A stretch of DNA of 64,000 nt from Notolepis coatsorum (lineage: Eukaryota; Chordata; Actinopteri; Aulopiformes; Paralepididae). The notes beneath the pieces were generated by a model. It was given only the letters and a program-made list of their open reading frames with translations, made no database searches and was not told where the DNA came from. Where the stretch lies: the NCBI GenBank assembly GCA_963971535.1, contig OZ020601.1, positions 22,230,191-22,294,190 of the forward strand, written 5' to 3'. The translations under genes were made by a program, and so were the position numbers. Positions 1-64,000 of the stretch are shown piece after piece; positions within the stretch are counted from its first letter, which is position 1, and each line of letters opens with the position of its first letter.

Positions 1-790
1 CAAGTCAGTCAGAAGATCCTTAGGAATTTCTACTCATGTACAATAGAGAGCATCCTGACTGGCAACATCACCTCCTGGTTTGGGAATAGCACTGCACAAG
101 ACCGTAGCAGACTACAAAGAGTGACACGTTCAGCCGAACGCACAATTGGAGGGGGGCTTCCCACCCTCCAGAACATTTACAACAAGCGGTGCAGGGGGAA
201 GGCTAAGAGAATTATTAAGGACTCGAGCCACCCGAACAACTGCCTCTTTGAACTGCTGCGGTCAGGCAAGCGATACCGGAGTCTTAAGGCGAGCACAGAA
301 AGACTCAGAAGAAGCTTCTATCCCCAGGCCATCAGGCTGCTAAACGAACAATAAACACTATGCAACAACCATCAAATGCACACAGCACACACACCCACAC
401 GCACACACTCACTTAAACCACACAAACACACTTTATATTTATTGATAAAGGATTTGCACTACAACTCGTACACCCACTGTAAATTGTACCTAAATTGCAC
501 CTCATCCCATTTCTGCCTTGCACTATATAGTATTGTATTAGTACACTGCACAGTATTGTATATTATATGGTAACTCAGTTACGTCTATTCTGCATCGAAC
601 ATTGTACATATGTCTATACTGAACACTGTGACCTAATTTTTTTTACTTCTAATTTACATGCTATACTATGTTATTTTATTTCATACTTATCTTGTCTTGC
701 ACAGTCTCTGGAGTGTAACAGTAAGACGCATTTTGTATAAAAGTATTCTGTACTTCTGTATGACAACTATTAAAGAAACTTGAAACTTGA
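1..790 (+). mobile_element. L2-type LINE, 3' end (ORF2 tail plus 3' UTR)
   Basis: Open from base 1 to the stop at 352-354. It encodes the C-terminus of a non-LTR retrotransposon reverse-transcriptase ORF (ILTGNITSWFGNSTAQD, then RSAERT and FYPQAIRLLNEQ). An AT-rich 3' UTR follows and ends in the repeat CTTGAAACTTGA at about 778-790, the short tandem tail used by L2/CR1-clade LINEs instead of poly(A). The 5' part is outside the window. Same family as the minus-strand copy at 59866-61053. Confidence 0.85.
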
Positions 791-839
791 TTGTGTATGT
801 ATTCGATTCAATTCGATTATTGAGTGTGTATGGGTTCAG

Positions 840-2924
840 TGCCTCCTCCCCGGAGAGCCCTAAATCCAATTTTTTACATGGCTCAAGGTGCAATATATTC
901 TTTTCAATCTGTACAGCTCGCGTGGGAAGTCTCTCTGGGGATTCCCGTCTCCTTCCTATGGGAGGGTGGTGGGATGTGAAAATGTGAACAATTTTTACCC
1001 CCGGCTGTGTAGACTGGGATACATACTGTTGGTGCTTCCTTCTTTTCTACTAAAAAGAGTTGGAGTTAGGAAGTGTCACACCCCTCTTGTCGTTCCCCAT
1101 GGAGCCTTGGGGATTCAATGACAGGTCTAAATAGCCTGTTCATTGATGTGGGTGTGTCCCGACGCACGTATAGTGCTAGCTCGGGGTGTTCTGTAAACAG
1201 GCGACTGACTGGCACGCCTTGGTTGCTTGAGGTTAAAACGGCGTTTTTATAAAGCAACTGGGATGGAGGTTTTTCCTCTTCCGACGACCAAATCCAACGA
1301 CCTGGTTTTTTGTCATCGACGGATTCTCGTTCATGTCTGGGGGATGATGACGGAATGGATCTGAACATATGTAGAGGGGTCTCACGCCCTGGGGGTGGGC
1401 CACCGGGCGCGGTTCGCCCGAACGTCTGGGTGGCGCCTTTTTTTCATGTTTAAGATCAACACGCATATCTGCCCCTTCTCCTGGAGTAGGCATGTCGGCG
1501 TGGTTAGGGCACGGGACTGGTTCTGGTCACGCTGGTCCGGATCAGTTGAACCCGTTGTCCGCCGTGGATGCAGATCTGCTGTTCTGGTACCCTGAGGGAC
1601 TTGGGCTTTTTTCAGGGGGAAAAATGCCAGGTTGGTCCGGGTGTCACAGGGTTAAGCACTATGGAGACCCTGGTTGGGTACGTTTTTTACTCAGCACTGT
1701 CGTAATGGCTTACGGCCATGCCAACCTGTACACGCTCGATCTCGTCAGATCTCGGCCGCTACACAGGTTGGTCCTGGTTAGTACTTGGTTGGGAGACCGC
1801 CTGGGAATACCAAGTACGGTGTGCTTAGGGGCTGGTTCTCCATTCTTTTTCGCTCCTCTCTCACGCATGGCGAAGAGGGGCCTGTTGGGGTGGTCTTTGA
1901 CCTCCTCTGGTGACCCTGTGCTTCCCGTATCGCCGGGCCCGGTCCGAAGTAATGTTTCGTCGACCCGTAGGCCTGGGTTAACCCTTTTTTGAAAAACTGA
2001 AACACTTGTACTGCGGTATAGCCGGTGTATACCCGCAGGTGTGTTTTGGAGTTTTTTCTTGAGGGGTGTCAACTCCCGGGTTCACCGTTTGAGGGTGCCC
2101 CTGCACGTTCATGACGTTTGCCAATCGTGTCAGCCTTCTCTGCCTCAACCCCTCTGGGTGGTTTTTTTTTAAATGGAGGCTTGGTCATGCAACACCGCCA
2201 GCTTACGCTCCTTCCGCCGGGGCGGCTGTGTTCAGCTGTCCCCTCTGGCGCCTGTCTCGTCCGCAGTCTCCAGGCTAGGGTTAATAGCCTGTTGCCTGGT
2301 TTTTTCCCCGGTGCGCTGCCTGCTTCCGTTGGTTAACCTTTTTTGTGTGCTTACGGCCATGCTTACTGCCTGTTCTGCAGGGTCAGTGTGCCAGGCGGTG
2401 TACTATTGGGGGGACAGGGCCCGCTCGGCTGAGGGGCCTTTGTCCGAATACGCTGGCGATGTGGGGGGCGGGGTCACTAAGTGCCCACCTGGTGGGGTCT
2501 TGATGCTGGCATCATGGACTTCTCCGGGCCCCCGTTCCAGGGGGTCCAGTCCCTTTGGTGGGTCTGGGTCTTCCTTCGCTCTCCGCTGCTACGGCCTTGC
2601 CACGGGGTTGGGTTTGCCCTTGACCCCGTGATTCTGGGGGCAGTAACGAGGTTGTTTCCTCCGTTCGTTCCCGGGTGGCATGCGGGTTGTGCGTGTGTAG
2701 TCGTGGGGTCAAGCCACGGCTGCTCACCCTGTGCGTTGAGTTGCTTGAGTGCCTCTTCGCACGGTCGGGTCCGTCGCCCTCCCGTGAAGCCCCCAATAGG
2801 GGGGGTGCCCTCCATTAGGGTGGGTCGGGGGGGCTCGGCCCTCCCTGTTCTGATGGTTGTGGGGGGCTTTCAGCGGGGTGGGTGTATTTGTCGGCCGATG
2901 GCTCTCGCTCGGCCTCCCTTGTGC
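840..2924. other. GC-rich unassigned stretch
   Basis: Much more GC-rich than its surroundings, with ORFs of up to about 166 codons in several frames but none with a recognisable domain. It may be the body of the decayed element whose inverted end follows at 2925-3260; I cannot show this. Confidence 0.3.
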
Positions 2925-3260
2925 AGAGAGTGACGCCGAGCGAGAGCTATACGATACAGAACGTTAGGTTATGACTATAACCAAGTTCTGTTAGTATAGC
3001 GACGCTCGGCGTCCGACGCCGCTGCAGCCCTTGATCTCGCCTTGTGGTGAAAGCTTGGGAAGGAGGCGAGTGGGTGGCCCCACCCCTGCTTATATGGGTA
3101 AGCTGATAGGGGTGTGGTCAGACAAATATTGGGATTAAAGGTACATTGTGGTCTTTATTCAGTGCGTGTGCACGTGTGCGAGGACAGTGCAGAGAGTGAC
3201 GCCGAGCGTCGCTATACTAACAGAACTTGGTTATAGTCATAACCTAACGTTATCTCTGTT
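2925..3260. mobile_element. DIRS-like terminal inverted repeat, fossil
   Basis: A stretch of about 53 bp (ACGTTAGGTTATGACTATAA, ending GACGCTCGGCGTC; about 2960-3012) recurs inverted at about 3195-3252 with a spacer of about 180 bp. Fish DIRS elements have ends of this kind (AACGTTAGGTTA...). No coding part is recognised alongside. Confidence 0.55.
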
Positions 3261-4079
3261 GGACGTAGCTGCATTGGGCAGAGGTAATGATGCGATATCT
3301 CTGATTAGCAGAGACTCAGTTACCGTGTGAATAAGTCGGTATCTTTAATAAACTTCTTCCATAATATACTTTAATAAAACGTCTTCAAATTCACCTTAAA
3401 GTAAGACTGTTTTTATATTATTGCGGTGTAATTATTCTCACCGTATGGGTTTAACTGATTTACATAATTGTGTAAAATGAATTTGCATAATTGTCACGAC
3501 AGGAACATGAAAAAATTATTTGTTTATGGCATATTGAAGGGAAGGTTTATACTGTCAATTGACAATGGACATAGCAATAATTTAAAATATAGATTTAGCT
3601 CTACAAACAACCTCACGCACAGTGAAACCTTGTAATGAAAAGCTGGCCTCATAGAGTGGGATTAGACAGGCGCCAATGGCCATGAATGTGTTAATGGAGT
3701 CACTGTCAACCCAGAAAGAACAGAATGTTATGGTTAGATGAGGACATGCAAAAGTGACAGGAGTCGAGATACTTTCCAAAATGTCCATCTGATATTTTCA
3801 ATGACATCAAATACAGACATATTGGAGGTTAAACTACTACAATTGTGTTTAAAATAGTTTTAGGTTAGTGCTGTGCAGAGGCGAGAAATGTATCTGGAGG
3901 TTCTTTAAGTGGTAAGGGTGGCAGATGTAGTCTGGTGGATGGAGATGTGTTGCGTGTAGTGTGATGTCTAAGTGAGTTTCAGGTGTAGGATTACTGTCTG
4001 GTCAAGTTATACTCTGTGCTTAGAGTACAGCCATATCGAACCTCTAATTCTACTCCTATTTCTGCTGACTTTTCCATGA
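3261..4079. other. No gene seen
   Basis: AT-rich unique-looking sequence; no exon, RNA gene or element could be supported. Confidence 0.4.
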
Positions 4080-4520
4080 CGATTTAATGACTAACTTCCA
4101 TGATTTAATAGTGCACGTTCCATGATTTAATGATTAATAGTGCACGTTCCATGATTTAATGATTAATAGTGCACATTCCATGATTTAATGATTAATAGTG
4201 CACGTTCCATGATTTAATGATTAATAGTGCATTTCCCATGATTTAATGACTAATAGTGCACGTTCCATGATAATAATAATAATAACTTTATTTGTATTGC
4301 ACTTTTCATACAGAGGTTGCAGTTCAAAGTGCTTAACAGTAAAAAATACAGGCATAAGCGAGCATAAAAAATTTAAAATGTAAATACAAGGAGATAGAGG
4401 TAGCAAGGTTAGGCAAATCACAGTTCTTCAGCAATACAAATAATATGATAATGATGATTTAATGACTAATAGTGCACTTTCCTATGATTTAATGACTAAT
4501 AGTGCACTTGGTTGGAGTAG
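4080..4520. repeat. 30-bp minisatellite, interrupted
   Basis: Units of GTTCCATGATTTAATGATTA plus ATAGTGCAC. About 4270-4445 is a dispersed repeat of the ATAATAATAACTTTATTTGT / CACTTTTCATACAGAGG type commonly seen in fish, dropped into the array. Confidence 0.85.
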
Positions 4521-5441
4521 CACTCCATGATAAATATTTGTGCCTAATTCATTATAATGGAACATATATGTTGAACAGCCGATTTGAAAGCGCTTTTATT
4601 TTGGCTCAATAGTGACCAAAGTAACCAGGAAATGTTATATAGTTATTATTATTTCTAAGAAAACTATATCTACCAGCTGTCAAACTTGACATTAAATGTT
4701 TGTGTGTGAACAAAAAAATTATTACAAATAAAAGATCTGTACCAATTTCCATATGGCGAAATATGCATTTTGGACAAGTATAATTTTTAGTGACTTTTCC
4801 ATTTCTGGAAAAAGATTTTTCATATTTTCACATAGGAACTCAGTTTGTACGACTGTCTCTCTCTCTCTCTCTCTCTCTTCTCTCCCCCCCCCCCCCCCCC
4901 CCCAACGACAGGCCGCTCTTCGTGCTCTGTGGCCACCCTCACAGGGAACATGCCTTTCATTAACTGAGATTAGATCACATTTAATCCTTCAGCAGTCATG
5001 TCCCAGAGCACAGGCCCCCTGCTTTTAAAAATAGACAAATCTGTTTCAGAAAGACGTTGTTTTGGCGGCAGCGGCTCGGCAGCTTGATTTGGACGTCACA
5101 GCGTGTGGGAACGGGACGGGTAATGGAATGGTTTTAGACGTTGCCCTTTTCCATCCACTACACCCACCTCCTCTTCACCAGCTCGCGACATGTCTTGAAA
5201 CGATGCTGCTTTGCACCCGTCAGCACGCGTCGCCTCCGGTGACTGAGTGAACATGGCACCGCCGGAGCCGACAAGAGAGGCCTAATGGCCGGGAACATCT
5301 CACACAGAACGACAAGGGAAATTACATCAACTCTAAAGCAAAAAGGCTCTCCCTCGCTCTCTCCTGCAACGAAAACAGTGAAAACATAAAGCACAAATAA
5401 CAAGACCCCAGCCGTTTAGAATATACAGTTCATAAATTAGA

Positions 5442-8134
5442 TTTATTCCGTTTCTGATAGTGTTGTTGATACACACATCCCAACCGCCTTACAGTTCATT
5501 GCTGAAATAAAACAAAACAAGCCAAAAGTATATAAGCCTGGAAGAAAATGAAAACCCTGCAAACCAGAGGCACCGTACACATGACTGCTCTCATGTCTTT
5601 TATTTACATTCAACTCTGTTGTCCTTGTTTGCATACAGTAGAATGTACAGTACATACATATATGCCACACATTCCCCTATGAACCTGTGTTTACATGGTT
5701 TGTTTCACACCAGACAGAGGTTTATTCACCCTGAATAAGAGGCACTGAATGTCTTTGCTCGTTTCTGAAAGAAATCAATGAACCCATATACAGTATATAT
5801 ATCCTAATGTATATTGTAAATGTTTCATCTCATACCCGAGTATTTTGGCAATGGTTCATTAACCAACAAAACATTAAAATAATCTCATCCAAAATGTGTA
5901 GGTATAGAAAAAAAAAAAATGAAATCATAAGACACGTTAGAATTCAATAGTAGGCAATACATTCGCTATACCATGCAATTTACAGGACAGATGGTTTCAT
6001 GTGAGGCTATAAGTCTTAAAAGAACACACCAACATTTTGGTAAATTAGCTTATCATCTTCTCCAGAGAGAGACAAGAAGATAGATACCAGTTTCCTCTCT
6101 GCTTAGCACAATGAATGGAAGCAGACATGGCCGGTTAGCCTTCAGGAGAGGTGTTAGTTGGACAATGCCTAGGCTAATCGGCTGGTATCTATCTTCTTGT
6201 CTCTCTCTGGAGAAGACGATAAGCTAATTTCCCAAAATGTTGGCGTGTTCCTTTAAGGGCTTTTTCTGACCAATACTATTTTTGGGATGGAAAAACAAAA
6301 ACAAAAACGAATTTATCGTCTGCTGCCAACAAACCGAGCGAGTAATGCGACGCTGTGTCATTGGGTTTGTACATAACGTATTCCTACACAGTACAGAGGA
6401 CTTGAGATACGACCTATAGGCTGACGAGTGGCTTCGGCTGCTTCAGAACTCACCGTATGTTCTACATACATACAGTATGTACATCATACTACATACTGTT
6501 GGAGCTTACTGCTCAGTACATGGAAGGCAGTATGTGCGACATACTACATACTCTGAGGACCTACACACCCAGGTGGAAGTGGCCGTTCGTAACACCAGAA
6601 GAAGAAAGAGATTGAGTGACAGTTGTTTCCACTTGCAATCAGGAGGATCTACTGTCAGTTTAGCTAAAGAGAAAACACAGAAAGTATGTTTCTGTGGCCA
6701 GTATGCTGGAATCTTCCCTCACCTGGAGCCGGAAAACAACACGTGAAATTACCTGGCACGAACGATGTGGAATTGAAACAATCGTGTAGCAACCGTCCGT
6801 TCCATACTTGGCGGTGGTGCTTTTGGTCGCATACAGTTTCTGCATACCAACAGGTCATATACTGAAAATTGTATATGACTTAGTATGTAGTGTGTAGAAT
6901 TTGGAAGCAGCATTTGTTTGTCTGATAAAACGCCAAAGAACCTTGTTGCCTCAACGATGCCTGAAAACAAAATAAACCCAATGTGAAATCAAGCGTTTGG
7001 TTTTTGTAATACAGTATCTGTATCGTTTCCGTTTTTACCTTCTGATGCCAAACTCTTTGGCACACTATTCACTGATCGTCTACATTCACATTCAGACACA
7101 CAAAGTACAAGTCATTCCACCACAGCAGGCTGCAAATTAAATAACTTAGCTTTTTCCTACTTTGTGCTAATTCTTAAAAAAGAAGAAAAAAAGAAACGCT
7201 ATCTCACACACACACACACACACACACACATAAAAACAACAAACAAACAAACAGCCGTCAGCCGTTCAGTGCTGAGCACCGTCCAGCATGCAGAAAGTCA
7301 ATGCTCATTCCCTTCATGCAGTGTCTCAGTCTCATGGAAGTGATGGTGGTCACTTCCTCTCACTCGTTTCCCTCCCTTTCGTCTACAGGGCACGAGTGTT
7401 GAACACGGTCTAAGCCCCTCCTTTATAAAAAGAGAGCTGAGCTGATTTTTAAATATTCTAATATTAAAATTGTACCCCTAGCTACATGGGGCAAAAAAAA
7501 GTATAATTTGTATTCTCAGACAATTATCTTCTCTTCTATCTGGGAGATATTTAGATATAAGTTACTAGTTTCAAATGAAAAGCACGGTTAGGTGACGCCC
7601 ACGGAGATACATACTGTAGTAACATTCTCAGCGCCATATTCCATATATTCCAACCATTCACTTCTAAATCATTTTGTGACATCGCACAGAGAATTGAAAA
7701 CTATTCCCCAATTCATTAGTGACATCACAAATAGAATTAAGACCCATTATATTCCACATTCTTTGGTCACAGAATTAATTATTTTCTAAATTCCTTTGGC
7801 GACATTGCAGAGAGAATTAAGAAATATTATAATCCAAATTCATTAAGTGACATCAAAGAGAATTGAGAATCGATATATTCCATATTCTTACATCACACAC
7901 GGCGGTCTGCGTCCCCCCTCCCCCTTCTCAAGAAACAGCAGCTGCATGAAAAGCCAGAAAGCCCAGGAGCGACGATGATGATGATGATGATGATGATGGA
8001 TTGTGTCAAGTCCTTCCCTTCACACAACCAGCTCATATGTAGATACTGCAGATAATAATCAGGTAGTACAGGCTCCATCAAGAGCAGGTTAAAATAAAAA
8101 AGCTGGGGAATACGCTTCCCGTTCCTATATTGCT
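5442..8134 (-). other. Region 3' of usp45 stop, possible long 3' UTR
   Basis: No coding exon seen. It is AT-rich with several minus-strand AATAAA signals (for example 5442-5447 and 5598-5603), a TTAA hairpin element at 6020-6252, a CA run near 7208-7231 and a GAT run at 7969-7998. It could be 3' UTR down to one of the AATAAA sites, but the true polyadenylation site cannot be told. Confidence 0.35.
6020..6252. mobile_element. TTAA hairpin MITE
   Basis: 233 bp, TTAA at 6016-6019 and 6253-6256. Almost the whole element is a long inverted repeat of about 75 bp per arm (ACCAACATTTTGGTAAATTA against CCAAAATGTTGGCGTGTTCC). The arms contain GAAGATAGATACCAG. It lies in the region 3' of usp45. Confidence 0.85.
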
Positions 8135-8265
8135 TTACAGGGTCTCCTCGTAGAACAGCAGGTATGCCTGAGAGTTGAGGACGCGGGACTCTGGGACGGG
8201 CTGCACCGTGGTGTCACTGACGTAAACCCACTGGCTCTGAGAGCTGCTGCCGGCCTCCTTCGCTC
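8135..8265 (-). CDS. usp45: usp45 terminal coding exon, QAYLLFYE, stop TAA
   Basis: 131 bp to the stop, acceptor GTTTCAG. It reads [42 protein letters not shown], stop. WxxxSD supplies the catalytic-site Asp and QAYLLFYE is the USP C-terminal signature. Mammalian USP45 and USP16 end YERxL, here YEETL. Confidence 0.93.
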
Positions 8266-11200
8266 CTGAAACACACACAAAAAAGGGACACAATGTACGT
8301 TAACAATCGCAGCAAACCAGGAGTTGAACCAACAATCATTGCAGTCGTGGGTGAGTACTCTCACCACTATCTAAGTATGATTATAGTTGGAGGTTACTTT
8401 TAACATTGGCTTAACGGTTATGGTTTAGACATTAGGGTTAAGGTTAGGGTTCGATCCCCAGCAAGGAGAACTTAAAAGTTTTCTGAAAACGTAAAAGGTT
8501 TATATATTTTGAATATGTAATATACCGGTATGTACTTATTTGTAATATGTACCCATGTTAAATTTTTTATATAATACCTAAATATATTACTTATATAATA
8601 TACTTATGTATTACACTATTACTTTCCTGTGGTCGATTAGTAGTTTATTTACATATATTTGATGGATAAGACATACATTCATCAACATTCTTAGAGTAGG
8701 AACACAAATATGGGGTTATTTATATACGTATTCGTTTACGTTTTTTAGTTTGATCCACTTTTTCTCCTGTTTTTCTGTGTTTTTCTCCCATCGCAATTTA
8801 GTCGTTATGTCAATTCCCCCCTCCCCTTCCTGGTCGTTGCTCGCATGTGCCCCCCACTGGTCGGTCTAGGGAGCCCTGAAGTGTATCAGATGCTTCCTCC
8901 GAGACATAGGAGACAGCCAGCAGCATCTTTTCACCTGCCAGCGCGGACTCTCATTGGCCAGGTGTAACGTGTGGGAGGTCACACTACCCTCGCCATCTCC
9001 GTCCCTCGCTGTGCAGGCGCCCTGACCGACCTGTAGGAGTCACTGTTTACAACGACCAGAATACCACCCCACCGGCTTCCCTCCCGCTGACTGCCAATTG
9101 AGCCAGTATGACGGCCGGCCAAGCCGGAGGCAACGCTGACAGCCGGATCCGATACCAGTGTCTCTCGCGTTGGTGACGAGCGCTTAGTCTTAGTGTATTC
9201 TAGAATATTCCAGTAAATGTCTTATCACGGAATCTTTATATTTTCCTTGAAAACGAGGGCTTTTCAAAATGCTATAAAACGAAAATGAACCGATAAAAAA
9301 ACAATCCATTTCGACAATGTTGACTGCAAACAAGTCATTGATAAGCGACGGGCAGATTAGACACATTGCCATAATTTAAAACATAGATTAGGCGTTTTTA
9401 ACGCTAACATTGAAGTGGGTGGCGGCATTCAAGGAGGTTCCGGGGCACCGAGCTCCGGCACGGAAAGTGTTAACCCATTACCTGCCAAAAACGCTGTTCA
9501 GCGTTATTGCCCGCCATGCGTTGTCTGCCAATATCGCTGTACAGCGTGTTTCAAGTTCATATTTCATATTTCACCCACGGAGCCTTGTCATATGCTGCGG
9601 GAGCCATCACAACTCTGCAACGCTTCAAAACTGCGAGTTGCCAAACCGGAAATGCCCGTTTCAGCTCGGTCCGTCCCCTAATTCCGTCCGGCCACTTGTT
9701 TATCGTCCCGGGACTCAATCCACACACCGTGGACATGTACAAACCGGAACTGGATCGCCTCGATCCCCACCACATAACTGGGATCTGTTTGTTCCACTCT
9801 CATCGCCCAACGGTACGAGGAGACGGACGTGAGTTTCAGCGTTTTTCTTTATCATTTTCGATACAAACTGCTCTGATCAATATATCACCCATACTACATA
9901 AATCATTTAACGTCGGTCACGGAATTATAAACGACCCCCCCCCCCTCCGTTCACCCGCAGATGATCAGTCATAACGTTTAGGACCATGTACAGTTTACAT
10001 TTTTAATATAGCATGGATCGGTATCAAACTGCATTTGATAATCTAATATATGCATTTATGCCTATATCTCACGTTCTATGAAATACTGCAGAAAACGATA
10101 AAAACATATTTATACTCTAGACGGTATTTTCGTATAAATGTGTGAATGAAAAAGTAAAACATTCCTACATCCTGAACGATAGATAATTGATGTTGAATGG
10201 GCCATAGTAATGTCAATTTAGCAATACAATTTAAAAAGTTATAGCCCTGCAAAGAAGGTGAACATCTCCATAGACAAATAGCGCTGGCAGAGAATGGTTT
10301 AGGATGATCAAAGTGGTGGCAGAGAATGGGTTAATGCTGGAGCGAAAATGTCATGGTAGCGTACCTGGAAAGAGGCTAAATAGGGCTCCAAAGTATTTTG
10401 AAGGGAAACATTTTATTAAGCTAACTCCATGTTTATTTAGGCTAATGTTAGCAAGTGCAAGCCAATATATAATATAATATAGTTAACATTAGTGAACTAA
10501 AGTTCAGCTATTTTGTCTCATTTGTTCATCATGTACACATACATTATATATTCTCCCTTAATTTATATACATTATATATGCTCCATTAATCTATAAACAT
10601 TATATATTATTAATCTATATACAGTGATTATGGTTGTGTCTATCACCTGACCTCTATCATCTCCAGCTCATGGTTCAAGACAATGTCCCAACAACAACAA
10701 CTATGCCAGCTAATTACCAGCAAGGACAACCAAATCCAAGAGCTCCTTCATAGACTTTTCCAATTACATTTCCACACCATTTTGAAAAGCAGGATTCTCT
10801 CCTTGAGAAGGAAAAGAGAAAATAACATTAATCTCTAGCCAACAAAAACCTCTATTGGTCTTTCCTTTATAAACGCTGTCTTCAAGGTCACACAGAATGC
10901 GGCCTGTTCTGCGACAAACACAGGCGGAAGGCCTTTACAAAACAAGCACATATATAATTCAAGGTAAAGGCACAGAAGAAAAACAAGCCAGAAAGGTATT
11001 GAGAATGAGTCAAGAAAGTTGTGAGTGTAAGCCAGACTGACCCTTACCCGACAGGTTCCTGCGTTGGTGTTCAGCCTTTCTCTGGGGAGAGCGCACCTTC
11101 ACGTAGGCTGTGTAATGGCCCCCGCGCATGGAGCCGCTGTGCTCCACGATCCCATACAGGCTGTAGAGGACGCGCTCACCAGCTGCCAGGTTGGTATACT

Positions 11201-14200
11201 ATAAATACATTTATAAATCAGTACTACTGAGTAATAATGCTAATCTGATGTACAGTGTTTCCCCTGAAAAAAAATACAGCAGCTGTGCTGTGCCTCTAGG
11301 GGGGTCCGGGGGCATGCCCCCCCGGATTTTTTCATTTTTTTTTTCATTTTAAAGTTAAATGCATCAATCTGGTGCACTTTGAGAGCAAAATAAAGAGGCT
11401 AGATCTATGATGAACTTTGTGCTCAAAACACAAAATCTACTAGACTGCAGTGCTTTCTCCCTGCAGCCTTTTCCTCAGGTCAGTCTTTTACATTAAGCAC
11501 CCCCCACAGCCCAAATGAAATGATAAAAAATTAAAAAAATTCAAAATATAAAAATAAAATATATTTTTTAATAGTCTAGTTCATAGCAGCGGCGGTCCTA
11601 ATTCAGCAGCGTCGCAGTGCCGCTGCTGAATGCATATAGGGGAAACACTGGATGTATGTACAGTATTATTATGTACAGTGATACAGGTATAGAGACACTA
11701 TGGTAGTAAGTCATAGGCCAGCAGTATAACTAATAAGAGTAAGTATATTTACCTACTCTTTACAACACATATGCCCCACACAAAGCCCCATTTCATTCAC
11801 GTACACAACCCAATTATTATATAAAAAAAAAAAAAAAAGAAAAAAAAGGAGATTAAATATGTGGACAAAAAAAAATCATGTGATCTCCACCTTGGCTTGT
11901 TGAACAGATGTTATGAAATACGATATGTTTTCCAATTGAATCAGTAAGTAATTATGCACCAGGGCGGCTATGTGGTGTAGTGGGCAAGGCGCTCGCCACG
12001 AAATCTGGAGACGCTGGGCTTGCCTGTTCGAGCCCAGCGCTCCACATTTGCTTTCAGTTTAGCTGGTCGTCCGTACTAATACACATTGGCCGTATTAGGG
12101 GGTGGGAAACTGATGGGTGGGGATCGGGCGTTGTGGACAGCGACTCCTACAGGTCGGTTGGTGCGCCTGCGCAGTAGAATCAGGAAGTGTCGGGGGCAGC
12201 GTGAGCCTCCCACGCGTTACTCATCGCCACTGAGAGATCGAGCTGCGCAGGTGAAAAGATGTGACTGCTGTTACCTCAAGTACCGGAGGGGACTTGTGCT
12301 ATGTATGACTTAGTCCACATTGCAGCCGGCTTGTGGGAGGCAAGAAACAGCGTTCGTGACAGGGGAGGGTTGAATTGGATGATACGAAATTGGGATGGGA
12401 GAAAATATAGAAAATGGGAGAAAAAGTGGATAAAAAAAAAAGTAATTATGCACCACTGTCTGGGCTACTGTCACCTGAATTATGATTGAAGGTGAGGGAT
12501 TTGTTTAGTATCACAATATTATCTGCTATTTTGAACAATACTAAATACCAAATGCAATAACGAAAATAATAATGTTATGATCACACATTTGGAAATATAC
12601 TGGAAATGTCAACAAAAACTGACCAATCAGCTTCATTAACCGTTTCTGCGCCAAAAACGAGTTAACTTGTTATTGCTGTCCAATCGTTGAGTGCCAACAA
12701 CGAGTACTCGTTGTTGTGATCGTTATTTCTTTTATTAGCTATTTCCATTCATAATTCATCCAGCAAGGCTCTGGGAAACTAATAATAATAATAATAATGG
12801 ATTGGATTTATATAGCGCTCTTCGTGACACCCCAGAGACCCCAGAGCGCTTACAGAGTCCATTATTCGTTCATACACAGTCATACCGGTGGTGGTAAGCT
12901 ACAATTGCAGCCAGAGCTGCCCTGAGGCAGACTCACGGAAGCGTGGCGAATAATCAACGCCTACGGCCCCTCCGACCACCACCAACATTCATTCACATGC
13001 ATACACATTCATACGAGGCAAGTAGGTTAAGTGTCTTGCCCAAGGACACAACGGCAGTGGGATGGACATGGGCTTGAGCGGGATTCGAACCACCAACCAT
13101 TCGATCATTGGACGACCCGCTCTACCCCTGAGCCACGCCGCCCCACACAAACTCTGGCACTCTGTCTGAGATCGCAACGGCCCGATACCGCCCCGCCCCA
13201 TTTCCTGCATGCATGATGGAACATAATATATACCGATCATATGCATTTGAATTTTTAATTGTAGCGTGTATAGGGACGAAATGCCAATCGATTAAGTATA
13301 ATATGCATCGCGGCCTATAACTAGCGTTCTAGGAATTACCCCAAACCACTCTAAAACTATACTTATATTCACCACGGTATAAAACGACAATGTATGAATG
13401 GAAAAAAGATTACTTTCCCACATCTTGAACGATAGATACCCGATGTCGAATGGGCCATAGTATTGTAGATATAGCTATAATATTTGAATAGTTATAGCCC
13501 TGCAAACAAGGTGAGCGACTCCCACCGTTTACAGTGTTGGCGGTAGAGCTATAAGATGCTGATATTGCCGGGCAGATATTGTGTTAAATGTGATTAAATG
13601 TGGTCAAATGTTTCTTGCTTTTGGTTCGGTTTACTTTCACACCTCAAACAAACCGCTCCAGGGTTCACCTGGAGGAGGACCGAGACCACCTCAAACAAAC
13701 CGCTCCAGCGTTCACTTGGAGGAGGCCCAAGACCACCTCAAACAAACCGCTCCAGGGTTCACTTGGAGGACCAAGACCACCTCAAACAAACCGCTCCAGC
13801 GTTCACTTGGAAGAGGACCAAGACCACCTCAAACAAACCGCTCCAGCGTTCACTTGGAGGACCAAGACCACCTCAAACAAACCGCTCCAGGGTTCACTTG
13901 GAGGAGGACTAAGATCACCTCAAACAAACTGCTCCAGCGTTCACTTGGAGGACCGAGACCACCTCAAACAAACTGCTCCAGGGTTCACTTGGAGGACCGA
14001 GACCACCTCAAACAAACCGCTCCAGGGTTCACTTGGAGGAGGACCAAGACCACCTCAAATAAACCGCTCCAGGGTTCACTTGGAGGAGGATAGAGACCAC
14101 CTCAAACAAAGGTTCCAGGGTTTGATTCAACCAGACTATACAAGGCAGGTGTGAATGCACCCTTAGTGATGAGTTACCTTGCAGGTAAACACAGGGTTTT

Positions 14201-17200
14201 AACAGGTTTTAATGAAAGTTCTTATTTCATCTTATCTTAGTGGTGGGTTACCTTGCATGTGGCAGAACAGAAGGGAGCCAGATCCAGCACCAGGGGGAAG
14301 TCAACATGACGGTTCACCTTCCGTAGGTTCATCCCTGCCTAGAAACACAAACACAACACACATCAACACACATGTCTGCATGTGGCACACATAAGGATTA
14401 GGGATGTCCGATATTATCGGCCGATATTGGCATTAAAATGTGATGTCAGAAAATATCGGTATCGGTTTTCAAATAATTTTTTTTTTTTTTACATTTCTAT
14501 AACCTTTATTTACCCAGGCAAGCAAGAACAAATTCAGATTTTATTTATTGTCAAAAATATTCATAATGTTGTGTTAATTCCACAACAAGAGATATGTAAT
14601 GTTAATTACCTGAAATTATTCCATTTTGGGGGGGGCCCTGCATATATCAGTATCGGTTGATATCGGTATCGGAAATTAAGAGTTGGACAATATCGGTATA
14701 TCGTTATCGGTAAAAAAGCAAATATCGAGCATCACTAGTAAGGATACATTCAAGCTAGGACCGCCCCCCTCACAGCTAGGACCGCCCCCCTCACAGCTAG
14801 GATCGCCCCCTCACAGCTAGGACCGCCCGCCTCACAACTAGGACCGCCCCCTCACAGCTAGGCCCGCCCCCTCACAGCTAGGCCCGCCCACTCACAGCTA
14901 GGCCCACCCCCTCACAGCTAGGACCACCCCCCTCACAGCTAGGACCGCCCCCATCACAGCTAGGACCGCCCCCTCACAGCTAGGACCGCCCCCTCACAGC
15001 TAGGACCGGACCCTCACAGCTAGGACCGTCTCCTGACAACTAGGACCGCCCCCTCACAGCTAGGACCACCGCACCCTCACAGCTAGGACCGCCCCCTCAG
15101 AGCCCATTCATCGGTTGGTTTGGCCTTACTAGCGGAATTCGTAGGTTTGTTAGCTGCGCTGGTTGCAGGGGTACCAGCATTTATAGTTCCGTGACCCTTC
15201 TGCTAATCCCTCCTTCCTCCACATGAGAGCGAGGTAAATGTGCGGCTCGAGGCGAGTGAGCCAATCCCAGAGGTTACATGTTGGGAGATGAGCAGGTGGG
15301 CTGCTTGGCCTTTATGCTGAGACCAGTTACACCATCAGGACAGTCCTGGAAAACATGTGGCATAACCAGAGCACCAACAGAATGCAGAATTAGCGCTGTG
15401 CGATGCTCACCTGGTGGAAGCGCTTGAGGTGGAGTGTGATGACAGGAGGCAGGGAGGAGATCAGCATCTGTTTCCTGGCGCTGGTGTAGACCTTCTCTGC
15501 TTTCTTATCTGGTGCGTGGTAAGTGAAAAAGGTTAATTAACACTATGTGACTATACGCATGCAGCTCTAACATTGAACACAGGGTGAAGGATTAATGTAG
15601 GAAGTGGATGTAGGTTCCATAGCTAGGTTCCAGGTGACGAGAATCGGGTGTGTGGAACGGGAAGCAGGGACAGTTTTTGACAGTGTTAGTGCGTCAGTGT
15701 GGCTGGTGTGCGCAGTATATCATGGCGCGGTATATCATGGCGCGGTATATCATGGCGCGGTATATCATGGCGCAGTATATCATGTAGTGGGGGACTGTAC
15801 CATTTGAGGCTAAATAAGGGTGCTCTGCACAACTACCATAAAAGGGAGCGTTTTCCACAAATATGTATATTATTGGCCCATCTCTTGGGTCTTTGGAGTT
15901 TGATAGTATTAAATAATGTATCAATGTATATCATGCAATGTTAAAATAGGTGAATATTTGTGTAGCGATGGTGTCACCTGGACATGAGGCTCCACCACAG
16001 ACAGGGAGCGAGCTGCTCTTACTGGAGGAGCCGCTCTTGCGGAGCTGCTTCTGCCTGCGCTCCGTGCAGCTCTCACACAGCAGCTTGTTGTTCCCCATCA
16101 GCAGCTCTACGGAGGTGAACTGGTGGAGGCAGGACTGGATGGAACACTCCTTGGAGCAGGGTGTGTAGCTGTGGGACAGTGCCTGGAACGCCCCCTGGTG
16201 GTGGTGGTGGTGGTGATGGTGGTGCTGATTGTCGCGGGGGTTCTGCTGCTGAGCGTCTCCCTGCTGCTCCGGGGGGGAGTGCGTGGACGGGGAGCAGTCC
16301 CCGGGGGAGGGGGCGAGGTTCATCTTAGAGACGGCGCTGACGAGCTGCTCCACCACCCCGCCCTGCCTGGGGGAGGGGGCCAGCGAGGGGCAGGGGGCGG
16401 GGGAGGTCGAGGTGGAACCTCGGGCGTGGTGGCCGGAGGAGGGCCTCGGGGTCCACTCGCTCTCTGAGGCCTCGCTGTCTGCGTCGTTGCTGCTGTCCTG
16501 AGGGCCAGAGTCTTTCTCGCTGCCGTCAGAGAGGCTCCCGGCCGCCGCCATCCTGCACACGGAGATGCCACGAGCCGCGCCGCTGGCCACCGCCTCCTCC
16601 TCTGGCCGCTCCACAACGCAGCCCGCTCCCTTCTCCTCCAAGCAGCCCGGAGACCTCCTGCCCTGTGGCTTCTGATGGGGGAGAGTTGACGACATTACTT
16701 CATATCAATAATAACAACATGGTACACAAAGGAAAGGAAAGGCGCAGTTTTTTTTGGCCAAAATATCATCCAGAAATGGCCACTTTTCTGGGTGCCTGTT
16801 AACTCATTCAGTCGGGTTTTAATTGTTATTTCTTTTATTAGCTACCGTAATTCCTCTAATAGTAACCGGGTCTCAAATACAAGCCGGGTCTCTATTAATG
16901 GCCGGGTGCGCTCTTGAGCTAAGCAATTATAAGCCGGCCTCCTAATACAAGCCGGGTTACTAATATACTGAGCTGCATACTGAGCTAGTTACTTGATTTC
17001 ACTTTGAAAACGTTGAAATGACCAGTGACCACCTGTAATTGCACTGTTTACTATTTCATACAGTACTTGGTTTCAATAAATGAACCCAGTACATTTTACT
17101 GGGTTCAAACTGACACAAAATGTTGATTTATTCATTATGATCCGTTTGAAAATTTGAAATATAGGCCTCCCTCTTATACAGGCCTCCTCCTAATACAAGC

Positions 17201-20200
17201 CTGGTACCCGCTACAGTTGAAACAAATACAAGCCGGGGTTACTATTAGAGGAATTACGGTATATCCATTCATTTTCATCCATCCAGCCTGATGTCATCAT
17301 TGGGAATGGGTCTGAGCTCGCAATAGGGCAAATACCGCCGTTTCTTTTCTGGGACGATCTGAGCCATGCGGGCGGGGTTTAAATACTCCGGCAGGACTAG
17401 CGTTTACAACGTTACATCTGCGATGCTGCTCCCCCCCCCCCTTCATATGCAATGCCGGGCAATGTGGGACGGACCTCCATGAGCAGTATTTGGAATGGCG
17501 ATCAGATAATTGGATTATTTCTTTTGTATTACTTCACATACCAGGTAAGGACTCTATTATATATAAAATCTTGCGTTGATCTGATATTTCTTTCTACCCC
17601 GATCGAAGCTGTCTGTGTGTGTGTGTGTGGCTGTTTACCGTTGAGTGGGAGGAGGTGGCGGGGGGAGCGCCGCGCTACGAGGGCCATTTCATGTATGCAT
17701 GAGGAAGGATAATAATGATAATCTAGCGTTGATTTCAGGAAGATTCGATAATCAGGCGAAGAATTACAACGTGTTTAGTGTATTCCACTAAAGGGCTATT
17801 ATCGCGTCTTTTCCTGGGATTACTAAGAATCACCAAAACTATACTCATATTCAAAACGGTATAAAATGGAAATGTACAGATGAAAAAAACAATCTGTTTT
17901 GTGCATGTTGACTGGAAGCAACTCACTGACAATCGACGGGTGTATTAGACCCATAGCTATAATATAAGATATATTTTAAGCACTCGCAAGTGAACAAAGC
18001 GCCCCATTGACTTACAGCGCTGGCGTAATAGCGCCCTCTGGCGCCCCGACCCGTGGCGCAGAATGAGTTAAGACGTTAAGACAAAGGCCGTTGGTTGGGC
18101 TTAAACTACCCCAAAAACGTCTCAACATTGTGCAGTTGGTGATAGCTCTGAACTTTGTTGTTCCACAAAGTCAGCGTCCATCGGCACAACAACCCTAACA
18201 CACACACCACACCCCCACCCCCACACACATACACACACACAGGGATTAAAGCAAAAAATTATCTCCTGACTGAACTTTTTTTCAGGCCAAGTCATAATTA
18301 TTCTTATTTTAACCTCCACTGTTTTTTTTTTTAATAGCGTCAGCATTTTAACACTTTGGATGCCACGCCCGAGATATCTCGGGTTTACGCCCCGACCGTT
18401 CCATCACGAGATCTTTTTTTTTTCTTTTTTTTCTTATTAGCGATCTGAAATCATATTGCATCAAGCAAGCCTACCGTTGGATATCCAGGCAGCGCCGGCG
18501 CTCAGATGTGAAAAAAGCACCCCCTATCGTCTCCCAGATGGTAAATCACCTTTTTGGATTGGACTCAATGAAAGTGAATGGGAGAACGGATTTCTGACTC
18601 CACATTTGACTTCTCACTGATGTAACCGGGGTCTACCAGAGTTCATTCTGGAACCTTGGTGCCACGGCGAATATGTGTTATACTGTACACACGCTGGATC
18701 AATACAATTATCGGTTTTTCGAATGGTGATCAGGAATTGGAATATACCATTTGGATACCATCTGATGTCAGGTAAGGAATCTATGTTATCAGTCTTAGGA
18801 TAATCAGACTCGTTTTCACGGCGATATAAGCGTTTCCACTATATGTGATATTGCTGTTTCACTGTAAAAGCCATCAGGAAATAAGAGCAGCGATTATCAG
18901 CGAGCGGCACGAGCATGCGTGCGCACACATATACTATTGATCATCTAGCGTTTATTTGAAAACGATTCATAAATAGGCAGACAAATGACAACGTTCTGGA
19001 ATATTCCAGTAAAAGACAATTATCATCATAGGGGTTTTTTCCGCGAAAACGAGTGATTTTCAAAATGCTATCAAACGGAAATGAAGCGATAAAAAAACAA
19101 TCTGCCTTGACAATGTTGACTGGAAAATGAGTCTTTGATAAGCGACGGGCAGATTAGACACATAGCCATAATTTAAAACATAGATTAGGCGATATTAAGT
19201 TAACCCTTTATTCGCCAATGACGTGTTCCCACGTCATTCTCCGCCATGCGTAATCTGCCAATGACGCCGTAAGGCGTCTTTGAGATCAATATTTCTAAAT
19301 ATCAAAAAATCAGTGATAGCAATCATATTTTACCCACGGAGACTTGAGATCTCCTGTTGATCTCCTCTCAACTCTCCAACGGTTCAAGAGCGCCATCTGG
19401 TGGCCGATCGCCCAAACAGGAAGTGACGCGCCGGAAGTGGTGCTCATCCATATTCGGTCCGGGCACTCGCTATCGTTAGCGGGACTCTAGCTCGACACAC
19501 TGGACAGCGATCAGTTGCCAATAACTCGATAAACAACTGATTTGGACGTATATACTATTACCGTAATTCCTCTAATAGTAACCGGTATTCAATTAAAAAC
19601 CGGGTCTCTATTAAGGGGAGACACTGCAGGTGAATAGGGTAAAAAAATTAACTAATAGATATCACAATGAAACTTCCCCAGTTGATTACTTATATTAAGA
19701 CAAGACTTTTTTGTATTACATGTTTTCTGAAATTGTATGTTTAAATATGCAAATGAGGCATGATCTACTTAAATATGCACTAATTTGCATATAATTCCAG
19801 GACAGAAATCTGAACATTGGATAAAGCCATTTTCAAACTTATAGTTTCATTTTGTTGACATATTAGAGCCAAAGGTTATTACAGAGGGGATTTTGGATAT
19901 CTCTTTTTATCACTCCATAAATCAGAAAATACTCCATTCAGTCAATTTTTATGGTAAAATTCCATATTTCGCCATGTTTTTAGGAATAAAATGTGATATA
20001 AATCAGGGTATGAATGCGATATCAACAAACCCTTCTGTAAATACATTCAGAACATAGATATGAATAGAACTGGAAGGTTTGGTGTATGTGAGTGCTACTG
20101 AAGTGGAGATTTCTGGCTCAGAGTATGAGGAAAAACTCTTAAAACTAATTTTTGGGAAAACGCCTTCAAAGTTCTGTATTGTAAAATGCCATACTTTTTT

Positions 20201-23200
20201 TTTTAAACAGATATTTACAAACACAATACCTAATCAAACCATTAGTAATAGACAACCTAAACACATGCCTGATAACTGAATAATAATAATGTTATTGAAC
20301 TGAACATAACTACACACAGGCTACAAACAGTGTAGTACAGTGTAGTACCCCCTAATAGGCAAAACATATTTGAATAGATATCACTATGAAACTTTCCCAA
20401 TTTGTTATGTACATATAAACTAAGAAAAAATATATTGCAAGTTTTCTGAAATGTATGTTTATATATGCAAATGAGGCAAATGATGTAAAATAAACAACTA
20501 AATGTGTGTTATTGACGTTTTATTGTCACTAGTTTCATAGAAGACATGTTTAGGAAGCAAAATATAACAAAATCTCAAAATCAACAAAAAAAGTATATTT
20601 GACTATTCACCTGCAGTGTCTCGCCTTAACACTTTGGCTGCCAGGAGCCGTGTTAAAGCGTCATTCCCGGCCATGCTCAAGTTGCCGAGGACGCTTTACA
20701 GCGTCTTTAATATCAATATTTCAAAAATCTGGAATCGGATTCATATTTCCCCTCCGCTGGCCTGAGATCCACCAGGAGGACCCACTGAGCTCTCTGGCGG
20801 TTCAGGAGCGCCATCTGGTGGCCGATCGGCGCAATCGCTTAACAGGAAGCGCAGTAGAGGTTTTGCTGGTCGGCCGTATTACTTCCGGGCACTCGGTATA
20901 GGTTCCGGCACTCTAGCTCGTCACACTACATAGCGATCGATTGCCAATAACTCGATAAACAACATGATTTGGACGTATATACCATTATACAAGCTGGAGA
21001 TGGACCGGGTAAATCGCCATCCCATAATGATAAAATTTCTACTCTACGATGATCGCCCAACGGCGCGCGGAGACTGGGGTGAGTTTTAGCGTGTAAAATT
21101 ACCGTCTTCGATACTAGCTGCTATTATCAACATTTGACCCACATTAGATGATTGGTATAACGCTGCCCACGGAATTATAAACGCCCCCTCGCCCATCCGG
21201 TCAACATCAGATGACGTGTAGTAACTTCTAGAAGTACGTCTAGTTGGAATTTTTTATATCGCGCTGATTGCCATCAAACTGTATTTCATCATCAATATAA
21301 TGCATTTGGGGCTATATATCACGTTCTGGAGAAAGCTGCAGAAAGAGATGAAAACATACTTACCGTACTTTTCGGACTATAAGCCGCGGCTTTTTCCCCC
21401 ATTTTTCGACCCTGCAGCTTATATAACGGTGCGGCTTATATGTGGACAAAACCCGAAAATTTAAATATTGCTTTTTTTACTGCATTGAAATGTTATTTAT
21501 CTGGTCCCTTATTTGCTAAACTTAATACAACTTGTAAATGAGTTAATGTTATTTGTCCGACAGTATTGTGTCCCAATGGGAGTCACTCTGTAGAGGTGGG
21601 AACTTAAAGCTCAATATAAGAACGGCCATGCACCACCACTCACAGAATCGAGAAAGAGCAATCAATCTGTCAATCCTTTCCGTGTCCGGGCCGGGTGAGG
21701 TTTCCCGTGTTGAGTCAAATTAAGCCGCAGGCTCCACTCCTTACATATGGTAATTAAACATTAAAACACATGCGGCTTATAGTCCAGTGCGGCTTATATA
21801 TGTACACATCATTCAATTTAGCTGCTGCGGCTTATAGTCAGGTGCGGCTTATAGTGCGAAAAGTACGGTATACATGATTAGACCATACTTTACTATGAAT
21901 ATGTGAATGAAAAAGTTTAACGTTGCTACACAATGAACAATACATATAGGACTTTGAATGGGCCCTAATAATGGCAATGTAGCAATAGAATTTAAAAAGT
22001 TATAGCGCTGCAAAGAAGGGGACTTTCTCCATGTTAAATAGAGCCGGCAACCTACGGTTGATAATGAATTTAACCCATGGCAGCCAAAGTGTTAATGACC
22101 GGGTGCGCTATTGAGCTAAGCAATTATAAGCCGGCCTCCTAATACAAGCCGGGTATATTTTGTTATTGTTGTTATATGCTGGCCTGGCTGTGCAGTAAAT
22201 ACCATATAATGGTATGTGTTAATGTTTACCAAGAGAGTAAGCCTACCTCAGAATTGTATAAAACGAAGTTATTATTATTATTATACCAGTATTGTGATTG
22301 CACTATTTTACTTTATTTTACTTTTTTTGACCACCTGTAATTGCACTGTTTACTACCGTATTTCATACAGTACTTGGTTTCAATAAATGAACCCAGTACA
22401 TTTTACTGGGATCAAACTGACACAAAATGTTGATTTATTCATTATGATCCGTTTGAAAATTAGAAATATAGGCCTCTCTCTTATACATGCCTCCTCCTAA
22501 TACAAGCCTGGTATCCGCTACAGTTGAAACAAATACAAGCCGGGGTTACTATTAGAGGAATTACGGTATACAACCTGGAAATGGATCGCATATATCAACA
22601 TCCCATAATCGAGAACTTTCTGCTCCACGCTGACCACCCAACGGTCAGAGGAAGATGCGGTAAGTTTCAGCGTGTTTGAATATTATGATCCATATAAACT
22701 GCTGTGATCTATGTATCGCCCATACTAAATAAATGATTTAACGTCGGCCACGGACTTATAAACCCCCCCCCCCCCCCCTCCGGTCACCAGCAGATGATGA
22801 GGCAGGACGTTTAGGACCTTGTACAATTGAAAGTTTTAATATGACGTCAATCGGTATCAAACTACATTTGATGATGTAATATTATGTATTTATAGCTATA
22901 ACTCGCGTTCTGCAGAATGCTACAGAAAACGATAAAAACATATTTATACTTTAGACCGTATTTTAGTATGAATATGTGAATGAAAAAGTAGAACGTTGCT
23001 ACATCCTAAACGATAGTTACTTGACGTTGAATGGGCCATAGTAATGTCAATTTAGCAATACAATTTAAAAAGTTATAGCCCTGCAAAGAAGGGGAACATC
23101 TCCATAGACTTACAGTGGTGGCAGAGAGGGGATTAAGATCAGAATAATCCCTGGCAGATAAAGGGTTAACATTGGAGTGGGTTTGGGCATCAAGGGGGTA

Positions 23201-26200
23201 ACAAGGAAAACATGGCGTGGCATACAAAGTGTTAAGGGAGCCTACTTGTAGAGCCTACTGTCCTGACTGTGACTATAGACCCTACTGTTGTGGTTGTTCT
23301 GCCAGGCAGGGAGGCTGTGTGCTGGAGAGCGTGAATGCAAGTCTTGTGGCTAGCTTCTGATTGATGGCGAGCTAGCACCCTTTTCCAATTACTTTGAACC
23401 ATGAACTAAAAAGCTTGTTATCATACAAACAAGGGACTAAACACGTTTCGCACAGCCGTAAAATTTTTTTGAATCCTCAGTGTTTCCCACAGGATTTAGT
23501 GAGACTGTGGTGGTGGGTTAACCTCGGCCCCTTTAAGAGGCTAGATCTATGATGAACTTTGTGCTCAAAACACAAAATCGACTAGACCAGGGGTCGGCAA
23601 CCTGCGGCCTCGAGGCCGCATGCGGCTCTTTAGCCAATCAGCTGCGGCTCCCTGGCCCAAAATAAATAAATAAATAAACTTTTTTTATTTTTATTTTGGA
23701 GATCGATGTCATACTGTGACACTGAAATGAAAAAATATTTCATCAACTAAGATATTTAGTCAACAAAAGGCTTACCTGTATGCCTGATATGTGGTGCGAA
23801 ATTTGCAAACAACGAAAAATTTACTTTTTATTTTATAGATTTTCCACAAATAAGGGAATGACTCTAATAGAGCTGCATAGTTCAGGGTTTTATTTCAAAG
23901 TAGGTCTACACATGCCAGTGTTTCTTCTCATTTTCTGTGTTTTATTTCAAAGTAGGTCTACACATGGTAGTCTTTTTTCAAAGTGGACTACTTTTTATTT
24001 TATAAATGTTCCACAAATAAGGGAAGGACTCAAATATACCTGAATAGTTCAGGGTTTTATTTCAAAGTCGGTCTACAGACACCAGTGTTTTGTCTCCTCT
24101 TCTGTGTTTTATTTAAAAATAGGTCTACACAGCCAGAATTTTTTCCTCTTCATAAGAGTTTGAGGTTTTCCTTTGTTATAACAGGTAAAAACATCAATAA
24201 AAAGTCAAAACATTTTCTTTTTGTTGCTTTATAATCCCATTAATGCAACAAACTGTGTGCTATAAGTATAAAGTATAATAAATCGCAAATTACTTTGGGT
24301 ATGCAATTGTCAGGCGTTTTATGCTAAATGTGGGGTATGCTTGGGGATATATAAAACATTATACACTGTGTTATCTTCATTTTAAGGGTAAATAGGTTGT
24401 GCTGAGTATTTTATTTTGTGGGACGGGGGAAAAGTGGCTCTTTTGATAGTAAAGGTTGCTCACCCCTGGACTAGACACTAGATTAGAGCATACATTTGAG
24501 CCATCAAAGAAATTAAGCAAAAGTGGTTACCTGTGTTGAACTAGTTTATTTTTTAGAAAATAAAATAATAGACTGGATTACTAATATGACTACCACTACT
24601 GCCAATACTACTGATACATCCCTATTGGCAAACTTTATATTTAAAAAATATAAATCAAAATATTATATAAATATAATCAAATTGACGGAAATCCGTCTCA
24701 AGACGGAACGCTTTAATGCCTGCACACACCTGTCCACCCAGCTTCCTGGTGTTCTTATTGTGGCAGTGAGCTGCAGAGAGCAGCTCCTCGCTGTGAGAAC
24801 CGTGGACCTCCTGCTCTCTGGGGTTCTTTCCGAGCCTTCCTGGGTTGGACGGTTTGGATATCTGCACACAACACAGTTCAAAACAACATCAGGACAATAG
24901 CAAAGCACCGATACCAAGACTGATATCAAGACCAACACCAATACTGATAAAGACTGATACCAAGACTGATTCCAATACGGATATCAAGACTGATATTAGA
25001 TCAAGCAAATAAACTTGTTAGATCTCTCCAACGGAGAAAATGTGATTATATCTCAATAATATCCGTTTAAATCTATAGACAGTTTCACTGGAATTCTGTT
25101 GCTAGGTAACAGTTTGGACTAGGGTGTTGTATTTCCTGTATTGCATCAGCAAACATTTAAACAGGAAATAAACATTGGGTCCTTGAGAATGTTATCGGTG
25201 TCACTTTGAAACCATCTCTACTGTTCAGTAAAAGCGATGGATCTGATCTGTACTTGTATTGGCTGATACAGAACTTTTAGGACTCGATATCGGTAGTGGA
25301 AACTGGAAAGGTGTCATGGGTGCATCCTTACAAGTAAATAGGGCTGTACCGAATGCTTCGAAGCTTCATCATTCGAATTTTTTATTTTTAATAAAAATCT
25401 TATTATTTTTTTTATATATATATATTTTTTATGTGTCTATTCATTCAAAATAAAAATAAATATGACTAGTCATACAAATTTAAATAAAACATTTATCATA
25501 AATGATGTAGCCTATCTGCATCCGCTTGGCACTCAGCGTTCCATCTAATCAAGACGTCACCATCACTTTTGTACCAACTGTGCCCTTATTGGATTATTTA
25601 TGTTGACGAAAATTATTAGTTATATTCATTAAAGAAAGTTGATTTAATCAAATAAAAAAAAACTAATTTAATCAGATTAATCACTTTATTCAAATTGAGG
25701 ATTTAGTTTGAGGATATAAAAAAATATATATATATTCGAAGCTTCCATTGTGCAAGTCCCTTCACCTAGGCAAGACTGAGTCGATCGCATGGAAGTTTAG
25801 TTTAGTTTAGTTTATTCGGATCCCCATTAGCCATTGCCACAGGCACAGGCTACCATTACTGGGGTCCACACAAATCAATACAATACAATAAAATCAATAC
25901 AATACAATTAATACAATACAATAACACAATACAATACATCTCAATAACACATACAAATATTATATAATAAAATATCTAAGTTCACCAATCACACATACCG
26001 ATCTGATGATATGATATGTCCCCTCAAGTTTGCTTGTACAGAAGTATCGCCCCAAATACTTATAAACTCCTCACTATCCCTCCAGTGACCACCTCCATCA
26101 CAGCTGTCTTCCATGTTTGTATTCACTGAGTGACTCCCGCCAGCGCAGAATTGTGACAAATGTCAACTAGAGTGACGTAAAAGTTGCATGAATTCTGATA

Positions 26201-26386
26201 TGACTGAGGTCGCACTGCAAAGATCTGTATCTGATTTAGGAGCACATATGGAAGAGGCCCAAATCAGAATAGAACTGTCACATTCAAATGCATGTTTGGT
26301 TAGAAGCTCACCCTCTCCTCTATGATTGGTAGAGAAATGTCGATGAAAGCCTCCTTCACTGTAGAGATCTGAAAGGAGAGAGAGAC

Positions 26387-26437
<51 letters not shown>

Positions 26438-26885
26438 AGTCACATACATAAAGAAACAAGTTAAAAAACTGATGTTGGTACAGAAATTATGTTCATCAAC
26501 TTAACATTGACGACTCTCTTGTCTCTGATTAGCCACAAACAGGATAATAACAGTAGTAGGTGGAAAGGTAACAGACAAAAAAAGTTACTGAACAACACCT
26601 TTCTAACTGAACAGCTACCAATACCAACAGATACTGAACAACACCTTGCTAACTGAACAGCTACCAATACCAGCAGATACTACCGTAAACAACACCTTGC
26701 TAACTGAACAGCTACAGTACCAATACCAGCAGATACTGAACAACACCTTGCTAACTGAACAGCTACCAATACCAGCAGATACTGAACAACACCTTGCCCT
26801 TCTCTTAGCAAGACCAGCCATCTGGAGGCCCCTCACAAGTCACAACCAGCTTGTGTACATGACCTAGGCAGGCTAACGCAGGCTA

Positions 26886-26917
<32 letters not shown>

Positions 26918-29900
26918 ACACACACACACACACCTACACTATAACTTTATCTTCTTTTTGCAGCTTGTGCGCTGGAGCACCCGTCCCTACTGTCCTTGAG
27001 CAGTGATCTGGACAGGTGATCTGCAGCTCTCCTGTCTCTGCAGCTCTGTCTTCAAGGCTGTACTCCGTTTTGTTCGCAGCCTCACTTTCCAGGTTTTCCA
27101 GTCAATGCCTTCTGAGCACAGTTGGTGCTTCAAGTGTTTTTCTTCTTTACCCTGACTTCAGTTCATTGTGTCCTTCCATGCCATGTCCATGGCCTGTCAA
27201 GTAGAGATGCTCGAAGCAGGAGAGATCAGACACATGTGGGGTACCTCTCAAACAGTACGTTCAGATACAACGCAAATACTTATATTGTCCTGCTGTTGTG
27301 GTTGCCACGAATCTCCCTTCTGTAGCTTCTTTAACGGAATAAGAAAACTAGAGACAACAGGAAGTGAAAGCAAGACGCTGTGACCTTTGTTATATCTAAT
27401 ACTAGCCTATTGGATAACAGGGCGAAGCTAGCGTGTAGCCCTGATCAGTACACAACCTGTTGGCCCAAACAACCAAATCAGAGGGAGGAACACTAAAGGG
27501 CCTCCCATAGTCGAGCAGACTGTACACAGAGCAGACTCCGCGGAGGTCCGCGCGGACTCTTTGAGCTTTTGATCTCAGCGGACGTCCGCGCGTCAGAAAA
27601 TAGGAGCTTCGCACTTTGCACTCTGCTGTGGGTCTGCTTTGACTCCCTTTGAGTCCGTGCGGACCTCCGCGGAGTTGCTCTTTGTACAGTCTGCTCGACT
27701 ATGGGAGGGCCTAAAGGTTCCTGTTAAACCCTAAAAGGATTAACAAGGAGACGGAGGTGTTCATTGTGTGTAAAATAACACCAGCCAAACATCTGACAAC
27801 TCAAAGGGCAAAATGACAAAGAAAAGCCTTGTTCTAGCCTAAAAGGGTATAGGGTGGCCTATACGCAGGGGTTCTCAACCTTTCTGCTGCCAAGGCACCC
27901 GTGTCCAATAAAATATTCCAGGGCACCCCTACATGCGATAAAGACTTTTCCGGTCCTGTCTTTTTTGCTACAATGATGACAAAAGTGCTTGCTTTCAAAA
28001 TAATGTTTATTTAACCCATTGAAACCGGGAAACACATTTGTGTGTATATGCAGGCTATATAATGCATTATTAGCAGGCGTTTCAGGTCTAAATGTATAAA
28101 TAAATATAGCAATAGTGTGACCATTTCTCAAACAGAAAATCATGTTTTTTTTTTTTAAATACAGAAAAGGATCACACAACATGATAACAGTCTGGTTTAG
28201 CATGAGAACACAACATGATAACAGTCTGGTTTAGCATGAGAACAGAACATGATAACAGTCTGGTTTAGCATGAGAACACAACATGATAACAGTCTGGTTT
28301 AGCATGAGAACACAACATGATAACAGTCTGGTTTAGCATGAGAACACAACATGATAACAGTCTGGTTTAGCATGAGAACACAACATGATAACAGTGCTGG
28401 TTTAGCATGGGAACACAACATGATAACAGTGCTGGTTTAGCATGGGAACACAACATGATAACAGTCTGGTTTAGCATGAGAACACAACATGATAAGTCTG
28501 GTTTAGCATGAGAACACAACATTGCAGCTGCACTGTTTGACTGGGGCAATCTCAGCGGTCGAATTGGTACTGGAAGGTACTGAATTGGTATTGGTAACTG
28601 TAACCTGTTTCGATGGACGAATTAAAAACTTGTCCATTTTGTGTGAAAATTCAGCTTTGCGGTTCACGATGGAAATATTATTCTAGTGAGGTGACGATTG
28701 ATTATGAGTGCAGAGTGCCTTTTACCGTTTATCTGTTAAATACAGTTTTCATTCATTCATTCATTTACATTTTGTATCATAATAATCATAACACAGCGGC
28801 TGATACTCACTTGTTCTGCGAGTAGACCATCGCTGTCGGAAGCGTGTAATTAGCACTTTTCAGAAGCTGTGTGGTCCGGTCTTGAACTTTCCATAACGTG
28901 TCTCGATAAATCCATTTGATTAGATCCAGCACTGAATGCATTTAGTGATTATTATCACAACGACGATTGCGATAGCCGCTTTGCATTTCCTTGATAACGG
29001 ACATAGGACTGCTCTGGAAATGCGTTGGAAAATCTGTTGGTAAAAGTAATGACGCCTGCCGCGGACCTTAAGTTGGTGAAGTTTCTATAATAACTTTACG
29101 AAACGTGTGATCGATTTCTTTTTTAGTTCATGTTATTAGATTAGGCAATTATTGTATACAAATGAAGCACTAGATAGACTATTTGTTTAGTTAAATACTT
29201 GCAGGGCTGTACGTTAACTTTTTTTGCACATAGCACTGGTGCTACAGATGTTGATAGTTTTGTAGCACAGGCCAAAATCTTGTAGCACAAGTATAAAACG
29301 TGTTATATTTGTAACAGTCACAAATGTGCCTATTGTATTTGTGTTATTTAGTTGCAGTGCCATGTTTGGCTGTCATTTTCATGCTGACAAGTTGACGTCA
29401 CACAGCCAGACACGTTACGTGTAAGGAATTACATTACAAACATTAAAAATTTTTTTAGCTCTTCCAGACATTTAAATGAAAAACTATTTATTGTTTTTAA
29501 TACAAATAGACCTCCTGTTCACTATAAAGTGCCACGTTTTGATATATTGAGCTTTAAACTTTAAGTAAATTTTTTGGAACACGCAACCCCTTCCTCTCCC
29601 AAACCGTTCCTGCAATTGTTTTATGTTGCATGATGATCATGCATACATTTATTATGTATTGTATTTTTTATGTTTAAATATCAACATCATCTGTCTGTCC
29701 ACCCTCAGTACATTTACTATCAATATAATATACTTGTCTGACTTCATCATATCTTTTCAAACGCACACACACAGAGGGAGAATGCCCCCCCCCCCTCCTC
29801 CCCAGTCCTCCTTCCCAGTCCCCACTCTGCTGTTCTCTGTCGCTCTGAACAGGGTTTTAGCTTGTAGTTAGCTTATGCTAACGGGACGTTAATTCCGGTC

Positions 29901-32900
29901 TTAAACACGACGTGGTCATAAAGAAATGGCAAGGATTGCAAAGCATGTTATATGCATTTGACCCGTTGCGGAATAAAACAGCAAGGATTTGTTTTGGGTC
30001 GCGAAAACACTATCCTTGCTCTGTTGCAATGTGCGTGTTCCAGACGCTACTGCTGCTGAGACGCTACTGCTGTGTGGAGATGCATCCTACTGGCTGTGTG
30101 CTGTAGAGCGGATATGAGTCACGACACCACGGATTTTCAAAATAAGAGTATCATAATGAACTGAACGTTGCTAGCTGTCGGAGCCTAGTTATTATAGCTG
30201 GAGCTGCGCTTGGGCAGAAATGAGACTCGCCACAGGATTTTCAAAATAAGACTGTTGTCATTCTATATTTTTAAAGAAACATTCCCATTCCCCTGGCAGC
30301 TCTCCGCGGCACCCCTGTGTGCCGCGGAACCTCTGTTGAGAACCGCTGGCCTATAGGACCCAGTTACGAATTGTAACGGTTGCAAAAGGGGACCTGCTTT
30401 ACGTATGCGGATATGAGCATTGACCCTGAATGAAATAGGATAAGTATTTCACAGGGAAATTGACAAGTGTCTGGAGGCTCAGTGAAGCAGTTATGAATTG
30501 TAACCCGAGCGTGGGCGACAAGCATTTCAGTGAGTAATTATGCATAGAAAGCCCCTACCAAAGGCAAGGAGCCCAGAAAAATCCCAACACTAGTTTGAAC
30601 TAGAAGATGAAGTAGGGGCTCTCTCAGACATGTCAAACAGATATAATCTGATGAAAGGACAAGGGGAAGACAAAGATGCTGCCGTGCAGATGTCTTCCAC
30701 TGAGACCCCTTTGAGCAGGATAGAGGCAGCCATTTTAAGTGTGGAGTGGGACCTGACCTAGACCGGTGGAGATAGTCCTGCGTGGGTGTAGTGGGGAGCA
30801 AGGCCCTCACACAGCCAAACTGATGTGTGTTCCACATATATAGACAATAGACATAGCAGACGCATGTTCTTTTCCTCATCATTAGAATGGGGAGGAGGGT
30901 AGAACACCTTCAGGACAATGTTGCTGAAATGAAAATAGCTCCTAATGTTCTTAGGGGCTAAAGCAGGGTTAGGTCTCAGAATAGCACTGCATCTCCATTG
31001 ACAGTCAGGCATTCCGGAAGGACTGGCAAAGCACACAGCTCACCAATGCGCTTTGTCGAGGTGATGGTCCAGAAGCGCCGTCTTGAAAGACTCAAAGAGG
31101 CCTGTTCCAAAGGCACAAAGGGGGATCCCATTAGATTGCGTTTCACTGGTTTAAGACGCCTAGCTCCTTGCAAAAAGTGCTTAACCAAAGGATGGCTGAA
31201 AAGTGTCATTATCAAAACCCTGGTGAGTGACAGGTATATAGTAGATAGTAGACCTTCACAGCCGAGAAAGACAAAGTGTCAAACAGTAACAGAGACTGGA
31301 GGAAAGAGGACTGATACCAGAGGACAGGAAATCAGATCCAGAGACTTGGCCTTACACCAAGATTACCTCTATGTATATGATTTCTAAGTGTTGTGAAATA
31401 CCGTATGTAAGCGGCTGTGTTTACTTTTGTTCAATGTGTTTTCATGTGGCAAGAGGACACAGACACTCTTTGGAGCTGTGTGTCAGCTGGTTGTGAAATG
31501 TCCTTTAAATGAAATATATATATCATTCATACATATACACTATTTTCTACCACAAAGCATGCACGATTTGAACAGTTCTGATGATAGCAGGATTGATGTC
31601 TCTATTCTCGTAGTTCAGTCTTTCACAAACCAGACCATCAGAGGACAGGCATCATCCAAGGACAGGCGGATGGGCACACACTGCTGTGCGCCTGGGACAG
31701 GGCTTCCTGAGACCATGGTGGAGCTGCCTGCATCAGGTCGGAGAACCAGCGTGCTGACTACCTGTCCGGCACTATCAGATGAGAGTCTGGCAGTCTAGTG
31801 TCACCCAGATCCTCTGCCGCTTGGTGAAGAAGGGGGGAGCGAACTCCACCACGTCTATTTATGTAGACTGCCAAGGTCAGACTGTTTGTTCTGACCAAGA
31901 CATGGCGATCTCTCACTAGGTCATGAAAAGCTAGCAGCACTGCTCTGAGCTCCAACACATTGATGTGAGGGGTAGAGGGGTCTGTCCACATGCCCCCTAC
32001 TGCCTGTGATCAGACATGTCCCTCCCCAGCCTGACAGGAAGACAACCATGAAAACCATCATGTGAGGTGGTATGCTGCCCATTGGGAACACTGATGGGGG
32101 AACCTTTTTAAGTTTCCCTTTCTGGCGCTCATGGTCGGTTTCTTGCTGAGAAAAGCACATCTGTAGTCTGCGCATGTGCAGTAGACCCAGGTGGAGCACT
32201 CAGGGGGCTGCAGCCGTCCTGCCCAGCAGGCACAGCGCTGACAGAGCAGTGACCGGTAGGGGCGTTTCTAGCATCAGACCTTTAGGGGGGCTCAGCCCCT
32301 AGAGCAGTAGCATAATTTCACTAAATGCCAAGGTATGGCAAGGGAGGGTGCGGGGGGGCTGAAGGGGGGGTTCCCCCCCCTTGGTGGATTTTATTTGTCA
32401 AATCAGTTGTGCAATAGTCAATTTTGGTGAGTTGTTTCTATACAATTCACTTATGAATTAGGTAACATTAATGAACAACTACAATATTAACACTTTAATC
32501 GCCGTTGACGCTGGAACACGTCATTCCCCGCCATGCTCATTCTGCCGATGACGCTGGACAGCGTCTTTGATATCAATATTTCAAAAATCTGTGATCAAAA
32601 TCATATTTCTCCCCCGGAGACATGAGATGTACTGGTGAGCCCCTATCAACTCTCTAACGGTTCAAGAGCGCCATCTGGTGGCCGATCGGCGGATCGCCCA
32701 GGGAAGAAACAGGAAGTGGAAGCTGGTGCTCATTTCAATTTGGTCCGATCACTCGGTAATCCCAGGACTCGAGCTGATCACGACGGATAGTGATCCGTTA
32801 CCAATAACTCGATAAACAACATGATTTGGACGTATATACTATTATACAACCTGGAAATGGATCGGATATTTCAACATCCCATAATAGAAAAAATTCTGTT

Positions 32901-33542
32901 CCACGCTCATCTCCCAACAGCGAGAGGAAGCTACGGTGAGTTTCAGCGTTATTTTGTAATGTCTTCTATACTAACTGCTCTAATGATCATATCACCCACA
33001 CTAGATGAATGATATAACGTTGCCCACGGAATTATAAACGACCCCGCCCCCATCCGGTCATCATCAGATCATACGTAGTAACTTCTAGAAGTACGTCCAT
33101 TTGATTTTTTTTTTATCTCGCACAGATTCCTACCAAACTGTATTTGATCATCAATATAATGCATTTAGGGCTATAAATCAAGTTCTGGAGAAAGCTGCAG
33201 AAAACGATAAAAACATACTTATACTTTAGACCGTATTTTAGTATGAATATGTGAATGAAAAAGTATAACGTTGCTACACCCTGAACAATAGATATAAGAC
33301 GTTGAATGGGCCATAGTAATGTCAATTTATCAATAATTTAAAAAGTTATAGCCCTGCAAAGAAGGGGAACTTCTCCATGTTAAATAGGGCTGGCGAGGGA
33401 TGGTAAATTATGAATTTAACCCCGGCGATCAAAGTGTTAAGGAGACAACTACAGTATGTAAGTAATAAACCTATTTTTATTTATTTTTTTATTCCAGTCG
33501 ATCATAATGATCATGATCATATTACGGAGCGCTCACTGCGTT

Positions 33543-33584
<42 letters not shown>

Positions 33585-35870
33585 GGAGAGAAAGAGAGAT
33601 TCACATTTTCATATATCCATCTATGGTAAAAAGACATTTCCAGTGAGTGAAGGTTTGTTCAAATCATGAGGGAACAAAATACTATTTTGAGGCCACAAAA
33701 TATTATTTTGAGGACTCCAGTTGATTAATTTGAGGGAACAAAATACTTGAGGTAACAATTTTGAGGCCACAAAATATTTTTCAATTTTGAAGCCACAAAA
33801 TATTATTTTGAGGCCCCAAATAGATTAATTTGAGGTAACTAAATACATTTTGGCGCGGCTGGGTGGCGCAGCGGACATTGCGCTCGTCACCAACGCAAGA
33901 GACTCCGGGTTCTAATCCGGCTGTCGGCGTTGCCTCCGGCTTGGGCCGGCCGTCATACTAACTCAATTGGCAGAGTTAGCGGGTGGGAAGTCGAAGGGTG
34001 GTAGTCTGGTCGTTGTGAACAAAGTCAGGAAAATGGCGGGGGCAGTGTGAGCCTCCTACACGTTACTCCTTGCCAAATGAGAGTCCGCGCTGGCAGGTGA
34101 AAAGATGCGACAGGCTGCCTCCACATGTATCGGAGGGGACATGTGATGCAAGGCTTCTATCCCCCCTACAACCAGCCAGTCGGGGGCATATGCGAGCAAC
34201 GATCAGGACAGGGGAGGGAGAATTGGCACGAGAGGTAAATTGGGACGGGGGGAAAAATCACAGAAAAAAGGATGAGAAAAAGTAGATAAAAAAACTAAAT
34301 ACATTTTGAGGTAACAAAATACTATTTTGAGGCCACGACATATTTTCTTCATTTTGCGTGGCAGCAATAAGCCTTTGTAGCAAGCAGATTAGCTGGGCTA
34401 GCTAGCTAACATTAACTGAACTGACATTAGCTTGATAGCTATAACTAGCAAATAGCATCAGCTAGCTAACATTAGCGAACATTCTTTGACACTATTATTA
34501 CACCAACACCATGGAACTAATGACCAATTTGACAATGTTCTCTGTCAGAATAGTCAGTAATTAGGGCGGCTAAGTGGCGCAGTGGGCAAGGCGCTCGCAA
34601 CTAAAGCAGGAGATGCTGGGTTCGAGCCCAGCTCTCTGCGTTGCTTCCGGCTTGGCTGGTCGTTCATACTAATACAATTGGCAGTATTAGGGGGTGGGAA
34701 AGCCGGTGGGTGGGGATCGGACGTTGTGGACAGCGACTCCTACAGGTCGGTTGGTGTGCCTGTACAGCAGAATCAGGAAGTATCGGGGGCAGCATGAGCC
34801 TCCCACGCGTTACTCCTCGCCACAGAGATCGCGCTGTACAGGTGAAAAGATGCGACGGCTGCCTCCTCGTGTACCGGAGGGGACACGTGATGCAAGGCTT
34901 CTATCCTCACTACAACCGACCAGTGGGAGGCATAGTCTAGCAAAGTTCAAGACAGGGGAGGGGAGAATTGGCAATACGAAATTGGGATGGGAGAAAAATG
35001 AGAACAAAAAGTAGACCAAAAAAAATATATATAAAAAAAATTTATTACAAAAAGAAAAAAAAAATATTCTGAGAGATGACAACAATGCAATCTTCTGGCT
35101 GGGAAAAAGAGTGCTCTTTTTCCAGCTGATGGTGAACCCCAACAGCGATAGATGCTATATCAGAAGTTTGGTGTGAGGCACTGCTGTCTCCTCTGACTGA
35201 CCAGAATGTCATATTAAATCCTTATTCCTTGGCGACACAGAGGTTTGAGAGCCACCTCCACATCCTACATCCTTCAATACATTCCATAGATGTCCCTAGA
35301 TACCAAGAACATGCAAATGGCCTTGTAGAAGTGGAGCAATCTTCCATTTACTTGGGTATGTACTTTTAGGTGAATTTTCTGAAAATATGGCTAGGGCTTA
35401 AGAGGTTAACTGTATTGCTATTAATGAGGGTTGTAATGTAAACAATACTGCCTATTAAAACGATGAAACTCTTGAAACTGACTGAAATGGTGATCACTAG
35501 GCATTTATGTACACTGACAGGCCAACAAGACCAGATGAGAAACAGAATTTAAACCTACGATCCTGGTATATATAGAGTCTGCACACGACTGTGGCTCAGG
35601 AGGTAGAATGGTCGTCTGGTAATCTGAAGGTTCCAGGTTCGATCCGTGCTCCTCCCGACAGCATGTTGAAATGTCCTTGAGCAAGACACTTAACCCCTAA
35701 CTGCTCCCGATGAGCAGGTTGGCACCTTGCATGTTTGCCTCCGCCGTCGGTGTGTGAATGTGTGAGTGAATGGTTGAATGTGAGGCATAAGTTGTAAAGC
35801 GCTTTGGATAAAAGCTCTATATAAATGCAGTCCATTTACCACACACACACACACACACACTCACACAGAG

Positions 35871-35902
<32 letters not shown>

Positions 35903-38900
35903 ACACAGACAGACACAGACAGACAGAGACACAGAATGAGTACCTACATGTTCACACTCCTCACACATAATAGTGTTAGTCAGTTCCCCCACGAAGATGC
36001 GGTCGACAAAGTTCATCTTGACACCTTCCTTCCCGTACGCTGAGAAGAGAGAGATCAAACACACTGCTGATCATAATGAATAACCTTTAATCCTCTAATC
36101 CTTCTGACTTGCAATACAATGATTGAATTATGCAGAATGTAAGTTCTAAAAAAGACAACTATACACATTATATATTAATTAATTCAACCTTTATTTAGTC
36201 TAAAAAATCATTGAGAGCAACTCTAATTTTAGATGATGTTGAGGAATAGAACACACAATAACAATAAAAAAAAAGGAATGTCAATCAATAAAATGATTAA
36301 AAACAACTACAGACTTGGATGAAATGGTTGGTCGTTAAAAGATTTAAAACCTTCCAAAGGATACTAAGGTATTGAGTTTGAAGGTACATTGCAACATGTT
36401 CCACGTGTCGGCCCTTTAAATCTATCATCTAACAGAAGGAGCACACCATCCCTCTTCCTCATCCCTCAATAGGGAGGTGTAGTCTGACGTCACTTTAGTT
36501 TCCCGCACGGTCCATCCGTATAGGGTTTTATCATTGGGAAAATGTATTATCGGCAATTGTAATAATTCTGCCTCATGAACATTGGCAAGCTTTCCATTTT
36601 TGCACAAAATGAGTTCCCTTCTATGACTAACATTATTGTTTAAGCATTTTTTGTTGAAATAAAATTATACGTAATTATTTTTTACGATTAATTGCTAATT
36701 GTTTCATGTTAAGTTATAGATTGTGGATGAATACACACAGAAAGCTACACCATGCCAATGTTCATGCTTTATTTGTTTTAAACGAGACGATTTAGAAATG
36801 TGTCCATTGGAAATACATTGCAATTTCAAGCGAGGTGGACCGGCCGGGGCCGGAAACAACAAAGACGTAACCACTACACCTCCCTATACACCCCCTGCCA
36901 ATAACCAGCTACAGCTGTATTCCCAGCACCTGCCAGTAGATGGCGCTATTGATCTAGGTGCAGCCTGCAGTGGGTGCAGTGTTCATGACAAACCTTTGAC
37001 TTGGCGCTTGGTGTCCTCGTCTGCAGTCTTCTCCGTGGGGTTGTTGAAGGCCTTCAGGATACTGGCTTTCACCCTCTGTCAAAACACACACACAATTAGG
37101 GCGGTTAGGTGGCGTAGCGGAGATTGCGTTCGTCACCAACCCCGGAGCTGTGAATCCAGCTCACAGCTCCGGGGTTGTCACCAGCTTGGCTGGCCGTCCA
37201 CACTAATACAATTGGCAGTATTAGAGGGTGGGAGAAGCTGGCGGGGTGGGTCCGGGTCGTTGTAAACAGCGACTCCTACAGTTCGGTCGGAGCGCCTGCT
37301 AAGCGCGGATAGGACTTGAGTGGGATAGTGTGATCCTTCCACACGCTACGCCCTCTCAATGAGAATCCGCGCTGCCAGGTGAAAAGAAGCGGTTGATTGG
37401 CTGGACGTGTGTCGGAGGAAGCACGTGATAGCCTCCACTCTCCCAGATGATCTGACTGTGGGGGGTAAGTGCGCAGCGACCAGGAAGGGGATTGGGAATT
37501 GGCATACGACTAACATTGGGATGGGAGAAAACAAATGTTAAATAGTTGAATATCAGATACAGAATAATTTAAAACTGTGGGTTCAGGATTAATTAAATAT
37601 CTGGATTAAATGTATCCGTTAAATATCACAATTTGATTAGTGTCAAGTTGAGAGCTATTCCCATTACATGTGCCGCCATTAGGAGAAATAATTATTGTCC
37701 ATGTCTAATGACATTAACGTTCAGATTTCACCGTGTGTGTGTGTGTGTCTCCGAGGACTGCTCTTATCGAAGGCGACGTGGTCAGTGAGTGTGTGTGAGG
37801 GAGCTGTGAAGAGGTCTGGCCACACAGTAAAGCAGCAATCAATAGATAATTGGCCCCTGGTCTCCATGTCTGTGGACCCGGGCGGTCGACCCCCCCCATC
37901 GTCCCGGGACCCACGCCAACACAGGACTGGCTATTTAGGTCAGAAAGCCTCGTTAATCCCAGCCGGGCCTGTCCCGCCCGCTCCCCCCTCTCAGCCGTCA
38001 GACCACGCGGAGGATCTTCCTACTAATTAATAACCAGCCCCCCAACACACACCCCTCCCTGAAGGAACAGGGTGTACTGTCCCACGCTGGATGGAGAGGG
38101 GACCGGAGGATGGATGGGAAGAGGAGGGGTGGAGATGAAAGGGTGTAGGGGTGGAAACTAAAGAGAAGATGGAGTGAAGAAGGACAGGCCATGCCCTGAG
38201 AGAGAAATACCTACCGTCTCTGCTAATTGGTGATAATTGAGTTGCCCGAATTAGCATATTTTACACTACGATCCTAATGGCCAATCAACACAAACACTTA
38301 GGGGCTCTAAGGTTGGCGACACCCTCCGCGCGGTGACCAGTCGCACAAAGACACACACACAAGAGGGTGTGCGTGCCTCTTTAAATACCCATGTATTTAG
38401 TTGAAATCAATTGGCCAAGTGTTTTGCAAGTTCAATATCTCTGTATGGATGAAGTGCTGTTGGCCTAGAGTAAATAACATGTTCACTGTGCTCGTGTGTC
38501 ATTTTCAAAATACATAGATTTTTAATATCTGTAATATATTTGAACGTGATTTTTAATATCTGTAATATATTTGCACATGATTTTTTATATCTGTAATATA
38601 TTTGCGCGACTAAAGGAACCGTTTCCACCAGCAGAATGTCTACGTGAGCTTCTGTTCTTAGAAAACAAACAAACAAAAAACACTCATGAATTTCACAAGC
38701 TCAATGTGACTGTCTGTGTGTCTGGGTGAATGAATAGGCCAGGCTCCCCCCCCCCCCCCCCCTTCTGTAGCTCCTTGATTGGATCTGGGAGGGGGACTGA
38801 TGAGTGTGCGTGTATGTGCGTGTATGTGTGTGCGTGTGTGACCCCCCCACCCCCCAAGCACAATGGGCCGTCCCGGTAGCTCATTCAGCAGCTGTGTGTT

Positions 38901-41157
38901 TCCCAAGATCACACAATGACGCCGCCGTGCCACTTGCAAGTCCTCTAAGTGACACAACTGTCAGTGTTCACAAGTCTGAATGGGACCAGGAGGGGGGGGG
39001 GGGGGGGGGGGTGAGGCCCGGGGCTGACCACTCCTCACACCCGCTTCCCGTTCGTCCTGGGTTGACTGGGCCACTGGTGGGGCCACGGGGGCCGGTTCAG
39101 CATGGAACGGGGCGCTGCAGGGCCTCCTAATTGCCACACAAGGGGACGACGATGACACTGCACTTGCCAAACATGGCACCATAAGGTTAAAAGACAAAAC
39201 TGGCAAAAGGGGGATACATGTACTAGGTGATATAGCCGGGGAAGATGGGGTTTTACCTTTTGAGGATATTAAAGAGGATTTTGGTATAGATAATAAAAAC
39301 TTCTATAAATTCCTACAGATTAGACATTGTATATCGTCATCAATGGGAGGGCCAAAGTGTGGCTCGATTACTGCAATTCAAGAAATATTTTATAAAGGAT
39401 GGCGTAGGAAAGGCGGTGCGTCAAGATTCTATGATGTTATAAGAGAATACAATGCACCCAAGTTGGCGGGTCTGAGGCTGAGCTGGGAGAACGATGTACG
39501 TGAGGATATTACTGAGGAAATGTGGGAGAAGCTGGTGTCCAAATGGGGTAAATTCTCTCGGGAGGCGCAATCACAACTTATTTTTTACAAAGTGTTGAAC
39601 AGAAGCTATTGGACGCCTAGTAAACTGGCCAGACTGAAATTAAGGGACAGTGACATCTGCTGGAGATGTGAGAAGGAGACAGGCACTTTACTACACATGC
39701 TATACGAATGTGAGAAGGTCCGGAAAATGTGGGATCAAATTGTGATATTCCTAAGTAAGGTTCTGAATGTGAAGATAAATAACGCCCCAATGGCATGTGT
39801 TTTGGGTATAGTACCGAAAGGGATTAAACTGCCTAAATACCGGGGAATGTGGTATAGAATGGCCATGATATCAGGATGTAGAATTGCATTACGACATTGG
39901 AAATCACCTGTTGATATTACTTTTAAAGAATGGATGGAACTAATGTTCCGGACAGCATCATATGAAAGGGTGACATATAGAGTCGCAGGAAGAGAGGATA
40001 TCTTCGCTGAGGTATGGGACAGTTTTCTACACCTGACTGAACGGTCTGGGGATGAATGATTAAGGTGGGGTTTCAGTATTATCAATGATGAAGGTGAAAA
40101 ATGGGATCTGACCTGATGGTACCTATACTTTATATTGTATTATGTATGTATATGCATTAACGTATATGCATCTTGGTTATATATGCACATATAGTAATGT
40201 TTTTTTTTGTAAGTATTTTTTATAATTTCCATGTCTGTTTTTGGTATGTCTGTATAAGTCTTTTGTATGTTTTATACGTCTATAGAAAAAAAAAAAAAAT
40301 TGGAATTTGCATATTATGCTGTTGAAAGATATCTTTGAATATTTGTAAGATTTGTGCAAAAATATATAAAAAAAAAAAAAAAAAAAAAAGACAAAACTGG
40401 CCAGCCGAGCAAAGAGCAGACCCTGGCCTACGCACGCGTACACACTAACCGGTGTACACACACACACAAATATCTCACATGATGTCTTTCACAGCGGTCC
40501 TGAGTGACTTGAGGTGAGCACCATGCCCCTCAAGACATCAGAACTACCAGCACCATGACCCTCAAGACATCAGAACTACCAGCACCATGCCCCTCAAGAC
40601 ATCAGAACTACCAGCACCATGACCCTCAAGACATCAGAACTTGTCATAACTTCAACATTCTGCCGGTCCTCCTGCTTTCTTTATTTGATGAGTGTTTTTT
40701 CTACCTGGTGAGGATGGAAAACCAGGTCCTAATACAAAACACATGTATTCAGTCAAACTGGGTGAGGCATCAGTTTGCATTTAGAACTAGGGATGTCCCA
40801 ATCAGATATAGGAACTGGAGCTGATCACAGCTTATTTTAATTGGTCGGTATTGGCTATATGCAAGTTGTTTTCATGCCTTATTGATGGCCTTCTGCATTG
40901 TTTTCCTCCACCACGTTTCTCTGCTGTAGCCCCTCATATGAGTGTGACTGACAACCACGGTGGCCAATGAGGTACAGGCCTTTCCATGATGTTGTTTGTC
41001 TGTCTTGTCTATGTGTGTGTGGTATGTATGTATGCATAGGTATGTGTGAGTGTATGCGTGCAGGCTTACCTTGGTCTCCTCCACTCGTATGGAGTCTAGC
41101 AAGTAATGGAGAAGCTCCTGGCTGTCCTGTTGCTGATAACCTTTAAACCTAGGAGCC
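8135..41157 (-). CDS. usp45: usp45, ubiquitin-specific protease 45 (3' ten exons; 5' exons not in view)
   Basis: USP-family cysteine protease that removes ubiquitin from proteins; mammalian USP45 is known to deubiquitinate the DNA-repair nuclease subunit ERCC1. Ten exons on the minus strand join with matching phases (1612 coding bases, 536 residues plus stop). In order they show [15 protein letters not shown] (USP box), [11 protein letters not shown], a CEEC pair, ISLPIIEER, a long low-complexity insert, [14 protein letters not shown] (second CxxC), [30 protein letters not shown] (catalytic His), QWVYVSD (catalytic-site Asp) and the C-terminal [18 protein letters not shown] and MGNNKLLCE fit USP45 better than its paralogue USP16. 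The catalytic-Cys box and zinc-finger UBP domain are missing from the window. Introns reach 8.1 and 9.6 kb through transposon insertion. Function is inferred from the family. Confidence 0.93.
8738..9181 (-). mobile_element. SINE family S1 copy, head-truncated
   Basis: Minus strand. It lacks about 30 bases of the tRNA-like head (starts GCGCTCGTCACCAACGCGAG); the body and A-rich tail are complete. It abuts a truncated family D element. Confidence 0.82.
9182..9469 (+). mobile_element. TTAA element family D, truncated copy
   Basis: The right-hand third of a family D element, ending ...GGAAAGTG at the TTAA 9470-9473 it shares with the family C copy. Its left side is cut at a SINE boundary. It shares CATAGATTAGGCG and CTAACATTGAAGTGG with the copy at 44232-45130. 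Confidence 0.7.
9474..10330 (+). mobile_element. TTAA element family C, uninterrupted copy
   Basis: 857 bp between TTAA at 9470-9473 and 10331-10334. TIRs are CCCATTACCTGCC and, inverted, CCCATTCTCTGCC. Hairpins are AACGCT-GTTC-AGCGTT (9490-9505) and the palindrome CGCTGTACAGCG (9535-9546). The exon-like stretch [20 protein letters not shown] ends in a GTGAGT donor near 9830. Confidence 0.87.
10335..11047. other. usp45 intron, nothing recognised
   Basis: AT-rich intron sequence with TATATATTC and ACATTATATA runs near 10535-10620; no element ends seen. Confidence 0.4.
11048..11198 (-). CDS. usp45: usp45 exon with catalytic-His box GGHYTAY
   Basis: 151 bp. Donor GTAAGG. The acceptor is taken as TTTATAG, giving [20 protein letters not shown], then [16 protein letters not shown]. 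The His of GGHYTAY is the family's catalytic general base. The acceptor has a weak pyrimidine tract, so the first few residues are less certain. Confidence 0.9.
11253..11650 (+). mobile_element. CAGTGTTTCCC element, uninterrupted copy
   Basis: 398 bp with ends CAGTGTTTCCCC and GGGGAAACACTG. The flanks share GATGTA, suggesting a 6-bp duplication. Contains GGGGGCATGCCCCCC and AGATCTATGATGAACTTTG. In the usp45 intron. Confidence 0.82.
11962..12439 (+). mobile_element. tRNA-derived SINE, family S1, full length
   Basis: 478 bp. The head GGGCGGCTATGTGGTGTAGT (box A) and GTTCGAGCCC (box B) resemble a tRNA. A conserved body follows (CAGCGACTCCTACAGGTCGG, CAGGTGAAAAGATG), then an A-rich tail. Exact 16-bp duplication AAGTAATTATGCACCA at 11946-11961 and 12440-12455, so it was inserted by LINE-type target priming. 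Confidence 0.9.
12640..13583 (+). mobile_element. TTAA element related to family F, split by a SINE
   Basis: TTAA at 12636-12639 and 13584-13587; the ends are diverged TIRs (CCGTTTCTGCGCC, inverted CACAATATCTGCCC). The left end has a perfect 22-bp palindrome at 12695-12716 with half-site CAACAACGAGT. A tRNA-derived SINE occupies about 12780-13145. Confidence 0.75.
12780..13145 (-). mobile_element. tRNA-derived SINE (ATT-tailed)
   Basis: On the minus strand it starts GGGGCGGCGTGGCTCAGG (box A) with box B GGTTCGAATCC some 50 bp on, then CTTGGGCAAGACACTTAACC. A 3' domain follows with AGCGCTATATAAATCCA and an (ATT)n tail at 12780-12798. This is a tRNA head plus LINE-like tail. A short AAACT repeat flanks it. 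Confidence 0.8.
13640..14125. repeat. 45-48-bp minisatellite in a usp45 intron
   Basis: About ten copies of a unit with ACCTCAAACAAACCGCTCCA, GGGTTCACTTGGAGGA and an optional GGA. Unit lengths divisible by 3 keep all three forward frames open, giving three false ORFs of 104-184 codons. Confidence 0.93.
14252..14338 (-). CDS. usp45: usp45 exon ([13 protein letters not shown])
   Basis: 87-bp in-phase exon of 29 codons, acceptor TTTCTAG, donor GTAACC. It reads [20 protein letters not shown], then APFCSATCK. It is flanked closely by the 48-bp minisatellite (13640-14125) on one side and a hAT-like element (14399-14737) on the other. Confidence 0.93.
14399..14737 (+). mobile_element. hAT-type MITE (TAGGGATG ends), copy 1
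   Basis: 339 bp, same family as 58082-58434. Flanks ATAAGGAT (14391-14398) and GTAAGGAT (14738-14745) match at 7 of 8 bases. In the usp45 intron next to the exon at 14252-14338. Confidence 0.9.
14755..15100. repeat. 20-bp minisatellite
   Basis: About 17 copies of ACAGCTAGGACCGCCCCCTC with minor changes, C-rich on the plus strand. Confidence 0.93.
15411..15508 (-). CDS. usp45: usp45 exon (HLKRFHQ)
   Basis: 98 bp, acceptor GCACCAG, donor GTGAGC. It reads [20 protein letters not shown] then [12 protein letters not shown]. LxLHLKRF is a diagnostic USP core motif. Phase 2 start joins the preceding G to give Asp. Confidence 0.93.
15716..15786. repeat. 15-bp tandem repeat
   Basis: Five copies of TATATCATGGCGCGG. 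Confidence 0.9.
15978..16671 (-). CDS. usp45: usp45 large exon: acidic/Ser/Pro-rich insert, poly-His, second CxxC
   Basis: 694 bp, acceptor CCATCAG, phase-1 donor GTGACA. The first half is a disordered insert rich in Ser, Pro and Glu ([13 protein letters not shown] is the conserved acidic patch). A run of about nine His codons (CAC/CAT, near 16200-16226) follows DNQ. The conserved part then reads [35 protein letters not shown] Ser-rich tail precedes the donor. The insert divides the catalytic core, as in USP16 and USP45. High local GC and long antisense ORFs are by-products. Confidence 0.92.
16803..18067 (+). mobile_element. TTAA element family F with a family E MITE inside
   Basis: TTAA at 16799-16802 and 18068-18071. 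The ends share CTCATTC as TIR. It contains the TA element at 16845-17259. An exon-like stretch ([18 protein letters not shown]) ends at a GTAAGG donor near 17545. In the usp45 intron close to the large exon. Confidence 0.8.
16845..17259 (+). mobile_element. TA-flanked MITE, family E copy
   Basis: 415 bp, TIRs CCGTAATTCCTCTAATAGTA in both orientations, TA at 16843-16844 and 17260-17261. The interior carries repeated CTAATACAAGCC and AAGCCGGG motifs. The unoccupied host site (ATTAGCTATTTCCATTCAT) is seen at 12735-12755. Confidence 0.88.
19615..20625 (+). mobile_element. TTAA element family A, fourth level of the nest
   Basis: 1011 bp between TTAA at 19611-19614 and the shared TTAA at 20626-20629. 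TIRs of about 23 bp share GAGACACTGCAGGTGAATAG, with a clean inverted copy ending at 20625. AT-rich interior with no recognisable coding sequence; two internal stretches resemble each other (19655-19760 and 20370-20475). Confidence 0.88.
20630..22091 (+). mobile_element. TTAA element family B, fourth level of the nest
   Basis: TTAA at 20626-20629 (shared with family A) and 22092-22095. TIRs are CACTTTGGCTGCCA and, inverted, CACTTTGGCTGCCA. The hairpin GACGCT-TTAC-AGCGTC lies near 20691-20706. The exon-like stretch [20 protein letters not shown] ends at a donor near 21080. It contains the TA element at 21363-21868. Confidence 0.88.
21363..21868 (+). mobile_element. TA-flanked MITE (family H), innermost level of the nest
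   Basis: 506 bp with TIRs CCGTACTTTTCGGACTATAA and, inverted, CCGTACTTTTCGCACTATAA, flanked by TA at 21361-21362 and 21869-21870. Several GCGGCTTAT copies lie inside. The family B host sequence resumes on both sides. Tc1/mariner-type by its TA duplication. Confidence 0.88.
23478..24680 (+). mobile_element. CAGTGTTTCCC element, copy interrupted by another hAT-type MITE
   Basis: Starts CAGTGTTTCCCACAGG. It shares GATCTATGATGAACTTTGTG with copies at 11253-11650 and 61694-62308. It is interrupted at GACTAGAC by the element 23588-24468 and loses its other end before the usp45 exon at 24730. Confidence 0.8.
23588..24468 (+). mobile_element. hAT-type MITE (CAGGGGTCGGC ends)
   Basis: 881 bp. The ends CAGGGGTCGGCAACCT and AAGGTTGCTCACCCCTG are hAT-like. 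An exact 8-bp duplication GACTAGAC lies at 23580-23587 and 24469-24476. The interior has direct repeats around TTTCAAAGTAGGTCTACACA. Confidence 0.88.
24730..24861 (-). CDS. usp45: usp45 exon (ISKP... low-complexity linker)
   Basis: 132-bp in-phase exon of 44 codons, acceptor TGTGCAG, donor GTGTGT. It starts [10 protein letters not shown] and ends [16 protein letters not shown] at the junction matches vertebrate USP45, which supports it; the rest is a poorly conserved hydrophilic linker. A truncated hAT-like element (from 23478) ends within about 60 bp of it. Confidence 0.85.
24862..26311. other. usp45 intron with decayed repeats
   Basis: Contains degenerate GATACCAAGACTGATA repeats (24905-25000) and a possible palindromic-end element with GCTTCGAAGCTT near 25358 and TTCGAAGCTTCC near 25736. 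The LINE fragment at 25795-25960 is listed separately. Confidence 0.45.
25795..25960 (-). mobile_element. LINE 3' end fragment
   Basis: Minus strand reads GGCTAATGGGGATCCGAATA then a (AAACT)n tail (25795-25818), a common fish LINE terminus. (CAATA)n-like sequence adjoins. Confidence 0.6.
26312..26368 (-). CDS. usp45: usp45 exon ([19 protein letters not shown])
   Basis: 57-bp in-phase exon of 19 codons, acceptor CTTTCAG, donor GTGAGC. The SLPI motif is typical of the USP core. A tetranucleotide (AAGA)n run at 26390-26438 lies only about 20 bp upstream of the acceptor on the transcribed strand, giving an unusually pyrimidine-rich approach. Confidence 0.92.
26590..26800. repeat. About 45-bp tandem repeat
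   Basis: Four to five copies of a unit with CTGAACAACACCTTGCTAAC and AGCTACCAATACCAGCAGAT, in the usp45 intron. Confidence 0.88.
26887..26935. repeat. (CA)n microsatellite
   Basis: CA dinucleotide run with one TA interruption. Confidence 0.95.
27500..27712. mobile_element. Hairpin MITE with about 55-bp TIRs
   Basis: 213 bp; arms share CTCCCATAGTCGAGCAGACT and CTCCGCGGAGGTCCGC. CTAAAGG flanks both sides (27493-27499, 27713-27719). Confidence 0.85.
27864..30347 (+). mobile_element. hAT-type element, about 2.5 kb, decayed
   Basis: The ends match the CAGGGGTTCTCAACC and GTTGAGAACCGCT termini common in hAT elements. An 8-bp GGCCTATA repeat lies at 27856-27863 and 30348-30355. It contains a 34-bp minisatellite (28190-28530). 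No intact transposase is readable. In the usp45 intron. Confidence 0.78.
28190..28530. repeat. 34-bp minisatellite inside the hAT element
   Basis: About ten copies of a unit containing GTCTGGTTTAGCATGAGAAC followed by ACAACATGATAACA. Confidence 0.9.
30356..32300 (-). mobile_element. DIRS-type retroelement fossil
   Basis: Minus-strand fragments match two parts of a DIRS element: an RNase H-like piece ([18 protein letters not shown], about 31758-31960) and a tyrosine-recombinase-like piece ([17 protein letters not shown], about 30760-31200). A GTTACAATTCGTAAC-type terminal motif lies at about 30363-30382. It is incomplete and broken several times, so old. It directly adjoins the hAT element. 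Confidence 0.75.
32491..33436 (+). mobile_element. TTAA element family B (piggyBac-like, non-autonomous)
   Basis: 946 bp between TTAA at 32487-32490 and 33437-33440. TIRs are CACTTTAATCGCCG and, inverted, CACTTTGATCGCCG. Just inside is the hairpin GACGCT-GGAC-AGCGTC (32550-32565). The exon-like stretch starts at 32821 ([15 protein letters not shown]) and ends at a GTGAGT donor near 32936. TTAA duplication is characteristic of the piggyBac superfamily; no transposase catalytic region is present. In the usp45 intron. Confidence 0.88.
33540..33600. repeat. (GA)n microsatellite
   Basis: GA run of about 25 units with interruptions. Confidence 0.9.
33660..34345. repeat. AATACTATTTTGAGGCCACA minisatellite, split by a SINE
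   Basis: Irregular units of about 30 bp lie on both sides of the SINE at 33853-34292. Confidence 0.8.
33853..34292 (+). mobile_element. SINE family S1 inserted in a minisatellite
   Basis: 440 bp, with the tRNA-like head GCGGCTGGGTGGCGCAGCGG and an A-rich tail. Exact 16-bp duplication AACTAAATACATTTTG at 33837-33852 and 34293-34308. It splits an array of GAGGCCACAAAATA-type repeats. Confidence 0.9.
34564..35050 (+). mobile_element. SINE family S1 copy
   Basis: Head GGGCGGCTAAGTGGCGCAGT, box B GGTTCGAGCCC, body ACAGCGACTCCTACAGGTCG, A-rich tail. Duplication not clear. Confidence 0.85.
35586..35842 (+). mobile_element. tRNA-derived SINE, common teleost type
   Basis: Box A TGGCTCAGGAGG (35592-35603) and box B GGTTCGATCC (35636-35645), then CTTGAGCAAGACACTTAACC and the 3' domain AAAGCGCTTTGGATAAAAGC, TATATAAATGCAGTCCATTT. 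This tail is widespread in fish SINEs. CA repeats follow. Confidence 0.85.
35838..35935. repeat. (CA)n/(CAGA)n microsatellite
   Basis: CA runs and ACAGACAGAC units end about 12 bp short of the usp45 exon 35948-36039, on its donor side. Confidence 0.9.
35948..36039 (-). CDS. usp45: usp45 exon with first CxxC pair
   Basis: 92 bp, acceptor TTCTCAG, reading [24 protein letters not shown] and CEECEH. Two donors overlap (GTAGGT and GTACTC). GTAGGT is chosen because it keeps phase 0 with the next exon and gives [14 protein letters not shown]. The CEEC pair is half of the USP zinc-ribbon-like site. Confidence 0.92.
36472..36884. mobile_element. TA-flanked MITE (GGGAGGTGTAGT ends)
   Basis: 413 bp, TIR GGGAGGTGTAGT in both orientations, TA at 36470-36471 and 36885-36886. 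It lies in the short usp45 intron 36040-36993. Confidence 0.75.
36994..37075 (-). CDS. usp45: usp45 exon ([10 protein letters not shown])
   Basis: 82 bp between acceptor TTGACAG and donor GTTTGT. It reads [20 protein letters not shown] and ends in phase 1, completing an Ala codon with the next exon. This is a helical linker in the USP fold, matching the ILKAFNNPT segment of vertebrate USP45. Only about 20 bp separates it from a tRNA-derived SINE on its 5' side. Confidence 0.9.
37099..37533 (+). mobile_element. SINE family S1 copy
   Basis: Head GGGCGGTTAGGTGGCGTAGC, body AACAGCGACTCCTACAG and CAGGTGAAAAGAAG, A-rich end. It begins about 20 bp from the usp45 exon 36994-37075. Confidence 0.83.
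37534..39188. other. usp45 intron, mostly unassigned
   Basis: Holds a GTGT run (37732-37748), a CT/GA-rich stretch (38060-38200), a C run (38746-38762) and a G run (38991-39010). No coding exon seen. Confidence 0.4.
38490..38605. repeat. 30-bp tandem repeat, three units
   Basis: TTTTTAATATCTGTAATATA then TTTGMRCRTGA. Confidence 0.85.
39189..39204. repeat. Target-site duplication of the L1 insertion, left copy
   Basis: AAAAGACAAAACTGGC, identical to 40386-40401. Confidence 0.9.
39205..40385 (+). mobile_element. L1-type LINE, 5'-truncated, open ORF2 tail, poly(A)
   Basis: The frame is open from the 5' junction to the stop at 40057-40059. It encodes the ORF2 C-terminal region, including [18 protein letters not shown] and the Cys/His motif [18 protein letters not shown] typical of L1-clade proteins. 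A 3' UTR and a poly(A) tract (about 40366-40385) follow. It is bounded by a 16-bp direct repeat, AAAAGACAAAACTGGC, at 39189-39204 and 40386-40401. These are hallmarks of target-primed reverse transcription. It sits in the 4-kb usp45 intron, antisense to the gene. Confidence 0.93.
40525..40640. repeat. 36-bp tandem repeat
   Basis: About four copies of CCTCAAGACATCAGAACTAC plus CAGCACCATGMCC. Confidence 0.88.
41070..41157 (-). CDS. usp45: usp45 exon with QQQDSQELL box (most 5' exon found)
   Basis: 88 bp. Acceptor CTCTAG and donor GTAAGC flank it. It begins with one base of a split codon and reads [20 protein letters not shown] and on to [12 protein letters not shown] is the conserved USP catalytic-core motif next to the Cys box in the fold. 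The upstream exon must end in phase 2; none fitting was found in 41158-64000. A GA-rich microsatellite (about 41160-41245) abuts the acceptor. Confidence 0.93.
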
Positions 41158-41209
41158 CTAGAGAAAGAGAGGCATAGACAGAGGCATAGACAGAGACAGA
41201 GACAGAGAC

Positions 41210-41251
<42 letters not shown>

Positions 41252-41744
41252 GGTCAGAAACAACTGATGCTGGTACAGAAATGATGTTGTTCATCACTTG
41301 ATGACTATTGTCAAATGATCACAAATCTCCCTGCTTCAGTATGTAATTTGATCTCTCTTTATTTATTCAGTGTCTAAGTATCTCTAAACTGATTCTCCTT
41401 TCCTTTATTTTTCATTTGTGTTTTGACCAGTTCCTAAGAAGCCTTGGCAGCATTGAACATTAAGAAAACCACAATGTCTCTGTCGAGAATAAATAAAGGT
41501 TTGAAATGAATTATTAGAAACATCTGTTGGTATACACCCGCCCTGGTAAACAGACCAGCTCAGAGGAACCAATCAGCAGCACACACAAAGGAATCAAACG
41601 TGGACAGGAGAAATCAATGGGCCATTATCCCATTCCAAGGACTTTCCGTGGGTGAATGTGGTGCCTCCGTCTCTGGTGTTTACCCGTGTGGCTGGTCTCC
41701 CGCGTGGGAAGCCAAACGTCTAGGTCCCAGTATTTTATTCTTAT

Positions 41745-41877
41745 TTTTAATATTATTATATTCTTATTCTTATTTTAGTCCTATTGACTACCTAAATGTT
41801 TATTGTCGTTCAATGTGAGCGATCTGTAGTGCCAAATTTCCCTCTGGATTATTAAAGGATTTCTATTCTATTTTATA
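41745..41877 (+). mobile_element. L2-like LINE 3' tail
   Basis: AAATTTCCCTCTGGATTATT, AAAGGATTTCTATTCTATTT: the stem and short-repeat end typical of L2 LINEs. Confidence 0.6.
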
Positions 41878-41994
41878 GTCACTCACTATAGTCTTGTCAA
41901 CAAGTACCATAAGGGTTGAAAGTTGAAGAATGCAAGGACTGAACGACACAAGAGCAGTGCAAAATATTATTGACAACTGTGAGCCAGGATTATT

Positions 41995-42311
41995 TTAAAT
42001 TTTTATATCTCTCTTTCTCAGATTTTTTCTGTTTTTCTCCCCGTCCCAATTTGAGTCGTTGTGCCAATTCCCCCCCCTCCCCTACCTGGTTGTTGTGCGC
42101 ATGTTCTCCTACTGGTCGGTACAAGGGAACCCTGAAGTAACCGCACGCTTCCTCCGACACGTGCGGCGACAGCCAGTGGCTCTCTTCTCACCTGGCAGCG
42201 AGGGCTCTCATTGGTAAAGTGTAGCGCGTGGGAGGTCACGCTGCCTTCCTCAAGTCCTGCCTCCGCTGAGCAAGCGCCCAGACCTGACCTGTAGGCGTTG
42301 CTGTCCACAAT
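41995..42311 (-). mobile_element. SINE family S1 copy, truncated
   Basis: Minus strand body and tail only (GTGGACAGCAACGCCTACAG onward), joined to a truncated family F element. Confidence 0.75.
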
Positions 42312-42704
42312 GTTGGATCGTTATTTCTTTTATTCGCTATTTCCATTCATAAATCATCGAGGTATGCTGTGGTACTGTGTGGCAATGTGTCTGAAATCGC
42401 AACAGTCTGATACCGCCGCCTGGTGGTATGCGGCCGATGTCGCACTTGCTTTCTGACTCTGTGTATGTGGTGTGCGTCATTGAAAGTCATCCGGGCGGAG
42501 TTTACTTGTAATGTAGATCAAGATATTCACCTGATCGCATTGAATCGCCTTCGGGATAGATACTCTATGTCAAATGGGCCATAGTATTGCATATATAGCT
42601 ATAATATTTAAATAGTTATAGCCCTGCAAACAAGGTGACTCCCACCGTTTACAGCGCTGGCGGTAGCTCCTACAGGATGAGGCTAATGCATGGCGGTCAA
42701 TGAG
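42312..42704 (+). mobile_element. TTAA element family F, 5'-truncated remnant
   Basis: Begins inside the element (TTATTTCTTTTATTCGCTAT) and ends at TTAA 42705-42708 after GGCGGTCAATGAG. It shares GAATGGGCCATAGTATTG-like sequence with 13440-13460. Its left edge is a SINE. Confidence 0.65.
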
Positions 42705-42841
42705 TTAAGCATGGAATTTAGTCAGATGTTAGGCCTTTTAGTCAGATGTTAAGCATGGCATTTAGTCAGATGTTAGGCCTTATAGTCAGATGTTAAGCAT
42801 GGCATTTTAGTCAGATGTTAAGCATTTTAGTCAGATGTTAA

Positions 42842-44227
42842 AGGCCCACTTGCATGTTGTATTTTTGTTCAATAAACAATGTGACTAGGCCAACGGTGAC
42901 TTTCATGAAGAGGGGAATTTTTTTTTCGAAATTGACCCAGTTTTAGCGTTTTTATCAAAAAATGTGTCCGCCCAACCACAATCACCACGCACATGGATAT
43001 TTTAATCCATGGTTCATAACGTGCGCGTGTCATCTTAATGATGACATCACACAAGGTACAGGGCAGCAGGGGGCGCTGAGAATCACAGGCAGGTAGTGGC
43101 AGGAAGCAGAGAGCCTTCTTGTTACTACTAGGCTAGCCGAGGAGCTAGTATCTGTTTCACCTAACACTATTGCTCCGTGATCATAGCCATTTATCTCTAA
43201 AGCTAACCACTATTTGTAAAAGCCACAACCACGTTACCATATTTGTAAATATACTAATGTAAATCATTGTGTCGTTGTACATATTGTGTATATAACGTTA
43301 GTAGCTAAGTTAGCTAGCTTGCTAGCCAGCATTCTCGAAAATCCTAACATGCCCCGATTTAAAATGGTTCTCTCCTCTTTGTATACCTTTGTCCTCACAA
43401 ACAAAGTATTCTGCCAGGGAACTTATGGACACGACAGTAGTAGTAGTTATAAGGTGTTTGAGCTCGTAACATTAACGTTAGTTAGCTATCGTGGTAGCGC
43501 GTTTCGTGACCGAGTGCATCAATCATGAAAGGGGCTACTATCGTGCTATCAACATGCCGTGACGTGTAGCTTGCTAGCCAGCATGATGCGTGCAGCGCTT
43601 TGCCCCACAGGTCTGAGAAGAGGACCTGCACATTTTACTCGTTCCCGAAACCCTTTTACATGCCCCGATTTAAAATGGTTCACGACAGTAGACATAATGC
43701 TAACGTTAGCGGGGTAACGTTAGCCAGAGCCATATAGCCAGCTTGGTACTATGACCCGTGACGGGCATAAGGCGACAGCCTAACAGACCAATAGCGCTGC
43801 TATACTGAACAACAGGCTGCCTAGTGGTACATGTAGTTATTTTTTTACGACATTAAAACCCTTATAACTACCTTGTTTCAACCAAAAATGCAGTTGTAGC
43901 TGGTCCATCAAAGTCTCTCTGACGATTAAACGCATTTGCGTCTTGTAAGGCGTCCATTTGGATCAAGGAAATGGCTTTCTGCACTCGTCAAACTCCATTG
44001 TAGTGGATGAGAAGTAGGGGAAAGTTACCTTCAGTGACGTCACGGCACTGATAGCGTCTGATAAGCTTTTTGATTGGCTCCATACATGTTATTCATGCGT
44101 GGACATTTTTAACCCTTTCTAAGTGGAATTTCCGGCGTCAAATGGAAAAAAATAAATAATGAAATTAGATACCAATGATGTAAACTACCCATAATTGAAG
44201 AGTAGGGTTTAACCTGCAAGTGGGCCT
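42842..44227 (+). mobile_element. TTAA element family G
   Basis: 1386 bp between TTAA at 42838-42841 and 44228-44231. TIRs are AGGCCCACTTGCA and, inverted, AGGCCCACTTGCA. The interior is not recognised; it holds many GCTAGC and GTTAGCTA motifs and no clear ORF. It is joined directly to the family D copy that follows. Confidence 0.82.
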
Positions 44228-44231
44228 TTAA

Positions 44232-45130
44232 CACTTTCAGTGCCCAGCACGGGGCGCACATTTAGTGCTTGAATGCCCACCATCCACTTCAATGTTAGCA
44301 TTAATATCGCCTAATCTATGTTTTAAATTATGGCTATGCGTCTAATCTGCCCGTCGCTTATCAATGACTCATTTTCCAGTCAACATTGTCGAAGCGGATT
44401 GTTTTTTTATCTGTTCATTTCCGTTTTATAGCATTTTGAAAAGCCCTCGTTTTCAAGGGAAAAAACACCCTGTAATGTAATATTCTAGAACGTTGTCATT
44501 TTTCGGCCTATTTATGAATCGTTTTCAAATAAACGCTAGATTATCGATAGTATATGTGTACGTATGCACGCTGGTGCCGCGACCTGAAAATCAATTCTTA
44601 GTTCCTGATCGCTCGCACAGTCAAACAGCCATATCACATAGGGGAAAAGCTTATATCTCCGTGAAAACAGGTCTGATTATCCTAAGACTGGTCAAATAGA
44701 TTCCTTACCTGAGATCAGATGGTATCCAAATGGATTATTCCAATTCCTGATCGCCATTCCAAAAATCAATAATTTTATTGATCCAACGTGTATATTGTAA
44801 AACGCATATTACACGCTGTACTGAGGGTCCACAATGAATCTGATCGGCTCCGGTTACATGCGTGAGAAGTAAATTGTGGATTCCGGAGTTTTTTTTTCTC
44901 ATCCATTTTCATTGAGTCCAATCCAAAAGGGTGCATTACCATCTGGGAGACGATAGGGGGCGCTTTTTTCCACATCTGAGCGCCTGATGAGGCTGGTTTA
45001 CCAACGGTAGACTCGTTGATAAAATATGAATTCAGATCGCTAATAAAAAGAAATTCACGAGAATTCTCGTGATGGGCATTCAGGGGGCGGGCTGATAACC
45101 AGAGATATCTCGTGATGGGCATTCAAAGTG
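44232..45130 (-). mobile_element. TTAA element family D, uninterrupted copy
   Basis: 899 bp between TTAA at 44228-44231 and 45131-45134. Terminal CACTTT in both orientations. Palindromes are TCACGAGAATTCTCGTGA (45055-45072) and GAGATATCTC (45102-45111). On the minus strand an exon-like stretch (MAIRNWNNPFGYHLIS) ends at a GTAAGG donor near 44709. Confidence 0.87.
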
Positions 45131-46523
45131 TTAAGCATGGCATTTTAGTCAGATGTTAAGCATGGCATTAGTCAGATGTTAAGCATTTTAGTCAGATGTT
45201 AAGCATGGCATTTAGTCAGATGTTAAGCATTTTAGTCAGATGTTAAGCATTTTAGTCAGATGTTAAGCATGGCATTTTAGTCAGATGTTAAGCATTTTAG
45301 TCAATGTTAAGCATTTTAGTCAGATGTTAAGCATGGCATTTAGTCAGATGTTAAGCATGGCATTTAGTCAGATGTTAAGCATGGCATTTAGTCAGATGTT
45401 AGGTATTTTAATCAGATGTTAAGCATGACATTTAGTCAGATGTTAAGCATGGCATTTAGTCAGATGTTAATTCTATGGGTATTTCATGGGTTTACAGTGT
45501 GTGGTGTTTCAGACACAATCAAAGCATATGGCAGTCGTGAATCAACAAACAAAAAAAAATCAGTAACCATAAAGAATTATAAAAAAGGAAGGGTTTGGAA
45601 GAATCCACATGTCAAAAAAAGACTGGTATAGTAGAGTAACTAAACACATGGTAGATTTACTGTCATTCTGCTGCCCTTGTGGTTGATATTTTCACCATGC
45701 TGCACACACACCGATCTGTGATGTCAGAGCACCTCTTTAGAGATACTCTCAAAGTCCGTCTAGGAAAGAAAAGAGGCACATCACAGACGGGTGGGGCAGA
45801 GCCACCAGGGGGCAGCATAATGGCCATGTGTTTAGTTACTCTTTAACCACCACATCACTGGGCACATCAGCGGCCCCCACTAATGAACAAGCCAACGAGG
45901 TGTAAAACGCGTCAGGGTGAGAGACGGTGCCAGTGGTTACATCCTGGCCCTTAACGGCTGACTGATCAGAGGGCAGAGGCTCTCCTTGAGTCTGTCCCTG
46001 GCTGTCTCTGGCCAAGGCAGATGTAGGAGACAGATGTTGGAGGCAGATGGATGGCCAGGGTCAGAGCTCCTGCAACCTGTTGCACAGCGCCACACAGCCG
46101 CTGAATACAGTATACTGAGAGGACTGTTCACTGGGAAAAAATATCCAATTGCAATTCATTTGACTGATATTGCAATTGTGATATGATTCACAATATTAGA
46201 GGGAATGATCATTTTTGTGTCGATCACTAAAATCTTCATTGGAAAACATGTTAAAATGATCATGTATGATTTTTGTGGGGATCTGCACCCCCTGTACATG
46301 TTTTCCTAACACTTGGTTCAGACTACACATCGTCTTTCACGATGGTCACCATGTCAGATTAGGTTATCACAGCATCATATCCTGCTGTGTCATAGTCTCG
46401 TGTAGCCAGACCTCTCTCCACACTAGGTTAGCGCTGTGCGCCAGTGCCGGAAAGAGGTCTGGCTGATTATCATTCCACTATAGGGGGAAAAAAACACTCT
46501 GGCTTAATTGTATTTCTTTAAAA

Positions 46524-46986
46524 CAGGGGTTCTCAAACCACGACCCCACACTTAATGTATTGCGGAATTTCAACGTGGAATTAAGGAATATCAAATGAAA
46601 AGCACACGTTGTTGAACTTGATCATGCACATTTATTCGAACATTTTATTACAGTACTATGTTATCACCTACCACTGCACTTTACTGTCTTATTGTTGTCT
46701 CACTGTTCTGTCCTGTTTTGCACTTATTTATTTATCATTATTATTATTATGTTGTTCCTATTTGTGAACAAATCAATCATGCACTGAAATGTCAAATCAC
46801 GTTCCATTTGTACCTGTACAATATGGTGAATAAAGAAATCTGAATCTGAATACACATTTATAAAACAAGGCATATTAGCCTAAATATGTTGCCAAAAAAT
46901 AAAGAAAATTTAAATTAGAAAATTTAAATAAAATATCTTGCCAATGCGCTGTCACCTACCCGCGACCCATAGTTTGAGAACTGCTG
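46524..46986 (+). mobile_element. hAT-type element carrying a LINE 3' tail
   Basis: Ends CAGGGGTTCTCAAACC and GTTTGAGAACTGCTG; flanks CTTTAAAA and CTTTAAAC. The middle (about 46650-46855) looks like a LINE 3' UTR with an AATAAAG and (ATCTGA)n tail. Confidence 0.75.
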
Positions 46987-46994
46987 CTTTAAAC

Positions 46995-48538
46995 CAACCA
47001 CAATCACGCCAAACTCGGGATGCAGCGACGGTGCCCTTGTATAATAGTGTCATAACTTTGAATATAAAAACAAAGGTGCAGGTGAGGGTCTGTATGCCCC
47101 ATCGCTTATATTATACATTACAATCAATATGGCAATAAAGACTTAATTTTAATGAATGGTTTGGACATCAACCCGTTGCGGCTTCCATCTGTGCGGCTAC
47201 CCCAAACTAAATGTATTTTTGTGACATCACTGGTAATAATTGTTCACGTTATTTAGTTTATTCTATTGTTTATTCATACTAGTTTCTTTCCCCCCATTCC
47301 TTATGGCATTTCTGCATTATTGGATAGCACAGTTAGTGACAGGATCAGGGGTAGAGAGAAGGGGATGACATGCGCAAGATGCAACAAAGGTCTTGTGGAT
47401 TGAACGCATGGTTTGATTACATGGTGTGTGTCCTCGCATGGCCCCTGAAAACTAGGCTAATCTTAAACAAATGCTCACGTTTCTCATACAAATTAAAATT
47501 AGCCCATATTCCAGATTTAGTATCTAAAGTCTATTATCCTCCTCATACATAAGAATTATGAATAAACATGAAAACCATGGGATGTTTTGCATGGAAGGGG
47601 AAATTATTGGACTACATGCTGTCATGGCAGCAGTGTCCAAATGACCAAATAATTTTTAATGCAGTTATTTGGCCGGTGACCATCCTTATTTTCATTGAGG
47701 CAACAGTACATTCTGAGAAGCATGGGGAGTGAGTAAATATGGGTGAAAGACATGTGTTGTCTGGGATGCATAGGTCTCTTGGCAGGTATAACACATTTAT
47801 GTTCATAAATGATAAAGGAATTTGAAATGAGCATAAAATGAACTCCCAAGGAACACGTCGCAGGAATTGTCATCAGACTAGACAATGGTAGACTTTTGGT
47901 ACCAGATGGTACAAGAGGTAAATATCATCATTCCTGATGGCTGCACTGGAAACATGTCGCCCCCGACGGTATCCTGTAACAATCTGGCTGTATTCGTGCA
48001 GTCTGATCCCAGCACCACAATACTCAATTCAGAATGGATTTCACCTTTAACAAATATTGAAATAGTATAGTCTTTGCGATTTTGTATATTGCACTATTGA
48101 GTCATATTACGATGTTGATAAAATTCTGATCAATTGTTCATGTACCGCGTCATGTACCGTGTCATGTACCGCGGCATGTACCGCGTTATGTACCACGTCC
48201 AATGGGTGATGAAGTGGGGCCATTGGGTCCAATGAGGTTAGATCACTCAGATTCCTGTATTTACAACATTTATCAAATTAACACATAGTACATGGTAACA
48301 ACTACCTTTGTGCCAACAATAGTTTTGGTGGGACAGAAGATACATTTTATAATATATAGTAATTTCTTTCTCTTTGTCACTAAATACAGTTACTGTCATT
48401 TGCCTTCGTAGGGCAGTATTGCACTCACATATTCCTATTCCGTGGACGGATGAATGGGATGTTCTGGGAATCCTTAGTGTCCTCACATATATTCCTACTC
48501 TGTGGATGGATGAATGTGATAATGGGCGCATACTAACT
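46995..48538. other. No gene seen
   Basis: AT-rich sequence with the short 15-bp array at 48125-48205; short ORFs only. Confidence 0.35.
48125..48205. repeat. 15-bp tandem repeat
   Basis: Five copies of CATGTACCGCGTCATG-like units. Confidence 0.85.
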
Positions 48539-48807
48539 CAGTGTTTCTCAGACCCAGATCTGGGGACCAGTGCCGGTCCTGGGGTTGTTGCTAGGTGGTT
48601 CTTGGTCTAACTGTATGGTGTAGAAATATACTGTTTCATAGTATTAAAGCCTTAATCGTTGACGTGTTATATGTGGACCTCGAGAAGACTAATGTTAGCA
48701 GACTAGTGTTTTCAGCTGCTTCAATAAACAACAAACAAGTGCTTGTTTGTCCCCAAAGACAAAAAAAATCATGGGTCTCTTGAGAGCAAAGAGTTTGAGA
48801 AACACTG
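48539..48807. mobile_element. hAT-like MITE (CAGTGTTTCTCA ends)
   Basis: 269 bp with inverted ends CAGTGTTTCTCA and TGAGAAACACTG. No clear target duplication. Confidence 0.65.
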
Positions 48808-49500
48808 CATTAGATCATCTCTACTGTCAGTGTCTACTGCTATATTCTGACATTGAGTCCTGGACTATTCATTCAAACCTTTATTTATTCTCGAAAAGAC
48901 AATTGAGGTCACCCTCCTTTTCAATGTCGTCGAGACTTTAGACATTTCAATGCACACTACAATATAACAATAATAAATATTAATAACTATCTATATAGTA
49001 CTTTTCACACATGGGCCGCAGTCCAGAGTGCACCACGGCAATTAGTATAAAATGAATATAGGGATCAAATTGACAGAATAAAAAAAACAATGCATAAATT
49101 GCAATCATAAGAATAGGGATAAAAGACAATAAAAGTAGTGCAATGTAAACGTGCAGACTTAAGAATAGGCATAAAATAAGTACAATAGTACAATGTTGCT
49201 CGAAGGTCATCTCTACTGTCTACTGCTATATTCTGACATTTAGTCCTGGACTAGATCATCTCTACTGTCTACTACTATATTCTGACATTTAGTCCTGGAC
49301 TAGATCATCTCTACTGTCTACTGCTATATTCTGACATTTAGTCCTAGACTGGATCATCTCTGCTGTGTGCTGCTATATTCTGACATTTAGTCCTAGACTG
49401 GATCATCTCTGCTGTGTGCTGCTATATTCTGACATTTAGTCCTGGACTGGATCATCTCTGTCATGTGCTGGTAATACATTGACATTTTAGTCCTGGACTG
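48808..49500. repeat. About 57-bp minisatellite with an insertion
   Basis: Units of ATCATCTCTACTGTCTACTG, CTATATTCTGACATTTAGTC, CTGGACT. The first unit is separated from the rest by about 340 bp of dispersed repeat (48865-49203). Confidence 0.88.
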
Positions 49501-49724
49501 GCTAACTGTGGCTTGGTGGAACCATCTGCCTCCAAACACAACGGACACACCTCCCTGTCCGGTCTCTGCGCTCTGTGTTTTGACACACAGAGAGGAGTGG
49601 GGAGCAGGGGGGGCACATGTGTGATTTATTTGGTAGCCTTTATTATAGAGGCAGGCCTGTGAAGGACATATTCAATCTCATGCTTGCAAATATCTATAAT
49701 TTTATGGTTTAGCACATCATCCCC

Positions 49725-50890
49725 ATCAGGCAGAGGAGGCCAGGGGGAGGCAGGGGGAAGTGGGGGGGGGGAGGCAGAGGGGGGGGGACAGGGGAGGCAG
49801 AGGAGGCAAAGGGGGGGCAGAGGAGGCAAAGGGGGGGCAGGTGAGGCAGAGTGGGGGGGGGGGGGGCAGGGGAGGCAGAGTGGGGGGGGGGGGGCAGGGG
49901 AGGCAGAGTGGGGGGGGGGCAAGGGAGGCAGAGGGGGGGACAGAGGAAGCAGAGGGGAGGCAGAGGGGGGGGGCAGGGGGAGGTAAGCAAAGGGAGGCTA
50001 AGGAGGCAGATAAGGCAGAGGAGGCAGAGGGAGGTGGGGGGAGGCTGAGGAGGCAGAGGGGGGGGGGCAGGGGTGGCAGAGGGAGGTGGGGGAGGCTGAG
50101 GAGGCAGAGGGAGGTGGGGGAGGCTGAGGAGGCAGAGGGGGGGGGCAGGGGTGGCAGAGGGAGGTGGGGGAGGCTGAGGAGGCAGAGGGGGGGGGCAGGG
50201 GTGGCAGAGGGAGGTGGGGGAGGCTGAGGAGGCAGAGGGAGGTGGGGGAGGCTGAGGAGGCAGAGGGAGGTGGGGGAGGCTGAGGAGGCAGAGGGGGGGG
50301 GCAGGGGTGGCAGAGGGAGGTGGGGGGGGGCTGAGGTGGCAGAGGGAGGTGGGGGAAGCTGAGGAGGCAGAGGGGGGGGGGCAGGGATGGCAGAGGGAGG
50401 TGGGGGAGGCTGAGGAGGCAGAGGGAGGTGGGGGAGGCTGAGGAGGCAGAGGGAGGTGGGGGAGGCTGAGGAGGCAGAGGGGGCGGGGGGGCAGGTGTGG
50501 CAGAGGGAGGTGGGGGAGGCTGAGGAGGCAGAGGGGGGGGGGCAGGGGTGGCGGCAGAGGGAGGTGGGGGAGGCTGAGGAGGCAGAGGGGGGGGGCAGGG
50601 GTGGCAGAGGGAGGTGGGGGAGGCTGAGGAGGCAGAGGGAGGTGGGGGAGGCTGAGGAGGCAGAGGGGGGGGGGGCAGGGGTGGCAGAGGGAGGCTGATG
50701 AGGCAGAGTGTGACAGAGAGAGGCGGGGGTGACAGAGGGGGGACAGGGGTGGCAGAGGAGGCAGAGGGAGGCAGAGGGAGACAGAGGGAGGGCAGAGGAG
50801 GCAGAGGGAGACAGAGGGAGGGCAGAGGAGGCAGAGGGAGACAGGAGGGGGGGGCAGAGGTGGGAGGGGGAGGCAGAAGGGCCCTGCAGC
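49725..50890. repeat. 1.2-kb G-rich polypurine minisatellite
   Basis: Imperfect units built of GAGGCAGAGGGAGGTGGGGG and GGCTGAGGAGGCAGAGG with long G runs. Almost no pyrimidines other than the C and T of GGCA and GGCT. The C-rich minus strand gives false Pro/Ser/Leu ORFs of up to 437 codons. Confidence 0.97.
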
Positions 50891-53581
50891 ACTGCTCCCA
50901 ATCTGGCGCCAGCCAACGCAAACAGCTGCGGTGCTAACACAATTAATAACCGGATGAGTTAGTACCAGACACAAGGCAAACCCCGGCACACAGCACCACG
51001 ACAGGCAGACACACGCACACATTTTAAAGACTTGATTTAGAATCTACAGATCATGCGGTATAACTCGCATACAGTGTGATTCAAATATTAACAAGAGGTT
51101 CAATATGCTGTCAAGGAAATCTTATAAGACGTTCCTCGAAAGCATGTAGAATTGATGATGACGGGTATAGAAAACACGGGTCTCTCTCTGCCTGGCTACC
51201 TACTGCAGCAGAGAGTCACCTAAATCCTGCCAGGGATATCCCAGCAGTTATCGGCTATATTAAGCCTGATCAAATTCCGATCCTTTTTTGTTAAGAAAAA
51301 TTAAACCCATTAAGAGAATGCTGTGATGTAGGCTATTAGACATGCTGTCTGTACATGACATTAGACAGTAATGTACTTGAAGTGTGCAGCTGTATTATCT
51401 AGCTAAATACTAACTGTAATGTATAGTACTTGAATATAATAATAATAATAATAATAATAATGCAGGACTTTTAGAAGTCTTTATTCGGCATGCAACGACA
51501 CACTTGCGATGGGCGGCACACACATGCATTATTTTTTGGGTCGCCGATGCGATTGAGTCTCTGCGCTTGACACATGAAGTGTGCAGCTGTATTATCTAGC
51601 TAAATACTAACTGTAATGTACTGTGCAGCTGTATTATCTAGCTAAATACTAACTGTAATGTACTTGCACAGTGCAGCTGTATTATCTAGCTAAATACTAA
51701 CTGTAATGTACTTGCAGTGTGCAGCTGTATTATCTTGGAAAATATGGGATTGCAACTCGACGCTGAATGACTGGGATCAGGAGGCCATCCCTAGCGACGG
51801 GGGCCTGGGCCTGCTCCCGAACAGGCCTGCAGGAAGATCACTAACTGCAAGTCTATGGACATGACCAAGGCTGACAAATATCACAACCACATACATGTAA
51901 AGACACACAGACAGACACATACACACACACAAACCATGTATACACACCAGCGACAGAATAAACCCAGATGTAGAACACTCATACGTACACACTCTGGCCA
52001 CACAATGCACTTGTATTCTTATTCTCCTGTAAACGCATACACTACAGACAGACATAGCTATACCAGCAGGCAAGTATTGGATGGATGGATTCACGGTGCC
52101 CGTTTTTTTATGCTCTGATCGCCAGCATTGGCATTCGTTTTGAATACTACATACGTTGATCGGCTGGATCCATGTGAAATCATTGTAGGATCAAGGTGGA
52201 ATTGACGTCAGATAGTCCTTACCTTTGATGGGGGGTTATTCCAAAAAGAATATTCCAATTGTCTGATCGCGATTTCCAGTATTGATGTCCATCGGGTCCC
52301 TGACATGCATTGGCACAAAATATGAATCAAGTGTGTTCCAAGCGTTCCAAGTTGCTTGAATGAACCGTTTCACATGCCCGAAGCCCAATTATCCGCCCGG
52401 ATCATAAGATGTAACACACAGTGTGAAATAAGGTTTCAAAGAGTAGGCGATACTGCCACCTAGCAGGATTTGGCCTGTATTGCACTCTCGGGGTCTCAGA
52501 ATGAGTTCCAATGGTAACACGAGGTCTGTGAGATTGTATAGGATATTAAAATGGAAAAAAATTCAAAAACGATCTAAAAACACACACTGTTTATCCTATA
52601 TCCATGTCTACTTTGAGTAACACACTAAACATCACGACTGTCTGTCTATCTCCGTGCTTAGATGGGTGATGTTGGGACATTGTGTGTCGCTCTGGAATAT
52701 CGCCCCTTATTTACTTTTTTTTGTTATTTAGATAGTTTCCACTGTTTATCGGGGTGCTGACGCTATGGTCGCCGTCTCCAAGCAAATCGTGCATTTTGTT
52801 TACTCTAAGCTATGCTTATCGATATGATTTCTATTTTGTATTGCTCCTGTGCGTGACGCGGATTTATCGTCTTGTTTATCATGGAGGAATATATATATCT
52901 ATGTTTATGACCGCAGCCGAGTTGCTTCTGCTTACTTATTTCATGAATGGGGGTCTTGTAATTTCATTGGCCATGCTCTTTCACTATAGTTAAACGTCAC
53001 GCCCAGCACCTGGCTGCGTCGGCAACCAGACGCGTCACTATCTGCTCATCTACATGTTGAACTCTGAACTCGCTGGGATGGCGGACGAACTCATGCACAT
53101 CGCCCCCACCCGGTGCGGCAGACTAATTGCACTACCCCCAAGCTGCAGGCAAAGGTTTCATTGGTTGGTTGGACGTTTTGCTGGCGGATTGCAGAGTGGG
53201 TACAATGCAGTATGGCTCAATGGTTGTTGAGGGGATGCAGACCAGAGAGAGACTGTGGTCTTGTTTACATCAGGGCCCCCCCCTTTTTTCTTTTCATTTT
53301 CAATCTTAATTCATAACATTTGTTACATGCAGATATATAGTGCTGTGGCAACCATACATTTATGACATACAGGAGAATACATACATTTGAGGGGGAGGAA
53401 ACTGTACATTGGCAGGTACCCTCTGCTCTGAGTTTTAAGAGCGAACTTTAAGAAATAACAGACCAATAGTCAATGTTGCACCCTCCCCAGTTTGCAGGAT
53501 GTGCTGCCCATTTGTTATCATTCTGCTATCATTCAGTTGTAGGTGTGTGTGTATGTGCATATATGTTTATGTATCGCTATC
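50891..53581. other. Mostly unassigned, with a decayed family D/F-like piece
   Basis: About 52100-52560 (minus) resembles the TTAA families: an exon-like stretch before a GTAAGG donor near 52222 and ATTATCCGCCCGGAT. TTAA ends could not be fixed. Confidence 0.4.
51380..51740. repeat. About 47-bp tandem repeat with a dispersed-repeat insertion
   Basis: Units of GTGCAGCTGTATTATCTAGC, TAAATACTAACTGTAATGTA. An (AAT)n-headed piece (51437-51575) separates the first unit from the others. Confidence 0.85.
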
Positions 53582-53585
53582 TTAA

Positions 53586-56500
53586 CACTTTAAGTGCCGA
53601 AAACGTGTTTAGGCGTCTTTCCTAGCCATGCTAAAGTTGCCGAGGACGCCCTAACTCGTCTTTAATATCAATATTTCAAAAATCTGTGATCGGAATCATA
53701 TTTCCCCTCTGCAGCCTTAAGTCAAGATAGACTGCGCTCACAAATTATAACACTGGGTGCTGAAATCCCGTCGAGTATAATAGAAAGAAAGCAATACGCT
53801 TGGACCAGCACTCTCAGATTTTGGTAGATTTAATCGCAGCCTGAAACAAACATGTTTCGGAACTGTAATGTTCCTTCTTCAGTGTTGATGGCTAGCAAAT
53901 GTTCTCACAGACAATATTGTTTTTATATCAAGAACAGCAGGAAGTGACATCATCCACAGGTGTGTTGAATTACTATAAGGTCTAGTTTGACCCAGGAAGT
54001 ACTTTGAAGTCAAGAGTCCATTCTTAAGTCAAAATTACCTAAATATACAAATACAAAATGTAGATAATAGATACAAAAACATAACATTGTTATACTAGAA
54101 ACAAAACCAAAATTGACATCTAATATGTATGGCTAGATATAGGTACATTCTAATGCCTTATTCATTTTCAATATAAACCATAGACCAGAACCCTAGGGTA
54201 AATAAGTCCGCCCTTTGGCTTACAGTCAAACTCTTTTTTTGAGCCTCGTAATAAAGAGGAAACCAGATGAAAAAACTAAAGTCAAAATTACCACAATATA
54301 CAGATGGTAAATGTAGGTATAAGATTAAAATTAAAATTAAAATTATTGTGCAGGAAACAAAAAACTTAAATCAAAGTAGCAAAAATATCTAGTATGTCTA
54401 GCTAGATAGATACACTACAATGCCTTATTCATTTTATATAAGCCATAAACAACAAAAACAAAAACTAAACAGGAAACCCATTGGGTAAATAAGTCTGTAT
54501 TTATATATGGCTAGATAGATACACTCTAATGCCTTATTCATTTATAAATAAACAATAAACAATAAAAAGTAAACCAGAGACCCTTGGGTAAATAAGTCCG
54601 CCATTGTGTATGGCTAGATACACTCTAATGGCTAATTCATTTTATATAAATAAACAATAAACCATAAAAACCCTTGGGTAAATACGTCCGCCATTATGTA
54701 TGGCTAGCTAGATACACTCTAATACCTTATTCATTTTTTTTATAAATAAACCATAAACAATCAAAAGTAAACTTGAAACCCTTTAAAGGAAGCAGGTCAA
54801 CAAGTTCTCTTCATTCATACCTCTTGGTTCTATACAATTAAAGAGGTGAATAAAATAACATTCCCTTTGCAAAAGTAGCTTATGTCTGTCACCTCCCCTG
54901 GCGGGCCTATGTACCAATTCTAGACCCATGTAACGGAGATCTTTGACAGCATGCTTGCAAGAATTAAAGTGTCTAGCTACCGCCGATTTGACGTCTGCAT
55001 TTCTGATTGAACACTTATGTTCACTGATTCTTAATTTGAATGGTCTCGTTGTTTTGCCCACATATGAAAAATCACAAGGGCATTTCAGCAGGTACACTAT
55101 GTTGGAGGAGTTGCAGGTAATACGCCCTTTGACCGATAACCGTTTGCCCGTTTTTGGGTGTGTATAACTTTTGTCTTTGATCATCCCTTGGCAATGTACA
55201 CAAGATTGACAGGGAAAGTTCCCATCTGGGATGTTAAGACATAAAGTGAGTAGATTGTACCTTGGGAAAATCCGTTTTCACCAGCAGATTTGAGAGATTC
55301 GCTTGTCTTTTGTAATAGTAATTGGGCGAATGCTGAAACGCCGCTCCAACTATAGGATCTGACTGTAAAATATGCCAGTATTTATTGACAATGGTACGTA
55401 TGTCTCTAGTAATCGGGCTGTAAGTAGACACAAAGGCCACTTTGTCAGAGTGTACCTTTTTCTTCTTAGGGGCTAGTAACAAGGATCTGTCAATCTGCTG
55501 AGTTTTGTGCAGGGCCTTAGCTGTTAATATAGCACTGTATCCTCTGTCATGAAAGTTCTCCCGTAGGGTTTCGGCTTGGGCCTTGAATCTGACCTCCGTG
55601 TCACAGATTCTCTTATACCTGAGTATTTGGCTGAAAGGAAGACTATTTTTTAAAGCCGGGGTATGGTAGCTAGAAAAATGTAGGAACGAATTTCTGTCTG
55701 TCTCTTTTTTGAAGACCTCTGTATGTAATGAAGTCCCACCTGGGGCTTTGTTGATTAAAACGTCCAAAAAGGGTAGCGTTTGTAAGTCAAACTTCAAAGT
55801 AAATTTTATCGTTACTCTGCAAGAGTTGAGATATTCAAGGAAGTCATGGAGCTCAGACGATGTACCTGACCAAATAAAGAATAGGTCATCTATATAGCGC
55901 ATGTAGGATTTGACATGTTTCTCAAACGGGTTATTATTAAAAACATGTTCTAATTCAAATTTCGACATAAAAAGATTAGCAAGGTTCACTGCAGCTGGCG
56001 AGCCCATGCTGAGTCCTCTGTTCTGCAAATAATATATATCTTGAAATCTAAAGTAGTTCCTCGTAAGCACAAGATCGGCTAGTCTAACTAGCGCGTCTGT
56101 GGAGGGGAGTAATTCTGCTCTCGAGTTTAAATAAAAACTCAATGCGTCTAACGCGTCAGCATGTGGAATGCTAGGGTACAGGCTGACTACATCCATTGTA
56201 ACTAGAAAGTCTGTGGGACTAATATTACAGACTAGAAGCCCACTCAGGAAGGAAGTAGTGTCTTTTAAATACCCGCGTTGTGAAGAGGCCAAATCCTTAA
56301 TATGTGCGTCTATATATTGCGATATTTTCTCTGTGGCAGAGCCTATGCCAGAGACTATAGGTCTACCTGGAGGGTTAACTAGATCTTTATGGATCTTGGG
56401 TAAGGTGTAAATGATAGGCGTAATTGGGTGCTCTACAAACATAAATTTAAATTCATTTTCAGTGATTACCTCAGCTAATCTGAGGCTTTTTAGGACTGTT

Positions 56501-57488
56501 TTAATTTCCGTAGAAAATCGGAAGACTGGATCTGAATTTAACTGGGTATACACCTCCATGTCATTCAATTGTCTCATAATCTCAGTCACATACGTACTCT
56601 TATTTTGGAGAACTATTCCTGCACCCTTATCCGCTTTTCTAAAAATTAAATCGTCCCTCTGCAGCCTTCACACACAGTTCTGAGCTCCTCTCAATCCTCT
56701 AGCGGTTCAAGAGCGCCATCTGGTGGCCGATCGGCAGAAGCGCCAAACAGGAAGTCATGTGGATGAAGTGGTGATCACCCATATTACTTCCGGGCACTCG
56801 CTATAGGTCCCGGGACTCGAGCTTGACACAATGGATAGCGATCCGTTACCAATAACTCGATAAACAACATGATTTGGACGTATATACTATTATACAACCT
56901 GGAGATGGATCGCATATTTCAACATCCCATAATAGGAATATTTTTGCTCCACGCTCATCGCCCAACGGCCCGAGGAGACTGGGGTAAGTTTCAGCGTTTA
57001 TTTTTACCGTGTTCGATACAAACTGCTCTAATGATCATATCACCCACATTACATGAATCATCTAACGTTGGCCACAGAATTATAAACGACCCCCCCCCCC
57101 CATCCGGTCAACATCAGATGATAAGTAGTAACTTCTAAAAGCACGTCCATTTGAATTTTTTTATCTGGCACCGATCGCTATCAAACTGTATTTGATCATC
57201 AATATAATGCATTTAGGGCTATAAATCACGTTCTGCAGAATGCTGCAGAAAACGATAAAAACATATTTATACTTTAGACCGTATTTTAGTATGAATATGT
57301 GAATGAAAAAGTATAACGTTCCTACATCCTGAACGATAGATAATTGATGTTGAATGGGCCATAGTAATGTCAATTTAGCAATACAATTTAAAAAGTTATA
57401 GCCCTGCAAAGAAGGGGAACTTCTCCATAGACAAATAGAGCTGGCAGAGGATGGTATAAGGATGTACATAAGCGTGGCAAAGAAAGTG
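53586..57488 (+). mobile_element. TTAA element family B, split by the Penelope-like element
   Basis: Flanked by TTAA at 53582-53585 and 57489-57492. The ends are CACTTTAAGTGCCG and CAAAGAAAGTG. Without the insertion and its duplication it is about 953 bp, very close to the copy at 32491-33436. The left end carries palindrome-like ACGTGTTTAGGCGT and GAGGACGCCC segments. The right part carries an exon-like stretch starting [20 protein letters not shown] (about 56869) that ends at a GTAAGT donor. Confidence 0.85.
53719..56654 (-). mobile_element. Penelope-like element (RT plus GIY-YIG), broken copy
   Basis: Minus-strand frames encode a Penelope-type reverse transcriptase (TLPKIHKD, DVVSLYPSIPH, YMRYIDDLFFIW, LPFLDVLI) followed by a GIY-YIG endonuclease (IVYLLKCPCDFSYVGKTTRP). 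Penelope-like elements use this fused pair to copy themselves into DNA. The copy lacks its 5' part and is broken in a small number of places, so it is a fossil. It is bounded by a 14-bp direct repeat CCCTCTGCAGCCTT (53705-53718, 56655-56668). Its 3' end (53719-53900) has a GAAGAAGGAAC...GTTCCGAAAC stem region of the Penelope kind. It has split a TTAA element (53586-57488). Confidence 0.92.
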
Positions 57489-57492
57489 TTAA

Positions 57493-58073
57493 GGTCGAAT
57501 GGACCACGGGTCCACTTCCAGACATCGGATGATTGTGGATTCGGGTATCGGAGCGTTTTTCTAACGTTTTGAGAGTACGGATTTGTGCGTGAATATGGAC
57601 TCGGGAACATGTTGTTTGGGTAAGTAAGTTATGTTATGGTTAAGCGTATGGAAGATGAACGTACGAGGGTCCAGATATCTTTTCTTAGAACACGGGACGT
57701 TGGTATGGATAATCGTCTGAGTTATGAATGCCAGGAGTGTATGGTTGGTAAACCCTTCCAGTTCGACTGATTGTGTGTGCGTATTGGCTTCGGTGATTCG
57801 CTACAGGGGTTTAACGGCTTCAGCTGGGTTTTGATTATCAGTTAATCAATGCAGATAAAATTTTGTGCGTCTGTATGTGTACTGTCGTGAGTTTGTGCAT
57901 TGGTCTCATTTCAGCCTCCGTTATACGTCATTTGTTCTGTATATCGTTTCATATCTTTGTGTCTCGTATGTGCGCACTGTGCAGTTTGTTTATGTTGGTA
58001 ACACGGGTCGCTAAGGAATTTAGGTTTGAGGTTGAAGAAAGTGCACGTTTAGGTTGATCCCTAATGTCAAAGC
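57493..58073. other. No gene seen
   Basis: Sequence with few landmarks between the split family B element and a hAT MITE; short ORFs only. Confidence 0.35.
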
Positions 58074-58081
58074 GTTTCAAT

Positions 58082-58434
58082 TAGGGATGTCCGATATTAT
58101 CGGCCTACCGATATTATCGGCCGATATCGGCATTAAAATGTGATATCGGAAAATATCGGTATCGGTTTAATTTTTTTACATTTCTATAACCTTTATTTAC
58201 CCAGGTAAGCAAGTAAGAACAAATTCTGATTTTATTTATTGTCAAAAGTATGCATAATGTTGTGTTAATTCCACAACAAGAAATATGTAATGTTAATTAG
58301 CTGAAATTATTCCATTTTTTGGGGGGGGGAAACCCTGCATATATCGGTATCGGTTGATATCGGTATCGTAAATTAAGAGTTGGACAATATTGGTATATCG
58401 GTATCGGTAAAAAAGCCAATATCGAGCATCCCTA
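58082..58434 (+). mobile_element. hAT-type MITE (TAGGGATG ends), copy 2
   Basis: 353 bp, TIRs TAGGGATGTCCGATATT and, inverted, TAGGGATGCTCGATATT. Exact 8-bp duplication GTTTCAAT at 58074-58081 and 58435-58442. Rich in ATATCGG repeats. Confidence 0.92.
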
Positions 58435-58771
58435 GTTTCAATATAAGCATATTGCATCATTCTTAATCAAAACTGCGATCGTTACCAAAAGCACGTTTTA
58501 GGTCCGGTAAAATACGACACTGATCGGTACAAAAACCTGTTTCAGGTTCGGTAAAATAGACATAGAATGGACCTTACCTTAGCCAGAAGGTACTCCAAAA
58601 AGAATAATCCCCAGTGATCCCATCGCCATCGCGATTACTCGTGTATAAGGGAAACAATAGGTTTGAGGCGATGATACCACAGTTATGTTGTGGATGTAAA
58701 TTAATGAGTGCTTGCTTATGTATAAACAATGCATAAGATAACGAGACCTTTTCATTATAACGTATTGCAAC

Positions 58772-59398
58772 TAGGGCTGGGCGATAAAACTATAACGATA
58801 ATCATCGCGATAAATTATTTCCTCGAAATAAACATGAAACGTGGTCGCAAAGTTTCGATATATCGATTTTCCAAGCTTGGACCAAACAACATGCATAAAT
58901 ATGATCCAGTGGCGGTAGGTTGCCCCCTGGTGGAATATAATAATCTATGCACTGGGCCGTGATTACTGCGTAGAAGAATGTGCGCGGACTGATGACGACA
59001 TCAACTCGAGACATTCAGTTGTTTTGGTGGTTTGAAATCACGCGGCATAATAACAAGAAACATTCATTCAGACTGTGTTGGATATAACAAAATGGATTTA
59101 TATCGATTATGGACTTGGACACATTCATGGAGAATTCAAGCCGGGACCACAACGCTTCTCAAAGGGTTGGCTCGACACGCGACAGCTCCAACTCGTCTCG
59201 TAATGACGTCTTCGACTCTTCGTTGGTTCTATCGCAGCAAAACAAGTGAGTCTATGAATAGCCCGTCGGCGCCGGCCATAAGAAGGTAATTAAACTTGAC
59301 AGAAATGTATATCGACGATAATTATCGATATCGAGTTATATGAAAATAATTGTATTATTTTATCACGATAACGTTTTTGGCCATATCGCCCAGCCCTA
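58772..59398 (+). mobile_element. hAT-type MITE with retained exon-like ORF
   Basis: 627 bp, TIRs TAGGGCTGGGCGATA in both orientations. Exact 8-bp duplication ATTGCAAC at 58764-58771 and 59399-59406. Inside, 59109-59245 is open (MDLDTFMENSSRDHNASQRV and on) and ends at a GTGAGT donor. Confidence 0.9.
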
Positions 59399-59865
59399 AT
59401 TGCAACTATGGTTATGATTAAGATATCAAGTATTTACTCCCGGAAAATCTTTATGTATGGTGATAACGAGTATATTGTTAACTTAGCAACCCCCCCCCAC
59501 CCTCCGATGAAAGTCATACCGTCATATACCGTATACCGGGGTGTGATGTCAGAAAGGTATGACGGTAAGGAAAAAATTATACCGCCCAAGCCTAGCTGAG
59601 ACACCACCAGAGTGAAGTAAATCCTCGGACTGAAAGGGCTAACCACCAGAGTGCCACAAGCAGTTACTCACAATAACTGTCAAAGGGTCAACAGAAGCTC
59701 ATGGTCAACCATCAACGTCGTCCATTCACTCTTCAGGTACAGACAATACTCAGGCATACATACGGCTCACTTTCCTACAGTTTGTGTGTGTAGGTAGGTT
59801 CTTCACATTCAGGTATAAACACTTGTCGCCACAGGGAAGAGAAAAAATGCAAGGAGGAAATGTAT

Positions 59866-61053
59866 AAGTCAAGTCAAGTCAAGTCAAGTCAAGAGTTTTA
59901 ATTGTCACGGCATACAGGTATACAATGAAATGCGGCTGGTCTTGCCCGCGACGATGTGCAATACAGTGGTACAACATATAATAGAATCCAATAAAAATAG
60001 TGGTACAACATATAATAGAATCCAATAAAAACAACAGTGCAATAAACAGGTAACATGGTGTGCCATCTCGGTATCTGTACATAGTATTTACAGAGCATAT
60101 AGGACATGCTAGGTAGCTTTAGTAGTGCAATACACTGTTCCTGTTGTTTTACTAATTTAAAGTGGCCTTTCCTCTGGCCATAAGTGTGCGTGTGTGCGGC
60201 ATGAGTGTTAAAGTGGCTGCTAGTGTGTGAGCGTGCTCAGCGTGCGTGTCGTGTGTGTGCTTGTGTGTGCTTGTGTGTGGATAGTTCAGTTTCTGTGTCT
60301 CTCAATGTTCATTGTTCAAGGCTCTGATGGCCTGGGGGAAGAAGCTTAGCCTAAGCCTCTCCGTCCTAGTAGCTGGGGTTCGCAGGCGTCTGCCTGACCT
60401 CAGCAGCTGGAACAGGCTGTTATTGGGGTGGTGGGGGTCTTTCATTATCCTGCAGGCTCTGGATTTGCACCTCTTGTTGTATAGAGCCTGCAGGGGAGGT
60501 AGCGCAATACCCGTGGTACGCTCGGCTGAGCGCACCACTCTCTGTAGGGCCTTCTTGTCCTGTGCCGTGCTGTTCCCATACCAGGCAGTGATGTTTCCGG
60601 TCAAGATGCTCTCTACAGCTCCTGAGTAGAAGGACTGGAGTATCTTCCCCGATACTCTGAACTTCCTTAACTGTCTCAGGTGGTAGAGGCGCTGCTTCGC
60701 TTTCTTTACTACTGTGTCTATGTGTGTTGACCATGTCAGATCCTCTGAGATGTGGACCCCCAGGTACTTGAAGCTGCTCACCCTGTCCACGGTAGCCCCG
60801 TTAATCATCAGTGGTGTGTGTGTCTCCTGCTGTCCTCTCCTATAATCCACGATCAGCTCCTTGGTTTTACCAATGTTCAGGAGCAGGCTGTTGTCCTGGC
60901 ACCAACGTTCCAGTACCTCAACCTCCTCCCGGTAGGCCTTCTCGTCGTTGTCCGAGATCAGCCCCACCACCACCGTGTCGTCTGCGAACTTCACTATGGA
61001 GTTGGAGCTGAACTTGGCCACACAATCGTGTGTGTAGAGTGAGTACAGCCCTG
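59866..61053 (-). mobile_element. L2-type LINE, 5'-truncated, with RT YADD-like box
   Basis: The minus-strand ORF (60302 to about 61053) covers the RT palm with FADDT near 60974-60988, then LNIGKTKELIVDYRR, SFKYLGVHISEDLTW and the C-terminal domain ILTGNITAWYGNSTAQD to the stop. The 3' UTR ends in a (TTGAC)n tail at 59866-59893. The 5' break lies next to an (AATG)n run at 61053-61075. The open frame suggests a fairly recent copy. No clear target-site duplication was found. Confidence 0.85.
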
Positions 61054-61363
61054 AATGAATGAATGAATGAATGGCCTGTACTGGTATACACAGAGCAGCA
61101 GCTGTACCACGCAGACGGAGACGCGTGTACGTTCCCTTACTGCATGTGCTGAAACCAGCCGAGAGACCTTCACCCGACATATGTGCCTTCTGTAGGGGCG
61201 GAGAAGACGATTATCTCTCGCTGTGCAGAGTAGTCTGTGGCGCTTTGTGTGCATTGTTGTACATTGCCATCTCTCGATAGGAATCTGGCAAATACCCACG
61301 AAAGGCGTGTTTGTGTGTGTGATGAATGAATGAAAGGAAGAGAAAAGAAAGTACGGTACTTAC

Positions 61364-61467
61364 TGTTAAAGAGTCCACACTGATTGAAGTGAAGATTTAA
61401 ACCTGGTAGTCTCTCCTTATGCAGGACATCAGTAAATCGTTTACTGCCAAGGACACATTCCAATAGG
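61364..61467 (-). CDS. Orphan candidate exon, gene unknown
   Basis: 104 bp between acceptor CATCATTAG and donor GTAAGT, open as LLECVLGSKRFTDVLHKERL, PGLNLHFNQCGLFN. It looks protein-like, but I do not recognise it and no partner exon was found. Its phase does not fit directly upstream of the usp45 exon at 41070-41157. It could be chance. Confidence 0.2.
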
Positions 61468-61693
61468 CTAATGATGGAAATAACAACAATAACTAGTAAT
61501 TGGATTTAGAAAACTAACTAATACAAATAAATAAATACAAAAATAAATTCGATTTATAGAATGTTTAAGAATTTAGCTGTGGTTGAATTGAATGATATAA
61601 TTATAATAATGATATACCTGACTGACCATTATGTAGAGATAATATAATCATGATATACCTGATGGGCCATTATGTAGAGATAATATAATCATG

Positions 61694-61793
61694 CAGTGTT
61701 TCCCATTAATTACCTATACAGTGGCGGGCCGCCACAGTCTAATTAGTCCCGCCACAGTTGTATAATGAACCAAAAAGATTTATTACAAAAAAA

Positions 61794-61843
<50 letters not shown>

Positions 61844-62308
61844 TACTATTTTTTTAATATATAAAGTTTGCCAATAGGGATGTATCAGTAGTATTGGCAG
61901 TGGTAGTAGTCGTAATAGTAATCCAGTATATTTTTTTATTTTCTAAAAAATAAACCAGTTCAACACATGTATGCTCTAGTGACTAGTCCAGTGGTTCCCA
62001 ATCCTCTCCTCGAGACACCCCAGCCGTTCCATGTATTTGTTAAATTGTGGTGGAATTTAACAAATACATTGAACGGCTGGGGTGCTTCGAGGAGAGGATT
62101 GGGAACCGCTAGTCTAGTCGATTTTGTGTTTTGAGCACAAAGTTCATCATAGATCTAGCCTCTTTATTTTGCTCTCAAAGTGCACCAGATTGATGCATTT
62201 AACTTTAAAATATAAAAAAATAAAATCCGAGGGGGCATGCCCCCGGACCTCCCTAGAGGGCCCGAGGTTCACCCCCCACAGTCTCACAAAATCCTGCGGG
62301 AAACACTG
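61694..62308 (-). mobile_element. CAGTGTTTCCC element, copy interrupted by a hairpin MITE
   Basis: 615 bp, ends CAGTGTTTCCC in both orientations, flanks share ATCATG. Contains an (AT)n run at 61798-61840 and the hairpin insertion at 61989-62111. Confidence 0.82.
61989..62111. mobile_element. Short hAT-type hairpin MITE
   Basis: About 123 bp, nearly all inverted repeat: CAGTGGTTCCCAATCCTCTC against GAGAGGATTGGGAACCGCTA. Flanked by GACTAGTC and GTCTAGTC (7 of 8 matching). Confidence 0.85.
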
Positions 62309-64000
62309 ATCATGAAAAATATATTAAAGATTATTGAAAATGTATTAAAAACAGACAGACGGACAGACACAGCAGATCAATGTAGCTGCATAACGTTAAC
62401 GATCAAAGTAAGTGCTCTACAGAAGGAGCATTTTGTAACATGTCCGCTTGTCACCGGTAATACCGGTGTTGTCGTGAATTTATTAATCATAGGAATTTTC
62501 ACATTACCGCGGCAACCCTAGAATAGGTATCAAATCCCAGATAATCGGTATTGGCACCGATATCAAAGAATGTCAAACGACAGGCGTCACTAATTGGCGC
62601 ATCCACAGCTAGCACTTACTGCCCTTGTAAGACTGGTCAGGGCACAAGAGGGGACCCTCTCCCTGCACCAGATTGCATGTGTGTGGTGCCGACCGTCCAA
62701 AGCGCTGGGCTTGGCACTGGTCTGAGCCTCCATCAGGCCCGTCCAGCTGGCAAGGAGGGGAAGGCCTGGCCTGACCTGGCATGGACACACGGTGGCAGGC
62801 AGGCTTTCACCCATGACCATCTGGGTGCAAGTGTGCAGCACATACACACAAGCGTCCATACCCCCCCCCCCCCCACACACACATACACACGAGTGAACAC
62901 ACACACACACATGTTTGCACACAAGCACGTTTGAATAGGCCTCCAACACGGCAAGTAAACACTCACACTGAGCCTGGTCTGAGCCTCTATTGACCTTCCC
63001 ATTAACACAAACATACCAGGAACGAGAGCGGAAGATTGAGCAGAAAAGGAAAAGGGCACAATAGAGTGGGAGGCTGCGGCAAGGGCAGCTCCAAGCCTTT
63101 CAGGACCTACAAGAGCCTGCAGTCACAGGTACTGGATAGGGGAACATCCAGAGAACGTGCTTTAGCCAAACTGAAGGTCACCCTCCCTTGTAAGCAGGAA
63201 CGCCTCTTGACCGTGCTCCCCCAGCTGAACCCTACACACCTCGTCTGAATGAAGAGGAGCTGCTGTATGCCAGGGGTCTGGTCGGGAAGCGACGGAGGTC
63301 GCTTACACTGTGGCGGAATGCAACGGCAATTATCTGCATGGGAGTCAAAAGGCAACGGGCTATAGAGAGGGGGTTTAAAGCTAAATTAATAATACCAAGG
63401 GCTTTTGTCCTCAACACACGTGTGGCGGTAATGCCTCCGCTCTCCCAATTCACTCCAGATACGTTTCTTTATCCAGAGGTGACACCGTTAACAAGGAGTC
63501 AATGGCACGAGCCTGAGCTGCTGATGCCCTCAATCAAACACGTGTCAAGGACAATGCTTCTTTGTGTGTTTCTGCTGTTGACATTATTTTCTTTTAGGTT
63601 TTTATGTCCATCGAGTTTAGAGACCCCCTCCAGGTGTATTTGAATTTCTCTTTTTGTATGAATGTTTTTCCCTCTCGCCAAATTGTTTAACAACGACTGA
63701 AAATGGCAGCATCTCTACACCTTTACCCTCATTGCGAATGCGAGGACCTATGCAATATGCAAACTGGCTCATTGATATTTACCGGGAATTCCAAGTAGAC
63801 AGCTTATATTCTTTCAAGATATGTCGATACCTACTCCGCTTTCTGTGTAGCTGAAGTTAAAAAGGTATCAGGTTACCACATATTGGACACCAACCTATTA
63901 GTGACGTCACACATGCAACTCAGATGTCAGGGAAGTACAGAGAAGTTCTCCCTCTCCAGGGGAAGAATGTGAAAAAGGTGCTCTGGTGACAAGTTCTGCA
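62309..64000. other. No gene supported
   Basis: Contains CA/AC microsatellite sequence (62870-62930). 62990-63300 has a weakly coding-like, Lys/Arg-rich stretch in more than one frame. Neither a usp45 5' exon nor another gene could be shown. Confidence 0.35.

Follow-up and report, generated by a model that had tools for sequence, protein, structure and literature searches.

Six short DNA transposons nested five levels deep beside USP16/USP45-like exon pieces in Notolepis coatsorum

Transposable elements that interrupt one another have been ordered by which interrupts which in REANNOTATE (PMC2672092), TinT (PMC3014933) and TRANScendence (PMC5657132), where nesting is said to occur in diverse eukaryotic genomes. 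The locus analyzed here, in a 64,000-nucleotide stretch of the N. coatsorum genome (contig OZ020601.1; hereafter the window), presents an arrangement of this well-known kind, in which inner elements interrupt outer ones and uninterrupted copies of the outer ones exist. Whereas the cases described in those three reports are mainly retroelements, this nest has five levels of short DNA-transposon-like elements, and both the empty sites and the private mutation loads of its shells were measured.

The sequence of the window revealed six short elements on the plus strand, each with its own inverted ends and TTAA or TA target duplication; the boundaries proposed in a first-pass annotation were reproduced for all six, as were the separate ends and duplications claimed there for each shell. 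The outermost shell, element D (18348..23235), is bounded by TTAA, has inverted ends of 22 nt (95% identity) and comprises ~0.92 kb of its own sequence (18352-19203 and 23170-23231). Element C (19200..23169; own sequence 19204-19560 and 22569-23165) sits within a TTAA of D and has inverted ends of 19 nt (89%). Within C lies element E (19559..22568; own sequence 19561-19614 and 22096-22566), with a TA duplication and inverted ends matching at 25/25 positions. Element E in turn holds two TTAA elements, A (19611..20629; inverted ends 27 nt, 96%; ends GGGGAGACACTGCAGG) and B (20626..22095; inverted ends 18/18), which have the single TTAA at 20626-20629 in common; B and C belong to one broad family. 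The innermost element H (21361..21870) interrupts B at a TA, with inverted ends of 36 nt at 86% or 27 nt at 96%. The six elements show no long open frame and are apparently non-coding.

A stricter end scan of the window, with matches of at least 13/16 for TTAA pairs and at least 15/16 for TA pairs, yielded 11 TTAA and 27 TA pairs, several of which join related ends crosswise or fall in palindromes or simple repeats, compared to 0 or 1 TTAA pairs and 0 TA pairs in ten first-order Markov shuffles. It recovered D, A, B, E and H and missed C, the ends of which match at 12/16. An extra shell outside D was considered and rejected: similarity of the right flank to the terminus of an element F is confined to a short stretch, and the direct alignment is unconvincing.

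Pieces of USP16/USP45-like exons, most of them short motif matches, occur on the minus strand at ~41.1, 37.0, 36.0, 26.3, 16.1-16.7 and 11.1 kb. Flanking the nest at lower coordinates, an open frame on the minus strand (15931..16704) contains a USP16/USP45-like exon that matches USP16 with an E-value of 4.5e-6 over 47 residues. From the positions of these pieces, the nest lies between those at 26.3 and 16.7 kb. An intron, as proposed earlier, is plausible from the flanking exon pieces, in a gene of a USP16/USP45-like deubiquitinase that may be usp45.

The TTAA elements of the nest resemble known groups to different degrees. Coral CMITEs are described as piggyBac-type MITEs of ~0.1 kb with a TTAA duplication and a CC[C/T]T terminal rule, and their tandem arrays are attributed to replication slippage (PMC2872659). 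The nest elements share with these CMITEs, as there described, the TTAA duplication, the inverted ends and the non-coding character, but are ~0.9-1 kb long. Element C, with CCCTTT at both ends, follows the CC[C/T]T rule of piggyBac-type MITEs, in contrast to B and D, which have CACTTT at both ends, break the rule and are therefore classed only as TTAA-duplicating elements. Element A resembles Kolobok elements, described with a TTAA duplication and purine-purine ends, but lacks the AGGRR end given for T2-MITE (PMC6004289). The Kolobok-type end, TTAA-GG on both sides, is present in the nest copy of A and in its eight fetched genome copies.

The remaining two elements, E and H, are candidate non-autonomous elements of Tc1/mariner type. 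They have TA duplications and inverted ends like Tc1/mariner elements, for which a TA target duplication and a three-base excision footprint are described (PMC8151067). TA flanks H on both sides in 28/29 fetched genome copies; for E, the duplication is present in the nest copy and in a second window copy (E2), and the right TA is missing in at least two genome copies (L029 and L030). Both elements have TACCGTA at their ends and contain the internal motif TA[C/T]AAGCCG, chosen by eye, all 13 window occurrences of which fall in E, E2 or H. Element E differs from E2 by 5 bp (TACCGTA/TA at 22354-22360). This difference was rejected as a private excision footprint and is a subfamily trait, since it is present in 28/29 genome copies of E.

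Unoccupied insertion sites were sought by joining the flanks of each element in silico and comparing them with window copies. The C site is empty in two D copies, D2 (44228..45134, minus strand; 84/89) and D3 (85/94), both of which have CTAA where the nest copy has TTAA; TTAA is also found in 8/10 D copies from elsewhere in the genome. Two copies of the C/B family, S32 (32487..33440, plus strand) and the 5' truncated S56 (56681..57492, plus strand), have both the E and H sites empty. The E site matches there at 108/119 and 112/124, and is also empty in B (103/124). The H site is empty in S32, S56, C1 and C9, at 93/120 to 110/121 with a 3-nt gap each; C9 does not span the E site. At 9198..10334 (plus strand), the right part of a D-family element (to 9473) and a C-family copy (from 9470) have one TTAA in common; the C site of D and the H site are empty and the E site is unreadable. 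The A+B site is an uninterrupted TTAA in E2 (16843..17261, plus strand; 107/115). Both empty places named in the first-pass annotation (32840-32860 and 44270-44310) proved correct by this comparison.

All six elements have copies elsewhere in the genome. The first-look candidates numbered 7377 for D, 5420 for C, 4270 for B, 1957 for H, 1792 for A and 1466 for E (the B and C lists may overlap), from which 40 places were scored per search. The nearest matches among these 40 were fetched as siblings: 10 for D, 7 for C, 29 for E, 8 for A, 12 for B and 29 for H, with flanks in common in some pairs (L085/L087 and L046/L054). Among the fetched siblings, the C site is empty in 8/10 D copies, the E site in 7/7 C copies, the A/B site (TTAA) in 29/29 E copies and the H site in 11/12 B copies. 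Three exact scans of viral_contigs and one of genome_contigs for end or core sequences of the elements gave 0 matches.

Mutation load was compared between levels by private substitutions, defined as states found in no sibling, using the first six siblings fetched per element; for C these were six of seven, the broken copy L005 being dropped. The counts are 15/914 for D (1.6%), 7/944 for C (0.7%), 2/473 for E (0.4%), 3/1011 for A (0.3%), 1/951 for B (0.1%) and 1/506 for H (0.2%), with 11/914 in D against all 10 siblings. A Poisson trend gives a 0.52-fold change per level (p = 7e-6), or 0.56-fold without D (p = 0.03); with all siblings p is 5e-5, and 0.008 without D. The proposal that ages decrease from outer to inner shells thus holds overall, private load being about two-fold lower per level. 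Adjacent levels are inseparable singly (D versus C, p = 0.09; C versus the inner four, p = 0.053; E versus A+B+H, p = 0.31).

Difference from the sibling consensus declines more weakly, 0.64-fold per level (p = 6e-5; p = 0.08 without D). It amounts to 20/914 for D (10 siblings), 12/944 for C (6 siblings; 12/937 with L005), 3/472 for E (29 siblings, right part only), 5/1011 for A (8 siblings), 2/951 for B (11 siblings, L088 being omitted as it carries another insert) and 5/506 for H (29 siblings). Six of the 12 differences in C form a cluster partly common to sibling L007; counted as one event, it leaves 7/944, and C versus the inner four then gives p = 0.45. Half-samples of siblings gave 2.0-2.6% for D, 0.4-0.85% for E, 0.5-0.8% for A, 0.1-1.05% for B and 0.8-1.0% for H, so that the values depend on sibling choice. 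The weakest step of the age series is H: by consensus it is not lower than its shell B (p = 0.053), though its strictly private states number 0 or 1 of 506.

Window copies alone give a different picture. C and B differ by 15-33% from their window relatives (B alone by 20-33%), compared to only 3.7% for E. These relatives mislead as a clock for C and B, being of separate subfamilies, and the earlier refutation test as worded would misfire on them. That B was already old on arrival in E, as window copies alone would imply, was rejected in view of its 2/951 differences from genome siblings. A fragment at 53582-53722 has 9/15 of the unusual states of B, with six columns where both differ set aside; a stricter count gives five states in common and six in B only. 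Judged by these shared states, the window differences of B look like subfamily differences.

We propose, with a probability of about 93%, that the putative intron was invaded successively by six short DNA transposons, all apparently non-coding, in the order D, C, E, A/B, H. Element D would have inserted into a TTAA, C next into a TTAA of D, and E then into C at a TA; A and B would have entered at one TTAA of E, the later one using the TTAA made by the earlier one, and H would have come last, into a TA of B. As the elements show no long open frame, each presumably depended for its excision and insertion on a transposase encoded elsewhere, and a staggered cut followed by repair would have duplicated TTAA or TA on each side. 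This amounts to non-autonomous cut-and-paste elements inserting serially in the ordinary way. The observations comprise boundaries, target duplications, empty sites and separate copies, together with a private load that decreases overall inward, from which the order of arrival is largely readable. The first-pass annotation had taken the order to be directly readable; with the load trend and the empty sites this largely stands, but nesting of cut-and-paste elements alone does not fix an order, as an element can jump carrying its guest, and A and B, which have one TTAA in common, cannot be ordered.

Such carriage of cargo is the basis of an alternative that we consider improbable, in which some shells moved loaded (B with H, or E with A and B), so that the nest was partly assembled elsewhere and insertion order differs from nesting order. 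The consensus differences of H and B (5/506 and 2/951) are in keeping with it, whereas the H site is empty in nearly all fetched B siblings, and none of the fetched siblings of H (0/29), E (0/29) or C (0/7) has both flanks in any of seven families. Junction searches, in which 40 candidates were scored each and a diverged composite could escape, found full-length matches of the B|H and E|A junctions only at the nest. One candidate for a second H in B (C32:83966140, L105) was rejected, as its B|H match extends 28 nt onto the B side but the flank is not B. We infer that the guests were not already inside their hosts on arrival.

That the entire nest is a single long composite, found elsewhere as one unit, is hardly conceivable. 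D and B have similar ends, hence cross-pairings of ends exist, but no support for a composite was found; the fetched D, C, E and B copies have empty inner sites, and the junctions E|A and B|H lack a full match elsewhere among the scored places, which contradicts it at the sensitivity used. The other junctions recur among the 40 scored places, C|E at one more locus, where E has inserted into a B-type copy at another TA, D|C at one more locus, where a C copy 86% alike adjoins D at a neighbouring TTAA, and A|B at four loci, with B copies 89-97% alike. Neither these searches nor inspection of the siblings gave any sign of shells travelling as a unit, and the unit raised earlier as an alternative is absent among the scored places; the shells are separate elements.

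Several observations bear on successive insertion at common sites. B-type neighbours with different left ends adjoin the right-end TTAA of A at five loci, and in a repeated host sequence a single TTAA was the landing site of D and of B, the latter in both orientations (3/22 fetched B and D siblings). In a second D copy, a C-type element adjoins a TTAA next to that used in the nest, although the remainder of D was not recovered past this element. From a rough count of 12 insertions, three TTAAs are shared in the window against 0.36 expected (p = 0.006). It is possible, albeit unlikely, that certain TTAA sites, some located within other elements or at their ends, strongly attract repeated insertion and so made the nest deep; we are likewise doubtful that TTAA elements land in or beside each other far above random choice of TTAA.

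Altogether, the nest is a clear case of nesting order and mutation load being in overall agreement over five levels. Divergence from nearby copies is moreover shown not to be insertion age, as seen for B (20-33% in the window, 2/951 against siblings). If repeated TTAA targets are real, such nests would record how TTAA transposases choose their targets.

The nest comprises six short DNA elements at five levels, in which D (18348-23235) holds C (19200-23169), C holds E (19559-22568), E holds A (19611-20629) and B (20626-22095), and B holds H (21361-21870). The boundaries given for all six in the first-pass annotation proved correct to the base, with TTAA on both sides of D, C, A and B, and TA on both sides of E and H. 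An inverted-end search detected inverted ends in 6/6 elements, and a stricter TTAA/TA end scan, which yielded at most one pair in each of ten Markov shuffles, recovered 5/6, missing C, whose ends match at 12/16. Judged from target duplication and ends, C resembles a piggyBac-type non-autonomous element, A a Kolobok-type one, and E and H Tc1/mariner-type ones. The ends of D and B violate the CC[C/T]T end rule given in PMC2872659. Within C and its contents, the sole stop-to-stop frame of at least 90 codons (115 codons, 20554-20901) spans the A/B junction, and no recognisable transposase appears among frames of this size.

The use of nesting to order insertions is well established, as in REANNOTATE (PMC2672092), TRANScendence (PMC5657132) and TinT (PMC3014933). 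As described in PMC8151067, piggyBac excision is footprint-free and Sleeping Beauty leaves a CAG footprint. We joined the flanks of each insertion and compared them with the relatives in the window, where the C site in D is empty in 2/2, the A+B site in E in 1/1, the H site in B in 4/4 and the E site in C in 3/4, the fourth relative not spanning the site. Among the nearest genome copies, hereafter siblings, the E site in C is empty in 7/7 and the A/B site in E in 29/29; the C site in D is empty in 8/10, one being deleted and one broken by other sequence, and the H site in B in 11/12, one having another insert a few bases off. As every site occurs empty elsewhere, both in the window and in the genome, the nest consists, as had been proposed, of separate elements rather than one. 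Since A and B have the TTAA at 20626-20629 in common, their order is left free, and either could be the first arrival.

Alternatively, the shells might have carried their guests along when moving. For each junction, 40 candidates were scored. The B|H and E|A junctions gave full-length matches here only, and partial matches extend from a few to 28 nt across the junction; the longest, at locus L105, was rejected as a second B|H junction, its flank not being B. For the C|E junction there is one matching locus besides the nest, at which E lies at a different TA of a B-type copy. The D|C junction likewise has one match outside the nest, with a C copy 86% like that of the nest adjoining the neighbouring TTAA of D; the remainder of D was not found within 300 nt beyond this copy. 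Besides the nest, four loci carry the A|B junction; their B copies show 89-97% identity to that of the nest and differ in their left ends, and A is complete at two of these loci and only partly matched at two. At one locus, L101, A and B are 99.0% and 93.8% like the nest copies, identities more in keeping with independent events than with a single mobile unit. Moreover, siblings with both flanks in any of seven library families number 0/29 for E, 0/29 for H and 0/7 for C. Taken with the junction searches, these flanks therefore make joint travel unlikely.

Copies within the window mislead as a guide to age: pairwise differences among C, B and three window relatives are 15-33%, mostly between subfamilies. 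Against the sibling majority, differences number 20/914 for D (10 siblings), 12/938 for C (7), 3/472 for E (29), 5/1011 for A (8), 2/951 for B (11) and 5/506 for H (29), where half of those in C form one cluster partly common to one sibling (L007). D differs from E, A, B and H combined (p = 2e-5), and these consensus differences change 0.64-fold with each level inwards (p = 6e-5; without D, p = 0.08); half-samples of siblings shift these figures, most for B (0.1-1.05%). Private bases, seen in none of six siblings, amount to 15/914 in D, 7/944 in C, 2/473 in E, 3/1011 in A, 1/951 in B and 1/506 in H, a rate that is roughly halved with each level inwards (p = 7e-6, or p = 0.03 if D is omitted). 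With all siblings, 11, 1, 3, 1 and 0 remain in D, E, A, B and H, respectively (trend p = 5e-5; without D, p = 0.008). The expected fall in age from outer to inner shells thus holds as a trend over levels. None of the single neighbouring steps in private rate is significant (D versus C, p = 0.09; C versus inner elements, p = 0.053; E versus A+B+H, p = 0.31), and H is not below B by consensus (p = 0.053).

TACCGTA ends and a TA[C/T]AAGCCG motif are common to E and H; all 13 window occurrences of this motif, chosen by eye, lie on either strand within E, H or the second E copy E2 (16843-17261). C and B, members of one broad family, have short subterminal palindromes (19215-19290 and 20640-20710), noted by eye in their alignment, where GACGCC-GTAA-GGCGTC of C corresponds to GACGCT-TTAC-AGCGTC of B, a paired change. 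In the D and C/B subfamilies (18348-23235, 32487-33440, 44228-45134, 56681-57492), transversions mostly exceed transitions, with a transition/transversion ratio of 0.63-0.85 in 10/11 pairs and 2.0 in one short pair, compared to 0.93-1.67 in five SINE-like control pairs, 0.62 in a tandem pair and 1.22 in another. Their CpG observed/expected is near 1 (0.96-1.09), versus 0.64 for the window.

A nested element pair with a regulatory role is described for medaka in PMC5789577. Around the present nest, a deubiquitinase gene is plausible from short matches, namely a single USP16 match of 47 residues, a weak UCH match under the Pfam cut-off and otherwise motif hits. Elsewhere in the window, open minus-strand frames at 54783-56667, one of them weakly matching reverse transcriptase under the Pfam cut-off, may represent a Penelope-like element, and frames at 39028-40059 and 60302-61210 have retroelement domain matches (zf-RVT; ALKBH8_N with sub-cut-off RVT_1). 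A 5S rRNA-like sequence (1708-1825, 69 bits) is perhaps a 5S gene or 5S-derived repeat, and three short stretches whose inverted ends match perfectly or nearly so in the end scan (2965-3246, 27508-27701 and 6016-6256) are perhaps small palindromic elements. An additional TTAA element, F (1.4 kb, 42838-44231), has the ends AGGCCCACTTGCA.

Three element pairs in the window have a single TTAA in common: A/B (20626-20629), F and the second D copy D2 (44228-44231), and the D-family and C-family copies D3 and C9 (9470-9473). Seven-family coverage is 10.4% in the window outside the nest versus 1.9-3.8% in sibling flanks, a comparison biased by a library drawn from the window. At the right-end TTAA of A, B-type neighbours recur in the nest and the four A|B loci, which we count as a pointer to repeated targeting rather than a firm enrichment estimate, the search having covered one orientation. 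The adjacent TTAAs of D point more weakly in the same direction. One TTAA of a repeated host sequence, for which 40 of 1641 first-look candidates were scored, received B in both orientations as well as D (L081, L083 and L092). Altogether, these recurrences hint that particular TTAA sites may be hit repeatedly.
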